A model generated the notes under the pieces. The model ran no database searches, was not told where the DNA came from, and worked only from the letters and a program-made list of their open reading frames with translations. Both the position numbers and the translations under genes were made by a program. A stretch of 64,000 nt of DNA from Nocardioides marmoriginsengisoli (GTDB taxonomy: Bacteria > Actinomycetota > Actinomycetes > Propionibacteriales > Nocardioidaceae): assembly GCF_003725695.1 (NCBI RefSeq), contig NZ_RJSE01000003.1, positions 62,001 through 126,000 on the forward strand. Reading direction: 5' to 3'. Below are positions 1 to 64,000 of the stretch, piece by piece (position 1 is the first letter of the stretch; each line of letters begins with the position of its first letter).

Positions 1-214
1 CGACCATCACGCCGATGGTGCCGCCGATGACCGCCAGCGCGCCGCTGCCGAACGAGACCTCGGAGAGCAGCGCGACGACGTCCTTGCGGTGATCCCGGAT
101 CGCTGCCGGGATCCGCAGCAGGGCAGTCAGGTGGAAGCGCAGGCCGGACCCGACCCCGGCGAGCTTCTCCAACGGCCCGTGCACGAGCCGGGCAACGGCA
201 TCAGGGGCGGCCAT
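1..214 (-). CDS. Mce-associated MlaE/YrbE-family permease, partial
   Basis: This is the N-terminal part of an inner-membrane permease of an Mce-type lipid importer; the rest lies left of the window. The ATG is at 214. The visible start has the amphipathic N-terminus typical of YrbE proteins (MAAPDAVARLVHGP, then a basic stretch) leading into the first membrane segment. It begins one base after the stop of the upstream ATPase-permease gene, so the two are surely co-transcribed and form the usual pair of permeases. By family knowledge, mce substrate-binding genes should follow to the left. The substrate (sterol, fatty acid or other lipid) cannot be told from this fragment. Confidence 0.8.
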   Translation of the reverse strand, partial: MAAPDAVARLVHGPLEKLAGVGSGLRFHLTALLRIPAAIRDHRKDVVALLSEVSFGSGALAVIGGTIGVMV

Positions 215-215
215 C

Positions 216-1976
216 TCAAGCCCCCTTTCCCGGGAAGAGCTGCAGGTACAGCGTCGTGATCACCGAGTTCACGAAGAAGGTGAGCAGGAAGGTGATCACC
301 ACGGACTGGTTCACCGACTCACCGACACCCTTGGGGCCGGGTGCCGTGTTGAGCCCGCGGTAGCAGGCGACCACCCCGGCGATGAAGCCGAAGATCACCG
401 CCTTGATCGCTCCGACCCAGAGGTCCTGGAGCTGTGCCAGCGCGGTGAAGCTGGACAGGTAGGCGCCGGGAGTGCCGTCCTGGACGATCACGTTGAAGAA
501 GTAGCCGCCGAGGACGCCGACCACCGCGACGAGCCCGTTGAGCAGTACGGCGGCGACGACGCAGGCCAGGGTCCGCGGTACCACCAGCTGTTGGACCGGG
601 GAGAGCCCGACCACCCTCATCGCGGCGATCTCGTCGCGGATCGTCCTCGAGCCGAGGTCGGCGCAGATCGCCGCGCCTCCGGCTCCGGCGATCACCAGAC
701 AGGTCACGATCGGAGCTGCCTGCTGGACCACGGCGAGGACGCTGGCCGCACCGGTGAAGGACTGCGCGCCGACCTGGACGGTCAGGGTGCCGAGCTGCAG
801 CGCGATCACCGCGCCGAACGGGATCGCGATCAGGATCGCGGGCAGCCAGGAGACGCTGACCACGAACCAGAACTGCTCCAGCGCCTCGCGGGCAGCGAAC
901 GGGCGTCTGACCCCCATCCGCAGAGTGTCGAGCCCGAGCGCGTACAAGTCCCCCGTCGCCTGGAGCGCCCGGGTGGCGAGGTGCTGACCCGGGATTGCGG
1001 CGACCCGGTCTCGGTCGTCGTCCTCGGCGACGTACAACGGAGCCGTCCCCGCGGCGACCCGCTCGCGGTGACGGACCGCCCCGGCCCGGCCCGCGCCGGA
1101 ACGCGGCATCAGCTGGCGTGGCAGCACCTCGATCGACCGTGCGGCCGAGCTCATCAACGCCACGCCGCCCGGGTACTCGGGTTCGGCCAGCAGGTCGCGG
1201 CGGCCGTGGTCGGCCTCCTCGCTCATCCCGATCGGGCCGTCCGGGTCACCGCTCATGAACTGGGAGACCACCGGGTGGTCGGTGAGCAGGAACTCCTCGC
1301 GCGGGCCGAACATCACCAGCTCGCGCAGGTACAGCATGCCGAGGTTGTCGGGGAGCGTGCGGGAGAGCTCGATGTTGTGGGTGACCACCAGCATCGTGGC
1401 GTCAGTGGCGGCGTTCACCTCGGCGAGCAGCTGCGCCAGGTTGGAGGTGCGCACCGGGTCGAGGCCGGAGTCCGGCTCGTCCACCAGGATGATCTCGGGA
1501 TCGGTGATCAGCGACCGGGCCAGTCCGGCACGCTTCTTCATGCCGCCGGAGATCTCGGCCGGAACCTTGTGCTCCTGCCCGATCAGGCCGACCAGGTCGA
1601 GCTTCTCCAGCGCCCGCTTGCGGATCTGGTGCTCCTTGAGCCGGGTGTGCTTGCGCAGCGGGAAGGCTACGTTCTCGTAGACGCTCATCGAGCCGAAGAG
1701 GGCACCGTCCTGGAAGAGCACGCCGAACTTCTTCCGGAGCTCCAGGCGCTGGGCCTCGTTCGCCGCGACCATGTCGACACCGTCGACCAGGATGCTGCCC
1801 TGCTCGGGTTCGACGAGGCCGATGATCGACTTGAGGAAGACCGACTTGCCGGTGCCCGACGGTCCGAGCAGCGCGGTGATCTCCCCCGCCGGCAAGGTCA
1901 GCGACACGTCGTGCCAGATGTTCTGACGCCCGTAGCTCTTGGTCAGCCCGCTGACTTCGACGGTTCCGCCCATCAC
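216..1976 (-). CDS. Mce-type ABC importer: ATPase (MceG/MlaF-like) fused to a YrbE/MlaE permease
   Basis: This 586-residue protein joins two parts that are normally separate. Residues 1-250 form an ABC ATPase with Walker A GPSGTGKS (38-45), signature SGGMKKRAG (from 143), Walker B IILVDEPDSGLD (162-173) and H-loop His200. A charged tail to about residue 340 resembles the C-terminal extension of MceG proteins. Residues 345-586 are a MlaE permease with several hydrophobic segments. I see no plausible in-frame start just before the permease part (its first Met is inside the domain), so the fusion looks real unless a frameshift hides two genes. It would power lipid import across the envelope. Start: GTG 1976 or ATG 1973, behind a GGGAGA ribosome site. 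The second permease follows after one base. Confidence 0.85.
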   Translation of the reverse strand: MMGGTVEVSGLTKSYGRQNIWHDVSLTLPAGEITALLGPSGTGKSVFLKSIIGLVEPEQGSILVDGVDMVAANEAQRLELRKKFGVLFQDGALFGSMSVYENVAFPLRKHTRLKEHQIRKRALEKLDLVGLIGQEHKVPAEISGGMKKRAGLARSLITDPEIILVDEPDSGLDPVRTSNLAQLLAEVNAATDATMLVVTHNIELSRTLPDNLGMLYLRELVMFGPREEFLLTDHPVVSQFMSGDPDGPIGMSEEADHGRRDLLAEPEYPGGVALMSSAARSIEVLPRQLMPRSGAGRAGAVRHRERVAAGTAPLYVAEDDDRDRVAAIPGQHLATRALQATGDLYALGLDTLRMGVRRPFAAREALEQFWFVVSVSWLPAILIAIPFGAVIALQLGTLTVQVGAQSFTGAASVLAVVQQAAPIVTCLVIAGAGGAAICADLGSRTIRDEIAAMRVVGLSPVQQLVVPRTLACVVAAVLLNGLVAVVGVLGGYFFNVIVQDGTPGAYLSSFTALAQLQDLWVGAIKAVIFGFIAGVVACYRGLNTAPGPKGVGESVNQSVVITFLLTFFVNSVITTLYLQLFPGKGA

Positions 1977-2368
1977 GGTTCTCCCTCAGTTGGTGTGCCT
2001 CGGTGTTCCGGCAACCTAGGGAGGACGTGGGTGATCGAGGCAAGGGCGATCGAGCTGGGCGGAGCGCTGTTACCTCTTCGTGATCTGAAGTTGTGAGTGC
2101 GATAACAACTCCGTCGTACGACGGCCGCGGCGGGCTGATTCAGGGCATCCGTCGGGCGCACGAACCGACGAGAGGTCGGGACGATCGGCGAACCAGACCG
2201 CAGACGTCGCATTCTTGTTACGCGGGTTACAAATTCCGCTCGTCGGCGAGCCGAATCTCCTTGTTTTTGGGGCTTCTCTCTGGACTACGGCTCGATCCCT
2301 GGGGCTGACTCAGCCAGGTGACGCGCCTCACAAGAGGCGCCGAATCCATCTCAGGGAGAGGGAAGACT
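1977..2368. promoter_or_regulatory. Divergent control region between the Mce operon and the secreted-protein cassette
   Basis: No credible gene was found in these 392 bases. They separate the leftward importer operon from the rightward secreted-protein genes, so promoters for both must lie here. Visible elements are a perfect 14-base palindrome CCGTCGTACGACGG at 2111-2124, spaced TGTTA/TAACA half-sites around 2069-2107, and a TTGTTAC word at 2215-2221 followed by GGTTAC. TTGTTAC occurs again at 5751-5757, upstream of the first PucR gene. The region is less GC-rich than its flanks. Which protein binds is unknown; the nearby PucR-type regulators are the obvious candidates. Confidence 0.45.
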
Positions 2369-3115
2369 ATGCAACTCAAGAAGCACTCCAGGAAGGCCGT
2401 TCTCGCCGCCGTGGCAATCGCCGGCATCGGCGCGGTCGCCGGTCCGGCGCTGGCGACCGGGTCGTCGTACACGGTCGCGGTCGGTGGCAGCACCGTGGCA
2501 GCGACGCACACTGCCAGCGCGGTCGCCGACCCGATCGTGACCTCGCCGGCGACGACCCGGCGGGTCGAGTTCAAGGTCAAGAACAACGCCGGCACCATCA
2601 TCAAGATGGGCTGCAACGGCGTGTCCGGCACGGGCATCGTCAACTCCGGCTCCGGCATCACCGACATCGGCGAGATCCGCACCTCGGCCTGGACGTCGTG
2701 CGCAGGTCCGGGCGGCATCCTGAACGTGACCCAGGTCGGCACCTGGAAGATCCACGGCACCGGTGCGGTGACCCCGGCTCAGACAGACGTGATCGCCGGG
2801 CACGTGGAGAACGTCCGCGCGCACGTCGAGTCGCCGACCGGCATCTGCAAGTTCGATGTGGCAGGCAACCCGACCGGGACCATCCCCGGGTCGGCGCGCG
2901 GCACCGTGGACGAGGCCACCCAGAAGCTCTCCGTCCTGGAGAGCGGATTCGTCGGCAACCTCTACGTGTACAACGTGGTCGGCTGCCTCGGGCAGATCCA
3001 GAGCGGCAATGTGGCCGACATGGTCGGGTACACCACGTCCACCGGGACCGTGCTGCCCGCGAACCTGTCCCTGACCGTGCCCGACGGCCCGGTCAACGGG
3101 ATCAGCACGCCGTGA
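2369..3115 (+). CDS. Secreted four-cysteine protein of unknown function, copy 1
   Basis: I do not recognise a named family. The 248-residue product has a Sec signal peptide (MQLKKHSRKA, a hydrophobic stretch, ALA cleavage near residue 29). The mature part starts TGSSYTVAVGG and looks beta-rich, without membrane segments. Four cysteines, in contexts MGC, TSC, GIC and VGC, are all kept in the paralogue at 4996-5736, which suggests two disulfide bonds. About half of the residues match between the copies, including PATTRRVEF and CLGQ. The ATG at 2369 is preferred over an upstream in-frame start because AGGGAGAGGGA lies just before it. The gene heads a four-gene secreted cassette that diverges from the Mce importer, so an envelope or lipid-shuttle role is possible but unproven. 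Confidence 0.8.
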   Translation: MQLKKHSRKAVLAAVAIAGIGAVAGPALATGSSYTVAVGGSTVAATHTASAVADPIVTSPATTRRVEFKVKNNAGTIIKMGCNGVSGTGIVNSGSGITDIGEIRTSAWTSCAGPGGILNVTQVGTWKIHGTGAVTPAQTDVIAGHVENVRAHVESPTGICKFDVAGNPTGTIPGSARGTVDEATQKLSVLESGFVGNLYVYNVVGCLGQIQSGNVADMVGYTTSTGTVLPANLSLTVPDGPVNGISTP

Positions 3116-3120
3116 CCCAC

Positions 3121-3159
3121 CGGGTGGACGGGCGGCGCCGGTCGTCGCCCGTCCACCCG
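3121..3159 (+). terminator. Perfect 14-bp hairpin between the first two cassette genes
   Basis: CGGGTGGACGGGCG at 3121-3134 pairs exactly with CGCCCGTCCACCCG at 3146-3159 across an 11-base loop. It begins six bases after the stop codon of the first gene and ends 35 bases before the next start. No T-tract follows, so it may be a partial terminator or an mRNA-stabilising 3' end that lets the first gene be expressed above the others. Confidence 0.7.
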
Positions 3160-3194
3160 TCGCCGTCCCCATTCGCCTGTCCGAAGGAGAAGAC

Positions 3195-3845
3195 ATGAAG
3201 ACCTACGCTCCCCCGAGCGCCCGGCGTCGCCGACGCCTCGGCGCGGTCGCCGCAGCCGCGGCGCTCGCCCTCACTCCTGTCGCCGCGGCCAACGCCGCGA
3301 CGATCATCAGCCTGGACCACGACGTCTCGGGCAGCACGTACATCAAGAGCACCAACAGCACGGTCCGGCTCGGACCGGGAACCTTGCACACCGACCTGGA
3401 CATCGACACCGGCGACTTCACCGGGTCGCTCACGCTGCCGGGCACCAGGACGAGGTTCGCCGCGCTGGGCCTCGTCCCGCTCGAGGCGAACATCGACTTC
3501 ATCCCGGCCGGCCCGGTGACCGGGCACATCAACCTGGCCGGCGAGAACGCCGAGGTCAGCGCCACCGCGAAGTTCTACGTGAAGCTCTCGAACATCAAGG
3601 CGATCGGCCTGCTCCCGCTCTGGTGGTTCGGCGGCTCCACCTGCCGCACCGTCAATCCGGTCAGCATCCCGGCGAATACGCCCCCCGGTGAAGGCTTCGA
3701 CCTGATCAACGGCGGCCGGTTGACGGGGACCTACACGATCGGCCAGTTCCAGAACTGCGGGCTGCTCACGCCGTTCGTCAACCTGCTGGTCCCCGGGGCC
3801 GGCAACACCGTCACCCTGCAGGCGACCAACGGCCGGGTGAGCTGA
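3195..3845 (+). CDS. Secreted protein of unknown function, cassette gene 2
   Basis: The 216-residue product has an arginine-rich N-terminus, a hydrophobic stretch and a likely cleavage after ANA near residue 34. There is no lipobox or later membrane anchor, so it should be released or envelope-associated. The mature part is rich in Gly, Thr and Val, as expected of a beta-sandwich or barrel. Its C-terminal third (STC, then LTGTYTIGQFQNC and GAGNTVTLQ) matches the end of the next gene's product (STC, LTGTLDIPAFANC, GPGNPVTAR), so the two are homologous and share two cysteines. The start is set by GAAGGAGA eight bases before the ATG. Lipid binding would fit a beta-rich fold next to an Mce importer, but this is inference only. 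Confidence 0.8.
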   Translation: MKTYAPPSARRRRRLGAVAAAAALALTPVAAANAATIISLDHDVSGSTYIKSTNSTVRLGPGTLHTDLDIDTGDFTGSLTLPGTRTRFAALGLVPLEANIDFIPAGPVTGHINLAGENAEVSATAKFYVKLSNIKAIGLLPLWWFGGSTCRTVNPVSIPANTPPGEGFDLINGGRLTGTYTIGQFQNCGLLTPFVNLLVPGAGNTVTLQATNGRVS

Positions 3846-3863
3846 AGCCCCACTTGCCAGGAC

Positions 3864-3906
3864 GTGACCTCTGGCCTGTCTGCCTCACGGACGGGCCAGG
3901 GGTCAC
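3864..3906 (+). terminator. 17-bp hairpin between cassette genes 2 and 3
   Basis: GTGACCTCTGGCCTGTC (3864-3880) pairs with GACGGGCCAGGGGTCAC (3890-3906) over a nine-base loop, with two G-U pairs. It sits just upstream of the ribosome site of the third gene (AAGGAG at 3914-3919). It is the second strong hairpin inside the cassette and may be an attenuating or processing element. Confidence 0.65.
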
Positions 3907-3930
3907 CCAGCACCAAGGAGAACTGAAATC

Positions 3931-4980
3931 GTGACATCGCACCGAGCCCCCCGCAGCCGGCGACGCCGCCGGTTGCTCGCTTGCGCCCTCGCCGTCGCTG
4001 CGTTGCCGTTGCTACCGGCGGCCAGCAACGCCGACGGGACACCACCCTGGCCAGGGTTGCCGTACCTGACCTACGATCCGGACCGGCCCGGGAGCATGGG
4101 TGCCGAGTACTACTGGGGCGGCGTTGCGCAGACGGGCATGGCAGGGTCCGTGCGTGCCAAGCAATGGGCGCGGATCCCGTTGGCCATGCTTGCTATCAAC
4201 GCGGTCGTCGACCCCGAGGCCGGCACGGACGCTGCTGGCCGGATTGCAATCCCGTACTCTGCGCTGGCCTTCTTCGTGTCGCCTCAGGGCTCTGAGCATC
4301 CCTATGGGGAGTCACCGCTAATTCCGGTACGGACGGTCGCATTCGGCACCATCCCGGTCGAGGCGACGCTGCAACTGGTCCAACGCCGCGACGACCAGAA
4401 TGTGCCGGTACCGATCGCCATCGACGCCAAGGACGGCATCCCCGCGACCGGGACAGGAAGTTTCGCTGATCCCGCGGTACTCGATGCTCAGGTGGGCCTC
4501 CGGGTTCGTAGCCTCAAGGTCGACGGAGTAGACCTGCGCCTGAGGTCGACCTGTGCGCCCCGAACCTGGGCACGGCTCCAACTCACCTCGAAGTACTGGG
4601 AGGGACCAGGCACCAACGGCACCGAGCAGATGGAGGCCTTCGATACCGACCACAGCTTCATGGGAGGACCCGGCGGGACACTCACCGGCACCCTCGACAT
4701 CCCCGCCTTCGCCAACTGCCGGACGGCCGCAGGCGATGACGTCTCCCGAATCCTCACCGCCACCATCGCTGGTCCGGGGAACCCAGTCACGGCACGTCTC
4801 GGCATCGCGGTCTGCTTCACCACGGGTCCGGACTGGATGATCCGTCCACCCGGTCCTGGTGACACGACCCCCGAGAAGGCGAACTGCCTCGGTGACGGCC
4901 GTGTCCAGCACCCGATCCCGGCGAATCCCAAGATCGTCACGGTTCCCGACCCGCTCCCGTTCCCGAACCACGCTCCCTAA
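3931..4980 (+). CDS. Secreted protein of unknown function, cassette gene 3
   Basis: The 349-residue product starts at GTG 3931, with AAGGAG 11 bases upstream. It has a signal peptide (RSRRRRRLLACALAVAALP, cleavage near SNA, residue 34) and no membrane segment in the mature part. The last 150 residues share cysteine-containing motifs with the preceding gene: STC near 187, LTGT then FANC, then GPGN-VT. The N-terminal half is an extension not seen in that shorter relative. The C-terminus is proline-rich (DPLPFPNHAP). Codon use is somewhat less biased than in neighbouring genes. No enzymatic motif was recognised. It is probably co-expressed with its neighbours; only 15 bases separate it from the fourth gene. 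Confidence 0.75.
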   Translation: MTSHRAPRSRRRRRLLACALAVAALPLLPAASNADGTPPWPGLPYLTYDPDRPGSMGAEYYWGGVAQTGMAGSVRAKQWARIPLAMLAINAVVDPEAGTDAAGRIAIPYSALAFFVSPQGSEHPYGESPLIPVRTVAFGTIPVEATLQLVQRRDDQNVPVPIAIDAKDGIPATGTGSFADPAVLDAQVGLRVRSLKVDGVDLRLRSTCAPRTWARLQLTSKYWEGPGTNGTEQMEAFDTDHSFMGGPGGTLTGTLDIPAFANCRTAAGDDVSRILTATIAGPGNPVTARLGIAVCFTTGPDWMIRPPGPGDTTPEKANCLGDGRVQHPIPANPKIVTVPDPLPFPNHAP

Positions 4981-4995
4981 CCGGAAGGCCCCACC

Positions 4996-5736
4996 ATGCA
5001 GGTCAGGATGCTCACGACAAGGTCCATCGCGGCCACATCGGCGCTCTGCATCGCCGCGATCGTCGGGCCAGCGCAGGCGACCGGCTCGGCGTACACGGTC
5101 GCCGTCGGCGGGGACACTGCACCCGGATCCCATCCGGCCACGCTGACTGCCGACCCGATCGTGTCTACGCCAGCAACGACGCGGCGGGTGGAGTTCCGGG
5201 TGCGAAACAAGGCCGGCACCGTGGTGAGGTGGGGGTGTACGTCAATCACGGGCAGCGCCATTGCCCACGCCGGAACCGTGCCGGACGTCCTCGACTTGGT
5301 CAGCTCTTCGTGGCAGGGCTGCACCGGACCTTTCGGTGCGCTTCCACCCAGCCAGGTCGGCACCTGGACGTTCCGGAGCACCAGCCCGGTCACTCCTTCC
5401 TCAACCGACGTGGTCAGCGGCCAGATCGACACTGTCCGCCTGCATTTCGAATCCCCGACGGGAGGCTGCAGGTTCGACCTGGCGGGCGACCCCGCAGGGA
5501 CCGTGCCGGGCACGCTTCCCGCCACCTTCGACGAGAGCACCCAAAAGCTCGCGATCAAGGAGGGAGGCTTCGCCGGCAACCTCTACGTCTCCGGAGTCTG
5601 GGGCTGCCTCGGGCAGGTTCAGAACGGCAACCCGGCCGACATCGTCGGATTCGCCACCCCTGCAGGACCGATCCTCCCGGCAACCTTCAGCGTGAGCGTC
5701 CCCGGCGGCCCGATCAATCTGGTCAGCAGCCCCTGA
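4996..5736 (+). CDS. Secreted four-cysteine protein of unknown function, copy 2
   Basis: This is a paralogue of the first cassette gene: 246 residues, signal peptide with cleavage near AQA (residue 28), and mature start TGSAYTVAVGG. All four cysteines are conserved (WGC, QGC, GGC, WGC), as are TPATTRRVEF, FAGNLYV and CLGQ. The pair flanks the two other secreted genes, so the cassette reads A-B-B'-A', which points to duplication within the locus. The start follows GGAAGG after a 15-base gap from gene 3. No function is known. Disulfide-stabilised beta-rich secreted proteins next to a lipid importer could act outside the membrane as carriers or adhesins, but nothing in the sequence decides this. 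Confidence 0.78.
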   Translation: MQVRMLTTRSIAATSALCIAAIVGPAQATGSAYTVAVGGDTAPGSHPATLTADPIVSTPATTRRVEFRVRNKAGTVVRWGCTSITGSAIAHAGTVPDVLDLVSSSWQGCTGPFGALPPSQVGTWTFRSTSPVTPSSTDVVSGQIDTVRLHFESPTGGCRFDLAGDPAGTVPGTLPATFDESTQKLAIKEGGFAGNLYVSGVWGCLGQVQNGNPADIVGFATPAGPILPATFSVSVPGGPINLVSSP

Positions 5737-6064
5737 CCATCCCGCGCGTTTTGTTACCGCCCTCACAAGTTCGTCAGCAATCTTCATCCAGCAAGCCCGA
5801 TCGAGCACCAATCACTGGACGTGAACGCACCCCGGCCAGCAAGGTCGGACCAACGGCGCCGACCACCGGCGCCCGTCCCTGGGGAGGGAGAAGCATGGGC
5901 TCGGTCAGGACCACCGGTGCACGACGCACGCTCGGCCTCGACTCTGCTCAGCTCCCCCTCCGTCTCCACCAGTCCTCCGGACATCTACTCCCGCCACTCC
6001 CTGGCCGGATGTCCGGTTCAGGGCACGTGCTCATCCCCCCGGCGAGCACGGTGCCCGACCCCTC

Positions 6065-6112
6065 GGTCCGCAGGGCGCCTCGTGGGATCTGCCCCTAGGC
6101 GCCCTGCGGACC
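6065..6112 (+). terminator. Perfect 16-bp hairpin, first of a tandem pair
   Basis: GGTCCGCAGGGCGCCT (6065-6080) is followed after 16 bases by its exact reverse complement (6097-6112). With no T-tract it could be an actinobacterial terminator for the secreted cassette or part of an attenuator for the PucR gene. Confidence 0.7.
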
Positions 6113-6115
6113 ACC

Positions 6116-6149
6116 CCTGCGAAGGGGGCTCTCCGGAGCCCCTCGCAGG
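6116..6149 (+). terminator. Second hairpin with a UNCG-type tetraloop
   Basis: CCTGCGA (6116-6122) pairs with TCGCAGG (6143-6149), and GGGGCTC (6125-6131) pairs with GAGCCCC (6136-6142), leaving a TCCG loop closed by C-G. This is a UNCG-family tetraloop, which is unusually stable in RNA. The right arm ends about 10-22 bases before the likely start of the next gene, so translation control is also conceivable. Confidence 0.7.
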
Positions 6150-6171
6150 AGTTCCGAACCTGCTCGACGCG

Positions 6172-7329
6172 ATGCGGTCGGCCGCCGACCCGCTGGGCGG
6201 CCGGATCGCCCGGGTGATCCAGGAACGGGTCCAGGTCTTCGCCGGCCCGGTCACCGGCAAGCGGCACCGGCTGATCGCGCTGGCCACCCGCTCGGCGATC
6301 GAGGAGTTCTTCGACCAGCTCACCGGCCGCGGACCGAGCGGTCGCCGGGTCGACGAGCTGTTCGCGAAGATGGGCCACGGCGAGGCCACCGACGGCCACA
6401 CCCTGGCGCCGATCCTGGAAGCTCTCGAGCACGCCCGGCTGCTCGCCTGGGACGAGGTCCGGGCGCTGGTCGTGCGCCTCGACGGCGCCGCCGCGGTGCT
6501 GAGCGGCTTGCACGACGAGATCGAGCGGCTGCACACGAGGCTGCGTACCCAGGTCGAGCGCGGCTACGCAGCCGGGGAGCGCGCCGTCGCCCGGAGCCAC
6601 GGCGGGCCGCGGCGCGAGCTCCTCCGCGGGCTGGTCGAAGGCGCCGACCGGGAGACGCTGGTCGCACTCGCACTCGCTGCCGGAAGCGACCTGCCGGCGG
6701 CGGTGGTGCTGGCCTCGATCGAGGGCGAGCCCGACCTGACCGGCGTGCCGGGAATCCTCTCCGACCTCGTCGACGGCGAGCTGCTGGCGCTGGCAGCTGC
6801 GCCCGACCGGGATCGGCTGATCGAGACGCTCACCGCAGACCTCGGCGTACGACGAGCAGCCGTGAGCTGGTCGGTGGCGACGGCGCACGCCGACGACGCG
6901 CGCCGCTGGGTGGGCCGGGCGCTCGAGCTCGCCGACCAGGGCGTGCTCCTGGACGAGCGGGTCCTCGACTGCGACCAGCACCGGACCCTGCTCTGGCTGT
7001 ACGCCGAGCCGCACCTGCGTCGCCAGCTCTGCCAGGAGCTGCTCGGCCCGCTCCTCGCCGAGAGCCCGCACTCGCGGCAGATCCTGGCCGAGACGCTCTC
7101 GGTCTGGCTGGAGATGCGGGCCAGTGCCCCGGCGATCGCGGCCCGGCTGGACGTGCACCCGCAGACCATCCGGTACCGCTGGAAGCGGATCAACGAGCTA
7201 CTCGGCGACGCCCTCCGCGAACCGGAGCTGATCGTGCAGCTGACGATGCTGCTCAAGGCGAGCGTGCCGCTCTGGCGGACCGGGGATCAGAGCGACTTCC
7301 CCCGCCAGCCGGCCCGGGACCGTGGGTGA
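6172..7329 (+). CDS. PucR/CdaR-family helix-turn-helix regulator, copy 1
   Basis: A DNA-binding regulator of about 385 residues. The C-terminal 60 residues hold the PucR helix-turn-helix (SAPAIAARLDVHPQTIRYRW). The central part resembles the paralogue at 7442-8674, with the shared block ELFAKMGHGEATD near residue 65. Proteins of this type are common beside Mce operons in actinobacteria and probably control the adjacent importer and secreted genes. The start is unsure. Homology with the paralogue begins slightly upstream (LLD), where CTG 6160 lies eight bases after AGGAG; GTG 6082 is also in frame but sits inside a hairpin loop and has poor codon bias. I list ATG 6172 as the conservative choice. 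Confidence 0.8.
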   Translation: MRSAADPLGGRIARVIQERVQVFAGPVTGKRHRLIALATRSAIEEFFDQLTGRGPSGRRVDELFAKMGHGEATDGHTLAPILEALEHARLLAWDEVRALVVRLDGAAAVLSGLHDEIERLHTRLRTQVERGYAAGERAVARSHGGPRRELLRGLVEGADRETLVALALAAGSDLPAAVVLASIEGEPDLTGVPGILSDLVDGELLALAAAPDRDRLIETLTADLGVRRAAVSWSVATAHADDARRWVGRALELADQGVLLDERVLDCDQHRTLLWLYAEPHLRRQLCQELLGPLLAESPHSRQILAETLSVWLEMRASAPAIAARLDVHPQTIRYRWKRINELLGDALREPELIVQLTMLLKASVPLWRTGDQSDFPRQPARDRG

Positions 7330-7364
7330 CCGGACTTCCGTCCGATTGTCCGCGATCCGCAGAG

Positions 7365-7373
7365 TTATCCACA
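7365..7373 (+). promoter_or_regulatory. Perfect DnaA-box sequence
   Basis: TTATCCACA, the classical nine-base DnaA box, lies in the 112-base gap between the two PucR genes, about 40 bases upstream of the -10-like TAGTCT at 7412-7417. It is isolated, so an origin is not indicated. It may be a chance match or a single regulatory or titration site. Confidence 0.4.
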
Positions 7374-7411
7374 TTTTCGTCCGCGGCCCCCATCGCCGGT
7401 CCGCGCGCAAA

Positions 7412-7417
7412 TAGTCT
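7412..7417 (+). promoter_or_regulatory. Putative -10 box for the second PucR gene
   Basis: TAGTCT fits the TAnnnT pattern and lies 24 bases before the GTG at 7442, in a locally AT-rich stretch. It would give a short leader with the GGGGGAGG ribosome site. Confidence 0.4.
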
Positions 7418-7441
7418 GAACGGCACGCCTACTCGGGGGAG

Positions 7442-8674
7442 GTGACCTTGGCGACGACGACCGACAGCGAAGCCCGCTACGCCGACCTGCTCGACCGGCT
7501 TCGCGAGGTCTCCGGCTTCGCCGAGAACCTTGCCCGCCGGGTCCAGGCCGAGGTCGGGCCCTTCACCGGTCCGGTCGACGGCCGCCGGAACAGGCTGATC
7601 CGGATGGCGACAGAAGGTGCCGTCCGGCTCTTCTTCGACGTCGCCGCCGGCCGGGAGCACACCTCGCGCCGGGTCGACGACCTGTTCGCGAAGATGGGCC
7701 ACGGCGAGGCCACCGACGAGCACGACCTCAGCCCGATGCTGGCCGCGCTCGACCTCGCGGCGCAGATGTCCTGGGACCTGGTCCGTTCGCTCGCCGTCGA
7801 GCACGCTGCCAGTGCGGCAGCTCTCGACCGGCTGGGCGAGGCGATCGACACCGTCTTCGCGCGGCTGACCGAGCAGGTCAAGCGCGGGCACCAGACCGCC
7901 CTCCACCAGCTCGCCCGGAAGCCGCACCGGCGCCGTCACGACCTCGCCGAAGCCCTCCTCACCGGCACCGACCCGTACCTGGCCTCGATCGCGGCCGAGT
8001 GGACCGTTCCGACCACGGTGGTGGTGCTGGCTCTCGAAGTGACCCCCGCAGGCACCGACGAAGTGCCACCGTGGCGGGACTCCCCCGAGCTACTGGTCTG
8101 CTCGACCGGCCTGAGCGACCCGGGACCGATGCTGGTGACGACTCCGGAACATCTCGCGGCGGCGCTCGACCTTCTCGACCAGGACCGGTCGGTCACCCGG
8201 ATCGCGACCAGCTGGCCGGTGAACCTGGCGAGCACACCGGCCGCGAGCCTCTGGACCCGGCGCGCGATCGACCTCGCCCGACGCGGGGTGATCCCGACCG
8301 CCCGGGTGATCGAGTGCCTGCGCCACCGCACCCAGCTCTGGCTGCACGCGGAGCCGTACATGCGTCAGCAGCTCTGCCAGGAGCTGCTCGCTCCGCTGCT
8401 CGCCGAGACCCCGAACTCGCGCGAGATCCTCTCCGAGACCCTGCTCACCTGGCTGGAGACCCGGGACAGCGCTCCCGCGATCGCGGCCCGGCTGGACGTG
8501 CACCCGCAGACCGTCCGGTACCGCTGGAAGCGGATCAACGAGATCTTCGGCGAGGCGCTGCACGACCCTGAGCTGGTCGTCCAGCTGACGATGCTGCTCA
8601 AAGCCAGCGTGCCGTTGTGGAAGGCAGGCGACCAGAGCGACTTCGAGCGCTTCCACACCGAGGGCGAGGAATGA
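7442..8674 (+). CDS. PucR/CdaR-family helix-turn-helix regulator, copy 2
   Basis: A 410-residue paralogue of the preceding regulator with the same order: an N-terminal helical sensing region, the shared block DLFAKMGHGEATD (near residue 80), and a C-terminal helix-turn-helix (SAPAIAARLDVHPQTVRYRW). The tails of both copies are nearly identical (LTMLLKASVPLW), consistent with recent tandem duplication and overlapping targets. GTG 7442 sits directly against GGGGGAGG; TTG 7448 has better spacing and may be the true start. Its stop overlaps the start of the degenerate P-type ATPase gene (ATGA), so the two are translationally coupled. The likely targets are the adjacent importer and secreted cassette. 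The ligand is unknown. Confidence 0.87.
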   Translation: MTLATTTDSEARYADLLDRLREVSGFAENLARRVQAEVGPFTGPVDGRRNRLIRMATEGAVRLFFDVAAGREHTSRRVDDLFAKMGHGEATDEHDLSPMLAALDLAAQMSWDLVRSLAVEHAASAAALDRLGEAIDTVFARLTEQVKRGHQTALHQLARKPHRRRHDLAEALLTGTDPYLASIAAEWTVPTTVVVLALEVTPAGTDEVPPWRDSPELLVCSTGLSDPGPMLVTTPEHLAAALDLLDQDRSVTRIATSWPVNLASTPAASLWTRRAIDLARRGVIPTARVIECLRHRTQLWLHAEPYMRQQLCQELLAPLLAETPNSREILSETLLTWLETRDSAPAIAARLDVHPQTVRYRWKRINEIFGEALHDPELVVQLTMLLKASVPLWKAGDQSDFERFHTEGEE

Positions 8675-9807
8675 GCCGCAGAGCTACGGGCCGGCTCGCG
8701 ATCGCGGGGGTCGGGGTGGCGGTGCTGGCGGGAGCCATCCAGGTGCTCCTCGGCGCCGGCACCGACCGCGCGACTCAGGTCACGATCGCGACCTTCCTCG
8801 CTCTCTCCCCGGCCCCGATGCTGCTTGCCCCGGCCCTCGCCCGCGCTGTCGCCGTACGACGGAGCCGGGGCCTCGGGGTGCGCGCCTGGGGTTCCGCGGC
8901 GCTCGTCCGAGCCGCCCGCGTGGACCTCCTGGTGCTGGACAAGGCCGGGACGGTGACGACCGGCGCGCTCCGAGTGGTCTCGGTCGACCCGCTCGATCAG
9001 GCCGACGACCGCAACCTGCGCTGGTTCGCGGGTGCGCTCTGCCATGCGTTGCCGACCCCGGTCGGTCGTGCCGTCTCGCGGCTCGCCGCCGGCGGTCGCA
9101 GCACGGAGGTCGAGGAGGTCCCCGGGATCGGCGTCGTCGGCTCGGTGGACCGGCACCCGGTTCGGGTCGGGGCACCGGCGTGGTTGGAGCTCCCGGCGCC
9201 ACCGAGCATCGGTCACGTGCTCGGAGTCGAGGTGGACGGCCGCCCGTTCGGCACCATCACCGTCGAGGACACGCTCCGCGCCGATGCCGCGCACGACGTC
9301 CGCGGACTGCACCGGCTGGACCTGCAGACTGTCCTGGTCTCCGACGACACCCCGGCGCGGACCGAGGCCGCCGCCCGGGCCGCCGGGGTCGGGCGATGGC
9401 ACGGCGAGCTCGACGGAGCCGCCCAGGCGGCTCAGGTCCGCGACCTTCGGCAGTACGGCCGTTCGGTCGCCGTCGTGGCTCCGTACCGCGTGGACGGACC
9501 GCTCACCGTGGCCGACTTGGCGGTCTGCGACAGCTGGCCCGGCCCGCCGCCCCCGTACGGCGTCGCGCTGGAGGACCTCGACGTCGCGCGGCTCGGCCCG
9601 GTGATCGCGCACGCCCGCCGTGCGATCGCCCGAGCCCGTCACGGCACCCTGGTCGGCTCGATCGGCGCGGCGCTGACCGGGATCGCGGCCGCGTCCGGAG
9701 CCCTCGACCTCCCGGTGAGCGTCGGTCTCGCTACCGCGAACCTGGCGCTGGTCGCAGGCGCCGTCCTGCGTCCAGGCGGAGCGGTCCGGAGTGCGACACC
9801 TGTGTAA
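8671..9807 (+). CDS. Degenerate P-type ATPase-like protein (probable pseudoenzyme)
   Basis: The 378-residue product aligns in layout with the catalytic half of heavy-metal P-type ATPases but lacks key residues. The membrane segment that should carry CPC reads ALSPAPM (44-50). The phosphorylation motif DKTGT is DKAGTVTTG (90-98), keeping the Asp but losing the essential Thr. The hinge GDGxND is absent, replaced by VVAPYRVDG. The N-terminal membrane helices and actuator domain are missing, while two hydrophobic segments remain at the C-terminus. It is therefore unlikely to pump ions. The frame is intact with strong codon bias, so it is maintained rather than decaying. ATG 8671 overlaps the PucR stop, implying coupled synthesis and a possible sensory or partner role. 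Confidence 0.75.
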   Translation: MSRRATGRLAIAGVGVAVLAGAIQVLLGAGTDRATQVTIATFLALSPAPMLLAPALARAVAVRRSRGLGVRAWGSAALVRAARVDLLVLDKAGTVTTGALRVVSVDPLDQADDRNLRWFAGALCHALPTPVGRAVSRLAAGGRSTEVEEVPGIGVVGSVDRHPVRVGAPAWLELPAPPSIGHVLGVEVDGRPFGTITVEDTLRADAAHDVRGLHRLDLQTVLVSDDTPARTEAAARAAGVGRWHGELDGAAQAAQVRDLRQYGRSVAVVAPYRVDGPLTVADLAVCDSWPGPPPPYGVALEDLDVARLGPVIAHARRAIARARHGTLVGSIGAALTGIAAASGALDLPVSVGLATANLALVAGAVLRPGGAVRSATPV

Positions 9808-9826
9808 ACAGGAGTTGCACTACAGT
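9801..9826 (+). promoter_or_regulatory. Leaderless promoter and possible operator of the TetR gene
   Basis: TACAGT at 9821-9826 ends six bases before the ATG at 9833, the spacing of a leaderless -10 box. TGTAAAC upstream and CTACA at its edge form an imperfect inverted repeat that could be an autoregulatory TetR site. Confidence 0.45.
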
Positions 9827-9832
9827 TTCGAC

Positions 9833-10507
9833 ATGAGTACTCCCAGTCGGCAGTCAGCGGCGGCTGCGCGGCGCAAGGCGCGCGAACAGCAGATCCTGGC
9901 CGCGACCCGCCAGCTCTTCGACGAGTCGGGCGTGCGGGACGCGCAGATCGACGACATCGCCAAGGCGGTCGGGATCAACCGGGCGATCATCTACCGGCAC
10001 TTCAGCGGCAAGGAAGAGCTGTTCGCGCTCGCCGTCGAGGGGTACCTCGAAGAGCTCAAGCAGCGCCTCGAGACCGCGGCCGCCGAGGCGACCGGGACCC
10101 CGTCCGACCGCCTGCGAGCGGTGGTCGCCGCCTTCGTCGACTTCGGCCTGGAGTACCCCGCGTTCGTGGACTGCGCCCAGACGCTGATGCGCCGCCCCGG
10201 CCCCGAGCTGCTCGAGCAGGTCAGTGAAGGCGCGCTCTTCCGGCTCGGTCGGGCGATCTCCGCCTGCTTGCGGACGCTCAAGGAGACCCTGGACGCCGGC
10301 ATCGAGGCCGGAGACTTCAAGGACCAGGACAGCGTGCTGGCCGCGAACTACATGTACGCCTCGGGCCTGGGAGCGTTGCAACTCGCCCGGATCGGGATGC
10401 TCGTCAAGGAGAGCAGTCCGGGCATCCCCGCGATCTCGCCGATCTCCGGCGACCAGGTCAAGGCGTTCCTGACCTCCACCGCGGTCGCCCTCGCCACCGA
10501 TCGCTGA
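9833..10507 (+). CDS. TetR-family transcriptional regulator
   Basis: A 224-residue TetR protein. The N-terminal helix-turn-helix spans about residues 20-60 (DDIAKAVGINRAIIYRHFSG), followed by an all-helical ligand domain. The ATG at 9833 follows a TACAGT box by six bases, suggesting a leaderless transcript; an upstream in-frame GTG is not preferred. It lies between the PucR/pseudo-ATPase pair and the convergent thiolase gene. By location it could control either the lipid-import module or the fadA2-fabG4-htdX genes, whose divergent promoter has repeated AGTTACA words. The ligand is unknown; acyl-CoA is a common effector for relatives. Confidence 0.88.
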   Translation: MSTPSRQSAAAARRKAREQQILAATRQLFDESGVRDAQIDDIAKAVGINRAIIYRHFSGKEELFALAVEGYLEELKQRLETAAAEATGTPSDRLRAVVAAFVDFGLEYPAFVDCAQTLMRRPGPELLEQVSEGALFRLGRAISACLRTLKETLDAGIEAGDFKDQDSVLAANYMYASGLGALQLARIGMLVKESSPGIPAISPISGDQVKAFLTSTAVALATDR

Positions 10508-10577
10508 TCAGGGGCGCGCCAGCGGATCAGATCGCCGAGGAGCGAGTCCGGCCAGGAACGATGCCGGAGCCGGGCAC

Positions 10578-10621
10578 GTCGAGACGTGGTGAGGCAAGCG
10601 CCGAGGTCACCACGTCTCGAC
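10578..10621. terminator. Bidirectional terminator between tetR and the thiolase gene
   Basis: GTCGAGACGTGGTGA (10578-10592) and its exact reverse complement (10607-10621) enclose a 14-base loop, midway between two convergent genes. The arms contain the CGAGAC/GTCTCG word also found in the promoter repeat at 35077-35160. Confidence 0.75.
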
Positions 10622-10642
10622 AAGCTCGACGTCCGGTTGGCG

Positions 10643-11923
10643 TCAGCGCTCGAGGATCGCGACGACGCCCTGGCCACCCGCCGCGCAGACCGAGATCAGC
10701 GCGCGGCCCGAGCCCTTCTCGGCGAGCAGCTTGGCGGCGTTGGCGACGATCCGGCCGCCGGTCGCGGCGAACGGGTGCCCGGCCGCGAGCGAGGAACCCT
10801 TGACGTTCAGCTTCGACCGGTCGATCGAACCGAGCGGCGCGTCCAGGCCCAGGCGCTCCTTGCAGAACACCGGGTCCTCCCACGACGCCAGCGTCGAGAG
10901 CACCTGGGAGGCGAACGCCTCGTGGATCTCGTAGAAGTCGAAGTCCTGCAGGGTCAGGCCGGCACGCGCGAGCATCCGCGGGACGGCGTACGCCGGAGCC
11001 ATCAGCAGACCCTCGCCACCGTGCACGAAGTCGACCGCCGCGGTCTCGTAGTCGGCCAGGAAGGCGAGCGGCTCCAGGCCGTGCTCCTTGGCCCAGTCCT
11101 CCGAGCTGAGCAGCACCGCGGAGGCGCCGTCGGTCAGCGGGGTCGAGTTGGCGGCCGTCATGGTCGCGGCCTCACCCTTGCCGAAGACCGGCTTCAGGGT
11201 GGCGAGCTTCTCCAGCTTGGAGTCGGCACGCAGGTTGTTGTCCCGCTCCAGACCGTTGAACGGCGTGATCAGGTCGTCCTGCCAGCCGGCCTCGTAGGCA
11301 GCGGCCAGGTTGTGGTGAGAGTTCACCGCGAGCTCGTCCTGCGCCTCGCGGGTGATCTGCCACTCCAGCGCGGTCAGCGCCTGGTGCTCGCCCATCGACA
11401 GGCCGGTCCGGGGCTCGCCGTTGGACGGGATCGCCAGGCTGATGTCGCCGGGCCGGATCGAGGCGAGGACGGCGAGGCGGTCCTTGTTGGTCCGGGCGTT
11501 GTTGAGCTTGATCAGCTTCTTGCGGAGCTTCTCGCCGATCGCGATCGGGGCGTCGGAGGTGGTGTCGGTGCCACCGCCGATGCCGGAGTCGATCTGGCCG
11601 AGGGCGATCTTGTTGGCGACGTAGATGATCGCCTGGAGGCCGGTGCCGCAGGCCTGCTGGAGGTCGACGGCCGGGGTCTCCGCAGCGAGGCGGGTGCTCA
11701 GCACGGCCTCCCGGGTCAGGTTGAAGTCCCGGGAGTGCTTGAGCACGGCGCCGGCGGCGACCTCGCCCAGCCGCTCGCCCTCCAGGTTGAACCGCGCGAC
11801 CAGGCCGTCGAGGGTGGCGGTCAGCATCTCCTGGTTCGACGCGGATGCGTAGACGGTGTTCGAGCGAGCGAACGGAATCCGGTTGCCACCGAGGATGGCG
11901 ACGCGACGAGTCTTGGCCTGCAT
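10643..11923 (-). CDS. fadA2: Acetyl-CoA C-acetyltransferase (thiolase), FadA2/FadI-like
   Basis: A 426-residue thiolase that cleaves or forms 3-ketoacyl-CoA. The nucleophilic Cys lies in LQQACGTGLQAI near residue 91. The C-terminal catalytic motifs are EIHEAFA (His near 342) and CAAGGQG (Cys near 416), with the GHPFAATGGR loop before. It diverges from fabG4- and htdX-like genes, the order known from M. tuberculosis Rv0241c-Rv0243, so it probably works with them on fatty acyl chains. The length suits the FadI/trifunctional-beta type rather than the ~390-residue biosynthetic type. A TTCTCC sequence before the ATG gives an AGGAG-like ribosome site on this strand. Whether it is degradative or synthetic is open. 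Confidence 0.9.
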   Translation of the reverse strand: MQAKTRRVAILGGNRIPFARSNTVYASASNQEMLTATLDGLVARFNLEGERLGEVAAGAVLKHSRDFNLTREAVLSTRLAAETPAVDLQQACGTGLQAIIYVANKIALGQIDSGIGGGTDTTSDAPIAIGEKLRKKLIKLNNARTNKDRLAVLASIRPGDISLAIPSNGEPRTGLSMGEHQALTALEWQITREAQDELAVNSHHNLAAAYEAGWQDDLITPFNGLERDNNLRADSKLEKLATLKPVFGKGEAATMTAANSTPLTDGASAVLLSSEDWAKEHGLEPLAFLADYETAAVDFVHGGEGLLMAPAYAVPRMLARAGLTLQDFDFYEIHEAFASQVLSTLASWEDPVFCKERLGLDAPLGSIDRSKLNVKGSSLAAGHPFAATGGRIVANAAKLLAEKGSGRALISVCAAGGQGVVAILER

Positions 11924-12102
11924 GGGGTTCTCCTGATCGATGCGAAGGTCTCACAATACTGGCGCGTAACATCGGGAATTGAAACGCAGTGAGGGCCACG
12001 TCACGAATTTTGGACTCCGAGTTACACCTGAAGTTACATTTGCTGCGCTGACCGGTTCAACGCCCGTGGCAGCGCCCCGATTCCCTGATGCGAGGAACCC
12101 CG
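11924..12102. promoter_or_regulatory. Divergent promoter region, thiolase / fabG4
   Basis: This AT-richer 179-base gap drives two divergent fatty-acid units. AGTTACA occurs twice in direct repeat with a 12-base period (12020-12026 and 12032-12038), and GTAAC occurs again near 11967. Such repeats suggest a repressor site; the TetR gene 2 kb to the left is one candidate. Confidence 0.4.
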
Positions 12103-13440
12103 ATGAGCGACCGTTACCAGTCCTTCAGCTCGAGCCCGATCGGCCAGATGTTCGTCAAGAACCTCGGCCTGCCGAGCCCGGAGAAGCTCGACCGCTACAC
12201 CGAGGGCGCTCCCCTCGTCGACGGCACCGTCCTGGTCGGCGGCGCGGGCCGGCTGACCGACGTCCTGACGGCGACCCTGGACAACCTGGAGATCGCCAGC
12301 ACCCGGACCGCTGCCGAGGGTGAGAAGTACAAGGGCCTGGTCTTCGACGCCACCGGCATCACCGACCCCGAGGGCCTGATCGCCCTCCAGGAGTTCTTCA
12401 CCCCGCTGCTGCGCAGCCTCAAGGGCTGCGCCCGGGTGGTCGTCCTCGGTACCAACCCGACCCAGACCGACTCGACCGACGAGCGGATCGCCCAGCGTGC
12501 TCTCGAGGGCTTCACCCGCTCGCTCGGCAAGGAGATCGGCAAGGGCAGCACCGTGAACCTGGTGTACGTCGCCCCCGGCTCCGAGGGCACCGTCGAGTCC
12601 ACCCTCGCGTTCTTCCTCTCCCCCAAGTCGGCCTACGTCTCGGGCCAGGTCGCCCGGCTCGGCCTCACCGGCACCAAGAAGGCGGCCAAGGTCGCCGACC
12701 AGGCCAAGCCGCTGGCCGGCAAGGTCGCGATCGTCACCGGTGCCTCCCGCGGCATCGGCGAGCAGATCGCCCGGGTCCTGCACCGCGACGGCGCCACCGT
12801 CCTCGGCATCGACGTGCCGCAGGCGGCCAGCGAGCTGCAGGCGCTGATGAAGGAGCTCGACGGCGACACCCTGACTCTCGACATCACCGGCAAGGACGCG
12901 CCTCAGCGGATCGCGCACCACGTCAAGGAGAAGCACGGCGGCGTCGACATCGTGGTGCACAACGCCGGCATCACCCGCGACAAGAAGCTGGCGAACATGG
13001 GCGAGGACCGCTGGTCCTCCGTGATCGCGGTCAACCTCTCCGCGCCGGAGCGGATCACCCGTGAGCTGCTCGACCAGGGCCTGATCAACAAGAACGGCCG
13101 GATCGTCGGCGTCTCCTCCATCGCCGGGATCGCTGGGAACGTCGGCCAGACCAACTACGCCGCCTCCAAGGCCGGCGTCATCGGGTTCGTCGACGCGGTC
13201 GCGCCGGAGCTGAAGAACGACATCACCATCAACGCGGTCGCGCCGGGCTTCATCATCACCGCGATGACGGCCGCCGTCCCGTTCGCCACTCGTGAGGTCG
13301 GCCAGCGGATGAACGCGATGGCCCAGGGCGGTCTGCCGGTCGACGTCGCCGAGGCGATCGCCTGGTACGCCTCCCCCGGTTCGTCCGCGGTCAACGGCAA
13401 CGTCGTCCGGGTCTGCGGCCAGATGATGCTGGGCGCCTGA
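12103..13440 (+). CDS. fabG4: High-molecular-weight 3-oxoacyl-ACP/CoA reductase, FabG4-like
   Basis: A 445-residue SDR with two domains. Residues 1-200 form a flavodoxin-like N-terminal domain without an intact nucleotide loop. Residues 205-445 are the active Rossmann fold with TGASRGIG (near 216) and NNAG-type HNAGITRD. The catalytic Ser lies in VSSIAG, and the Tyr and Lys in NYAASKAG. FabG4 proteins reduce 3-ketoacyl-CoA with NADH. ATG 12103 is preferred over 12088 because GAGGAA precedes it. The htdX-like gene starts two bases after its stop, so reductase and hydratase are made together, and the divergent thiolase completes a three-step fatty acyl set. Confidence 0.92.
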   Translation: MSDRYQSFSSSPIGQMFVKNLGLPSPEKLDRYTEGAPLVDGTVLVGGAGRLTDVLTATLDNLEIASTRTAAEGEKYKGLVFDATGITDPEGLIALQEFFTPLLRSLKGCARVVVLGTNPTQTDSTDERIAQRALEGFTRSLGKEIGKGSTVNLVYVAPGSEGTVESTLAFFLSPKSAYVSGQVARLGLTGTKKAAKVADQAKPLAGKVAIVTGASRGIGEQIARVLHRDGATVLGIDVPQAASELQALMKELDGDTLTLDITGKDAPQRIAHHVKEKHGGVDIVVHNAGITRDKKLANMGEDRWSSVIAVNLSAPERITRELLDQGLINKNGRIVGVSSIAGIAGNVGQTNYAASKAGVIGFVDAVAPELKNDITINAVAPGFIITAMTAAVPFATREVGQRMNAMAQGGLPVDVAEAIAWYASPGSSAVNGNVVRVCGQMMLGA

Positions 13441-13442
13441 GC

Positions 13443-14324
13443 ATGACCGAGCGGATCATCGAAGGCGCCGGATCGGCGCTGCCGTCCATGCTGAAGGCGG
13501 CGCTGCCCGTCGTCCCGGGAGTGAACCTGCTCCCGGGCGTCGCCAAGAAGGGCGGCGACCTGCCCGACCTGCGACTGACCCGCAAGGACGTCACGATCGA
13601 CCCTGCCCACGTGGCGACGTACCGGGAGGTCTGCGGCTTCGAGCCCGGCCAGTACCTGCCGGTCACCTACCCGCACATGCTCGCCTTCCGGCTGCACATG
13701 GGGATCATGACCGACAGCAGCTTCCCGTACGCCGCCATCGGCAGCGTGCACCTGCGCAACTCGGTCACCCAGCACCGTTCGATCGCGCCGACCGAGCTCC
13801 TCGACGTCTCGGCGACCGCGACCAACAAGCGGGCGCACAGCAAGGGCACGATGTTCGACTTCGTCACCACCGTCACCAGCGGCGACGAACTGGTCTGGGA
13901 GTCGGTGTCGACGTACCTGCGTCCGGGTCGCGGCGACAAGGACGCGCAGCCCGAGGGCGCACCGTTCGAGGTCATCGAGGGCAACGGGACCCAGTGGAAG
14001 CTCGGCGCCGACCTGGGCCGCCGCTTCGCCGCGGTCTCGGGCGACTACAACCCGATCCACCTCTACCCGCTGACCGCCAAGGCGTTCGGGTTCCCGAGCC
14101 AGATCGCGCACGGCATCTGGACCAAGGCGCGCTGCGTCGCTGCGATGGAGAGCCGACTGCCCGACGCGGTGACGATCGAGGTCGAGTTCCGCAAGCCGGT
14201 CCTGCTGCCGACCAAGGTCGCCTTCGGCTCGCGGATCGTCGACGACGGACCGGTGCAGGGTCTGGACTTCTCGATGACAAACCCGAAGAACGGCAAGCCG
14301 CACGTGGTGGGCCGCACCCGCTGA
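13443..14324 (+). CDS. htdX: MaoC-like 3-hydroxyacyl dehydratase, HtdX-like
   Basis: A 293-residue double-hotdog protein. The hydratase-2 motif is in the C-terminal half: VSGDYNPIHLYPLTAKAFGF around residues 197-216, with the catalytic Asp and His, then AHGIW. The N-terminal hotdog lacks this motif, as in other MaoC double domains. It would interconvert enoyl- and 3-hydroxyacyl-CoA or ACP. The gene is tightly coupled to the FabG4-like reductase, matching the mycobacterial htdX-fabG4 pair. It converges on tesB with eight bases between the stops, where a small hairpin overlaps both ends. Confidence 0.9.
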   Translation: MTERIIEGAGSALPSMLKAALPVVPGVNLLPGVAKKGGDLPDLRLTRKDVTIDPAHVATYREVCGFEPGQYLPVTYPHMLAFRLHMGIMTDSSFPYAAIGSVHLRNSVTQHRSIAPTELLDVSATATNKRAHSKGTMFDFVTTVTSGDELVWESVSTYLRPGRGDKDAQPEGAPFEVIEGNGTQWKLGADLGRRFAAVSGDYNPIHLYPLTAKAFGFPSQIAHGIWTKARCVAAMESRLPDAVTIEVEFRKPVLLPTKVAFGSRIVDDGPVQGLDFSMTNPKNGKPHVVGRTR

Positions 14325-14338
14325 CACCCGGGTCAGCG
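14319..14338. terminator. Short hairpin at convergent htdX/tesB ends
   Basis: CGCTGAC (14319-14325) pairs with GTCAGCG (14332-14338) over a six-base loop. It overlaps both stop codons and can serve both strands. Confidence 0.5.
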
Positions 14339-15196
14339 CACCCGGATCAGGCCCTCCTGGGCGACGCTGGCCACCAGCCGGCCGTCCGCGGTGAAGACCC
14401 GCGCGAAGGTCAGGCCGCGTCCCCCGGACGCGGCCGGGCTGTGCTGGTCGTAGAGCCACCACTCGTCGGCGCGGAACGGCCGGTGGAACCAGATCGTGTG
14501 GTCCAGCGACGCCGCCTGCACGTTCGGCGAGGAGATGTAGACGCCGTGCGGCACCAGTGCGGCGCCGAGCAGCGTCATGTCGCTGGCGTAGGTGAACGCC
14601 GCCGTGTGCTGGAGCGGCGAGTCGGGCAGGTCGCCGTTCACCCGGATCCAGAGCCGGGCCCGGGCCGGCTCGAGGTCGTGGGGCAGCTCGCCGCCCGGCC
14701 GCGAGTTGCCGGCGTAGCGCACCTCGAGGGCGGCCCACTCCCGCTCCCACTCGCTGGTGTCGCCGTCCTCCTCGCTGCGGGCGTCGAACAGGTCGTTCAG
14801 CGACGGGCAGTCCTCCGGAGCCGGTACGTCGGGCATCACGTCCTGGTGCTCGAGTCCGTCCTCGGGGACCTGGAAGTTCAGCGTCATCCCGAAGATCGGC
14901 CGGCCGTGCTGGCGGGCCACCACCCGCCGGGTGGCGAAGGTGCGGCCGTCGCGAACGTTGTCCACGTCGTACACGATCGGGACCGCGGTGTCGCCGGGCC
15001 GGACGAAGTAGGAGTGCAGCGAGTGCACGACGTACTTCTCGGCCACGGTCCGGGTGGCGGCGACCAGCGCGTGCGCGGCCACCTGTCCCCCGAAGACGCG
15101 CTGCAGCTCGGTCTTCGGCTGCTTCCCGCGGAAGAGGTTGTCCTCGATCATCTCCAGGTCGAGGAGGTCGATCAGCTCGGCTACGGAGGCGGGCAT
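14333..15196 (-). CDS. tesB: Acyl-CoA thioesterase II
   Basis: A 287-residue double-hotdog thioesterase that hydrolyses acyl-CoA to free acid and CoA. Family landmarks include VFGGQVAAHAL near residue 35, VHSLHSYFVRPGD near 57, and the C-terminal LDHTIWFHRPFRADEWW, with the Asp typical of TesB and the acid/Gln/Thr active site. The length fits TesB (about 285). ATG 15196 overlaps the stop of the upstream PAC2 gene by one base, so the two are co-translated. It lies beside fatty-acid enzymes, suggesting control of acyl-CoA pools. Confidence 0.92.
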   Translation of the reverse strand: MPASVAELIDLLDLEMIEDNLFRGKQPKTELQRVFGGQVAAHALVAATRTVAEKYVVHSLHSYFVRPGDTAVPIVYDVDNVRDGRTFATRRVVARQHGRPIFGMTLNFQVPEDGLEHQDVMPDVPAPEDCPSLNDLFDARSEEDGDTSEWEREWAALEVRYAGNSRPGGELPHDLEPARARLWIRVNGDLPDSPLQHTAAFTYASDMTLLGAALVPHGVYISSPNVQAASLDHTIWFHRPFRADEWWLYDQHSPAASGGRGLTFARVFTADGRLVASVAQEGLIRVR

Positions 15197-16143
15197 CAGG
15201 GAGTGTCCTCCTCGGTCTGGTCGAGTCCGGCCAGGAACTGCTCGAACTGGGCCCCGAGCTCGTCGCCGGTCGGCAGCTCACCGGTCTCGCGCAACGCGTC
15301 GCCCAGGGCGTCGGTGCCGTCGAGCAGGTTCGGTCCCCCGGTGTGGAACGCGTCGTACTGCTGCTCCAGCCCCTCGACGACCGAGCGCACCTCGTCGGAG
15401 TCGGCGACCTGGCTGCCGATCTCGGCACGCCGCTCGGTCGCGGCCTGCTCCAGCTCGGAGGTGTCCCAGCTCAGGCCGGTCACCGCGGCCACCTGGCGGA
15501 GCATCGCCGCGGCCGCCTCCGGGTACGGGAACTGCGCCACGTAGTGCGGGATGTGCGCGACGAAGCCGGTGGCGTCGTGACCCCACTCGCCGAGCCTGAC
15601 CTCGAGCAGCGACTGCGCGCTGGACGGGATCCGGATCTCGCCGGCCCACACGTTGGTGCTGATCAGCAGCCGCTTCGCGGTGGCGTGGTTCGTCAGCTGC
15701 ACCGGCCGGGTGTGCGGTACCGCCATCGGCACCGACCCCAGCGAGACCACCAGACGGACGTCGAAGTGCTCGATCACCTGGCGCACCGCTTCGGCGAAGC
15801 CCTCCCAGCGGGAGTCCGGCTCGGGACCGCTCAGCAGCAGGAACGGCGTGTTCGCGTCGTCGTGCAGCAGCCGTACGACGAGCCGCGGCGCGTCGTAGTC
15901 GGTGTAGTGGTCCTCGAAGAAGGTCATCGGTGGGCGCCGCGCGCGGTAGTCGTAGAACTCGTCGACCTCGAAGCTGGCCACCACCCGGCTGGACGAGTTC
16001 TCCAGCAGGTCACCGGACGCGAGCCCGGACGCGTTCCCGGCATCCAGGAAGCCCTCGAGGGCGACGATCATGACCGGCCCGTCGCTGAGTCCCTCGAGCT
16101 CGGGGACGTCATCGACGATGTGCACGAAGCGTGCCTGGGTCAC
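15196..16143 (-). CDS. PAC2-family protein (proteasome-assembly-chaperone-like)
   Basis: A 315-residue soluble protein of the PAC2 family, which is widespread in actinobacteria and related to archaeal and eukaryotic proteasome chaperones; its bacterial role is not established. PAC2 features are VMIVALEGFLDAGNAS near residue 24, the segment FLLLSGPEPDSRW, and GLLWDT-like SWDTSEL near the end of the domain. The C-terminal 60 residues are acidic and probably flexible. It starts at GTG 16143 with AGGAGC upstream. The gene is coupled to tesB downstream. Confidence 0.88.
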   Translation of the reverse strand: MTQARFVHIVDDVPELEGLSDGPVMIVALEGFLDAGNASGLASGDLLENSSSRVVASFEVDEFYDYRARRPPMTFFEDHYTDYDAPRLVVRLLHDDANTPFLLLSGPEPDSRWEGFAEAVRQVIEHFDVRLVVSLGSVPMAVPHTRPVQLTNHATAKRLLISTNVWAGEIRIPSSAQSLLEVRLGEWGHDATGFVAHIPHYVAQFPYPEAAAAMLRQVAAVTGLSWDTSELEQAATERRAEIGSQVADSDEVRSVVEGLEQQYDAFHTGGPNLLDGTDALGDALRETGELPTGDELGAQFEQFLAGLDQTEEDTP

Positions 16144-16242
16144 GATTGCTCCTAAGTCGGGCGGTGCTCTGGGTCAAGCCTAGAGTCCTCAACGCCGCGG
16201 CGGCGCGCGATATGCCCGGGCGGCGGAGTGATGCGTGTCGCG

Positions 16243-17514
16243 CTACCCGTAGATGCGCAGGATCCGTCGCTCGGCCCGCCGGGCCAGCTGCGCGGAGTCG
16301 AAGCCGAGCACCCGCTGCAGCACCGGGTCCTGCTCCTCGTCGGTGACACCCTCGCCGCCGTTGTGCAGCGCGTCCATCAGCTCCCACAACCGGGCCTCGC
16401 CCTGGGTGGCGGCGATGTAGTCGCAGGCCATCCAGCTCAGTGCGTAGTTCCAGGCCTGGTCCGGGCCGTTGAAGGTCTGCGAGGAGGGAAGCTGCTCGTC
16501 GTCCCGGCGGGCGCGCTCGACGGCCACCGTCGCGATCCGGCGCTTGTCCTTCTCGATCGAGCGGGCACCGAGGTACTCGGCCAGCCCTTCGGCGAACCAG
16601 ATCGGCGCCCCGTCGTCGCGGTCCCCGACCGCCACGTGGGTGAGCTCGTGCCGGGTGATCCGGTCCAGGAACGGCTGGCCGGCCCGGACCGAGCTGGGCA
16701 GCAGGGTGAACCGGATGCCGGCGACCTCGGGCTGGCCGAGGACGGCGTACATCGGGAACGTCATCGCACCGAGGTGGTTGATGTTTCCGCCCGGGACGCC
16801 CTCGAAGGAGTTCAGCACCGCCTTCCGTCCGAAGACGTAGACCACGACCCGGCCGTCCCAGTGGAACGGCAATGCCGACTCAACGTCGTCGATGCCGTTG
16901 CCGATCACCCGGGAGAGCTCCGCCGACTGCGGCCAGGTGTCGTCGTCGTACAGCTGCAGGGTGGCGCCATCGGTACGGACGTGGATCCGGACCAGGTCCC
17001 AGGGCGCCGGGCTGGACCCGGGGAACTGCTTGCCCTTGCCGGTGATCTCGGAGATGATCACCGGCCGTCCGTCCAGCCGGGCGAAGGCGAACCCGGTGAT
17101 CCGCTTGACCGGGACCGAGTCGAAGCCCGCCAGCTGGGTGGCGACGCGGACCTGCGGGACGGACACGTGCGCTCCCCAGTCCCCGGCGCGCAGGGCGTGC
17201 GGCCACTGGGACTTGAGCACCGTGTAGTCCAGCGTCTCGATCGGGAGCGCCTGCAGGTTGGCGAAGTACCGGCGCTGGCGCTTGAGCAGGGCGTTGTCGG
17301 TCGGGTCCAGCGTCGCCAGGAACGCCTTCAGGTCTCCGTCGCGGAGGGCAGCGGAACGCGTGTCGAGAAGCTGCTGGGCCTCGTCGGCCGAGACCGCGCC
17401 GGTGGTGGCGCTGTCGCTCGGGTCGCTGTCGTCCCGGCAGCCGGTGAGCATGCCCAGGCAGAGGGCGACCACGACGACAAGCGCGGCCAGGGGCTGCCGC
17501 TGAGAGGACCGCAC
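16243..17514 (-). CDS. Lipoprotein with a peptidase-MA-like metalloprotease domain
   Basis: A 423-residue exported lipoprotein. A hydrophobic signal ends in a lipobox (MLTGC, Cys near 26). The N-terminal half resembles an NTF2-like or accessory fold (SALRDGDLKAFLATLDP). The C-terminal half carries a zinc-protease motif, HELTH in ITRHELTHVAVGD near residue 294, followed by WFAEGLAEYL with the downstream Glu, as in gluzincin-type peptidase MA-like proteins. It probably acts at the cell surface; the substrate is unknown. It starts at GTG 17514, eight bases after the dxs stop, so it is likely co-transcribed with dxs. Confidence 0.82.
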   Translation of the reverse strand: MRSSQRQPLAALVVVVALCLGMLTGCRDDSDPSDSATTGAVSADEAQQLLDTRSAALRDGDLKAFLATLDPTDNALLKRQRRYFANLQALPIETLDYTVLKSQWPHALRAGDWGAHVSVPQVRVATQLAGFDSVPVKRITGFAFARLDGRPVIISEITGKGKQFPGSSPAPWDLVRIHVRTDGATLQLYDDDTWPQSAELSRVIGNGIDDVESALPFHWDGRVVVYVFGRKAVLNSFEGVPGGNINHLGAMTFPMYAVLGQPEVAGIRFTLLPSSVRAGQPFLDRITRHELTHVAVGDRDDGAPIWFAEGLAEYLGARSIEKDKRRIATVAVERARRDDEQLPSSQTFNGPDQAWNYALSWMACDYIAATQGEARLWELMDALHNGGEGVTDEEQDPVLQRVLGFDSAQLARRAERRILRIYG

Positions 17515-17521
17515 GAACGGC

Positions 17522-19420
17522 CTAGTCGACGTCGACCAGGGGGTGACCCGCGTCCAGGGCGGTCACGTCCTCGACGATCTGGCGGGCCAGGGCCTGCGCG
17601 GTGAGACCGATCCGTTCCAGGATCGCCTCGCGCTTGGCGTGGTCGAGGAACTCCTGCGGGATGCCGTGCAGCCGGAACGGCCTCCGAACGCCTTCGTCGT
17701 TGAGCAGCTGGAGCAGGTTCGCCCCGAAGCCGCCGACCCGGCCGTTGTCCTCGACGCTCACCACCAGGCGGTGCTCGGCGGCGAGCGGGACGAGTGCGGG
17801 CTCGATCGGCTTGACCCACCGCGGATCCACCACGGTCACCCCGATGCCCTGGTCGACCAGGCGGGAGGCGACCTCGACAGCCGTAGCGGCCATCGAACCG
17901 GGAGCCACGATCAGCACGTCCTTGTCACCACGGCGGACCAGGACGTCGGCGTCGCCGACCTTGAACTGGGCCGGGATGTCCTGCTCCGGCGGGGCGCCCT
18001 TCGGTAGCCGGACGATCGTCGGAGCGTCCTCGACGGCGACGGCCTCCCGGAGCAGCTCACGGACCCGCGCGCCGTCGCGCGGCGCCGCGAGCCGCAGGCC
18101 GGGAACGACCTGGAAGATCGACATGTCCCACATGCCGTTGTGGCTGGCGCCGTCGTCGCCGGTCACGCCGGCGCGGTCGGTGACGAAGGTGACACCGCAC
18201 TTGTGCAGGGCCACGTCCATCAGGACCTGGTCGAAGGCCCGGTTCATGAAGGTCGCGTAGATGGCGACGACCGGGTGCAGGCCACCCATCGCCAGGCCGG
18301 CCGCGCTGGTGACCGCGTGCTGCTCGGCGATGCCGACGTCGAAGGTCCGGTCCGGGAACCGCGCGGCGAAGCGGTCCAACCCGACCGGGTACAGCATCGC
18401 GGCGGTGATCGCGACGACGTCCTGGCGCTCCTCGCCGATCTTCACGATCTCGTCGGAGAAGAAGTCGGTCCAGATCCGGCCCTTGGGCATCGGCGCGCCG
18501 GTCTCCGGGTCCATCGGCCCGACCTGGTGCATCTGGTCGTTCTCGTTGCGCTCAGCCGGGTGGTAGCCGAAGCCCTTCTGGGTGATCACGTGCACGATCA
18601 CCGGGCCGCCGAACCGCTTGGCCTGCACCAGCGCCTGCTCGACGGCCGGCCGGTCGTGGCCGTCGATCGGGCCGACGTACTTCAGGCCGAGGTCCTCGAA
18701 GAGGCCCTGCGGCGCCAGTGCGTCCTTCATGCCCTTCTTCATCGCGTGCAGCGCGTCGTAGACCGCCGGGCCGACACCGCGGACGCCGTTGAGCTTGCGC
18801 TTGACCTGGTCGAGCACCTGCTCGTACCGGGGGTTGGTCCGGAGGGTCGTCAGGTGGCCGGCGAGGCCGCCGACCGTGGGCTGGTACGAGCGGCCGTTGT
18901 CGTTGACGACCATCACCAGGGAGCGGTCCTTGCCGACGGCGATGTTGTTCAGCGCCTCCCAAGCCATCCCGCCGGTCAGCGCCCCGTCACCGATCACCGC
19001 GACCACGTGCCGGTCCTCGCCGCGGATCGCGTAGGCCTTGGCCAGCCCGTCGGCGTAGGACAGCGACGTGGAGGCGTGCGAGTTCTCGACCAGGTCGTGG
19101 TCGGACTCGGCGCGGCTCGGGTAGCCGGAGAGCCCGCCCTCGGTGCGCAACGAGTCGAACTCCGGCGCCCGGCCGGTGAGCATCTTGTGCACGTAGGCCT
19201 GGTGGCCGGTGTCGAAGACGACCTTGTCACGCGGCGAGTCGAAGACCCGGTGGATCGCCAGGGTCAGTTCGACGACACCGAGGTTCGGGCCGAGGTGGCC
19301 GCCGCGGGGAGCACAGGTGCGGACCAGCTCGTCGCGGATCTCGGTCGCCAGCTCGTCGAGCTGGCGATCGTCGAGCCGGCGCAGGTCCTGCGGTCCGGTG
19401 ATCGCGTCAAGGTGCCCCAA
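17522..19420 (-). CDS. dxs: 1-deoxy-D-xylulose-5-phosphate synthase
   Basis: A 632-residue thiamine-diphosphate enzyme that condenses pyruvate and glyceraldehyde-3-phosphate in the first step of the MEP isoprenoid pathway. Diagnostic segments are [15 protein letters not shown] near residue 70, [17 protein letters not shown] near 143 (the GDG thiamine motif), the pyrimidine-domain [10 protein letters not shown] near 362, and the C-terminal transketolase domain. Length is normal. The start is TTG 19420 (MGHLDAI), with AAGGCAGG upstream. The metalloprotease lipoprotein follows after eight bases. It is the main source of isoprenoid precursors for this lipid-rich lineage. Confidence 0.95.
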
Positions 19421-19477
19421 TGCCCTGCCTTCCCCGGTTTCGTCGATCGGTGCTGTCGATCAGTGCTTCGGAGAAGT

Positions 19478-20416
19478 CTAGTCCGCCCCGAGTGAGATCA
19501 CCGCAACCGCTGGCTCGTGGAGGCTGCCGAGCCAGAGCCGGCCGTCGTGCTCGCGGACGCCGGTGACCATGTGGAAGCCGCCCACCTCGCCGCTCACGTC
19601 GTGGACCAGGGTGCCGCTGTCGTCGTACGCCATCGCCCGGACCGTCTGCCGGGGCTTGGGCTGCAACGCCTCCGGGATCGCGGTGACCGCCTTGCGCAGC
19701 GCCATCGGCCCGCGGCGGATCCGTTCGACCAGCGGGTCCACCGGTGAGGCGATACTGACCCAGATCAGTCCGTCCGACCCGCGGGCGATGTTGTCGGGGT
19801 AGCCCGGGAGGTCGGTGCAGAGGAAGTCGCGTTCCCCCGCTCGCTCGCCGGTCAGCCAGAGCCGGGCCACCGTACGGGCACCGCTCTCGGCGACAGCGAC
19901 GTACGACTCGTCCGCCGCGAGCGCCACACCGTTGGCGAAGGCCAACCCGTCCAGGCCCTGCTCGACGACGCCGTTCGCGCGCAGGCAGAAGAGCCGTCCG
20001 GTGCGGGTGTGCTGGACGAAGTCGTTCTTCCACTTCTCGATGCCGAAGACGGTTGAGGAGTCGGAGAACCAGATGTCGCCGTTGCGCGCGACCGCGGCGT
20101 TGTTGCAGAACACCAGCGGGCGACCCTCGACGGCGTCCACGAGCGTCTCCAGTGCGCCGGTCCGCAGCTTCATCGCGAGCAGCCCGTGGTGGGCGTCGGC
20201 GATCAGGAGACGGTCGGAACCGAGCAGCTCGATCCCCAGCGGCCGACCGCCGGTGCTGCCGATCAGGTCGACCCCGCCGCCGTCGGGACGGACCGCGAAG
20301 ATGCTGCCGTCCTCGGTGCCGGTGAAGACCAGGCCGTTGTCGGCGACCACCACGTCCTCGGCACCGTACGACGGCACCGGGTGGACGGCGACCGGGAGCA
20401 GGCGGGGCTCGGTCAT
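19478..20416 (-). CDS. SMP-30/gluconolactonase/strictosidine-synthase-like beta-propeller protein
   Basis: A 312-residue predicted six-bladed propeller. Family marks include EDVVVADNGLVFTGTEDG near residue 20, GRPLGIEL, ANGVALAADESYVAVAESG near 155 and DLPGYPDNIARGSDGLIWVS near 190, where Asn and Asp normally bind a metal. These proteins hydrolyse lactones or related esters, but the substrate here is unknown. There is no signal peptide. ATG 20416 overlaps the stop of the upstream Nudix gene by four bases, so they are translationally coupled. Confidence 0.85.
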   Translation of the reverse strand: MTEPRLLPVAVHPVPSYGAEDVVVADNGLVFTGTEDGSIFAVRPDGGGVDLIGSTGGRPLGIELLGSDRLLIADAHHGLLAMKLRTGALETLVDAVEGRPLVFCNNAAVARNGDIWFSDSSTVFGIEKWKNDFVQHTRTGRLFCLRANGVVEQGLDGLAFANGVALAADESYVAVAESGARTVARLWLTGERAGERDFLCTDLPGYPDNIARGSDGLIWVSIASPVDPLVERIRRGPMALRKAVTAIPEALQPKPRQTVRAMAYDDSGTLVHDVSGEVGGFHMVTGVREHDGRLWLGSLHEPAVAVISLGAD

Positions 20417-20850
20417 CGGGTGCTCCTCAGTGAGCGGTAGAGGTCGGAGCCGAGGAAGTCGGGGACGAAGTGCCGCGACGAGCCGGCGAGGTCGAGCCCG
20501 GCGACGCGCTCCGGATCGACGAAGACGATCTGCCGGCCCTCGCCGACCACGATGTCGGCATCGGCCAGGTCGACCGCGGCGGCGAAGATCCGGTAGTGGC
20601 CGTGGTGCCCGTCCGGGTAGGTGTACTCGGCGTCCCGCCAGAGCGTCAGCGAACCGGGAGGCAGGTCGATCCCGGTCTCCTCGGCGAGCTCGCGGTAGGC
20701 AGCCGGCTCGAAGTCCTCGTCGTCCTCGACGTGCCCACCGGGCATGCCCCACTGGTTCGCCGCCCGGGGCGCGTGCTCGTCACGCTCCTGGAGCAGCACC
20801 CAGCCGCGGCGGTCGATCAGCAGCAGGACGGCGAGTCGGGTGGGGATCAC
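20413..20850 (-). CDS. Nudix hydrolase
   Basis: A 145-residue Nudix protein. The box GX5EX7REUXEEXGU is intact (GHVEDDE near residue 39, then RELAEETGI), preceded by WGMPGG. It hydrolyses a nucleoside-diphosphate-linked substrate; the small size and MutT-like layout do not tell which. GTG 20850 is the start. It is coupled to the propeller gene downstream and follows the 143-residue gene by 21 bases, so all belong to one leftward unit. Confidence 0.9.
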   Translation of the reverse strand: MIPTRLAVLLLIDRRGWVLLQERDEHAPRAANQWGMPGGHVEDDEDFEPAAYRELAEETGIDLPPGSLTLWRDAEYTYPDGHHGHYRIFAAAVDLADADIVVGEGRQIVFVDPERVAGLDLAGSSRHFVPDFLGSDLYRSLRSTR

Positions 20851-20871
20851 CCGGCCACTCTGGCAGAGAGT

Positions 20872-21303
20872 TCAGACCGCGTCGGACAGCCGCGCGGCGT
20901 ACCGCTGACCGCGGAGCGCGTCCTCGACCAGGCCGACCGCGCGCCGGGTGCTGATCAGCCGGGCGCCCTCGTACTGCCAGACGTCGACCGCCGCGGCGAC
21001 CTCGGCGTGCGAGGCAATGTCCCGGAGCAGGCCGCGGACCTCGCTGAGACCGCGCTGGACCGCGGCCTGACCCGCCTCGACGTGCAGCACCGCGAACCGG
21101 GCCAGGATGGCCGGATGCCGGCGCAGTCCGGGATAGCCGCGGTACTCCGGCGGGCAGATGTCGAGCAGCCAGTTGGTGGCGGTGCGTTCCCAGTCCGGGG
21201 TGCCCGGAGGCCGGACCTGGCTGGGCCAGCCCGGCGGCGCGACCGTGGAACCGGCCGGGACGGACTGCGGGACGGGCGCGGGGTCGGGTCGAGGATGGAA
21301 CAT
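20872..21303 (-). CDS. Conserved hypothetical protein, 143 residues
   Basis: No named family was recognised. The product has a proline-rich N-terminal 40 residues (PDPAPVPQSVPAGSTVAPPG) followed by a helical region with TNWLLDICPPEYRGYPGLRR, AILARFAVLHVEAG and a C-terminal stretch rich in Arg and Ala. There is no signal peptide or membrane segment. ATG 21303 lies 32 bases after the tetR stop. Codon bias matches the neighbours, so it is a real gene. The position between a TetR regulator and a Nudix hydrolase suggests it belongs to that regulator's transcript. Confidence 0.75.
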   Translation of the reverse strand: MFHPRPDPAPVPQSVPAGSTVAPPGWPSQVRPPGTPDWERTATNWLLDICPPEYRGYPGLRRHPAILARFAVLHVEAGQAAVQRGLSEVRGLLRDIASHAEVAAAVDVWQYEGARLISTRRAVGLVEDALRGQRYAARLSDAV

Positions 21304-21335
21304 GCGCTCATCTTCGCACAGGTGTTCGAACGAAT

Positions 21336-21959
21336 CTAGCGCAGCGCGCCGAGCACTCCCTGGATCGTGCGCACCAGCCGCTCGGTGTCGAAGCGATCCG
21401 GATCGGTCAGCAGGATCCGGCCGAAGTGCTCGAGGATCGCCAGCAGCGCGTGCGCCATCACCTCGGCGTCGAGGTCGGGTCCGCCGCGCAGGACCAGGCC
21501 CACCTCGAGCAGGCCGGTGACCTGGGTCAGGAAGTTCTGGCGGTCCGCCTCGATCCGGCTCCGCACCTGCTCGGGCATGCCCGCGGGCGCCAGCAGGATC
21601 GGCTGCCAGGTGAGCGGGTTCGACCGGACCGTCTCGATCATCCGGCGCGCGGTGTCGGCGACCAGCCGGTCCGGGTCGGTGAGGTCGGGTTCGGGCGGGA
21701 GCGCGGCGGCGAGCTGGGCGAGAGCGCGCTCCTGCTGGCGGTCGAGCAGGCTGCCCAGCAGGTCGCGGAGGTCGTCGAAGACGCCGTAGACCACCGGCCG
21801 GGTCACACCGGCCTCCTTGGCGATCGCGTCGATGGTGACCGCGTCGTACCCGTCCCGCACGATGATCGTCAGGGCGGCGTCGAGCAGCTGCTCGCGCCGG
21901 ACGCCGGCGGGCACCCGCGCGGCGTACGGGCGGCGTGCGCCGACTTTGCTGGAACTCAC
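21336..21959 (-). CDS. TetR-family regulator, probable repressor of the divergent oxygenase gene
   Basis: A 207-residue TetR protein. The helix-turn-helix is in the first 65 residues (IDAIAKEAGVTRPVVYGVFD). It starts at GTG 21959. The 47-base gap to the divergent oxygenase gene holds a nearly perfect 26-base palindrome, strongly suggesting that this protein represses both genes. The leftward transcript continues into the 143-residue gene, Nudix and propeller genes. The ligand is unknown. Confidence 0.9.
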   Translation of the reverse strand: MSSSKVGARRPYAARVPAGVRREQLLDAALTIIVRDGYDAVTIDAIAKEAGVTRPVVYGVFDDLRDLLGSLLDRQQERALAQLAAALPPEPDLTDPDRLVADTARRMIETVRSNPLTWQPILLAPAGMPEQVRSRIEADRQNFLTQVTGLLEVGLVLRGGPDLDAEVMAHALLAILEHFGRILLTDPDRFDTERLVRTIQGVLGALR

Positions 21960-21976
21960 CGGGGCAGCCTATTGCA

Positions 21977-22002
21977 CAATTGCTACACACGTGTAGTAAT
22001 TG
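21977..22002. promoter_or_regulatory. 26-bp TetR-type operator over divergent promoters
   Basis: Arms CAATTGCTACAC (21977-21988) and GTGTAGTAATTG (21991-22002) pair at 11 of 12 positions around a two-base centre. The right arm contains AGTAAT ending six bases before the ATG at 22007, so the operator covers the -10 box and start region of a probably leaderless mRNA. Confidence 0.8.
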
Positions 22003-22006
22003 GCTC

Positions 22007-23095
22007 ATGGCACTCCCCGCACTCCTCCGCACGCCGGAGATCACCCCGCACGAGGACTACGGCTTCTTCGGTCCGGACTCGGTCACGTGGAAGGTCTGGA
22101 GCTATCCGACCTCCCTCACCGTCGGCTTCCAGCGCGCCGTCGTCATCGAGGAGCTCGATCCGGCCCTCGTGGCCGCGGTCGACAAGACCCAGGGCATCTA
22201 CGCCCGGCCGCGCACCCGGTACGACCGGACGCTGCGCTACTTCGCGATGGTCGCCTTCGCCGACACCCGGTCGACGTCGCAGGTCGCCGACGTCTTGGTC
22301 AAGGTGCACTCCAAGGCCGTCGGCACCGACCCCGTCACCGGACGCCGGTACGACGCCAACGACCCGGACTCGCAGCTCTGGATCCAGCTCACCGGCTGGC
22401 ACTCGATCCTCAAGGCCTACGAGATGTACGGCCCCGGCAAGCTGAGCGAGGCCGAGGAGCGCCAGTACTGGGCCGAGTGCGCCGTAGCCGCCGAGCTGCA
22501 GACCTGCTCCCCCGACGACATCCCGCGCACCCGCGACGAGCTGCGCGCGTACTACGACCGGATGCGGCCGGAGCTGATCGGCTCCGGGATCGCGAAGAAG
22601 GCGATGCACCACCTCCTCGACGCGTCGGTAATGCTGCCCGAGATGCCGCGGATCTTCGCGCCGGCGAACTGGGTCGTCGGCCGCACCCTGCGGGCGGCCA
22701 CGATCGCGACGATGCCGCGCTGGATGCGCGAGCTCGGCGGGATCAAGCAGTCCCGGCTCGTCGACCTGGCCGTCGTCCCGGTCATGAAGATCGCCTTCCT
22801 CCTGGCGAACCTGAACAAGCGGGTCAAGCTGGAGCTGCTCGGCTTCCTCTCACCGATGACCAAGCCGGTCGTCGCGCCGATCTTCTACGGGGTGCCGCCG
22901 ACCGAGCCGGTCGTGCGGACTCCCGCCGAGGCCCGCGAGCTCTACGGGTACGACAAACCCGCCGAGGCGCACCTTGAGCTGCGGGCCCGCCAGGCCGCCA
23001 AGGTCTTCGACGAGGGCGTCGCGCCGAGCGAGGAGGGCATCATCGAGTCCGAGCCGATCCTGGGCCGGACCGGCCTGGAGGTCGCGACCGCCTGA
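22007..23095 (+). CDS. MpaB/DUF2236-family oxygenase-like protein
   Basis: A 362-residue protein of the MpaB (DUF2236) family, which includes latex-clearing rubber oxygenase relatives and fungal MpaB. Family marks are EDYGFFGPDSVTWKV near the N-terminus, RTLRYFAMVAFADT near residue 70, VKVHSKAVG near 95 (histidine candidate for heme binding) and LWIQLTGWHSILKAYE near 125. There is no signal peptide. The substrate is unknown; a hydrophobic or isoprenoid compound would suit the family. It is controlled by the divergent TetR gene through the 26-base operator and ends in a strong terminator. Confidence 0.85.
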   Translation: MALPALLRTPEITPHEDYGFFGPDSVTWKVWSYPTSLTVGFQRAVVIEELDPALVAAVDKTQGIYARPRTRYDRTLRYFAMVAFADTRSTSQVADVLVKVHSKAVGTDPVTGRRYDANDPDSQLWIQLTGWHSILKAYEMYGPGKLSEAEERQYWAECAVAAELQTCSPDDIPRTRDELRAYYDRMRPELIGSGIAKKAMHHLLDASVMLPEMPRIFAPANWVVGRTLRAATIATMPRWMRELGGIKQSRLVDLAVVPVMKIAFLLANLNKRVKLELLGFLSPMTKPVVAPIFYGVPPTEPVVRTPAEARELYGYDKPAEAHLELRARQAAKVFDEGVAPSEEGIIESEPILGRTGLEVATA

Positions 23096-23110
23096 TCCCC
23101 CGTTGCCGCC

Positions 23111-23142
23111 GAACCGGTTCTGCCTCCGGGCAGAACCGGTTC
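23111..23142 (+). terminator. Rho-independent terminator of the MpaB-like gene
   Basis: GAACCGGTTCTGCC (23111-23124) pairs perfectly with GGCAGAACCGGTTC (23129-23142) across a TCCG tetraloop, followed by TGCTTTT. It lies 15 bases after the stop. Confidence 0.9.
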
Positions 23143-23146
23143 TGCT

Positions 23147-23323
23147 TTTCGTGAGAACAAGTTCCAGACAATATCGACCAATACGGACCTAATCGGACTA
23201 GAAAGTTAGACCAGTTGGCATTTCAACTGGACCAGTCCACCGATATCGAGTCATGAAACCGAATGTTCCCCGTTCCTCTGCCGAAGGATCGAACACGAGC
23301 CAACTCAGGACAGGGACACGACC
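23147..23323 (+). promoter_or_regulatory. AT-richer upstream region of the ssgA-like gene
   Basis: This stretch is clearly lower in GC than its surroundings, as expected for a regulated promoter. It holds an inverted repeat CCAGTTG (23211-23217) / CAACTGG (23224-23230) and several GGAC/GACC words. AGGACAGGGA gives the ribosome site before ATG 23324. No regulator is assigned. Confidence 0.4.
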
Positions 23324-23746
23324 ATGGACAGCAAGCTCACCACCAAGGTCAGCACGACGGCGGTTCAGATCGCTGCCGCCGACACCGAGCAGGACCACGA
23401 CCTCTCGGCCGAGTTCAACTACAACCCTGCGGACCCGTGGGCGGTCACGATGACCCTCAACGCCGACGGTGGCCCGGTCGTCTGGACGTTCGCCCGCGAC
23501 CTGCTCCTCGAGGGCCAGTACGAGCCCACCGGCGACGGCGACGTGCACGTCTGGCCCTGCCTGAGCCCGAGCGGCGAGGCCGTCGTGATCGTCGAGCTCG
23601 ACTCGCCGTCCGGCGAGACCCTGCTGCAGTTCCCGACGCGCGCCGTCCAGGACTTCATCTACGCCTCGCTCGAGACGGTCCCGCTGGGCAGCGAGAACGT
23701 CGACGTCGACGCCTGGCTCGACCAGCTCCTGGCGTCCGACGCCTGA
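23324..23746 (+). CDS. SsgA-like protein (SALP; SsgB-type division/sporulation regulator)
   Basis: A 140-residue SsgA/SsgB-family protein, found only in actinobacteria, where SsgB guides FtsZ placement in Streptomyces. Typical segments are FNYNPADPWAVTM near residue 31, WTFARDLLLEGQ near 54, GDGDVHVWPC near 70 and LLQFPTRAVQDFI near 98. A single copy in a probably non-sporulating relative would suggest a general cell-division role. It stands alone between two terminators, with an AT-richer upstream region pointing to its own promoter. Confidence 0.92.
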   Translation: MDSKLTTKVSTTAVQIAAADTEQDHDLSAEFNYNPADPWAVTMTLNADGGPVVWTFARDLLLEGQYEPTGDGDVHVWPCLSPSGEAVVIVELDSPSGETLLQFPTRAVQDFIYASLETVPLGSENVDVDAWLDQLLASDA

Positions 23747-23803
23747 GCAACCGGACTACCCGGCTTCTGGGAGGGAGACGGGGTCCGTCGGAGACGACGG
23801 ACG

Positions 23804-23839
23804 TGCAACTGAGCCGCACTGGGGAGCGGCTCAGTTTGC
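23804..23839. terminator. Bidirectional terminator, ssgA-like / ABC exporter
   Basis: AACTGAGCCGC (23807-23817) pairs with GCGGCTCAGTT (23826-23836) over an eight-base loop; the helix can extend by TGCA/TGCA with a one-base bulge. It lies between convergent genes, four bases from the permease stop. Confidence 0.8.
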
Positions 23840-23842
23840 ATT

Positions 23843-25024
23843 TCAGCCGCGGTCGGCCCGGAACGCCTGGAGCAGCTTGACCCGGTCGCCGGTCTGCAGG
23901 ACCGCGTTCGAGTACAGCCGTCCGGCGACCCAGACCAGCACCGGGATGATCGCCAGCGACAGGCCGACGGCGAGCAGCACGTCCCACGCCGGTACGCCGC
24001 CGCCCGCGATCCGGATCGGCATCACCAGCGGCGAGCAGAACGGGATCCGGGACAGCCAGACCACCAGCGGGTTGTCGGGCTCCCAGGTGCCGATCGAGAC
24101 CCCGACGACGTAGGGCAGCGTCATCAGCATGATCACCGGGGAGATCACCGAGCTGACCTCCTCCTGGCGCGAGACCAGCGCCGCGAGTCCGGCCAGCGCC
24201 AGGGCGTAGGTGGTGAACCCGATCAGGAACCAGCCGATCGCCGAGATCGCCGTCGCACCCAGGTTGAGCTCGCTGGTGTCCACGAGCCCGAGGATGCTGG
24301 CGGTGCCGGCTCCCCCGGCCACGACGACCGCGATCTGGGTCAGCCCGACCACGCCGATGCCGAGCACCTTGCCGGCCATCAGCTGCCACGGGCTGATGGT
24401 GGCGAGCAGCAGCTCCACCACCCGGCTGGTCTTCTCCTCGACCACGCCCTGGGCGACGAGCTGGCCGGCGGTGACCAGGCCGAGGAAGATCAGGATGCCG
24501 ACGATGTACGCCGCCACCACCTTGCCGCCGTCGGTCTCCGCCGGGTCCAGCTGGGTGACCTTCGGGACGGCGGAGAGCAGCGACGACGCCACCTTCTCCG
24601 GGTCGCCGCCCAGTCCTTCGATCTGCGCGGAGAGCGCCTGCTGCTGGGCGATCGCGGTGAACACCGACTCGAGCTTCGGGTCCAGGTCCTTGTTCACGAC
24701 CACGGCCAGCCGGTCCGGCGTACCGGTCAGCAGGGCGTCGAGGTCGCCGTCCCGGACCTGCCGCTTGCCGGCTGCCTCGTCGGCCACGTCCTTCGTCTCG
24801 ACGTCACCCTTGCCGGACAGGCTGGTCACGGCGTCGGCGACCGACGAGGTCTGCGGCGTCAGGCCCACCTTCAGCGGGTCCGAGGAGTCCACCACGTTGA
24901 TCAGCACACCGCCGAGGACGACGGCCGCGAGCATGGAGCCGGTCGCCAGCAGGTACGACCGCGAGGTGAACTTCACCCGGATCTCCCGGGCGGCGACGAG
25001 CCGGATGATCGTCCAGGCGCTCAT
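23843..25024 (-). CDS. ABC-2 type transporter permease, NatB-like
   Basis: A 393-residue membrane protein of the NatB/YhaP type. It has one N-terminal membrane helix (residues 20-43), a large extracytoplasmic domain (about 45-170) and a C-terminal bundle of five or six helices starting near AAYIVGILIFLGLV. The motif VVEEKTSRVVELLLA near residue 195 is characteristic. It pairs with the ATPase whose stop overlaps its ATG (ATGA). NatAB systems export sodium or other toxic solutes; here the substrate is not determined. Confidence 0.88.
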   Translation of the reverse strand: MSAWTIIRLVAAREIRVKFTSRSYLLATGSMLAAVVLGGVLINVVDSSDPLKVGLTPQTSSVADAVTSLSGKGDVETKDVADEAAGKRQVRDGDLDALLTGTPDRLAVVVNKDLDPKLESVFTAIAQQQALSAQIEGLGGDPEKVASSLLSAVPKVTQLDPAETDGGKVVAAYIVGILIFLGLVTAGQLVAQGVVEEKTSRVVELLLATISPWQLMAGKVLGIGVVGLTQIAVVVAGGAGTASILGLVDTSELNLGATAISAIGWFLIGFTTYALALAGLAALVSRQEEVSSVISPVIMLMTLPYVVGVSIGTWEPDNPLVVWLSRIPFCSPLVMPIRIAGGGVPAWDVLLAVGLSLAIIPVLVWVAGRLYSNAVLQTGDRVKLLQAFRADRG

Positions 25025-25932
25025 GCCGGCACCTCGGTCCCGTTGCTCGCGGTGACGACGTCGCGGTAGAGCTCGGTCAGCGAGGGACGCTCGAGCGCGA
25101 ACTCACGCACCGGACCTGCCGCCAGGGCTGCTGCCAGGACGGCCTGCTCGCTCCCGGCGGCGAGCTCGACGACGGTCGTCGTACCGGTCTCCGCGAGCAC
25201 CCGTACGCCGGCCAGGCCCGGCGCCCAGGCGGCGGCCGGTTCGCCGTCCACCCGCCAGCGCGGTACCTCGTGGCGGCGTAGCTCGTCGATCGCGCCCACC
25301 TCGACCATCCGGCCCGCGGCGATGATGCCGACCCGGTCGCAGAGGCGTTCGACCAGCTCGAGCTGGTGCGAGGAGAACAGCACCGGCACTCCGGCGGCGG
25401 CGCGCTCGCGGAGCACCTCGCTCATCACGTCGACGGCCACCGGGTCGAGGCCGGAGAACGGCTCGTCGAGGACCAGCAGCTCCGGCTCGTGCACGAGGGC
25501 GGCCGCGAGCTGGACCCGCTGCTGGTTGCCGAGCGAGAGCTTCACCACCTCGTCGTCGCGGCGCTCGGCGATCCCGAGGGTGTCGGTCCAGCGCTCCATC
25601 GAGGCGCGTGCAGTGGCCGCGTCCATCCCGTAGAGCCGGGCCAGGTAGGTGAGCTGCTCGCCGACCTTCATCCGCGGGTACAGCCCGCGCTCCTCGGGCA
25701 TGTACCCGATCCGGCGGCGCAGGTCGGCATCGATGGGGCGGCCGTCCCAGCGGACCTCGCCGCCGTCACCGGCCAGCACTCCCAGGACGATCCGCATCGT
25801 GGTGGTCTTGCCGGCACCGTTGGAGCCGACGAAGCCGAAGATCTCCCCGGCGCGCACCTCGAACGAGGTCCCGGTCAGCGCAGCGCGTGACCCGTAGGAC
25901 TTGGACAGCCTGTCGATCTCGAGAACGGACAT
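25021..25932 (-). CDS. ABC transporter ATPase, NatA-like
   Basis: A 303-residue ATPase: Walker A GSNGAGKTT near residue 35, a YMPEERGLYPRM stretch typical of NatA-type proteins, signature SLGNQQRVQ near 133, Walker B LLVLDEPFSGLD near 150 and H-loop SSHQLE. A C-terminal extension of about 80 residues follows the core. ATG 25932 is chosen over an upstream GTG because the conserved MSVLEI start fits. It is coupled to the permease and follows the thiamine-binding-like gene by 25 bases in a leftward operon. Confidence 0.9.
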   Translation of the reverse strand: MSVLEIDRLSKSYGSRAALTGTSFEVRAGEIFGFVGSNGAGKTTTMRIVLGVLAGDGGEVRWDGRPIDADLRRRIGYMPEERGLYPRMKVGEQLTYLARLYGMDAATARASMERWTDTLGIAERRDDEVVKLSLGNQQRVQLAAALVHEPELLVLDEPFSGLDPVAVDVMSEVLRERAAAGVPVLFSSHQLELVERLCDRVGIIAAGRMVEVGAIDELRRHEVPRWRVDGEPAAAWAPGLAGVRVLAETGTTTVVELAAGSEQAVLAAALAAGPVREFALERPSLTELYRDVVTASNGTEVPA

Positions 25933-25957
25933 GCGCCCCATACCAGCACAGGGCTGG

Positions 25958-26263
25958 TTACGTCCGGAGCGCGGCCTCGACCCGGTCGACCTTGGCGGTC
26001 AGCTGACCGGTCGCGAAACCCTCCCGGATGTCGGCCTTGAGGACCAGCCCGACCCGCGGCGAGGACTCGGCGACCTTGAAGACGGCCGCCTTGACGACCG
26101 CCATCACCTCGTCCCACTCCCCCTCGATGTTGGTGAACATCGAGTTGGTCTCGTTGGGGAGGCCGGAGTCCCGGATCACCTGGACGGCTTCGGCGACTGC
26201 GGCACTGACGCTGCCGCTCTCGTCGGCGGCTCCGGACGGGCTGATGCTGATGGCGACGATCAT
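25958..26263 (-). CDS. MTH1187/YkoF-type thiamine-binding family protein (DUF77)
   Basis: A 101-residue protein of the small ferredoxin-like DUF77 family, some members of which bind thiamine. It starts MIVAISISPSG, has the family segment TNIEGEWDEVMAVVKAA near residue 44, and lies in the cytoplasm. The ATG at 26263 overlaps the sigma-factor stop (ATGA), so the two are made together. Its link to the sigma factor and exporter is unclear; it may only share the transcript. Confidence 0.85.
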   Translation of the reverse strand: MIVAISISPSGAADESGSVSAAVAEAVQVIRDSGLPNETNSMFTNIEGEWDEVMAVVKAAVFKVAESSPRVGLVLKADIREGFATGQLTAKVDRVEAALRT

Positions 26264-26772
26264 GGAGCCACCGTACGACGCTCATCGGAGCCCTCCCGGA
26301 GGAGGTCCGGGACCAGCACCCGGAGCCTGGCGATCGCGTCCCGGTGCTGGGACTTGACCGTGCCGACGGCCACCCCGAGCAGCCGGGCGGTCTCCACCTC
26401 GGTCAAGTCCTCGAAGTAGCGCAGCACGATCACGGCGCGCTGCCGCGGCGCGAGCGTTGCCAGCGCGGCCATGAGGGTGAGTCGGTCCTCCAAGGACGTA
26501 CCCGAGTCCGTCGGCTCCTCGGGGTGCCGGGACACCAGCACCTCCCGCCAGCGGCGGGCCCGCCAGCGCGAGATGTTCTCCCGCACCATCACCTTGCGGA
26601 CGTACGCCTCCGGGCTGCCCTGGATCCGCGACCAGGCCGGCACCACCTTGAGGAAGGCGCGCTGGAGCAGGTCCTCGGCGTCGGCGTGCTGGCCGGTGAG
26701 CAGGTACGCCGTCCGCAGCAGGGCTGCCGAACGCGCTGCCACGAACTCTTCGAAGTCGTTGCGGTCAGCCAC
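26260..26772 (-). CDS. SigE-family ECF RNA polymerase sigma factor
   Basis: A 170-residue sigma factor of the SigE-like ECF subgroup common in actinobacteria. Region 2 is LLRTAYLLTGQHADAEDLLQ near residue 18, and region 4 is LAPRQRAVIVLRYFEDLTEV near 108, then GVAVGTVKSQ as the recognition helix. GTG 26772 is preferred to a longer start. It overlaps the stop of the upstream membrane propeller gene by eight bases and the downstream DUF77 gene by four. In most SigE loci the membrane partner follows the sigma gene; here it comes first. Confidence 0.88.
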   Translation of the reverse strand: MADRNDFEEFVAARSAALLRTAYLLTGQHADAEDLLQRAFLKVVPAWSRIQGSPEAYVRKVMVRENISRWRARRWREVLVSRHPEEPTDSGTSLEDRLTLMAALATLAPRQRAVIVLRYFEDLTEVETARLLGVAVGTVKSQHRDAIARLRVLVPDLLREGSDERRTVAP

Positions 26773-28105
26773 GTCGACGCCGCCACCGGATCGTGCCGAA
26801 CACACCGACGGCGAGCACGAGGCCCGCGCCGAGGACCGCGATCCGCGCCGGGGTGCGCGGGTCGGAGGCGTCCGGCGGCTGGACGCCGTCGACCAGGTCG
26901 TTGGCCCACAGGTCGGAAGCCAGCATCGGGACCGCGAGGTTCACGTTGCCGCCGATGCGACCCTTCTCGATGCTGCGGTCGTTCACGTCGACCACGACGT
27001 AGTCGCGGTCGGTGGTGGCGACCACCACGTGATCGGGGTCGCGCCAGCCGAGGACCAGGCCGGCGTCGGTGATTCCGGGGACCTGACGCATCCGGTCCGG
27101 GGTCGGGCCGACGTACAGCTTCCACGGGGCGTCGATCCCGCCGTTGCGACCCCCGGCCAGCGTTCCGCCGACGTAGGCGAACCCGGATCCGCTGGGCGCG
27201 AAGGACGCGGTCACGGGGTCGTGCTCGGTTCGGATCGACGTCGTCGCCCCGGCCACCGTGCCGTAGGTGTAGGTGTCGTTGTCGCGGGACCAGACAATCC
27301 CGCCCGGGCCGGAACCGATGTTGGGCAGCCAGTACTCCCCGGCGCCCTCGACCACGGTCCTCGAACCGTCCGCGACGTTCCAGGCGACGAACTCGTCGGA
27401 CTCGCTGTCAGCGTTGCCTGCCGCGGCGTAGCTGGTCAGCAGGAACCGCGAGTCGGTGCTGAAGGCCAGGTCGGAGGCTCCGGCCTCGATCCGCGGCGCC
27501 TCGGGGTCCTGCAGCTCGGTGATCTTGCCGGTGACCGTGTCGTAGACCGACCACCCGACCAGGCTCCCATCGCTGCTGGTGTCGTTCCCGTTGCCGTCGT
27601 AGCGCGGGTACGCGAGCTTGCGCCCGTCCGGCGAGAGGGCCGCGTTGATGAACTGCCCGGGCATGTCCTTGCTCTCCGGGGTCGGCAGGTCCAGGAACCG
27701 CACCGTCCCGTCGACCGCCGAGACGCCGTACAGGCCCTGGTAGGCGACCATCCCGGCGATGCCCTTCGGGCGTTTCCGGTCCGATGCCCCGACCGCCGCC
27801 AGCACCCCGAGCTCACCCTCGTCGGCGGTGCCCTTCGACCACGGCGCCGGGACCGCGATCGTGCGCGGCAGGTGCAGGTCCCCGGGCTTCGCGGCGGCGA
27901 CCTGCGCCCGGCGGTCCGGACCGTCCAGTGCCTGGATGCCGATGCCCCCGACCAGGGTCGCCAGGACGACGATGCTCCCCACCACGCCGGCCAGGCGGCG
28001 GGTGCGGTGCCTCCGCAGGCCGCGGTCCCACAACCCGTCGGCGGGCAGGGTCGGTGGCGCGTCGGCTGCGACCTCGCGCAGTCGTCGTCCGAGCTCGGTG
28101 GTCAT
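26765..28105 (-). CDS. Membrane-anchored TolB/WD40-like protein paired with the SigE-type sigma factor
   Basis: A 446-residue protein. The N-terminus (MTTELGRRLREVAADAPP) resembles partner proteins of SigE-type sigma factors. A membrane helix follows near residues 38-60, then a long extracytoplasmic region with propeller-like repeats (AALSPDGRKLAYPRYDGN, LAFSTDSRFLLTSY, SFAPSGSGFAYVGG). A second membrane helix lies at 420-440 before a basic end. It may act as an anti-sigma or sensor protein, although no zinc motif is seen. The sigma gene overlaps its 3' end, so their levels are linked. Confidence 0.78.
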   Translation of the reverse strand: MTTELGRRLREVAADAPPTLPADGLWDRGLRRHRTRRLAGVVGSIVVLATLVGGIGIQALDGPDRRAQVAAAKPGDLHLPRTIAVPAPWSKGTADEGELGVLAAVGASDRKRPKGIAGMVAYQGLYGVSAVDGTVRFLDLPTPESKDMPGQFINAALSPDGRKLAYPRYDGNGNDTSSDGSLVGWSVYDTVTGKITELQDPEAPRIEAGASDLAFSTDSRFLLTSYAAAGNADSESDEFVAWNVADGSRTVVEGAGEYWLPNIGSGPGGIVWSRDNDTYTYGTVAGATTSIRTEHDPVTASFAPSGSGFAYVGGTLAGGRNGGIDAPWKLYVGPTPDRMRQVPGITDAGLVLGWRDPDHVVVATTDRDYVVVDVNDRSIEKGRIGGNVNLAVPMLASDLWANDLVDGVQPPDASDPRTPARIAVLGAGLVLAVGVFGTIRWRRRRG

Positions 28106-28189
28106 GTCGCTCCTCTGTCCAGGGATGTTCTGCCCCTGATCACGAGACGAGGTCGCTGAAAGGTTGGGTCGCGGAGAAGAAAAGTAGCA

Positions 28190-28221
28190 ATCGGCCTGCC
28201 ACCCGGAGGTGACAGGCCGAT
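28190..28221 (-). terminator. Terminator of the aconitase gene
   Basis: ATCGGCCTGCCACC (28190-28203) pairs with GGTGACAGGCCGAT (28208-28221), with one mismatch, over a CGGA loop. On the minus strand it is followed by a T-rich run (TGCTACTTTTCTTC), and it begins 12 bases after the acnA stop. Confidence 0.85.
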
Positions 28222-28232
28222 CGCCGTGGAGA

Positions 28233-30905
<2,673 letters not shown>

Positions 30906-30997
30906 CGGCGTTCTCCTTGTGTCTCGTTGATCTGCAGCGGCACGCGAGGTGCAGGGAAGTCTGTCGGGGCCATCTTGCCCATCTTCGAAGCCGGGGC

Positions 30998-31016
30998 GTA
31001 AGGAAGGTTTACCTAA
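30998..31016. promoter_or_regulatory. IdeR/DtxR-box-like sequence upstream of acnA
   Basis: The 19 bases ending TTTACCTAA match the DtxR/IdeR consensus TTAGGTTAGGCTAACCTAA at 13 positions, with the right half best. Iron regulators of this family control iron-sulfur enzymes in related bacteria. The site is 93 bases upstream of the start codon. Confidence 0.4.
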
Positions 31017-31035
31017 CTTCAAGGCCGCTCTGATT

Positions 31036-31053
31036 TATCTTGATGTCAAGATA
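31036..31053. promoter_or_regulatory. Perfect 18-bp palindrome upstream of acnA
   Basis: TATCTTGA-TG-TCAAGATA is an exact inverted repeat and contains TTGACA on the minus strand. It resembles MarR-type operators. In Streptomyces coelicolor the MarR protein TamR is reported to bind the aconitase promoter, so a TamR-like control is proposed. It could also act on the divergent ion-channel gene at 31109. Confidence 0.6.
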
Positions 31054-31108
31054 CACGATATCAAACTTCTTCCGCGGATGCCCGCCCCGGCTCGATAGCC
31101 TCGGGCGC

Positions 31109-31771
31109 ATGGAGCTGATCAGATTCCTCAGGCGGACGCCGTGCGCGGTGCTGCTCGCCGCCCAGCTCGCCGGCGTGCTGCTCTACCCGTTCCTGGAGGG
31201 CAGCTTCGCCGGGCGCCAGCTGTTCGCGCTCTTCGGGCTGCTGGTCCTCGGGCTGGCGATCTTCGCGATCCGGGCGACTCCGTTGCTCTCCTGGGTGGCG
31301 ATCCTGATCGCGCTGCCGGCGGTAGTGCTGCTGGTCGTCCAGGTGATCACCCAGAACGAGGACCTGGCCCCGTGGGCGTCCGGGTTCGAGGCGGCGCTGT
31401 ACGTGTACGCCGCCGCGGCGATGCTGGCGTACATGCTCCACGACGACCACGTCACGACCGACGAGCTGTTCGCGATCGGCGCCGTCTTCACCCTGCTGGC
31501 CTGGGCCTTCGCGCACCTCTACGTCGTCGTCCAGGCCCTCGACCCGGGCAGCTTCACCGCGGCCGTCGACCCGGACGCCGCCCGGAGCTGGACCGAGCTG
31601 CTCTTCCTCTCCTTCACGACGCTGTCGAGCACCGGGCTCTCCGACGTCGTGCCGATCAGCGGCCACTCCCGCAGCGTGGTCATGATCGAGCAGGTCGCCG
31701 GGGTGTTCTACATCGCGATGGTGGTGACCCGCCTGGTCGCGATGAACACGGCACGGAAGACGCAGCGCTAG
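31109..31771 (+). CDS. Two-TM-pore ion channel-like membrane protein
   Basis: A 220-residue membrane protein with about six hydrophobic segments; the last two flank a pore loop. The loop reads SFTTLSSTGLSDVVP near residues 170-184, in the place where potassium channels have TTxGYGDxxP, so the selectivity filter is altered (TGLSD). Selectivity is therefore uncertain. ATG 31109 comes seven bases after TAGCCT, a leaderless arrangement. It overlaps the convergent methyltransferase gene by four bases at the 3' end. Confidence 0.78.
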   Translation: MELIRFLRRTPCAVLLAAQLAGVLLYPFLEGSFAGRQLFALFGLLVLGLAIFAIRATPLLSWVAILIALPAVVLLVVQVITQNEDLAPWASGFEAALYVYAAAAMLAYMLHDDHVTTDELFAIGAVFTLLAWAFAHLYVVVQALDPGSFTAAVDPDAARSWTELLFLSFTTLSSTGLSDVVPISGHSRSVVMIEQVAGVFYIAMVVTRLVAMNTARKTQR

Positions 31772-32901
31772 CAAGCGCGTTCCACCAGCGCCACGCACTC
31801 CACGTGGTGGGTCATCGGGAACAGGTCGAACGCCCGCAGCGTGCTCAGCCGGTAGCCGCGCTCGGCGAAGTAGCCGAGGTCGCGCGCCAGCGCCGCCGGG
31901 TCGCAGGCCACGTACGCGATCGCCCGCGGCGCCAGGTCGACCACGGCGCTCACGACGTCCTTGCGGGCGCCTTCGCGCGGCGGGTCCAGCACCACCACGT
32001 CAGCCATCGTGTCCAGGTCCTTGAGCACCCGGTCGACGCGCCCCGCCTTGGTCCTCACCTGGCGCAGGTCGCGGAGGTTCCCCTTGGCCAGGTCGCTGGC
32101 CCGGCGGTCGCCCTCGACGGAGATCACGCTGCCGGTCTCGGTGACCGCCTCGGCGAGGAACGCGGAGAACAGGCCGACGCCGGCGTACAGGTCCATCGCG
32201 CGCTCCCCCGGCTGCGGGTCGAGCAGCTCCAGCACGGACGACACCAGCGTCTCGGGGGCGCCCGGATGCACCTGCCAGAAGCCATCGCCGGCGACCTCGA
32301 ACGAGCGGCCGCGGACGGTCTCGGTGACGGTGTCGCCCGCGGGTGGCTGGCCGACCAGGACCACCCGGGCGTCGGGCGCCGCGATCAGGCACTCGGGCAC
32401 CGCGACCACCTCGTGAGAGTGGTTCTTGCGCAACCCGTAGTCGCCGCCCGGCAGGCCGACGTACTGCATCCGGCTGCGCCAGTGCAGTCCGTCGGGCGCC
32501 CCGGGGACCTCCTCGACGCGGACGTCGACCTCGAGCCCGGCGAGCCGCTGGAGCTGCTCGGCGACCACGGCCGCCTTGAGGTCGCGCTGGGCGGGCAGCG
32601 AGACGTGCTGGAAGTCGCAGCCGCCGCAGCCGTCCGGGTGCGCGAGCGGGCACGGTGCCGGCACCCGGTCCGGTGACGCCTCGAGGACCTCGACGGCGTC
32701 GCCGCGGAAGAACCGCTTGGCGACGTCGGTGATCTGGACGACCACCCGCTCGCCGGGCAGGGCGTGCCGGACGAAGATCACCACGGACGCGTCGCCGGCC
32801 GGCACCCGCGCCACCATGTGGCCGCCGTGTGCGACCGGCCCGACGCTCGCCTCGACCCGGTCGCCGACGGCGAAGGCTGCCTCAGCGGTCACGTCCACCA
32901 C
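31768..32901 (-). CDS. TrmA/RlmD-type SAM-dependent rRNA/tRNA uracil methyltransferase
   Basis: A class I methyltransferase of about 377 residues that makes 5-methyluridine in RNA. A TRAM RNA-binding domain is N-terminal. The iron-sulfur cysteines lie in CPLAHPDGCGGCDFQH near residue 82. SAM-binding DLYAGVGLFSAFLAE is near 235, VVLDPPREG near 300, and the catalytic Cys is in YVACDP near 328. The start is one of several clustered GTG codons; 32901 is used here, and it overlaps the stop of the APC permease. Its location matches M. tuberculosis Rv2689c beside Rv2690c. Confidence 0.9.
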   Translation of the reverse strand: MVDVTAEAAFAVGDRVEASVGPVAHGGHMVARVPAGDASVVIFVRHALPGERVVVQITDVAKRFFRGDAVEVLEASPDRVPAPCPLAHPDGCGGCDFQHVSLPAQRDLKAAVVAEQLQRLAGLEVDVRVEEVPGAPDGLHWRSRMQYVGLPGGDYGLRKNHSHEVVAVPECLIAAPDARVVLVGQPPAGDTVTETVRGRSFEVAGDGFWQVHPGAPETLVSSVLELLDPQPGERAMDLYAGVGLFSAFLAEAVTETGSVISVEGDRRASDLAKGNLRDLRQVRTKAGRVDRVLKDLDTMADVVVLDPPREGARKDVVSAVVDLAPRAIAYVACDPAALARDLGYFAERGYRLSTLRAFDLFPMTHHVECVALVERAC

Positions 32902-34903
32902 GCCTGATGTCGCCGGGGCGGGAGCGGTAGAGCACCCGGTCCTCACGTTCCTTGCCGACCTCCGAGCCGCGCAGCTGGTACGGCACCGAGGTCACCATCA
33001 CTCCCGGGGTGAAGAGCAGCCGGCCCTTGAGCCGCAGGGCGGTCTGGTTGTGCAGGATCTGCTCCCACCACCTGCCGACCACGTACTCGGGGATGTAGAC
33101 CGCGACCACGCCGCGCGGGTTCGCCTCCCGGATCTCGATGGCGTACTCGACGATCGGCCGGATGATCTCCCGGTACGGCGAGTAGAGCACCTTGAGCGGG
33201 ACGTCCATCCGGCGCTGGTCCCAGTCCTCGAGCAGCTTGTCGGTCTCGTCCTGGTCGAAGCCGACGTACACCGCCTCGAGCAGGTTCGGCCGGGTCGCCT
33301 TGGCGAACGCGAGCGCCCGCATCGTCGGCTTGTGCAGCTTGGAGACCAGCACGATCGCGTGCACCCGGGTCGGCATGATCGGGTCCGCGTCGCCGATCAC
33401 CAGCTCGGCCTCGACCCGGTCGTAGTGCTGCCGGATCCGCATCATGATCACGTAGAAGACGATCATCGCCAGGATCGCGATCCAGGCACCGAGGAGGAAC
33501 TTGGTCAGCAGCACGACCACCAGGACGACCGCGGTCATCGCCAGGCCGAAGGTGTTGATCGCGCGGGAGCGGTACATCCGGCGCCGCTCGGCCGGGTTCT
33601 TCTCCGTCTTCAGGTGCCGGGTCCAGTGCCGGATCATCCCGAGCTGGCTGAGGTTGAACGAGACGAAGACGCCGACGATGTAGAGCTGGATCAGCCGGGT
33701 CGGCTGCGCCTGGAAGGCGACGATCAGCACGATCGCCATCGCCGCCAGGAACAGGATGCCGTTGCTGTACGCGAGCCGGTCGCCGCGGGAGCCGAGGGCC
33801 CTCGGGGCGAAACCATCCCGGGCCAGGATCGAGCCGAGCACCGGGAAGCCGTTGAACGCGGTGTTCGCGGCCAGGATCAGGATGATGCCCGTCATCGAGA
33901 TGACGAAGTAGAAGCCGGGCGAGAAGTCGCTGAAGACCGCCTTCGCGATCTGGGCGATCACGGTGTGCTGGTCGAAGCCGTCCGGGAGCGGCGACCCGTC
34001 GCCCTGGCGCAGCCGTTCGAGGTCGTGCGGGTCGACGTACCGCAGGCCCATGTTCCGCGCCAGCACGATGATGCTGATCAGCATGGTGATCGCGATCGCC
34101 CCGAGCAGCAGCAGCGTGGTGGCCGCGTTCTTGCTCTTCGGCTTCTGGAAGGCCGGCACGCCGTTGGAGATCGCCTCGACTCCGGTCAGCGCCGCGCACC
34201 CTGAGGAGAACGCGCGCGCCAGCAGGAAGATCATCGCGATCTGGCTGATCTCGCCCTCGTACCCGGACGCCGGCAGCAGCTTCAGGTCCGCGCTCTCCAC
34301 GTCGGGCAGGTTGCCCTCCGCGGCGCGCATCGCGGCGTAGGCGGTCATCCCGAGCACCGCGATCATGAACCCGTACGTCGGGATCGCGAACGCCGCGCCG
34401 GACTCCCGGACGCCGCGCAGGTTGAGGGCCGCGAGGAGCGCCACCAGGACGCAGGCCCACTCGGTCTCGTGGCCGTCCACGAACGGCAGCGCCGCGGCGG
34501 CGTTCTGGACACCGGAGGAGATCGACACCGCCACCGTGAGCACGTAGTCGACCAGCAGCGCGCTGGCGACCGTGACGCCGGCCCGCCGGCCGAGGTTGAC
34601 GGTCGCGACCTCGTAGTCGCCGCCGCCGCTCGGGTAGGCGTGCACGTTCTGGCGGTAGGAGAGCACCACGGTGGCCATCACCAGGGCGACGGCGATGCCG
34701 ATCTTCCAGCTGAAGGCGTACGCCGAGACGCCGGCGACCGACAGCATGATGAAGACCTCATCCGGGGCGTAGGCCACCGAGGAGAGCGCGTCCGAGGCGA
34801 AAACCGGTAGGGCGATGCGCTTCGGCAGCAACGTCTCCCCGAGCTGAGAGCTGCGGAGCTTGCGGCCGAGGATGATTCGCTTGGAAACGCCACCGACACC
34901 CAT
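32882..34903 (-). CDS. APC-superfamily permease, KimA-like (candidate potassium importer)
   Basis: A 673-residue membrane protein. About 12 membrane helices span residues 30-490, starting with PVFASDALSSVAYAPDEVF, followed by a cytosolic C-terminal domain of some 180 residues resembling a universal-stress fold. This layout matches KimA-type proton-coupled K+ importers. The divergent neighbours are two TrkA/RCK proteins (ceoB, ceoC), as in M. tuberculosis Rv2690c-Rv2692, while no TrkH or KtrB channel is seen. ATG 34903 follows TAGCCT by six bases within the promoter repeat, so the mRNA is probably leaderless. An amino-acid substrate cannot be excluded. Confidence 0.82.
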   Translation of the reverse strand: MGVGGVSKRIILGRKLRSSQLGETLLPKRIALPVFASDALSSVAYAPDEVFIMLSVAGVSAYAFSWKIGIAVALVMATVVLSYRQNVHAYPSGGGDYEVATVNLGRRAGVTVASALLVDYVLTVAVSISSGVQNAAAALPFVDGHETEWACVLVALLAALNLRGVRESGAAFAIPTYGFMIAVLGMTAYAAMRAAEGNLPDVESADLKLLPASGYEGEISQIAMIFLLARAFSSGCAALTGVEAISNGVPAFQKPKSKNAATTLLLLGAIAITMLISIIVLARNMGLRYVDPHDLERLRQGDGSPLPDGFDQHTVIAQIAKAVFSDFSPGFYFVISMTGIILILAANTAFNGFPVLGSILARDGFAPRALGSRGDRLAYSNGILFLAAMAIVLIVAFQAQPTRLIQLYIVGVFVSFNLSQLGMIRHWTRHLKTEKNPAERRRMYRSRAINTFGLAMTAVVLVVVLLTKFLLGAWIAILAMIVFYVIMMRIRQHYDRVEAELVIGDADPIMPTRVHAIVLVSKLHKPTMRALAFAKATRPNLLEAVYVGFDQDETDKLLEDWDQRRMDVPLKVLYSPYREIIRPIVEYAIEIREANPRGVVAVYIPEYVVGRWWEQILHNQTALRLKGRLLFTPGVMVTSVPYQLRGSEVGKEREDRVLYRSRPGDIRRGGRDR

Positions 34904-34984
34904 GAGCGGAGGCTACCGAGTGCCCGAGCTTGCTCGTGGCCGAGTCGCCGAGAGCTCATTGACGAACGAAGTGAGGATCACGAG
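34904..34984 (-). repeat. Promoter-bearing dispersed repeat, copy A (APC permease)
   Basis: Read toward the permease, this 81-base element begins CTCGTGATCCTCACTTCG and ends with TAGCCT plus six bases before the ATG. A small palindrome (CGAGC-AA-GCTCG) lies just upstream of the -10 box. The 74 bases at 34911-34984 match copy B at 38717-38790 with about 85 percent identity by eye. Confidence 0.8.
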
Positions 34985-35076
34985 GGACAACGGTAGGGCA
35001 TTCCAGGCGATCCGTCGGACAGGAACCCAGGGCAGAGCACTGTCGGCCTCCGCGCCCCGGGTGCAGTAGCGTTCCC

Positions 35077-35160
35077 ACCGTGCTCCTCACTTCGTTCGTC
35101 ATCGTGCTCTCGCCCACTCGACCACGAGACTCCGTCTCGGGCGCTCGATAGGCTCCGCAC
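35077..35160 (+). repeat. Promoter-bearing dispersed repeat, copy C (ceoB)
   Basis: This 84-base copy is oriented toward ceoB. It shares CTCCTCACTTCGTTCGTCA, CTCTCG, ACTCG and CACGAG with copy A and ends TAGGCT plus six bases before the GTG. Its internal palindrome has different arms (CGAGAC-TCC-GTCTCG) but keeps the dyad. Confidence 0.75.
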
Positions 35161-35823
35161 GTGCACGTAGTGATCATGGGATGCGGCCGGGTCGGCTCCA
35201 CGCTGGCGCGCTCGCTCGAGGACCGGAACCACACGGTCAGCGTCATCGACAGCAACCCGGACTCGTTCCGGCGCCTCGGTCCGTCCTTCAACGGCCTGAA
35301 GGTCACCGGCTACGGCTTCGACCAGCAGGTGCTCTCCGACGCGGGCATCGAGCGCGCCGACGCCTTCGCCGCGGTGAGCAGCGGCGACAACTCGAACATC
35401 ATCGCCGCCCGCGTCGCCCGCGAGGCCTTCGGCATCCAGCAGGTCGTCGCGCGGATCTACGACCCGGGTCGAGCCGAGGTGTACCAGCGGCTCGGCATCA
35501 CCACGGTCGCGACCGTGAAGTGGACCGCCGACCAGGTCCTCCGCCGGCTGCTCCCCGCCGGCGCCGAGCCGGACTTCCGGGACCCGTCCGGCACCATCCG
35601 CCTCGACCAGGTCCCGGCCGGCGAGCCGTGGATCGGCGAGCGCACCGTCAAGTTCCAGGAGCAGTCCAAGTGCCGGATCGCCTGGATCGACCGGCTCGGC
35701 GAGGGCATGCTGCCGACCCGCGAGTCCGTGATCCAGGAGGGCGACATCCTGCACGTCGTACTCCGTGAGGAGAACGCGACGCACGCGTACACGGTCATCG
35801 AGCAGGGCCCGGAAGAGGAGTAG
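35161..35823 (+). CDS. ceoB: TrkA/RCK-family potassium uptake regulator CeoB
   Basis: A 220-residue cytosolic protein with an N-terminal RCK_N Rossmann domain (GCGRVGS near residue 7, aspartate at the end of beta-2 in VIDSN) and a C-terminal RCK_C domain from about 140. It binds nucleotide and regulates potassium transport. GTG 35161 lies six bases after a TAGGCT -10 box. ceoC follows after eight bases. Gene order with the divergent APC permease matches M. tuberculosis ceoB-ceoC. Confidence 0.92.
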   Translation: MHVVIMGCGRVGSTLARSLEDRNHTVSVIDSNPDSFRRLGPSFNGLKVTGYGFDQQVLSDAGIERADAFAAVSSGDNSNIIAARVAREAFGIQQVVARIYDPGRAEVYQRLGITTVATVKWTADQVLRRLLPAGAEPDFRDPSGTIRLDQVPAGEPWIGERTVKFQEQSKCRIAWIDRLGEGMLPTRESVIQEGDILHVVLREENATHAYTVIEQGPEEE

Positions 35824-35831
35824 GCGAAGAC

Positions 35832-36494
35832 ATGCGCGTAGCCATCGCCGGAGCCGGCGCCGTCGGCCGCTCCATCGCCCGCGAGCTGATAGCGAACGGG
35901 CACCAGGTGCTGCTGATCGACAAGGAGCCGCGCTCGATCAAGCCCGAGCGCGTCCCCGACGCGGAGTGGCTGCTCGCCGACTCCTGCGAGCTCTCCTCGC
36001 TGGAGGAGGCCCGCCTCGAGCACTGCGACGTCGTGATCGCCGCGACCGGTGACGACAAGGCCAACCTGGTCACCTCGCTGCTGGCCAAGACCGAGTTCGG
36101 GGTGCCGCGCACGGTCGGCCGGGTCAACCACCCGGACAACGAGTGGCTGTTCACCGAGGCCTGGGGCGTGGACGTCAACGTCTCGACCCCGCGGATCATG
36201 TCGGCCCTGGTCGAGGAGGCGGTGACCGTCGGCGACCTGGTCCGGCTGTTCACCTTCCGCCAGGGCAACGCCAACCTGGTCGAGATGACGCTGCCCGCCG
36301 ACTCGCCGTACGTCGGCAAGCCGTCGGGGCTGATCCCGTTCCCGGAGAACACCTCGCTGGTGACGATCCTGCGCGACGGTCTGGTCTACACGCCGTCGCC
36401 GGAGCAGCCGGTGGAGTCCGGCGACGAGCTGCTGTTCGTCTGCCACCCGGATGTCGAGGAGGAGCTCGAGCGGCTCCTCAACCCGCACCACTGA
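35832..36494 (+). CDS. ceoC: TrkA/RCK-family potassium uptake regulator CeoC
   Basis: A paralogue of CeoB, also 220 residues, with GAGAVGRS near residue 6 and VLLIDKEP as the nucleotide-binding strand, then RCK_C near 140-220. The two proteins probably form a heteromer. No channel subunit is encoded next to them, so the permease at 32882-34903 is the natural partner. It converges on the DUF3159 gene with a nine-base gap and no clear hairpin. Confidence 0.92.
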   Translation: MRVAIAGAGAVGRSIARELIANGHQVLLIDKEPRSIKPERVPDAEWLLADSCELSSLEEARLEHCDVVIAATGDDKANLVTSLLAKTEFGVPRTVGRVNHPDNEWLFTEAWGVDVNVSTPRIMSALVEEAVTVGDLVRLFTFRQGNANLVEMTLPADSPYVGKPSGLIPFPENTSLVTILRDGLVYTPSPEQPVESGDELLFVCHPDVEEELERLLNPHH

Positions 36495-36503
36495 GCGAAC
36501 GGA

Positions 36504-37235
36504 TCAGGACGCGGCGACCGGGGTGCGGTTGCGGCTGAGCAGCCAGACCATGGCGGCCAGCGCGGCGATCTGCAGCGGCCAGCCCATCGCGATCTTGCTG
36601 GCGCCGAGGAACGTCACGGCGGCATCCTCGTCCCACCAGCCGTTCTTGCCGGCCAGGTAGACCGGCCCCTGCACCAGCACCCGGAGCACGCAGGGCAGCA
36701 CCAGCAGCCAGGTCAGCCGGCTGCAGAGCCGGACGATCGCCCGGTCCGCGCGCCACGCCGTCGGGTCACCGGTGACGCTCCCGACCAGGAAGCCGAGCAG
36801 CGGCCACCGGACCGCGATCGAGAGCACCATCAGCGCCGAGTACGCCGTGTTGTAGATGATCCCGGGCAGGAAGTAGGCGAGCGCCTGGTCGTTGGCGTCT
36901 CCCCCGCCCCGGGCCGACCGCCAGGCGAAGAGCGCGCCGATCCCGATCCCGAAGAGGCTGTTGAGCACGAACTGCGGGGTCGAGCGGGCCGCGAGCCGAG
37001 CAGCCAGCAGCACCAGGGCGGCACCGACCGAGATCAGCACCGACAGCTTCAGGTCGTGGGTGGTCAGGAAGAGCACGGTGAACGCCGCGGTCGGCACCGC
37101 AGCCTCGACCATGCCGCGCCGGCCGCCGAGTGCCTTGGCGAGCTCGCCGCGGACGACCTCCTCGACGGTCCGCTCCGCCGAGGGGGCAGGGCTGTCGAAC
37201 TCGGACTGCGGCCCGGGCGGGGTTGGGTGCTCCAC
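36504..37235 (-). CDS. DUF3159-family membrane protein
   Basis: A 243-residue integral membrane protein equivalent in position to M. tuberculosis Rv2693c. The N-terminal 30 residues are charged (VEEVVRGELAKALGG), followed by about six membrane helices with VLISVGAALVLLAARL near residue 65 and GFLVGSVTGDPTAWRADR near 160. Function is unknown. GTG 37235 is used; a longer frame is out of context because the upstream OB-fold gene ends at 37244. Confidence 0.82.
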   Translation of the reverse strand: MEHPTPPGPQSEFDSPAPSAERTVEEVVRGELAKALGGRRGMVEAAVPTAAFTVLFLTTHDLKLSVLISVGAALVLLAARLAARSTPQFVLNSLFGIGIGALFAWRSARGGGDANDQALAYFLPGIIYNTAYSALMVLSIAVRWPLLGFLVGSVTGDPTAWRADRAIVRLCSRLTWLLVLPCVLRVLVQGPVYLAGKNGWWDEDAAVTFLGASKIAMGWPLQIAALAAMVWLLSRNRTPVAAS

Positions 37236-37243
37236 GACGGTCC

Positions 37244-37609
37244 TCAGTACCGCAGGTCGTAGCGCGGGTTGTAGATCGTGCGCACGCCGCCGTGGACGCC
37301 GATCCGGCCGGTGACCCGGATCGCCCGGCCCGGGAAGATGCCGGCGATCCGCCGGCGTCCGAGCCAGAGCACCGTGATCGTGCCGGTGCCGTCGTACAGC
37401 TCGGCCTCGAGCGCGGGGACGCCGCCGCGCGGGCGCAGCGTGACCGTGCGCAGGGTGCCCTGGACGGTGACCAGCTCCCGGTCCGGGGCGTCGCTGATCC
37501 GCAGGCACCCGGCTTTGGCCACGTCGCGCTGCAGGTCGACGGCCTCGGCGTGCGCCTGGCTCGCCCATTGCCGGATCCCGCTGCGCAGGCGTCCCTTGGT
37601 GTTCGGCAT
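37244..37609 (-). CDS. OB-fold nucleic-acid-binding protein (Rv2694c-like)
   Basis: A 121-residue protein with a single OB fold: VQGTLRTVTLRPRGG near residue 47, LEAELYDGTGTITVLWLG near 65 and RAIRVTGRIGV near 95. RecG- and RecQ-associated OB domains are similar, so single-strand binding is likely, but the role is unknown. ATG 37609 follows TAGGAT by six bases, suggesting a leaderless start. It lies between the DUF3159 and DUF3710 genes, as in mycobacteria. Confidence 0.85.
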   Translation of the reverse strand: MPNTKGRLRSGIRQWASQAHAEAVDLQRDVAKAGCLRISDAPDRELVTVQGTLRTVTLRPRGGVPALEAELYDGTGTITVLWLGRRRIAGIFPGRAIRVTGRIGVHGGVRTIYNPRYDLRY

Positions 37610-37618
37610 GGACAAATC

Positions 37619-38272
37619 CTAGTCGGCCGCCTCGGCGGCGGCCTCCTCGACCGTCTGCGGACGCGCCTCGGGAGGCAGCCGCAGCGGCAACGGCTCGCCG
37701 GGAGCCATCGCCTCGTTGCCGCGACGGACCGCGAGCGATCGGACCGCCTCCTCGAAAGGTGCCGCGTACTCGGCGTCCTGGGCCGGGCGGCCGGCGATCG
37801 TGGCGCGCAGGAACCAGCGCGGCCCGGTGCAGCCGATCACCCGGGACGGCTGCACGAACTGCTCCCCGTCAGGGCCGGTCACCGGGACCTCGCAGTACAG
37901 CTCGGTGCCGAACGGGCCCTCCTGCTCGGTGGCGGTGCCGCCGCGCTGGGCGCTGTCGGCGGCGATCTCCCGTCGTACGTCGGCCCAGAGGTCGCCACCG
38001 CGGGAGGACGCGAACGCGCGCATCTCCAGGATGCCCTCCTCGGCGACCATCAGCACCGACAGCACGGAGCCGGTCTCCTCGTCGACCTGGAGCCGGAGGT
38101 CCAGGTCGGTCGGCTGCACCAGCAGGCTGCCGAGGTCGATGAAGACCGCGTCCCGGTCCAGCTCGCTCGCATCCACCGGTCCGGCCGGTGCGGGCGGCGC
38201 GGCCGGCTCCACGTCATCGACGACCTCCACGACCTCGGTCGGTTCGTCGGTGTTCTTGCGACGCAGTCTCAT
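37619..38272 (-). CDS. DUF3710-family protein
   Basis: A 217-residue cytosolic protein of the DUF3710 family (Rv2696c-like). Its N-terminus is charged and proline-rich ([18 protein letters not shown]), then a conserved domain with [13 protein letters not shown] near residue 44, [16 protein letters not shown] near 75 and [17 protein letters not shown] near 140. Function is unknown. Its start overlaps the dut stop by four bases, so it is co-translated with dUTPase. Confidence 0.87.
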
Positions 38273-38709
38273 GCAAACCCTCCTGTGGATCCGTAACCGC
38301 CGGTACCCCGGGCGGAATCGGGAAGCGCGTCGACCTCGACGAAGTCGGCCGTCTCGAAGCGCTGGATCACCAGCTGGGCGATCCGATCACCCCGGCTCAG
38401 CACGATCGGTGTGCTGGCGTCGAGGTTGATCAGGCACACCTGGATCTCTCCACGGTAGCCCGCGTCGATCGTGCCCGGTGCGTTGACGATGGAGAGGCCG
38501 CTGCGGTGCGCCAGCCCGGAGCGCGGGTGGACCAGCGCCACGTGCCCCTCGGGAAGCGCCAGCGCCACCCCGGTCGGGACCAGGCGGCGCTCCCCCGGCG
38601 CCAGGGTGACGTCCTCGCGGGCGTACAGGTCCGCACCGGCGTCGCCGGGCTGCGCGTACGCCGGAAGCGGCAGGTCGGGGTCGAGTCTGATGATCTGGAT
38701 GGCAACCAC
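38269..38709 (-). CDS. dut: dUTP diphosphatase (dUTPase)
   Basis: A 146-residue trimeric dUTPase that converts dUTP to dUMP and pyrophosphate, limiting uracil in DNA. All five motifs are visible: [10 protein letters not shown] (24-33), PRSGLA (near 62), [11 protein letters not shown] (near 79), [10 protein letters not shown] (near 103) and the C-terminal [13 protein letters not shown] 38709 comes six bases after TAGCCT in promoter repeat copy B, so the mRNA is probably leaderless. Confidence 0.96.
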
Positions 38710-38790
38710 GGGTCGAGGCTACCGAGGGTCCGAGCTTGCTCGAGACCGAGTCTCCGAGAACTGGTTGACGAGCGAAGCGAGGATCACGAG
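38710..38790 (-). repeat. Promoter-bearing dispersed repeat, copy B (dut)
   Basis: Read toward dut, it begins CTCGTGATCCTCGCTTCG and ends TAGCCT plus six bases before the GTG. It has the CGAGC-AA-GCTCG palindrome of copy A. Differences from copy A are scattered substitutions, with no gaps. Confidence 0.8.
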
Positions 38791-38869
38791 CGGACCCTAC
38801 CCGCGCGTGTTCAGGACGGGGATGACAGGCTTTGCCGAACACCACGCACCTAGACCACGAGGGATCACG

Positions 38870-39334
38870 ATGCCGACCCACACAGCTCCGCCTGTGTACG
38901 CCGAGCGGTTGTACGTCCCGTTGCGCTGGTGGGTGCAGGCGACGATGTTCCTCGCGACCGTGTGGCTCGCCTTCACCGTCGCGCTGCCGCCGTGGCTGGC
39001 CGCCTCTGCCTCCGGTTCGATGCTCGCCGTCGTCTTCGGCCTGTTCGCCTGGGTCGGGTCGGTCCGGGTCGAGGTCCGCGACGGCGTCCTGCACGTCGGC
39101 CGCGCCAAGATCGCGCTGGAGCACCTCGGTGCCGCCGAGCCGCTCGACAAGGACGCCACCCGCCGGGTGCACGGCGTCGATGCGGACGTGCGCGCCTTCC
39201 TGCAGACGCGGCCCTACCTCTCCCGGTCGGTGCGGGTGCCGATCGAGGACCCGGCCGACCCGACGCCGTACTGGCTGGTCTCGACCCGGCACCCCCGGCA
39301 GCTGGCGGCTGCCCTCGGCGGCCCGGCTCGCTAG
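38870..39334 (+). CDS. DUF3093-family membrane protein
   Basis: A 154-residue protein, equivalent in position to Rv2698. Two adjacent membrane helices (residues 20-60, VQATMFLATVWLAFTVALPP and the next stretch) are followed by a cytosolic PH-like domain with VRVEVRDGVLHVGRAKI near 65 and the conserved end PYWLVSTRHPRQLAAAL. Function is unknown. ATG 38870 is preceded by GAGGGA. The stop overlaps a TAGGCT that may be the -10 box of the next gene. Confidence 0.85.
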   Translation: MPTHTAPPVYAERLYVPLRWWVQATMFLATVWLAFTVALPPWLAASASGSMLAVVFGLFAWVGSVRVEVRDGVLHVGRAKIALEHLGAAEPLDKDATRRVHGVDADVRAFLQTRPYLSRSVRVPIEDPADPTPYWLVSTRHPRQLAAALGGPAR

Positions 39335-39355
39335 GCTGGCGTCACCGATCCGACC

Positions 39356-39676
39356 GTGCACGAACCCGAGGTGAAGATGTCGAAGTCCGAGGAGCAGGAG
39401 AGCTCGAAGATCTGGGGAGCGTTCTCCCTGGTCTCGGCGCTGCTCGCCGCCACCGTGGCCCGCAAGGGACTGAACGCCTCCTGGAAGGCGGCCACCGGCA
39501 AGGAGCCGCCGGCCAACCCGGCCGATCCCGACGTCGCGATGCGCGAGGCCCTGCTCTGGGCCGCTGTCAGCGGCACCCTGATCGCGGTGGTCCGGATGCT
39601 GGCAACCCGACGTGCCGCCGACTACTACGCTCGCTCGACGGGCAAGCTCCCGCCCGGGCTACGCGCCGACGCCTGA
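39356..39676 (+). CDS. DUF4235-family small membrane protein
   Basis: A 106-residue protein, or 99 if ATG 39377 with GAGGTGAAG is the start. It has a first helix near WGAFSLVSALLAATVARK and a second near LLWAAVSGTLIAVVRMLA, typical of DUF4235. Function is unknown. The longer form begins at GTG 39356, 18 bases after TAGGCT. It ends before a bidirectional terminator shared with the DUF4193 gene. Confidence 0.82.
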   Translation: MHEPEVKMSKSEEQESSKIWGAFSLVSALLAATVARKGLNASWKAATGKEPPANPADPDVAMREALLWAAVSGTLIAVVRMLATRRAADYYARSTGKLPPGLRADA

Positions 39677-39683
39677 CCCGGCA

Positions 39684-39730
39684 ACGCGAACGGCCGCCGA
39701 CCCCATCGGGGTTCGGCGGCCGTTTCGCGT
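39684..39730. terminator. Strong bidirectional terminator, DUF4235 / DUF4193
   Basis: ACGCGAACGGCCGCCGA (39684-39700) pairs with the segment ending TTTCGCGT (to 39730) with one bulged base, and CCCC/GGGG continue the helix to an ATC loop. It sits between convergent genes. Confidence 0.85.
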
Positions 39731-39742
39731 GCGGTCCTGCGG

Positions 39743-40033
39743 TCAGATGCAGTCCCGGCAGATCAGCTTCTTCTCGTCAGCCAGCTGGCTGCGGTGATGC
39801 ACCAGGAAGCAGCTCATGCAGGTGAACTCGTCGTCCTGACGAGGCATCACCTCGACGGCGAGCTCTTCGTGACTCAGGTCGGCGCCGGGCAGCTCGAACG
39901 ACTCGGCTGCTTCGGTCTCGTCCTCGTCGACCTTGCCGGAGTTCTTGTCGTGCCTGCGCGCCTTGAGCTCTTCGAGGCTGTCCTCGTTCTGCTCTTCCTC
40001 AGTCTTGCGTGGTGCGTCGTAATCAGTAGCCAT
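39743..40033 (-). CDS. DUF4193 zinc-ribbon protein
   Basis: A 96-residue acidic protein of the actinobacterial DUF4193 family (Rv2699c-like). The N-terminal two thirds is charged and probably disordered (TEEEQNEDSLEELKARRHD). The C-terminus carries a zinc ribbon with CMSC and CRDC. Its function is unknown; it is conserved next to suhB and dut in actinobacteria. Confidence 0.9.
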   Translation of the reverse strand: MATDYDAPRKTEEEQNEDSLEELKARRHDKNSGKVDEDETEAAESFELPGADLSHEELAVEVMPRQDDEFTCMSCFLVHHRSQLADEKKLICRDCI

Positions 40034-40237
40034 CGTCCCTCTCCTGCCCCCGTCCTCTGTCCCCGTTGCCGGGCCGGTCCAGGCTCATTTCCCTGAACCG
40101 CGCCGGGCTTTTCTCCCCGGGCCGCCTCAATGAGACGGCGGGCAGATTGTGCACCACAACGAACGAAAGTGCACGTTCACCGCGCGATTGCGCCCAACGG
40201 ATTCACACAACACCCGCCCGGGGCTGGTTGTTCCCGC
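40034..40237. promoter_or_regulatory. Gap between suhB end and the DUF4193 start
   Basis: This 204-base leftward gap must hold the DUF4193 promoter. I see only a repeated GTGCAC around 40147-40176 and a GC-rich inverted stretch near 40075-40120. No coding frame fits. Confidence 0.3.
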
Positions 40238-41053
40238 TCAGAGCCGCTCTTTCGAGGCCCCGGATTCCACAAATCCGCACTCCTCGACGGCGGCCCGGAA
40301 CCCCGGGTAGGAACCCGCCGGAGCGGCCACGACCAGGATGCGTCCGGCCACCCCGGTCAGGACCTCCGAGTCGGCTCCGGCCTCGTGCGCGATGACCCGT
40401 CCGCCGACGTAGTCCCACGGTCCCCCGATGCCCTCCTCGACGTAGCCGTCGAGGAGTCCGTCCGCGACCGCGCACAGGTCCAGGGCGCAGGAGCCGTTGC
40501 GGCGGATGTCGGCGATCCGCGGCAGCAGCGCGGTCAGCGTCGTGGTCTGGCTGACCCGCAACGCACGCTCGTAGGAGAACCCGGTGCCGACCAGCGCACT
40601 GCCCAGCGGAACCGGGTCGGCGACCCGCAGCGGACGACCGTTGCACCAGGCACCGCCGCCGAGGGCGGCGCTGTACTCGAGGCCGAGGGCTGGCGCGTGC
40701 ACCACCCCGACCGCGGGCACCCCGTCGACCTCGATCCCGATCGCGACCGCGTAGTGCGGCAGTCCGTGGGCGTAGTTCACCGTCCCGTCGATCGGGTCGA
40801 TGATCCAGCGCACCCCGGAGGCCCCCTCCCGGGACGCGCCCTCCTCACCGAGCAGGCCGTCGTCCGGACGCGCGGCCAGGACCCGGTCCTGGATCAGGGC
40901 CTCGCTGGCCCGATCGGCCTCGGTGACGATGTCGGTCGCGCTGCTCTTGGTCTCCGCGATCCGCACTCCGGCCGCGCGCTTGGCCAGGATGAGCTCGCCG
41001 GCCTCGCGGGCGATCGCCGTCGCGAGGATCCGCAGCTCCTCGAGGTCGGTCAT
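40238..41053 (-). CDS. suhB: Inositol monophosphatase family protein
   Basis: A 271-residue metal-dependent phosphatase. Motifs: GEEG near residue 69 (metal ligand Glu), WIIDPIDGTVNYAHGLP near 82 (the DPxDGT signature), and GPWDYVGGRVIAHEAGA near 212 (the second WD motif). The substrate may be inositol-1-phosphate, needed for phosphatidylinositol and mycothiol. ATG 41053 overlaps the ferrochelatase stop by one base, so the two are translationally coupled. Confidence 0.92.
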   Translation of the reverse strand: MTDLEELRILATAIAREAGELILAKRAAGVRIAETKSSATDIVTEADRASEALIQDRVLAARPDDGLLGEEGASREGASGVRWIIDPIDGTVNYAHGLPHYAVAIGIEVDGVPAVGVVHAPALGLEYSAALGGGAWCNGRPLRVADPVPLGSALVGTGFSYERALRVSQTTTLTALLPRIADIRRNGSCALDLCAVADGLLDGYVEEGIGGPWDYVGGRVIAHEAGADSEVLTGVAGRILVVAAPAGSYPGFRAAVEECGFVESGASKERL

Positions 41054-42138
41054 CAGTCCGACCCGCAGAGCGCCGGTCGCGGCCCTCTCGGGTTGGCGCA
41101 GCACCCGGGTGCGCAGACGTCCCAGGCCGCCGGAGCCGGACCCACCACGGCCCGCTCGATCTCCTGGCCGCGCTCGACAGCGGCGCGCTCGAGGAGCAGC
41201 TCCCGGACCATCGCGACGAAGCGCGGGTCCACGCCCGCCGTGGCGGCCCGCTCGCAGGCCATCCCCAGGTCCCGTGCGGTCGCCATCGCCTCGGTGTCGA
41301 GGTCGTAGATGACCTCCATGTGGTCGGAGACGAACCCGATCGGCACCAGCACGGCTCCGGGTACGCCGGCCTTGTTCAGCGCCGCCAGGTGGTCGTTGAC
41401 GTCCGGCTCCAGCCAGGGCATCGACGGCGGCCCGGAGCGGGAGCAGTAGACCAGCGCGGACGGGTACCGGTGCCCGGTCTCGTCCTGGACCCGGTCGCTG
41501 ATCTCGTCCATCACCACCCGGTGCTGGTAGACGTAGGCGTCGCCGATCGGCCCGCTGCCCGCATTCATCACCTCCGGGATGGAGTGCGTGACGAAGACCA
41601 GGTGCGCCTCGTGCCGGGCGTCGTCGGGGAGCTGGGCCAGGGCGGCCAGCGTGGCGTCCACGTTCGGCTCCACGAAGCCCGGGTGGTTGAAGTAGGCCCG
41701 CAGCCGGTCCAGCTGCGGTGCACCCGGTATGGCGGCAGCGGCGTCGGCCAGGTTCTCCCGGTACTGCCGGCATCCCGAGTAGGACGAGTACGCCGAGGTC
41801 ACGATGCAGGCGGCCCGGCGGATCCCGTCGGCCTTCATCTGCTCCAGCGCATCGGTCAGGTACGGGTCCCAGTTGCGGTTGCCCCAGTAGACCGGCAGGT
41901 CGAGACCGTTGCTGGCGAAGTCCTCCCGGATCGCCGCGAGCAGCGCCCGGTTCTGGTCGTTGATCGGGCTGCGGCCGCCGAAGAGCTCGTAGTGCGCGCC
42001 GACCTCGACGAGGCGCTCGTCCGGGATGTTCTTCCCGGTCGTGACGTTGCGCAGGAAGGGCACCACGTCCTCGGGCCGTTCCGGACCGCCGAAGGAGACC
42101 AGTAGCAGGGCGTCGTACGGATCGGGACCGGAAGGCAT
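41053..42138 (-). CDS. hemH: Coproporphyrin III/protoporphyrin ferrochelatase
   Basis: A 361-residue ferrochelatase inserting iron in heme synthesis; by lineage it should act on coproporphyrin III (CpfC). Marks are [19 protein letters not shown] near residue 11, [16 protein letters not shown] near 83, the catalytic His in [10 protein letters not shown] near 180, and [14 protein letters not shown] near 272. The C-terminus has clustered cysteines (CAPGCC and a last Cys), likely a [2Fe-2S] site. ATG 42138 follows TAGCAT by seven bases, suggesting a leaderless mRNA. suhB follows. Confidence 0.94.
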
Positions 42139-42145
42139 GGTCCGA

Positions 42146-42198
42146 ATGCTACGAGGCCGGGAAACCGAGATGAGATCGGCTGCCCGAACGGATAGCCT
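42146..42198. promoter_or_regulatory. Divergent -10 boxes for hemH and the MFS gene
   Basis: On the minus strand TAGCAT (42151-42146) ends seven bases before the hemH ATG. On the plus strand TAGCCT (42193-42198) ends nine bases before the MFS ATG at 42208. Neither gene has a good ribosome site, supporting leaderless starts. Confidence 0.5.
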
Positions 42199-42207
42199 CG
42201 GCTAGCC

Positions 42208-43389
42208 ATGCTCGACTCCTACCGCCGCGTCTTCGCCCATCCAGGAAGCGCGTCGTTCTCGGCCACCGGCCTGATCGCCCGGCTGCCGATCTCGATGATG
42301 ACGCTCGGCATCGTCATCCTGGTCAGCACCCTGTCGGGGTCCTACGGGCTGGCCGGTCAGGTCTCGGCCGCGTTCGTGATCGGCAACGCGGTCGTGGCGA
42401 TCGCGCACGGCAGGCTGGCCGACCGGTTCGGCCAGACCAGGGTCCTGTACGTCGACGCGGTGGTCTTCGCCCTGGCCACCGGACTGCTCGTGCACTCGGT
42501 CACGGCCGACTGGGCGAACCCGGTGCCGCACCTGTTCGCCGCGCTGTCCGGCGCCGCGATGCCGCAGATCGGCTCGATGGTCCGTGCCCGCTGGGCGAAC
42601 CTGGTCTCCTCCGACCAGGAACGGCACACCGCGTTCGCCGTCGAGGCCGTCGTCGACGAGCTCGTCTTCGTCACCGGTCCCGGCCTGGTCACCTTCCTCT
42701 CCACCCTCTACGCCCCGCAGACGGGCCTGCTGGTGGCGCTCGCGCTCGGCACCGTCGGGACCGTCGTGCTCGCGCTGCAGACCCGGACGGCCCCGCCGGC
42801 CCACCCGGTGACCCGGGAGACCAAGACCGACCCGCTGCCCTGGGGGCGGCTGGTGCCGATCGCGCTGGCCGCGATCGCGATGGGCTGCCTGTTCGGCGCC
42901 CTGGAGGTCGCCACCGTCGCGGTCGCCGAGGACGACGGGCACAAGGCGGCGTCCGGCGCCCTGCTCGGGGTGTTCGCCCTCGGCAGCATGGGAGCCGGCA
43001 TCGTGGCCGGCGCGATCCACTGGAAGTCCAGCGACCTGCGCCGGTTCCAGGGCGGCATCGCACTGCTGGCCCCGGCGATGCTGGTGCTGCCGTTCGTCTC
43101 CCACCTGGTCCCGCTGGGCCTGGTCCTCTTCGTGATCGGCACCGCGCTCGCCCCCACCCTGATCGCGATCGTCTCGCTGCTGGAGGGGTCGACGCCGCGA
43201 TCACGGCTCACCGAGGCGATGGCGGTCTTCCAGACCGGCATCTCCGGCGGCATCGCTCCCGGCGCCTACCTGGCCGGGGTGGTCGCCGACCACGCCGGCG
43301 GGTCGCCGGCGTACTGGGTCTGCGCCGGCGCGGCCGGGTTCGCCCTGATCGCGGCGCTCAGTTGCCGTCCAGCCCCGGTTGCCGACTAA
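42208..43389 (+). CDS. Major facilitator superfamily transporter
   Basis: A 393-residue MFS protein with about 12 membrane helices. The motif between helices 2 and 3 is GRLADRFGQTRVL near residue 65, the MFS A-like signature. It begins close to the promoter box. The substrate is unknown; family resemblance to small drug or sugar efflux proteins is only general. It is followed after nine bases by the lactone-oxidase gene. Confidence 0.87.
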   Translation: MLDSYRRVFAHPGSASFSATGLIARLPISMMTLGIVILVSTLSGSYGLAGQVSAAFVIGNAVVAIAHGRLADRFGQTRVLYVDAVVFALATGLLVHSVTADWANPVPHLFAALSGAAMPQIGSMVRARWANLVSSDQERHTAFAVEAVVDELVFVTGPGLVTFLSTLYAPQTGLLVALALGTVGTVVLALQTRTAPPAHPVTRETKTDPLPWGRLVPIALAAIAMGCLFGALEVATVAVAEDDGHKAASGALLGVFALGSMGAGIVAGAIHWKSSDLRRFQGGIALLAPAMLVLPFVSHLVPLGLVLFVIGTALAPTLIAIVSLLEGSTPRSRLTEAMAVFQTGISGGIAPGAYLAGVVADHAGGSPAYWVCAGAAGFALIAALSCRPAPVAD

Positions 43390-43398
43390 CCTGCCGCC

Positions 43399-44697
43399 AT
43401 GAGCACCGAGTGGCGCAACTGGTCCGGCCTGACGACGACCACTCCGAGCGAGGTGATCCGACCGGCCGGCGTCGCCGACGTGGTCGCCGCGACCGAGCGG
43501 GCCCGCGAGCTCGGCACCACCGTGAAGATGCCCGGCACCGGCCACTCCTTCACCGGCATCGCCGCGCCGGAGGGGATCCGGCTCGACCCGGCCGGCATGT
43601 CCGGGCTGATCGCGGTCGATGCCGAGAACCTGACCGTCACCGCGCACGCCGGCACCCCGCTGCACGTCCTCAACGCAGCGCTGGAGTCGCACGGCCTGTC
43701 GCTGCACAACATGGGCGACATCGCCGAGCAGACCATCGCCGGCGCGACCTCCACCGGCACCCACGGGACCGGCGGGCTGGTCGCCTCGCTCAGCGCCCAG
43801 ATCGCCGGGCTCGAGCTGGTCACCGGCACCGGGGAGACGCTGCGCGCCGACGCGGACACCAACCCCGACGTCTTCGCGGTCGCGCGCCTGGGCCTCGGCG
43901 CGCTCGGCATCCTGACGTCGATCACCTTCAAGGTCGAGCCGATGTTCACCCTGGAGGCGCACGAGTTCCCGATGCTCTGGGACGAGGCGATCGCCCGGTT
44001 CGACGAGCTCACCGAGCAGAACCACCACGCGGAGATGTACTGGTTCCCGCACACCGACCGGATCCTCGCCAAGGAGAACAACCGCACGCTCGACGAGCCG
44101 GCGCCCCTGGGCAAGGTGCGGCACTGGGTCGATGACGAATTGCTCTCCAACAAGCTGTTCGGCCTGGTCAACCGGATCGGCAACCTACGCCCCTCGCTGA
44201 TCCCGCGGATGAGCAACCTCGCCGGGCAGGCGCTCTCCGAGCGCACCTACTCCGACGCCCCGCACCGCGTCTTCACGTCGTCGCGCTCGGTGGTCTTCCG
44301 CGAGATGGAGTACGCCGTCCCGCGCGAGGTCGGCCTGGCCGCACTCCAGGACGTCCGCCGCTGGATCGACGCCTCCGGGATCAGCATCTCCTTCCCGATC
44401 GAGGTGCGCACCACCCCGGCCGACGACATCGCGCTCTCGACCTCCTCGGGCCGCGACTCGATGTACCTCGCCTTCCACATGAACGCGCAGACCGACCACA
44501 CCGCCTACTTCAAGGGCGTCGAGGACATCCTCCGCGGGTACGACGGCCGCCCGCACTGGGGCAAGCTCAACACCCGCACCGCGGCGGACCTGGCGCCGGC
44601 GTACCCGCGCTGGGAGGAGTTCCAGAAGCTCCGCGACCGGCTCGACCCGGACCGGATCTTCAGCAACACCTACCTGCGTCGCGTCCTGGGCGACTGA
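43399..44697 (+). CDS. FAD-linked aldonolactone oxidase (D-arabinono/L-gulono-1,4-lactone oxidoreductase)
   Basis: A 432-residue flavoenzyme. The N-terminal FAD-binding PCMH domain has VKMPGTGHSFTGIAAPEG near residue 36 (a His in this position often binds FAD covalently) and TSTGTHGTGG near 118. The C-terminal ALO domain ends in RLDPDRIFSNTYLRRVLG. Relatives oxidise sugar lactones, as M. tuberculosis Rv1771 does for L-gulono-1,4-lactone. ATG 43399 follows TAACCT by six bases, giving a leaderless promoter independent of the MFS gene. It converges on the TRIC gene with a three-base gap. Confidence 0.9.
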   Translation: MSTEWRNWSGLTTTTPSEVIRPAGVADVVAATERARELGTTVKMPGTGHSFTGIAAPEGIRLDPAGMSGLIAVDAENLTVTAHAGTPLHVLNAALESHGLSLHNMGDIAEQTIAGATSTGTHGTGGLVASLSAQIAGLELVTGTGETLRADADTNPDVFAVARLGLGALGILTSITFKVEPMFTLEAHEFPMLWDEAIARFDELTEQNHHAEMYWFPHTDRILAKENNRTLDEPAPLGKVRHWVDDELLSNKLFGLVNRIGNLRPSLIPRMSNLAGQALSERTYSDAPHRVFTSSRSVVFREMEYAVPREVGLAALQDVRRWIDASGISISFPIEVRTTPADDIALSTSSGRDSMYLAFHMNAQTDHTAYFKGVEDILRGYDGRPHWGKLNTRTAADLAPAYPRWEEFQKLRDRLDPDRIFSNTYLRRVLGD

Positions 44698-44700
44698 GCC

Positions 44701-45330
44701 CTAGACGCTCGCCGGTCCGCTGGCCACCGGGGCGCGCCAGTTCCGCAGGATCGCGAGCACCCTCCACCCGAAGCACAGGACCACGCCGGGGATCGCCACC
44801 GCCGCCAGCGCCCAGCCCTGCTCGTGCGCGAACACGGCCCAGGCCGCGCCGGCCAGTGCCGGGGTCGCGTACAGCTCGCTGGAGAAGACGATCGGGACCC
44901 GGCCGGCGAGGAGGTCGCGCAGCATGCCGCCGCCGATCCCGGCCACCATCCCCAGCAACGCGGCCGGAATCGGTCCGAGCCCGTAGTCGAGCGCCTTGAG
45001 CGCGCCGGTCACGCAGAAGAGCCCCAGCCCGGCCGCGTCGAAGATGTTCACGACCCGCTCCATCTTGCCGAGGGCCGGATGGAAGACGAAGGTGGTCAGT
45101 CCGGCGACGACCGGGACCAGCAGGTAGCGCCAGTCGGCGAGCGCCGCGGGCGGGGTCGCGTCGATGAGGACGTCGCGCAGGAAACCGCCGCCGAGACCGG
45201 TAGCGCCGGCCAGCACGATCACGCCGAAGACGTCGAGGTGCTTGCGCACCGCCACCAGCCCGCCGGAGATCGCAAAGACGAAGATCCCGACGAGCTCGAA
45301 CGTCAGCAAGAGGGGCGAGTCGTCGATCAT
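44701..45330 (-). CDS. TRIC-family trimeric intracellular cation channel protein
   Basis: A 209-residue membrane protein of the UPF0126/TRIC family, with two internal repeats of three helices plus a seventh. The conserved pore glycines are seen in ISGGLVAVRKH near residue 22, GATGLGGGFLRDVL near 42, GALKALDYG near 107 and GGGMLRDLLAGR near 130. It forms a cation-permeable trimer. ATG 45330 follows TAGGCT by six bases. Confidence 0.92.
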   Translation of the reverse strand: MIDDSPLLLTFELVGIFVFAISGGLVAVRKHLDVFGVIVLAGATGLGGGFLRDVLIDATPPAALADWRYLLVPVVAGLTTFVFHPALGKMERVVNIFDAAGLGLFCVTGALKALDYGLGPIPAALLGMVAGIGGGMLRDLLAGRVPIVFSSELYATPALAGAAWAVFAHEQGWALAAVAIPGVVLCFGWRVLAILRNWRAPVASGPASV

Positions 45331-45336
45331 GTCGTG

Positions 45337-45368
45337 AGCCTAATGAGGCTGCCGGTGAAGGTAGGCTC
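45337..45368. promoter_or_regulatory. Divergent -10 boxes for the TRIC gene and sepH
   Basis: AGCCTA at 45337-45342 reads TAGGCT toward the TRIC gene, six bases before its ATG. TAGGCT at 45363-45368 points toward sepH, giving a short leader with GAAGGAG. Confidence 0.55.
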
Positions 45369-45401
45369 GGCCCCACGCGGAAAATGAAGGAGTCGGCAAC
45401 G

Positions 45402-46442
45402 ATGCAGCACCTCACCCCGGTGGGGCTGAACCAGGACGGCACTGAACTCGTCCTGACCAGCGACTCGGGCGAGGAGTTCGCCGTACGGGTGGATCAGCGC
45501 CTCCGGACCGCGTTGCGGGGTGACAATGCACGACTCGGCCAGTTGGAGATGAAGATGGAAAGCGCACTTCGACCGCGCGACATCCAGTCGCGGATCCGCG
45601 CCGGCGAGTCCGCGGAGGACGTCGCCGCGGCGGCGCAGACGACGGTCGACGCGATCATGGCGTTCGCCGCCCCGGTCCTCGCCGAGCGCGCGCACGTGGC
45701 TCAGACCGCGGTCAAGTCGTCGATCCGCCGCGCCAGCGCCGACTCCAGCCCGGTCGGCCGCACCCTCGACGAGGCTTCCCGCCAGCACCTGATGGCGATC
45801 TCCGTCCGCGCCGACCAGGTCGAGTGGGACGCCTGGCGCCGTGACGACGGCCGCTGGCACCTGGCCGGGATGTACGAGGCCCAGGGCAGCGTGCACCTGG
45901 CGGAGTTCACCTACGACCAGCCCGGGCGCTACGTGGTCGCGGACAACGACGAGGCCCTGCTGCTGACCGGCGAGGCGACCGCACCGGCAGCTGCCGCCGA
46001 GCCAACCGGACGCCGTCTCGCGGCCGTCCCGGCTCCGGGAGCCGAGGAGCTGCCGCTGGGCGACGACGCCCTCGAGCTGGTCCGTGAGCGCGAGGTCGAG
46101 ACGCCTGCCGAGCCGACGCCCGAGCAGCCCCCGGTCGCCGAGGCGACCGTCGAGGTTCCGGTGACCGCGGCTCCTGTCGCCGAGGCTCCGGCGTCCGAGC
46201 AGGGGGCCTTCGACGACCTCGGCGCGGACCACGCGGACGCCGACTGGATCGCCGTCGTCCCGGACGAGGCACCGGTGGCACCCACCGACGAACGGCCCGC
46301 GGACGAGCCCGCCGAGGAGCCCGCCGGGGAGGCCGTGGACGTGGCCCCCGAGCCGGTCGAGGACGCCCCGCCCCGCAAGAAGGGACGGTCGTCGGTCCCG
46401 AGCTGGGACGAGATCATGTTCGGCGGCGGCAAGAACGACTGA
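45402..46442 (+). CDS. sepH: Septation protein SepH
   Basis: A 346-residue protein. The N-terminal 120 residues match SepH (DUF3071), with LTPVGLNQDGTELVL, LRPRDIQSRIRAGES near residue 57 and a helix-turn-helix-like AEDVAAAAQTTVDAIMAFA. The C-terminal half is acidic, low complexity (many Glu, Ala and Pro), ending in RKKGRSSVPSWDEIMFGG, a conserved tail. SepH binds FtsZ and promotes its assembly in actinobacteria. ATG 45402 is chosen over 45384 because GAAGGAG lies between them. Confidence 0.93.
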   Translation: MQHLTPVGLNQDGTELVLTSDSGEEFAVRVDQRLRTALRGDNARLGQLEMKMESALRPRDIQSRIRAGESAEDVAAAAQTTVDAIMAFAAPVLAERAHVAQTAVKSSIRRASADSSPVGRTLDEASRQHLMAISVRADQVEWDAWRRDDGRWHLAGMYEAQGSVHLAEFTYDQPGRYVVADNDEALLLTGEATAPAAAAEPTGRRLAAVPAPGAEELPLGDDALELVREREVETPAEPTPEQPPVAEATVEVPVTAAPVAEAPASEQGAFDDLGADHADADWIAVVPDEAPVAPTDERPADEPAEEPAGEAVDVAPEPVEDAPPRKKGRSSVPSWDEIMFGGGKND

Positions 46443-46485
46443 CGGGGCCTCGGCCCTACCTACGGTCGCGTACTGGACGCGTTGG

Positions 46486-46501
46486 TTACTGCTCAGTAAC
46501 A
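46486..46501. promoter_or_regulatory. 16-bp palindrome upstream of the acyl-CoA reductase gene
   Basis: GTTACTG-CT-CAGTAAC is an exact inverted repeat located 80 bases before the start codon. The form fits a TetR-type operator for fatty-acid control. No matching regulator gene is adjacent. Confidence 0.6.
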
Positions 46502-46580
46502 TCGCGCCAGTGCGTGACGCCACGGCGCGTTGCGAGTTGAATGAATCATCTCCGTCAGCCAAGCAGATAGAAGAGGCTCC

Positions 46581-48587
46581 ATGTCCTACTTCGTCACCGG
46601 CGCCACCGGGTTCATCGGTCGCTTCCTCGTCAGCGAGCTCCTCGAGAACCGCACGGGCGAGATCTACCTGCTCTGCCGAGAAGGCTCGCGCGGCCGTCTC
46701 GACGCGCTGATCAAGCAGTGGGGCGGCAGCTCGCGCCTGGTCCCCGTCGTCGGCGACCTGCGGGCCGACCAGCTCGGCGTCGACCCGGAGTGGATCGCCG
46801 AGAACACCGGCAAGATCGACCACTTCTTCCACCTGGCCGCGATCTACGACATGACCGCGAGCGACGAGATGAACGAGGAGCTCAACGTCGGCGGCACCCG
46901 CGCCGCGCTCTCGCTGGCCGGCGCCGTCGAGGCCGGCATCTTCCACCAGGTCTCCTCGGTGGCCGCGTCCGGCGACTACCGCGGCCTCTTCGACGAGACG
47001 ATGTTCGACGAGGGCCAGAACCTCCCCTCCGCCTACCACCGGACCAAGTTCGAGTCGGAGCGGATCGTCCGCGAGGAGTCCCCGGTGCCGTGGCGGGTCT
47101 ACCGGCCCGCGGTCGTGGTCGGGCACTCCGAGACCGGCGCGATGGACAAGATCGACGGTCCTTACTACTTCTTCCCGGTGTTCAAGCGGATGCGCGACAA
47201 CCTGCCGTCCTGGCTGCCGCTGGCGGGTCTGGACCTGGGTGACACCAACGTGGTCCCGGTCGACTTCGTCGCCAAGGCGATGGACCACCTCGGGCACCTG
47301 CCCGACCGCGACGGCGAGGCCTTCCACCTGGTCAACCCGGAGCCGCAGAACACCATCGACCTGGTCAACACGTTCGCCGCCGCTGCGAAGGCACCGCAGT
47401 TCGCGGTCCCCCTCGACCGCAGCGTCACCAACCGGCTGCCGACCGCCCTGCTCCCCCGCCAGTTCCGTCCCGGCGCGCTGATCGGCGCGGCGCTGCGGAC
47501 TCCCCCGGCGCACCTGCTGCTGAACCAGACGATGGGGCGGCTCGGCGTACCGGCCGAGGTGCTCGAGCACGTCTCCTTCCCGACCGTGTACGCCTCCAAG
47601 GCGACCCAGAAGGCGCTGGCGGGCTCCGGCATCGCCGTACCGGATCTGGAGTCGTACGCCGGCGCGCTCTGGTCCTACTGGGAGGAGATGCTCGACGACT
47701 CGATCACCTCCGACCGGGCGACGGTCTCCGCGCTCAAGGGCAAGACCGTCGTGATCACCGGCGCCTCCTCCGGGATCGGCCTGGTGACCGCGGTCCAGGT
47801 CGCCAAGGCCGGCGCGATCCCGATCCTGGTGGCCCGCGGCAAGGACAAGCTCGAGTCCACCAAAGCGCTGATCGAGAGCCAGGGCGGGACGGCGTACGCG
47901 TACGGCTGCGACCTCTCCGACCTGCAGGCGATCGACGCCCTCACCCAGCAGCTGTCCGGCGACTTCGAGCACATCGACTACGTGGTCAACAACGCCGGCC
48001 GCTCGATCCGGCGCTCGCTGAAGCTCTCCGAGGACCGGTTCCACGACTTCGAGCGCACCATGCAGCTGAACTACTTCGGCGCGATCCGGCTGATCATGGG
48101 GCTCCTGCCGAAGATGCGCCAGCAGAAGTCCGGGCACATCGTGAACATCTCCTCGATCGGCGTGCTGACGAACCCGCCGCGGTTCAGCGCGTACGTCGCC
48201 TCGAAGGCCGCGCTGGACGCCTGGAGCAACGTGGTCTCCAGCGAGCTCGTCGGCGACGGGGTCTCGTTCACCTCGATCCACATGCCGCTGGTCCGGACGC
48301 CGATGATCGCGCCCACCAAGATGTACGACCGGTTCCCGACGATCAGCCCCGGGCAGGCCGCGCAGAAGGTGATCTCGGCGCTGGTCGACCGGCCGCACGA
48401 GATCAACACCCTCACCGGCAACCTGGGCTCGCTGGCGCACACCCTGGCGCCGAAGGTCGCCTTCCGGGTGCTGCACCTGGCCTACCAGATCTTCCCGGAC
48501 TCGGCGGCGGCCCGCGGCGAATCCCCGCCCGCCCCCACCTCCGAGCAGGCGATGATGGCCCGGGTCCTCAAGGGCGTCCACTGGTAG
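46581..48587 (+). CDS. acrA1: Two-domain fatty acyl-CoA reductase (AcrA1-like)
   Basis: A 668-residue protein joining two dehydrogenase folds. Residues 1-370 form an extended SDR (GATGFIG near 7; catalytic YHRTK near 155), of the fatty acyl-CoA reductase type. Residues 385-668 are a classical SDR (TGASSGIG near 395, NNAGRS near 472, Tyr-Lys in YVASKAALDAW). This layout matches M. tuberculosis AcrA1 (Rv3391) and the Marinobacter acyl-CoA-to-alcohol reductases, so it may make fatty aldehydes or alcohols for wax or lipid formation. A palindromic operator lies upstream, and it ends next to a 22-base repeat array. Confidence 0.88.
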   Translation: MSYFVTGATGFIGRFLVSELLENRTGEIYLLCREGSRGRLDALIKQWGGSSRLVPVVGDLRADQLGVDPEWIAENTGKIDHFFHLAAIYDMTASDEMNEELNVGGTRAALSLAGAVEAGIFHQVSSVAASGDYRGLFDETMFDEGQNLPSAYHRTKFESERIVREESPVPWRVYRPAVVVGHSETGAMDKIDGPYYFFPVFKRMRDNLPSWLPLAGLDLGDTNVVPVDFVAKAMDHLGHLPDRDGEAFHLVNPEPQNTIDLVNTFAAAAKAPQFAVPLDRSVTNRLPTALLPRQFRPGALIGAALRTPPAHLLLNQTMGRLGVPAEVLEHVSFPTVYASKATQKALAGSGIAVPDLESYAGALWSYWEEMLDDSITSDRATVSALKGKTVVITGASSGIGLVTAVQVAKAGAIPILVARGKDKLESTKALIESQGGTAYAYGCDLSDLQAIDALTQQLSGDFEHIDYVVNNAGRSIRRSLKLSEDRFHDFERTMQLNYFGAIRLIMGLLPKMRQQKSGHIVNISSIGVLTNPPRFSAYVASKAALDAWSNVVSSELVGDGVSFTSIHMPLVRTPMIAPTKMYDRFPTISPGQAAQKVISALVDRPHEINTLTGNLGSLAHTLAPKVAFRVLHLAYQIFPDSAAARGESPPAPTSEQAMMARVLKGVHW

Positions 48588-48590
48588 GTC

Positions 48591-48647
48591 GAATAGGCCC
48601 GTCTTGTCCGTTGAACAGGCCCGTCTTGCCCGTTGAATCGGCCCGTT
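48591..48647. repeat. 22-nt tandem repeat array 1
   Basis: Two full units (48591-48612 GAATAGGCCCGTCTTGTCC..., 48613-48634 GAACAGGCCCGTCTTGCCC...) and a partial third (48635-48647) lie between convergent gene ends. Inside a unit, the reverse strand can fold AACGGGC with GCCTGTT. The array is inverted relative to array 2 at 50199-50242. Confidence 0.8.
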
Positions 48648-48678
48648 CAGTCGGCGGCCGTGGTCGGTTGAGTCCGGT

Positions 48679-49503
48679 CTACGGATTCGACCCGGTCGCG
48701 ACCGGCCGGGACGGGTCCGCGACCCACTCGCTCCACGACCCCGGGTAGAGCGCGGCGTCGATCCCGGCATGGGCCAGCGCCAGTACGTCGTGGGCCGCCG
48801 TCACCCCGGACCCGCAGTACACGCCGACCTCGGCGCCGTCGGTCACGCCCGAGGCGGCGTACAGGGCGGCGATCTCGGCCGGGGACCGGAAGGTCCCGTC
48901 GGTGCGGAGGTTGGTGCCGGTCGGCACGTTCACCGCCCCCGGGACATGGCCTGCGACCGGGTCGACCGGCTCGACGTCGCCCCGGTAGCGCTCCGCGTTG
49001 CGGGCATCGACGAGCACGGCCCGCTCGGCGAAACCGAGGACGTCGTCGACCTCGATCACCGGCAGCACCCCCGGACCGGGCTCGAAGTCACCTCGCATCG
49101 GCAGCCGCATGCCGGTCTCCACTGCGCCACCGGCGGCGACCCAAGCGGACCAGCCGCCGTCGAGCACCCGGACATCCGGGTGGCCGTGGTGCCGCAGCAG
49201 CCACCAGGCACGCGCCGCCGCGCGGCCCTGCCAGTCGTCGTAGACGACGACGGGGAGGTCGGCGAAGACCCCGGCCCAGCGCATCGCGGCGCCGAACCTC
49301 GCCGGGTCCGGCAGCGGGTGCCGGCCTCGCGGTCCCGGCTCGGAGGCGAGGGCCTTGTCCAGGTCGACGTACTGGGCCTCCGGGACGTGCCCGAGCATGA
49401 ACTGCTCACCGCCCGGGGGCCCGCCCAGCTGGTAGCGGACGTCCAGGACGGTCACGTCGTCGAGGACGGCGTTCAGTTCGGAGGCTGAGATCAACACGCT
49501 CAT
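48679..49503 (-). CDS. sseA: Two-domain sulfurtransferase (rhodanese / 3-mercaptopyruvate type)
   Basis: A 274-residue tandem rhodanese. The first domain (1-130) lacks the active Cys; the second holds it in VYCGSGVTAAHD near residue 235. The loop CGSGVT favours 3-mercaptopyruvate over thiosulfate as donor, but this is inference. Other landmarks are VTVLDVRYQLGGP near 15 and VVVYDDWQGRAAARAWWLL near 82. ATG 49503 is chosen; a longer frame overlaps the divergent tdk. The 16-base divergent gap implies tightly packed promoters. Confidence 0.92.
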   Translation of the reverse strand: MSVLISASELNAVLDDVTVLDVRYQLGGPPGGEQFMLGHVPEAQYVDLDKALASEPGPRGRHPLPDPARFGAAMRWAGVFADLPVVVYDDWQGRAAARAWWLLRHHGHPDVRVLDGGWSAWVAAGGAVETGMRLPMRGDFEPGPGVLPVIEVDDVLGFAERAVLVDARNAERYRGDVEPVDPVAGHVPGAVNVPTGTNLRTDGTFRSPAEIAALYAASGVTDGAEVGVYCGSGVTAAHDVLALAHAGIDAALYPGSWSEWVADPSRPVATGSNP

Positions 49504-49519
49504 GGCATGATCCTCCCCG

Positions 49520-50173
49520 ATGGCTGAACTCCAATTCTTCACCGGGACCATGGATTCCGGGAAGAGCACGCTCGCGCTGCAGACGAACCACAACCATGCC
49601 GCCAGGGGCAGGGTGGGTCGGATCTTCACCACGCACGACCGCGCCGGCGAAGCGATCTTGTCCTCGCGGCTGGGTCTGGAGCACGACGCCCTCGAGGTGA
49701 CCGCGGACTTCGACTTCTGGCGCTACGTGGTGGACTCGCTGACCCACGGCGCCCGGATCGACTACCTGATCTGCGACGAGGCCCAGTTCTACGCACCGCT
49801 GCAGATCGACCAGCTCGCCCGGGTCGTCGACGAGCTGCAGATCGACGTGTTCGCCTTCGGCATCCTCTCCGACTTCCGGACCGAGCTCTTCGACGGCTCG
49901 CGCCGGCTGGTCGAGCTCGCCGACCGGACCCACGTGCTCCAGGTCGAGGCGCTCTGCTGGTGCGGCAAGCGGGCCACCCACAACGCGCGTACCGAGAACG
50001 GCGAGATGGTCACCGAGGGCGAGGTGATCGTCGTCGGGGACGTCGAGGACCGAGGGGTCGAGCCCGCCGAGGTCTCCTACGAGGTGCTCTGCCGCCAGCA
50101 CCACCGCCGGAAGATGACGGCCGCACGGGCGAAGGCGGTCTCGATGGTGAGCGAGCCGCTCCCGTTCCGCTGA
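49520..50173 (+). CDS. tdk: Thymidine kinase (type II)
   Basis: A 217-residue kinase phosphorylating thymidine. Walker A GTMDSGKST is at residues 9-17, the catalytic and Mg site at ICDEAQFY near 86, and the lasso-loop region at 160-180. The zinc site has CWCGKRATH near 147 and a C-terminal CRQHH, a typical Cys/His set. ATG 49520 comes eight bases after CATGAT, fitting a leaderless start. It converges on the phosphodiesterase gene, with a 22-base repeat array between the stops. Confidence 0.95.
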   Translation: MAELQFFTGTMDSGKSTLALQTNHNHAARGRVGRIFTTHDRAGEAILSSRLGLEHDALEVTADFDFWRYVVDSLTHGARIDYLICDEAQFYAPLQIDQLARVVDELQIDVFAFGILSDFRTELFDGSRRLVELADRTHVLQVEALCWCGKRATHNARTENGEMVTEGEVIVVGDVEDRGVEPAEVSYEVLCRQHHRRKMTAARAKAVSMVSEPLPFR

Positions 50174-50198
50174 CCCAAAGGGCCCGCTCAAGGGTCAA

Positions 50199-50242
50199 CA
50201 ACGGCCTATTGAACGGACGAGAACGGCCTGTTCAACAGACGA
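50199..50242. repeat. 22-nt tandem repeat array 2
   Basis: Two units, CAACGGCCTATTGAACGGAC... (50199-50220) and GAACGGCCTGTTCAACAGAC... (50221-50242), match the reverse complement of the units at 48591-48647 in length and most positions. The array lies at the tdk/phosphodiesterase convergent junction and overlaps the last codons of the latter. Confidence 0.75.
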
Positions 50243-51365
50243 GGATCGGGATCTCCATCTCGTACGGCGTCAGGGAGCCGTGGAAGCCGACGAGCATGTT
50301 CTCGTAGGGGAAGTCGGCCATGCTGATCAACGCGGTCCGGCCGCGGGCGGCGACGACCACGTCACCGAGGCGGGGGCGGACCTGCGGCGCCACGGCACCG
50401 AACCAGCCGCGCTCGATGGCCTCGTCGCGGGCGAGCACCTCGGCCCGGTCGCCGAGGAACTCCCGCCAGGTCGCCAGCACGTCGTCGACGGCCCGCCCGG
50501 CGCAGTACAGGTGCCGGAACCGGGCCTCGCCGCCGACCAGCTGGATCCCCGAGCGCAGCTCCGGGTGCTCGTCGATGTCGATCCGGTGCTCCGCCGGGCA
50601 GTCGACCATCCCGTGGTCGGCCACGACGACCAGCCGCACGCCCGGGTCCAGCGACTCCCGCAGCTGCTCGACGCTGGCGTCGACCGCGGAGAGCTGCGCC
50701 CGCCACTGCGCCGAGTCCACGCCGTACCGGTGGCCGGTCCAGTCGAGGTCGCCGTCGTAGACGTAGGTCACCGAGGGGCTGTCCGAGGACGCAGTCACGG
50801 CGGCGGCGATCCGCTCACCGATCTTGTCGCCCTCGATGAAGTCCGCGCCGCGGAACCCGCTCAGGGTCAGCCCGGAGTCCATGAACTCGCGCTTGCTCAC
50901 CACGGTGGCGCTGACGCCGACCTTCCGCAGCCGCGCGAACGCGCTCGGGTGCGGCTGCCACTCGGCCGGATCGACCACCTGCTTGTCCCAGAACAGCGCG
51001 TTGAGCAGCTTCTCGGTGCCAGGGATCCGCGAGGTGAAGCCGACCAGGCCGTGCTCCCCCGGCGTCATCGCGGTGCCGAGCGAGGTCAGGCTGGTGGCCG
51101 TCGTCGACGGCACCCCGGCGACCCCGGAGGTGTTCTGAGGCAGGCCCAGCAGCTCGTGCAGGTACGGCGCGTGCTCGGCGTGCTGCGCGATCAGCCGGTG
51201 ACCGAGACCGTCGACCAGGAAGATCACGTACCGCTGGGCCGGCGGCAGCACCAGGGTGGTCTCGTGGAAGCCGACGTCCACCCCGAGCGCGGTCGCGACC
51301 GCTGGCAGCACGTCGCCCAGCGAGCGGCCGCCGTACGACGGCTCGACGAACCCGGGAGTGGTCAC
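50232..51365 (-). CDS. Alkaline-phosphatase-superfamily nucleotide pyrophosphatase/phosphodiesterase
   Basis: A 377-residue soluble protein of the NPP branch. The metal site is seen in VIFLVDGLGHRL near residue 48 (Asp), GVPSTTATSLTSLG near 83 (nucleophile Thr), YDGDLDWTGHRYG near 203, and VADHGMVDC near 248. There is no signal peptide, so it acts in the cytosol. The substrate is unknown. GTG 51365 is the start. Together with DUF5998 and the GNAT-acyl-CoA synthetase it forms a leftward group. Confidence 0.88.
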   Translation of the reverse strand: MTTPGFVEPSYGGRSLGDVLPAVATALGVDVGFHETTLVLPPAQRYVIFLVDGLGHRLIAQHAEHAPYLHELLGLPQNTSGVAGVPSTTATSLTSLGTAMTPGEHGLVGFTSRIPGTEKLLNALFWDKQVVDPAEWQPHPSAFARLRKVGVSATVVSKREFMDSGLTLSGFRGADFIEGDKIGERIAAAVTASSDSPSVTYVYDGDLDWTGHRYGVDSAQWRAQLSAVDASVEQLRESLDPGVRLVVVADHGMVDCPAEHRIDIDEHPELRSGIQLVGGEARFRHLYCAGRAVDDVLATWREFLGDRAEVLARDEAIERGWFGAVAPQVRPRLGDVVVAARGRTALISMADFPYENMLVGFHGSLTPYEMEIPILVC

Positions 51366-51370
51366 CGGGG

Positions 51371-51958
51371 TCAGCCCTGGGCGCTGGCGGAGAGGCTCTC
51401 GGCGAACGCCAGCAGCCGGTCCACCGAGGCCTGGCCGTCAGCGGCGGAGCTGACCCGGATCGAGAAGTCGTCGGAGGCCACCACCCCGGTGTAGCCGTGG
51501 TCTGCCTCGCACTGCGGGTCCGAGCAGCTGGCCGGCTCCAGGTCGATCCGGTTGATCCCGCCCCAGCCGATGGTCAGCACGGCCTCGGCGGGCGACGGGA
51601 TCGCGCCCGGGGTCGCGTTGGCCGGGTTGGCGACCATCCGGTTGACCACCACGGACTTGACCTGCTCAAGCTTGACGGCCTCGGTCGAGGTCGAGGTGTA
51701 CGGCTCCGGGAGCAGGTCGTCGGGGGCGTGCTCGTCGGTGTGGCAGAGGATCAGCCGGGTCGGGGTCAGCACCACCACGGTGATGTGCCGGCGCACCTCG
51801 TCGCGGTCGATGGTCGGCTCGTGGTGCACCAGGAACGAGGCCACCCGCTCGCCGGCGACGGCGGCGGCGACACCGGCGCGCACGACGGCCGGGTAGTAGC
51901 CGCTCTGCTCGATCGCGGCGTCCAACTCGGTGGTCTGGTCCTCAGACGTCACTGGCAT
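51371..51958 (-). CDS. DUF5998-family protein
   Basis: A 195-residue cytosolic protein of the DUF5998 family, conserved in actinobacteria at this locus. Marks: SGYYPAVVRAGVAAAVAGE near residue 19, FLVHHEPTIDRDEVRRHITV near 42, TPTRLILCHTDEH near 65, and a CSDPQCEADHGYTG segment near 143 that may bind metal. The function is unknown. It ends five bases before the phosphodiesterase gene starts. Confidence 0.85.
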   Translation of the reverse strand: MPVTSEDQTTELDAAIEQSGYYPAVVRAGVAAAVAGERVASFLVHHEPTIDRDEVRRHITVVVLTPTRLILCHTDEHAPDDLLPEPYTSTSTEAVKLEQVKSVVVNRMVANPANATPGAIPSPAEAVLTIGWGGINRIDLEPASCSDPQCEADHGYTGVVASDDFSIRVSSAADGQASVDRLLAFAESLSASAQG

Positions 51959-51992
51959 GCCGGCCAGTCTGTCACGGCGGCCGGGGCCGGGC

Positions 51993-54728
<2,736 letters not shown>

Positions 54729-54849
54729 CCTCGCAATCTACCGGTCCCGGGTTACGGCCGTGCGACCGGAACGAGTCCGCTGCACGCCCGACGTCCGGGT
54801 CGGCGTGCCCCTGCGCGGGAATCTCTCTCCCTGTTGGGAGAATGCGCGC

Positions 54850-57312
54850 ATGGCACGAGGAAGCACAGCACCCCCCGAGGACTTCGAAGAGCACATCGTC
54901 GACATCGACGTCGGCGACGAGATGAGAGCCAGCTTCCTGGAGTACGCGTACTCGGTCATCTACGCCCGTGCCCTTCCGGACGCCCGCGACGGCCTCAAGC
55001 CGGTCCAGCGCCGGATCCTCTACGCGATGCACGACATGGGCCTGCGCCCCGACCGCGGCCACGTGAAGTCCTCCCGGGTCGTCGGCGAGACGATGGGCCG
55101 GTTCCACCCGCACGGTGACACGGCGATCTACGACGCCCTGGTCCGCCAGGCCCAGTCCTGGTCGTTGCGGGTGCCCACGATCGACGGTCACGGCAACTTC
55201 GGCTCCCCCGACGACCCGCCGGCCGCGATGCGGTACACCGAGTGCCGGATGGCGCCGGCCGCGGTCGCGATGACCGCGACCATCGACGAGGACACCGTCG
55301 ACTTCCGGCCCAACTACGACGGCCGTGAGGTCGAGCCGGCGGTGCTGCCGGCGGCGATCCCGCACCTGGTCGTCAACGGCGCGACCGGGATCGCGGTCGG
55401 GATGGCGACCAACCTGGCGCCGCACAACCTGATCGAGGTCGTCCAGGCGCTGCGGCACCTGATCACGCACCCGAACGCGGATGTCGACGCGCTGATGCGG
55501 TTCATCCCCGGACCGGACCTGCCCACCGGCGGCAAGATCATCGGCCTGGACGGCGTCCGGGACGCCTACGAGACCGGGCGCGGCTCCTTCAAGATGCGCG
55601 CCACCACCCGGATCGAGTCGGTCACCGCGCGGCGCAAGGGCATCGTGGTCACCGAGCTCCCGTACGGCGTCGGCACCGAGCGGGTGATCGAGTCGATCAA
55701 GAAGCTGGTCCAGGCCAAGAAGCTCCAGGGCATCGCCGACGTCAAGGACCTCACCGACCGGGAGAAGGGCCTGCGCCTGGTCATCGAGGTGAAGAACGGC
55801 TTCCACCCCGAGGCGCTCCTCGAGCAGCTCTTCAAGAGCACCCCCTTGGAGGACTCGTTCGGGATCAACGCGGTCGCGCTGGTCGACGGCCAGCCGCGCA
55901 CGCTCGGTCTCAAGGAGATGCTGGAGGTCTTCCTCGGCCACCGCTTCGACGTCGTACGGCGGCGCTCGACCTACCGGCGCGGCAAGGCCGCCGACCGGCT
56001 GCACCTGGTCGACGGGCTCCTCCTCGCGATCCTCGACATCGACGAGGTCATCCAGCTGATCCGGACCAGCGACAACGCCGAGGCCGCCCGCGAGCGGCTG
56101 ATCTCGGTCTTCGACCTCTCCGAGATCCAGGCCAACTACATCCTGGACATGCCGCTGCGCCGGCTCACCAAGTTCTCCAAGCTGGAGCTCGACAAGGAGC
56201 GCGACGAGCTGGCCGCGACGATCGCCGCGCTGGACGAGATCCTCGGCGACGAGACCAAGCTCCGCAAGGTGGTCTCCGACGAGCTCGCCGAGGTGGCGAA
56301 GACCTACGGCACCCCCCGTCGTACGGTGCTGCTGGAGTCGTCAGGGGTCGCGACTGCGGCCACGGCCACCCCGCTCGAGGTGGCCGACGACCCGTGCCAC
56401 GTCTTCCTGTCCTCCAGCGGTCTGCTGGCCCGCAGCACCGACGTCGAGCCGCCGGGCGAGGGCGGGGCAAGGGCCCGGCACGACGTGGTCCTCTCGATGG
56501 TCCGCTCGACCGCCCGCGGCGAGGTGGGCGTGCTGACCACGGCCGGCCGGGTGCTCAAGCTCGGCGTGCTCGACCTGCCGACGCTGCCGAGCACCGCCAG
56601 TCACCCGAACCTCCAGGGCGGTGCGCCGGTCGGCGAGTTCCTGACCCTCGAGGCCGGCGAGCGCCCGCTGGCCCTGACCACCTTCGACCCGGAGTCCGCG
56701 GGCATCGCTCTGGGCACCGCCCAGGGCGTGGTCAAGCGGGTCAACCCGGAGTACCTGTCGGCGAAGGACGACTGGGACGTGATCGCGCTCAAGGAGAACG
56801 ACACCGTCGTCGGTGCCGTCGAGCTGACGACCGGCCAGGAAGAGGTCTGCTTCATCACCGACGACGGCCAGCTGCTGCACTTCGGCGCGGCCGGGGTCCG
56901 CCCGCAGGGCCGGTCCGGCGGCGGTATCGCCGGCATCAAGCTCGGCGGCACGGCGAAGGCGTCCTGGTTCGGCGCGTTCGACCCGACCGACGCGGTGGTG
57001 GTCACCATCTCCGGCGCCAGCAGCGCGCTGCCGGGCACCGAGGCCGGCTCGGTCAAGGTCACCCCGTTCGCGGAGTACCCGGCGAAGGGCCGGGCCACGG
57101 GAGGTGTCCGCTGCCACCGGTTCCTGAAGGGCGAGGACACCCTGGTGTTCGCCTGGGCCGGACCGGCGCCGGCACGGGCGGCCGCGGCCAGCGGCGCACC
57201 GGTCGACCTCCCCGAGGCGAACGGCCGCCGCGACGGATCCGGGGTGCCGGGCAGCCAGCCGGTGACGGCCTGCTCGGGACCGGTCCGTTCGGTCGCCGAC
57301 GTGGCAGGCTAG
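54850..57312 (+). CDS. DNA topoisomerase (ATP-hydrolysing) subunit A, ParC/GyrA-like
   Basis: An 820-residue type IIA topoisomerase A subunit. The catalytic Tyr is in AMRYTECRMAP near residue 126, with the quinolone-region GRFHPHGDTAIYDALVR near 83 and a C-terminal beta-pinwheel of about 300 residues. The gene is not beside gyrB, so it is more likely a ParC-like or second A subunit, as seen in Streptomyces. ATG 54850 is chosen over a longer frame because conserved sequence begins there and codon bias drops upstream. The lipoprotein gene starts four bases later. Confidence 0.9.
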   Translation: MARGSTAPPEDFEEHIVDIDVGDEMRASFLEYAYSVIYARALPDARDGLKPVQRRILYAMHDMGLRPDRGHVKSSRVVGETMGRFHPHGDTAIYDALVRQAQSWSLRVPTIDGHGNFGSPDDPPAAMRYTECRMAPAAVAMTATIDEDTVDFRPNYDGREVEPAVLPAAIPHLVVNGATGIAVGMATNLAPHNLIEVVQALRHLITHPNADVDALMRFIPGPDLPTGGKIIGLDGVRDAYETGRGSFKMRATTRIESVTARRKGIVVTELPYGVGTERVIESIKKLVQAKKLQGIADVKDLTDREKGLRLVIEVKNGFHPEALLEQLFKSTPLEDSFGINAVALVDGQPRTLGLKEMLEVFLGHRFDVVRRRSTYRRGKAADRLHLVDGLLLAILDIDEVIQLIRTSDNAEAARERLISVFDLSEIQANYILDMPLRRLTKFSKLELDKERDELAATIAALDEILGDETKLRKVVSDELAEVAKTYGTPRRTVLLESSGVATAATATPLEVADDPCHVFLSSSGLLARSTDVEPPGEGGARARHDVVLSMVRSTARGEVGVLTTAGRVLKLGVLDLPTLPSTASHPNLQGGAPVGEFLTLEAGERPLALTTFDPESAGIALGTAQGVVKRVNPEYLSAKDDWDVIALKENDTVVGAVELTTGQEEVCFITDDGQLLHFGAAGVRPQGRSGGGIAGIKLGGTAKASWFGAFDPTDAVVVTISGASSALPGTEAGSVKVTPFAEYPAKGRATGGVRCHRFLKGEDTLVFAWAGPAPARAAAASGAPVDLPEANGRRDGSGVPGSQPVTACSGPVRSVADVAG

Positions 57313-57316
57313 GCGC

Positions 57317-58048
57317 ATGATCCTGCGGAACACCCGACGTCGCCCTGCCCGTCGTACGGCGTTCGCCGTGCTCGGCGCGCTTGTCCTGACGATCACCCTC
57401 GCCGGCTGCGGCAGCTCCGACGACGGCGCGTCGTCCCAGGGCGGCGACCCGATCGCGGCACTGACGGCGGCCAAGAAGAAGTTCGACGAGGCGTCGAGCG
57501 TGCACTTCACGATGGCGACGACGTCGAAGCCGGCCAAGGGCACCGACGCCGTCCTCGGCGCGAAGGGCACCCTGACCCACCAGCCGGCGTTCCAGGGCGA
57601 GGTGAAGGCGCTCTACATCGGGATCACCGCCGACATCCCGCTGATCGCGGTCGACGGCAAGGTCTACGCGAAGCTGCCGTTCTCGACCGGCTACGCGGTG
57701 ATCAACCCGAAGGAGTACAGCGCTCCGGACCCGGCCACCTTCGCCGACCCGGCAGCCGGCATCTCCGGCCTGCTGCTCAAGCTCGAGGACGCGAAGAAGA
57801 CCGGCGAGAAGCGCGACGGCAAGCTGGTGGTGACGACGTACGCCGGCACGCTGCCGGGAGCGCTGGTCGCCCCGATCATCCCGAGCGCCGACGCCGCCGG
57901 CACCTACCGGACCGTGGTCGGCATCGACGACGACGGCCGGATCGCGACGCTGGCGGTCACCGGCGACTTCTTCTCCGGCGGCGGCGACGTCACCTACGAC
58001 CTGGCCTTCGACGACTACGGCAAGAACGTCACGATCTCCGCGCCGTGA
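57317..58048 (+). CDS. lprG: LprG/LppX-type lipoprotein
   Basis: A 243-residue lipoprotein with a basic N-terminus, a hydrophobic signal and a lipobox LAGC near residue 31. The mature part is an LppX/LprG fold, with SSVHFTMATTSKPAKG near 60 and IPLIAVDGKVYAKLPFSTGY near 100. LprG carries triacylated glycolipids or triacylglycerol through the envelope. Its stop overlaps the start of the P55-like MFS transporter (GTGA), as in the mycobacterial lprG-p55 operon, and this supports the assignment. Confidence 0.9.
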   Translation: MILRNTRRRPARRTAFAVLGALVLTITLAGCGSSDDGASSQGGDPIAALTAAKKKFDEASSVHFTMATTSKPAKGTDAVLGAKGTLTHQPAFQGEVKALYIGITADIPLIAVDGKVYAKLPFSTGYAVINPKEYSAPDPATFADPAAGISGLLLKLEDAKKTGEKRDGKLVVTTYAGTLPGALVAPIIPSADAAGTYRTVVGIDDDGRIATLAVTGDFFSGGGDVTYDLAFDDYGKNVTISAP

Positions 58049-59820
58049 GCCAGGACAGCACCCGGTCGCGCGGTTCGAGCGCCCTGCTGGCGCTCGCCGC
58101 GGTCGCGGTGGCGTTCGCCGCCGCCGACACCTACGTGGTGGTGCTGTCGCTGCCGGACATGATGGGCTCGGTCGGGCTCAGCATCGACGAGCTGCAGCGC
58201 GCGGCGCCGATCATCAGCGGGTTCCTGCTCGGCTACGTGGCGATGCTGCCGCTGATCGGCCGGATCGCCGACCTCCGCGGCCGGCTGCCGGTGCTGGTCG
58301 CCTCGTTGCTGGTCTTCGGCTTCGGGTCGCTGGTCACGGCGGCGGCGTACGACCTGCCGAGCCTGGTCACCGGCCGGTTCCTCCAGGGCGTCGGCGGCGG
58401 CGGGCTGGTGCCGGTGACACTGGCACTGGTGGCCGACATCTACCCGGTCGAACGACGCGGCGTCCCGCTCGGCATCGTCGGTGCGGTGCAGGAGCTCGGC
58501 AGCGTCCTCGGCCCCCTGTACGGCGCGGCGGTGCTCGCCTTCGGCGACTGGCGCGACATCTTCTGGATCAACCTGGCGGCCGGCCTGGTGCTCGCCGCCG
58601 GGGTGGCGGCACTGGGGCGCGGAGTCGAGCCCCGCCCACGACGCCGGTTCGACGTGGTCGGATTGACGCTGCTAGCGCTCTGGATCGCCGCCCTGCTGGT
58701 GGTGATGCGACAGCCGGAACGCCTGGTCACCTCGGTGCGCTGGGGTGGTCCGTTCGTCCCGTTCGGCGACGACGGCGAGTTCTTCGGCTCGATCTGGTTC
58801 TCCCAGGCCGGCCTGGTCACGATCGGCCTCGGCCTCGGCCTGCTGGCGTGGTTGCTGATCGCACCGGCCCGGGCGTTCGTGGACCTCCGCGACTGGTGGG
58901 CCAGCGTCCGGCAGGCCGACCTGCTCGGCGCCCTCCTGCTGGCGGTGCTGCTCGGCGGGGTGATCCTGGCGTTCGCGACCGCCGACCCCGAGGTCCAGGT
59001 GTTCTCCGACGCGGGACCGGTCTACCTCGGCACCGCCGCGCTCGCCGCTGTCGCGTTCGCGGTGCACCAGCGCCGGGCCGCCTCCCCGCTGATCCCCCGC
59101 GGCGCCTTCGGCGCGCGGCCCGCCTGGGGTTCGCTGCTGGTCAGCTTCTTCGTCGGCGCCGCGCTGATCGCCGCCCTGGTCGACATCCCGATCTTCGCCC
59201 GGGTCACCGTCTACGGCGACTCGCAGATCAAGGCGGCGCTGGTCCTGGTCGAGCTGCTGGTGGCGCTGCCGATCGGCGCCCTGATCGGCGGCTACCTGAC
59301 CCGCGCCTACCCCTCCGGCCTGATCGCCGCGGCCGGGATGGCGCTCTCGTCGTTCGGCTTCTGGATGATGAGCACCTGGGACGTCGACGCGCTGCACCAC
59401 CTCTCCTCCAGCGCCGTCCTGGCACTGACCGGTCTCGGGTTCGGCCTGGCACTGGCCCCCGTGAACGCCGCCCTGCTGGCGACCACCGAGCCGGCCGTGC
59501 ACGGCGTCACCAGCGCGATGCTGGTCGTGAGCCGGATGGTCGGGATGCTGGTCGGTATCTCCGCGCTGACCACGATCGGGCTGCGGCGCTACTACGCGGT
59601 CTCCGGCGACTTCCCGGCGCCCAGCGAGGTCTGCGGCGGACCGACCCGCTGCGACCGGTACTCCGACCTGCTCCAGCACGCCGGGATCGAGCAGCTGCAC
59701 GCGATCTTCATCGGCGCGTCACTCGCTGCGCTCCTGGCCGCCTTGCTGGCCGTCGTACTCTTCCGGGGCGCGGCAACGCGGGGCGCGCCCACCTCCCCGC
59801 TCCTGGGGATCGGCGGCTGA
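58045..59820 (+). CDS. P55-like 14-helix MFS lipid/drug transporter
   Basis: A 591-residue MFS protein with about 14 helices. The A-motif-like GRIADLRGRLPVLVASLL lies near residue 72, and the longer-than-usual sequence matches the P55 (Rv1410c) layout. It partners with LprG to move lipids outward, and relatives also export drugs. The start is GTG 58045, overlapping the lprG stop. It is followed by the sucrase/ferredoxin-like gene, also overlapping (TGATG). Confidence 0.9.
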   Translation: MSQDSTRSRGSSALLALAAVAVAFAAADTYVVVLSLPDMMGSVGLSIDELQRAAPIISGFLLGYVAMLPLIGRIADLRGRLPVLVASLLVFGFGSLVTAAAYDLPSLVTGRFLQGVGGGGLVPVTLALVADIYPVERRGVPLGIVGAVQELGSVLGPLYGAAVLAFGDWRDIFWINLAAGLVLAAGVAALGRGVEPRPRRRFDVVGLTLLALWIAALLVVMRQPERLVTSVRWGGPFVPFGDDGEFFGSIWFSQAGLVTIGLGLGLLAWLLIAPARAFVDLRDWWASVRQADLLGALLLAVLLGGVILAFATADPEVQVFSDAGPVYLGTAALAAVAFAVHQRRAASPLIPRGAFGARPAWGSLLVSFFVGAALIAALVDIPIFARVTVYGDSQIKAALVLVELLVALPIGALIGGYLTRAYPSGLIAAAGMALSSFGFWMMSTWDVDALHHLSSSAVLALTGLGFGLALAPVNAALLATTEPAVHGVTSAMLVVSRMVGMLVGISALTTIGLRRYYAVSGDFPAPSEVCGGPTRCDRYSDLLQHAGIEQLHAIFIGASLAALLAALLAVVLFRGAATRGAPTSPLLGIGG

Positions 59821-60719
59821 TGACGACCACCTGCACCGACGCCACCGCCGCAGCCGGCGAGGCGCTGATCGGCTCGGCGCCGGACGCGATCGCCTGGGTC
59901 TGCCTGGAGCAGAACGGGCCGTGGGGCAAGAAGGCGTGGACCGACTCGCACCTGGACGTCGACCTCGGCCGCGCTATCGAGGAGGCGGCCGGCGTGCACG
60001 GCGTCCGGCCGAGCCTGATCCGGCGACCGGGGAAGCACGCCGACGCGACCACCGGGAGCGAGCGCGCCGTCCTGGTCGGCTACACGCACCCGGACGGATC
60101 CTGGCTGCTGACCGGCACGATCGCCGCTCCGGAGGCCCTGCTCGACCTCGACTGGGCTGCGGTGGCGGCCGGTGACGCGGAGGCGGTACGGCGCTCGCTC
60201 CCCGCGCTGGAACCGGACGATCAGCCGCGGCTGCTGGTCTGCACGAACGGCACCCGGGACACCTGCTGCGCCCGGCTCGGCCGGCCGGTCGCCGCCGCCG
60301 CGCTCGCCGCGCACCCGGGGCGGGTCTGGGAGGTCACGCACACCTCCGGGCACCGGTTCGCGGCCACCACGGTGCTGCTGCCCGCCGGCGTCCTGCACGG
60401 CCGGGTCCTGGACGCCGCCCCGCTGCTGGCGGCGGCGGATGCCGGAGAGGTCGTGCTCACCGGCTACCGCGGCCGGTCCACCTGGTCCGCCGGCGCCCAG
60501 GTCGCCGAGGAGCACGTACGGCGGACCGAGGGCATCACCGGGATCGACGACCTGGTCGTGGTTCCGGAGATCGACGCCTGGAGCGTGCGGCACCGCGACG
60601 GGCGACGCTGGTGGGTGGCCGTGAGCGCCTCGACCGGCGGCGAGCGCCCGCCGTCCTGCGGGAAGCCGGACGAGCCGTTCAAGAGCTACGTAGCGACAAC
60701 GGTCAGCGTCACGCCGTGA
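59820..60719 (+). CDS. Sucrase/ferredoxin-like family protein
   Basis: A 299-residue protein of the sucrase/ferredoxin-like (thioredoxin-like Fe-S) family. The conserved part contains LVCTNGTRDTCCARLGRPV near residue 141 and THTSGHRFAATTVLLPAG near 175, the Cys and His expected to bind a [2Fe-2S] cluster. Earlier motifs are AWVCLEQNGPWG near 24. Function is unknown. ATG 59820 overlaps the stop of the P55-like gene. It converges with and overlaps the YdeI-like gene by 11 bases. Confidence 0.85.
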   Translation: MTTTCTDATAAAGEALIGSAPDAIAWVCLEQNGPWGKKAWTDSHLDVDLGRAIEEAAGVHGVRPSLIRRPGKHADATTGSERAVLVGYTHPDGSWLLTGTIAAPEALLDLDWAAVAAGDAEAVRRSLPALEPDDQPRLLVCTNGTRDTCCARLGRPVAAAALAAHPGRVWEVTHTSGHRFAATTVLLPAGVLHGRVLDAAPLLAAADAGEVVLTGYRGRSTWSAGAQVAEEHVRRTEGITGIDDLVVVPEIDAWSVRHRDGRRWWVAVSASTGGERPPSCGKPDEPFKSYVATTVSVTP

Positions 60720-61260
60720 GGCTCGCCACGACCCGTTCGACGGCCCGACCGCGGGCCGGAGCACCGACTGCCTTCAGCACCGGCAGGTACAGCAGGTAGC
60801 GCTCGCTCCGACTGAGCGCCTCGAATGCCGTCAGGGCAGCCGGGCGCGCCGTCAGCGCCGCGATCAGCTCCTCCGGCGGCTCCGCATCGCGTTGCGGCAC
60901 GTACGCGGCTGCCCACCGGCCGTCCGCCTGGGCCGCAGCGATCTCGGCGTACCCCGGGTCCTGCATCCGTCCGGCCGCGATCAGCGCCTCCGCCTTGGCG
61001 ACGTTCACCTGGGACCACGAGCTCCGCGCCGTACGGCGGCAGTAGCGCTGCAGGAACGAGATCTCGTCGAACCCCTTCCGCTGGGCGTCGATCCAGCCGA
61101 AGCAGAGCGCGCCGTCCAGGGCGTCCCCGATCGCCAGCAGTCCGGACCCGGCGTTCTTCTTGCCGATCCGCAACCACGCCTCCGAGGTGGTCTCCTGGTG
61201 GGCGGCGAGCCAGGCCGTCCAGGCGGCGCCGTCGGGGAACTCGAGAGGTTCGGCGGACAT
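60709..61260 (-). CDS. YdeI/OmpD-associated family protein
   Basis: A 183-residue cytosolic protein of the YdeI/OmpD-associated family, without a known enzymatic role. Marks: WLRIGKKNAGSGLLAIGDAL near residue 30, CFGWIDAQRKGFDEISFLQR near 53 and a C-terminal repeat-like helical region. ATG 61260 is the start. It diverges from the carbonic anhydrase gene by 83 bases and converges on the sucrase-like gene. Confidence 0.88.
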   Translation of the reverse strand: MSAEPLEFPDGAAWTAWLAAHQETTSEAWLRIGKKNAGSGLLAIGDALDGALCFGWIDAQRKGFDEISFLQRYCRRTARSSWSQVNVAKAEALIAAGRMQDPGYAEIAAAQADGRWAAAYVPQRDAEPPEELIAALTARPAALTAFEALSRSERYLLYLPVLKAVGAPARGRAVERVVASLTA

Positions 61261-61343
61261 GCGACCAGCCTGCCACCGGGCACCGACAGCACGTGCCGAA
61301 CCTCACGCTCCGGGGTCCGTCGGCATCCACTAACGTGAGGGAC

Positions 61344-61841
61344 GTGAGCGCAGACTTCGACGACCTGCTGGCGGCCAACCGCGACTTCGCGGACCACTTC
61401 TCCCTCTCCGGTTTCGACGGCGTCGCGCACGCCGGCGTCGCGCTGGTGACCTGCATGGACTCGCGAATCGACCCGCTCGGCATGCTCGGCCTGAAGCCCG
61501 GCGACGCCAAGATCTTCCGCAACCCCGGCGGCCGGGTCACCGAGGCCGCCCTCGAGGCTCTCGTCCTCGGCGTGCACCTGCTCAAGGTCGACCGGATCCT
61601 GGTGGTGCCGCACACCCGCTGCGCGATGACCTCGAAGACCGAGGAGGAGCTGCAGGAGATCATCGGTGCCGCGACCGGTCAGGACGCCTCCTGGCACGCG
61701 TTCCACGTGATCGAAGACCAGGTCTCCGGCCTCAAGCGCGACGTGCACAAGGTGACCAGCCACCCGCTGATCCCCGACTCGGTCAAGGTCGGCGGGTTCG
61801 TCTACGACGTCGACACCGGGCTGCTCGACCAGATCGTCTGA
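61344..61841 (+). CDS. Beta-class carbonic anhydrase
   Basis: A 165-residue enzyme interconverting CO2 and bicarbonate. The zinc ligands are the Cys in VTCMDSRID near residue 35 and the His and Cys in VVPHTRCAM near 91-94, with Asp and Arg of the CxDSR motif. It is short, as in the small actinobacterial type. GTG 61344 follows TAACGT by seven bases, suggesting a leaderless mRNA. No partner gene is evident. Confidence 0.93.
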   Translation: MSADFDDLLAANRDFADHFSLSGFDGVAHAGVALVTCMDSRIDPLGMLGLKPGDAKIFRNPGGRVTEAALEALVLGVHLLKVDRILVVPHTRCAMTSKTEEELQEIIGAATGQDASWHAFHVIEDQVSGLKRDVHKVTSHPLIPDSVKVGGFVYDVDTGLLDQIV

Positions 61842-61853
61842 TCCGGTCCCGGC

Positions 61854-62252
61854 TCAGGCCTGGACGAGCGCCCCGCGGATCGCCGCCAGGGTCCGGGCCT
61901 CGGTACGCCCGCTCAACCAGGCCGAGTCCCCTGCCGGATCCGTGGTGACCTCCACGGAGACGTCCTCGCGGTAGAAGAGGAACAGCAGCCCGAGCGGGAA
62001 GAGCAGCGCCATCGGCGCGATCACCCAGACCGGCGAACGGCGCAGCACCAGGGCGGCGCGATCGGGAGCCGGGGTGAGCACCCGTCCCAACCCGAGCTCC
62101 GCAAGCCGCTGCGGCACCTCCGCCGACGGCACGGTCAACCACACCTGCTCCCCCACGGTCACCCACCGGGTGCCCCGCATCCGCTTGACCAGCAGGAGCA
62201 GCAAGGCACAGACCAACCCCAGGAAGACCAGCCCACCGAGGGTCGCGGCCAC
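61854..62252 (-). CDS. Hypothetical two-TM membrane protein, 132 residues
   Basis: The family is not recognised. The product has an N-terminal membrane helix (LGGLVFLGLVCALLLLLVKR), a polar region with a possible cytosolic domain (TRWVTVGEQVWLTVPSAEV), a second helix near WVIAPMALLFPLGLLFLFY, and a soluble tail. Codon bias is good. It starts at GTG 62252, converges on the carbonic anhydrase gene and diverges from the DsbA-like gene. Confidence 0.7.
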   Translation of the reverse strand: MAATLGGLVFLGLVCALLLLLVKRMRGTRWVTVGEQVWLTVPSAEVPQRLAELGLGRVLTPAPDRAALVLRRSPVWVIAPMALLFPLGLLFLFYREDVSVEVTTDPAGDSAWLSGRTEARTLAAIRGALVQA

Positions 62253-62370
62253 GTCGTTCTCCTCACGCCTCTACGACAACCCTGACCTCATCGGCGGGTC
62301 GGTCACGGACCTGAGCGGATGCCGGCGAAGTGACCGAACGGCGGCGTCGGACCGGCCTTTGGTCCCTCAC

Positions 62371-62389
62371 CTACTATCTGGCGTAGTAG
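62371..62389. promoter_or_regulatory. Inverted repeat in the dsbA-like promoter (BlaI-like)
   Basis: CTACTA (62371-62376) and TAGTAG (62384-62389) form a dyad over seven bases, 35 bases before the dsbA-like start. TACTA/TAGTA dyads are typical of BlaI/MecI operators, and an M56 (BlaR-type) peptidase is encoded nearby. Confidence 0.45.
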
Positions 62390-62423
62390 ATCTGTCCTCC
62401 CTCGCAACCCAGGAGTTCTGTTC

Positions 62424-63083
62424 ATGACCACCCAGACCAAGGTGGCGATCGCCATCAGCGCCGCTCTCGCCCTCGTGCTCGGTGTCCTGCTCTTCCTCGC
62501 GGTCCGCGACGGCTCCGACGGACCCACCAAGAGCGTCGCGGGAGGCACTGACACGGCGCTGATCCGCCCGGACAGCCACGTCCTCGGCGAGCGCGGCAGC
62601 ACCGGCGTCGAGTTCGTGGAGTTCCTCGACTTCGAGTGCGAGGCGTGCCGGGCGATGTTCCCGGTCGTGGAGCAGATGCGGGAGCAGTACGCCGGCAAGG
62701 TCACGTTCGTGGTCCGGTACTTCCCGCTGCCGGGACACTTCAACTCCGAGCGTGCGGCTCGTGCGGTCGAGTCCGCCGCACGCCAGGACCAGTTCGAGGC
62801 GATGTACAAGAAGATGTACGAGACCCAGACGACCTGGGGCGAGAAGCAGGTGCCCGCGGACGACCTGTTCCGGTCCTTCGCCGAGGAGCTCGGCCTCGAC
62901 CTGACGCAGTACGACGCCGACTACGCCGACCCCGAGGTGGCAGCGCGCGTCCAGCGGGACCTCAAGGACGGCGAGTCCCTGGGCGTGCAGGGAACCCCGA
63001 CCCTCTACCTCGACGGTGAGCTGCTCCAGCCGGAGTCGGTCGAGGACATCACCGAAGCGCTCGACGCCGCCGTCTCGAAGTGA
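62424..63083 (+). CDS. DsbA-family thiol-disulfide oxidoreductase, membrane-anchored
   Basis: A 219-residue protein with one N-terminal membrane helix (residues 7-28) and an extracytoplasmic thioredoxin fold of the DsbA type. The active site is CEAC in FLDFECEACRAMFP near residue 75, and the cis-proline loop is in VQGTPTLYLDG near 195. It introduces disulfides in exported proteins. ATG 62424 follows CCAGGAG. The VKOR gene starts at its stop (GTGA), so it is re-oxidised by that partner. The four-cysteine secreted proteins at 2.4-5.7 kb are potential clients. Confidence 0.92.
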   Translation: MTTQTKVAIAISAALALVLGVLLFLAVRDGSDGPTKSVAGGTDTALIRPDSHVLGERGSTGVEFVEFLDFECEACRAMFPVVEQMREQYAGKVTFVVRYFPLPGHFNSERAARAVESAARQDQFEAMYKKMYETQTTWGEKQVPADDLFRSFAEELGLDLTQYDADYADPEVAARVQRDLKDGESLGVQGTPTLYLDGELLQPESVEDITEALDAAVSK

Positions 63084-63670
63084 GATCCACTCCGCGGGCG
63101 CTGGCCTGGCTCCTGGTCCTCGGCGGCACCGTCGGGGCCGCCGCCGCGGTCACCTTGATGCTCGAGAAGCTCGCGGTGCTGCGCGACCCCGGGTACGTCC
63201 CCAGCTGCAACCTCAGCCCGGTGATCAACTGCGGCTCCATCATGTCCTCGGACCAGGCGGAGGCGTTCGGGTTCCCGAACCCGCTGATCGGCATCGCAGC
63301 ATTCCCGGTCCTGATCGCCACCGGCGCCGCGCTCCTGGCGGGAGCACGCCTGGCCCGCTGGTACTGGCTGGGTCTCCAGGTCGGAGTCGTTGCCGGTACG
63401 GCGTTCATCGGCTGGCTCGCGTTCCAGAGCCTGTACCGCATCGAGGCCCTGTGCCCCTACTGCCTGGCCGTCTGGGCGGTGGTGGTGCCGATCGCCTGGT
63501 ACGTGACGCTGGAGAACCTGTGGGCCGGCCGGTTCGGGACCCGGGCCGCCTCCTCGAAGATCGCGCGGTGGTTGCGCCAGAGCCACGCCCTGATCCCGAT
63601 GTTCGCCCTGCTGGTGGTCGTCGGCCTCGTCATCGAGCAATTCTGGTCCTACTGGACCACCGTCATCTGA
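63080..63670 (+). CDS. VKOR-family membrane oxidoreductase
   Basis: A 196-residue membrane protein with four or five helices. The active-site CxxC is CPYC in ALCPYCLAVWAV near residue 130, and the paired loop cysteines are SCN and NCG near 43-51. It passes electrons from DsbA to quinone. GTG 63080 overlaps the dsbA-like stop. The 3' end overlaps the convergent M56 peptidase gene by eight bases. Confidence 0.92.
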   Translation: MRSTPRALAWLLVLGGTVGAAAAVTLMLEKLAVLRDPGYVPSCNLSPVINCGSIMSSDQAEAFGFPNPLIGIAAFPVLIATGAALLAGARLARWYWLGLQVGVVAGTAFIGWLAFQSLYRIEALCPYCLAVWAVVVPIAWYVTLENLWAGRFGTRAASSKIARWLRQSHALIPMFALLVVVGLVIEQFWSYWTTVI

Positions 63671-64000
63671 CGTCGAGCCGCGCCACCGCGGCGGGGCAGC
63701 AATCCCTCCCGGCGGCCCCCACCCCAGGGGTCAGCACCAGCGCGAGCGGAGCAGCCACCAACGCGAGGGCGGCCACTCCTACCGCAACCCCGTGACGCCG
63801 GCGCCGGGGCAGCGCCTCGCGGGTCAGTCGCATCGCCCGCGCATGCCCGACGCTGTCGCTGACCTGCATCAGCGCGGTCGCGAGCGCACGCCGGTCGGCG
63901 GCGAGAGTGGCAGCGTCATCAGCCTGCAGCTCGACGAGCCTGGCGACCTGCTCGTGGGCGGTCCGGAACACCCGGACACCCCCGAAGGCCCGGGCAAGCG
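63663..64000 (-). CDS. M56-family (BlaR1-like) membrane metallopeptidase, partial C-terminus
   Basis: Only the last 110 or so residues are in the window; the frame continues open past the right edge. AHEQVARLVELQADDAAT contains the Glu and Asp that follow the zinc HExxH motif in M56 peptidases, and a C-terminal membrane helix (VGVAALALVAAPLALVLTPG) ends the protein. By family knowledge a BlaI-type repressor gene should lie to the right. The overlapping 3' end with VKOR suggests shared regulation of this area. Confidence 0.75.
   Translation of the reverse strand, partial: LARAFGGVRVFRTAHEQVARLVELQADDAATLAADRRALATALMQVSDSVGHARAMRLTREALPRRRRHGVAVGVAALALVAAPLALVLTPGVGAAGRDCCPAAVARLDVR

Follow-up and report, generated by a model that had tools for sequence, protein, structure and literature searches.

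The region of interest lies in the left part of the window, the 64,000-nucleotide stretch of Nocardioides marmoriginsengisoli DNA that was analysed, where a gene for a P-type-ATPase-derived protein directly follows a gene for a PucR-type regulator. The features of this region are given here in order of position.

216..1976, minus strand: MlaF-MlaE fusion (ATPase plus permease), head of an mce operon (positions 7217-8977 of locus L005, minus 7001)
2091..2108, no strand: operator-like palindrome, located between the mce genes and the secreted-protein genes; two mismatches, PWM score 11.9, third
2215..2232, no strand: operator-like palindrome in the same gap; two mismatches, PWM score 19.0, best of the 64 kb
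2318..3115, plus strand: protein A, predicted to be secreted (N terminus read by eye), without Pfam match
3195..3845, plus strand: protein B, predicted to be secreted (by eye), without Pfam match
3931..4980, plus strand: protein C, predicted to be secreted (by eye), without Pfam match
4996..5736, plus strand: second type-A protein, from open frame and locus comparison
5751..5768, no strand: operator-like palindrome ahead of the PucR-PucR-pseudo-pump run; two mismatches, PWM score 15.6, second
5821..7329, plus strand: second, upstream PucR-type regulator, 51% identical to the partner regulator across the matched stretch
7442..8674, plus strand: PucR-type regulator with a C-terminal HTH_30 (PF13556, 3.4e-15), the partner gene
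8671..8674, plus strand: ATGA overlap of pseudo-pump start and regulator stop, read from the sequence
8671..9807, plus strand: P-type-ATPase-derived pseudoenzyme of 378 amino acids, M3-M4-P-N-P-M5-M6, without actuator domain, from open frame, profiles and predicted model
8806..8817, plus strand: SPAP in M4, where P1B pumps have the CPC metal motif
8938..8952, plus strand: DKAGT, in the place of the DKTGT phosphorylation motif
9145..9171, plus strand: VDRHPVRVG, the family N-domain signature, from family comparison
9466..9510, plus strand: region that holds GDGxND in pumps, motif missing here by sequence comparison

The mce operon headed by the MlaF-MlaE fusion runs past the left edge of the window, and the secreted proteins encoded at 2318-5736 have relatives at many other module loci. 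The HTH_30 match of the partner regulator scores 56 bits against a cut-off of 27, and the N-terminal part of this protein has no Pfam match up to an E value of 0.1. The real start of the upstream regulator probably lies further in than its open frame.

The gene at 8671..9807 had been described in a first-pass annotation as an intact gene for a catalytically dead P-type ATPase, coupled to the regulator that precedes it, and the local features on which that description relied are all found in the sequence. The frame is open and intact over 378 codons, its start codon shares four bases with the TGA stop of the regulator gene, and a GC3 of 0.86, computed over 396 codons from an upstream in-frame GTG, agrees with the strong codon bias reported. 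DKAGT replaces DKTGT at amino acids 90-94 and SPAP replaces CPC at amino acids 46-49, GDGxND is absent, and no actuator (TGE) segment is present. A P-type ATPase fold, its P and N domains flanked by paired membrane helices, is seen in the predicted model, and the fold is predicted to be of the P1B type. The HAD superfamily match (PF00702) is narrow, at 27.5 bits against a Pfam gathering score of 26.4, and the NCBIfam P1B ATPase models fall far under their cut-offs (TIGR01525, 104.1 bits against 346.25). As a candidate functional P1B-type ATPase, the protein thus falls short at DKTGT, GDGxND, the actuator domain (PF00122), CPC and the TIGR01525 cut-off; compared with the heavy-metal pumps CopA and ZntA, it also lacks M1-M2 and the HP motif. 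These missing motifs suggest that the protein is catalytically dead.

Conservation of the gene pair was followed through 39 contig loci, 38 of which were kept; L073, from Rhodoferax, was dropped as spurious (54 query residues matched, E 6e-4). In these actinobacterial loci a relative of the window's PucR lies directly upstream of the pseudo-pump gene in 34 of 38 and downstream in three (L061, L062 and L068, judged from open-frame extents), and in the remaining locus, L065, the gene is cut off at the contig end. The 34 loci yield 35 upstream pairs, one locus holding two, and a start codon in the identical 4-base overlap is offered by 30 of these, at the next position by two and at 7-14 bases by three. 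Pairs occur twice in the window's own genome and twice in L055, and the tight link to PucR is seen in Nocardioides, Pimelobacter, Aeromicrobium and Mumia. Homologues and contig loci were selected by short words or by LRWFA/VDRHPVR; the profile searches that gave the whole-genome loci did not require these motifs. The 75 whole-genome loci split cleanly into two classes on five features: GDGxND, TGE and DKTGT are missing from 41 genes, each of which carries DRHPVR and has an adjacent PucR, whereas 34 genes have all three pump motifs (GDGxND in 34/34) and neither DRHPVR (0/34) nor PucR (0/34). A PucR was counted as adjacent when it matched at more than 60 bits on the same strand within a locus of about 4 kb, and the set includes the window itself (L104) and four duplicates (L006/L097, L007/L126, L008/L117 and L009/L134). 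Another 25 loci comprise one pump, which has no PucR, and 24 family members, of which 23 show a clear PucR. DRHPVR is present in 23 of these 24 members (all except G484); G260 has a TGE-like string, and G316 begins at a contig end and has only a 35-bit PucR match, downstream. The contig loci and the genome set overlap in the genomes from which they come, and the two sets are therefore not independent.

The trees of the two partner genes have many groups in common, with the second pair of the window's genome, on contig C2, grouping with L066 and L071 in both, and they disagree for some rows, such as L037 and L072. Partner distances correlate with r 0.63, against a shuffled-label maximum of 0.25, with species relatedness not removed. 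This value was obtained for 35 of 37 rows, after exclusion of the truncated PucR rows L048 and L067, which depressed r to 0.35 when all rows were used. A close PucR (E < 1e-40) is present in five of 78 relatives, and four of these five also carry the pseudo-pump; the fifth, G014, has PucR, mce and secreted-protein genes, and its sole family-profile match is at pump-level score. The corresponding G014 locus, L178, contains a PucR pair with mce and secreted-protein genes and no pseudo-pump within the 20 kb read, and represents a natural control for the contribution of the pseudo-pump. Taken together, we lean somewhat toward the interpretation that the pseudo-pump is a non-transporting, P1B-derived membrane pseudoenzyme that serves as the dedicated partner, and probably as the sensor or anchor, of the coupled PucR, which would bind the palindromes described below.

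Under a different reading, which we consider unlikely, the pseudo-pump belongs to the mce lipid importer as an accessory subunit, for instance an assembly factor or membrane platform, and merely resides in the regulator's operon. At a 60-bit threshold, mce genes are found inside 19 of the 38 contig loci, relatives of secreted proteins A-C in 24, and either type in 29. Both pairs in the window's genome have an mce operon nearby, and the one on C2 is, among that genome's five other mce loci, the closest to that of the window (YrbE 73% identical versus 49-61%), as an accessory subunit might lead one to expect. However, the same genome has six mce loci and only two pseudo-pump family genes, and the linkage to mce is partial while the adjacency of PucR is near-universal. 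Of the nine loci without an mce or secreted-protein gene above 60 bits, eight have PucR adjacent (seven upstream, and L061 downstream), the ninth being the cut-off L065; the regulator, not mce, is therefore the constant partner. By YrbE matches, three of the six mce loci lie on a single contig, C14. Secreted families of the type encoded at 2318-5736, without Pfam match, are repeatedly duplicated beside mce and PucR genes.

The family itself was defined by a homologue search over 5.8 billion proteins, in which the best 8000 candidates by number of shared words were scored. At least 119 homologues matched. The best 109 are P-type-like proteins of short or medium length, and the named ones among them come from Nocardioides, Aeromicrobium and Pimelobacter, whereas the ten weakest (P0110-P0119) are full pumps; PF00122 is listed for none of the 109 and for all ten of the pumps. 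The first-pass annotation had proposed testing whether both DKAGT and the loss of GDGxND are conserved among homologues. The second part is borne out, with GDGxND in 0 of 109 members, and TGE is likewise found in none. DKAGT occurs in only two, as does SPAP, and the CPC place itself is unconserved, so that DKAGT and SPAP were both rejected as family motifs. The proposal of a pseudoenzyme coupled to PucR stands as regards the family-wide loss of motifs and the link to PucR across genera, and fails as regards the conservation of DKAGT. The traits that are conserved are the missing GDGxND, the missing actuator domain and the N-domain signature. Columns with at least 90% identity number 32 of 96 in the N domain, 3 of 36 and 4 of 104 in the P-domain parts, and none or one per membrane segment. 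The phosphorylation and Mg motifs of the P domain, which are hallmarks of pumps, are the parts that have degenerated in the family. Long members, of about 500 amino acids, have additional hydrophobic segments ahead of M3-M4 and no PF00122. We read them as pumps from which the actuator domain was deleted with M1-M2 remaining; the window copy would have lost M1-M2 too. Existing source names for the homologues include HAD hydrolases, cation transport ATPases and Cu+-exporting ATPases, and the pump names are probably wrong for this family.

The residues at the catalytic position bear on whether some reduced enzyme activity is retained, either as a HAD-type phosphatase or as ATP binding combined with partial phosphorylation, by which the regulator or a small molecule would be modified. 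Aspartate is kept at this position in 87 of the 109 members, and the G-x-G segment of the N domain is largely retained. HAD phosphatases spell the motif DxDGT, which is fitted by the DKDGT found in 12 of 109 (exact DKTGT occurs in one). These features would favour residual activity, but in 21 members aspartate is exchanged (E 7, A 7, N 2, Q 2, R 2, S 1) and one has a gap; in a tree built from 40 family members at the fetched loci, it is retained in 34, with four changes by parsimony. The HP-motif histidine, furthermore, is retained in only 27 of 109. In pumps the Mg-binding acids reside in GDGxND, and since this motif is missing from all 109 members, these acids are missing as well. We consider a remaining enzymatic function quite improbable, and continue to favour a non-transporting membrane partner of PucR.

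Selection on the family was estimated by NG86 in seven pairs of close relatives (dS < 0.45), which gave dN/dS values of 0.10-0.45, below 1 as had been anticipated; these pairs do not include the window gene, for which no close relative exists at the DNA level, GC bias makes these values rough, and past the close pairs dN/dS reaches 1.4 and is uninterpretable. The first-pass annotation had allowed that close homologues might be full-length active pumps, which would make this copy a recent pseudogene, and that account is rejected on the absence of pumps from the best 109 matches, on these dN/dS values and on the two-class split of the loci. A decaying, functionless pump remnant is likewise disfavoured, and to our minds scarcely credible, for although the window copy sits on a long branch (1.22 changes per column) and sequence turnover outside the N domain is high, the family has open frames, invariant N-domain residues, dN/dS well below 1 in those pairs, and a tight link to PucR in four named genera.

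A candidate operator for the regulator emerged from an unguided search for exact dyads, in which TTGTCA-N6-TGACAA was found upstream of MlaFE in 10 of 18 regions and upstream of PucR in 8 of 39, some divergent regions being in both lists; in shuffled controls, which preserve base content only, no dyad rose above 2. Allowing at most one mismatch, 86 sites occur in 29 of the 38 loci, and 68 of these sites are no more than 450 bases away from the point where the open frame of an mce, secreted-protein or PucR gene starts. By gene class, 11 of 17 MlaFE genes, 19 of 25 other PucR genes, 34 of 76 secreted-protein genes and only 14 of 35 paired PucR genes have the palindrome within that distance. In L004, two divergent genes for large predicted secreted proteins, RCC1-like by eye (12055-14253, minus strand, and 14313-16394, plus strand), have two palindrome sites (14238 and 14344) in their common upstream region.

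Across the window's family, the exact palindrome occurs in 57 of 341 genomes and the reversed pattern in six. It is present in 52 of 62 verified carriers of the pseudo-pump versus 5 of 279 other genomes (Fisher 3.6e-45, with relatedness ignored and the 279 not each inspected); the ten carriers without an exact palindrome include the window's own genome. Among the matches listed, which cover 15 genomes, 41 of 50 same-contig sites lie less than 20 kb from the pseudo-pump gene, a count that omits sites on other contigs (as in G433 and G143) and the split-contig genomes G316, G430, G440, G442, G455 and G458. In a class sample outside the window's family, the exact palindrome is found in 24 of 305 genomes, and in the class control the reversed pattern occurs in 7 of 335 versus 30 for the true pattern. 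Two genomes from other families of the class, G758 and G781, have four exact palindromes each.

With at most one mismatch, the window's own genome has two sites, each with one mismatch and both at the C2 locus, and no reversed control site. The window contains three sites with two mismatches against 0.41 expected, and three were reached in 1 of 100 shuffles. A PWM trained on other genomes only ranks these three sites first to third, and the fourth-ranked site scores 4.7; in 50 simulated windows the mean best score was 6.2 (with a single value of 21.6), and the third-best never exceeded 8.7. Four sites stand out at the C2 locus, one of them about 225 bases upstream of that pair's PucR gene. The palindrome seems to go with the regulator, since G014 has this type of PucR, mce and secreted-protein genes and the palindrome, and a pump-level match only. 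Co-occurrence, along with the nearly invariant HTH, suggests that PucR may bind the palindrome, and the mce and secreted-protein genes are likely to be its targets.

Verified carriers of the pseudo-pump amount to at least 62 genomes. A profile search at 1e-70 matched 20 of 394 genomes of the class, and by sequence checks 13 of these carry the pseudo-pump family, all 13 in the window's own family, Nocardioidaceae. The other seven (G058, G114, G119, G122, G128, G155 and G907) hold true pumps only, and G907 is the only one of them from outside that family. As a marker, the bare VDRHPVR DNA pattern proved too noisy, with matches in 121 of 391 genomes, many outside the family, and was replaced by the profile searches and sequence checks.

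These observations can be accommodated by a mechanism in which a P1B metal pump would have lost transport and become a membrane pseudoenzyme, made in step with the translationally coupled PucR regulator. The cytoplasmic P/N head, fixed to the membrane by M3-M6, would bind PucR, and a membrane or mce-substrate signal would alter this binding such that the regulator is held or released. Holding or release would in turn change the occupancy of the palindromes, with a PucR dimer binding TTGTCA-N6-TGACAA upstream of its own operon as well as of the mce lipid-import operon and the secreted-protein genes. In this scheme we infer the loss of catalysis, the direct binding, the binder of the palindrome, the signal and the sign of regulation. 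That deletion of the actuator and loss of the Mg and metal motifs turned a pump into the membrane signal subunit of a pseudo-pump/PucR system, controlling mce import and secreted proteins via an 18-bp operator, is in our estimation an evenly balanced proposition.

Several known systems share parts of this arrangement. The family signature DRHPVR sets the pseudo-pumps apart from P1B-type pumps, being missing from the 34 checked. The partner resembles PucR/CdaR-type one-component regulators in its C-terminal HTH_30, and differs from them in lacking an N-terminal Pfam match and in being coupled to a membrane pseudo-pump. The conversion of a transporter into a sensor is a known kind of event; yeast Ssy1 is reported to be a transporter fold turned receptor that controls a transcription factor (PMC12958826). 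The pseudo-pump would be functionally alike as a transporter-derived sensor, although it derives from another transporter superfamily and its proposed output is a bacterial one-component regulator. The presence of an MlaE permease, an ABC ATPase and MCE proteins beside the pair is reminiscent of actinobacterial mce loci. For Nocardioides, passages of an earlier study place an Mkl-type ATPase upstream of mce and describe no pair of PucR and pseudo-pump, the term "P-type" occurring zero times in the main text (PMC1810536). In the openly licensed literature we found no P-type ATPase pseudoenzyme coupled to a bacterial transcription regulator. A dead pump beside one gene switch, often near lipid-import genes, suggests re-use as a membrane-bound signalling partner; with the gene pair, a candidate operator and candidate targets named, it gives a testable way to approach how mce lipid importers are regulated outside mycobacteria.

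Downstream of the pair, window positions 10643-15196 encode a thiolase (by Pfam) followed by what appear by eye to be an SDR reductase, a MaoC-like hydratase and an acyl-CoA thioesterase, an order that we take to recall the mycobacterial fadA2-fabG4-htdX cluster.
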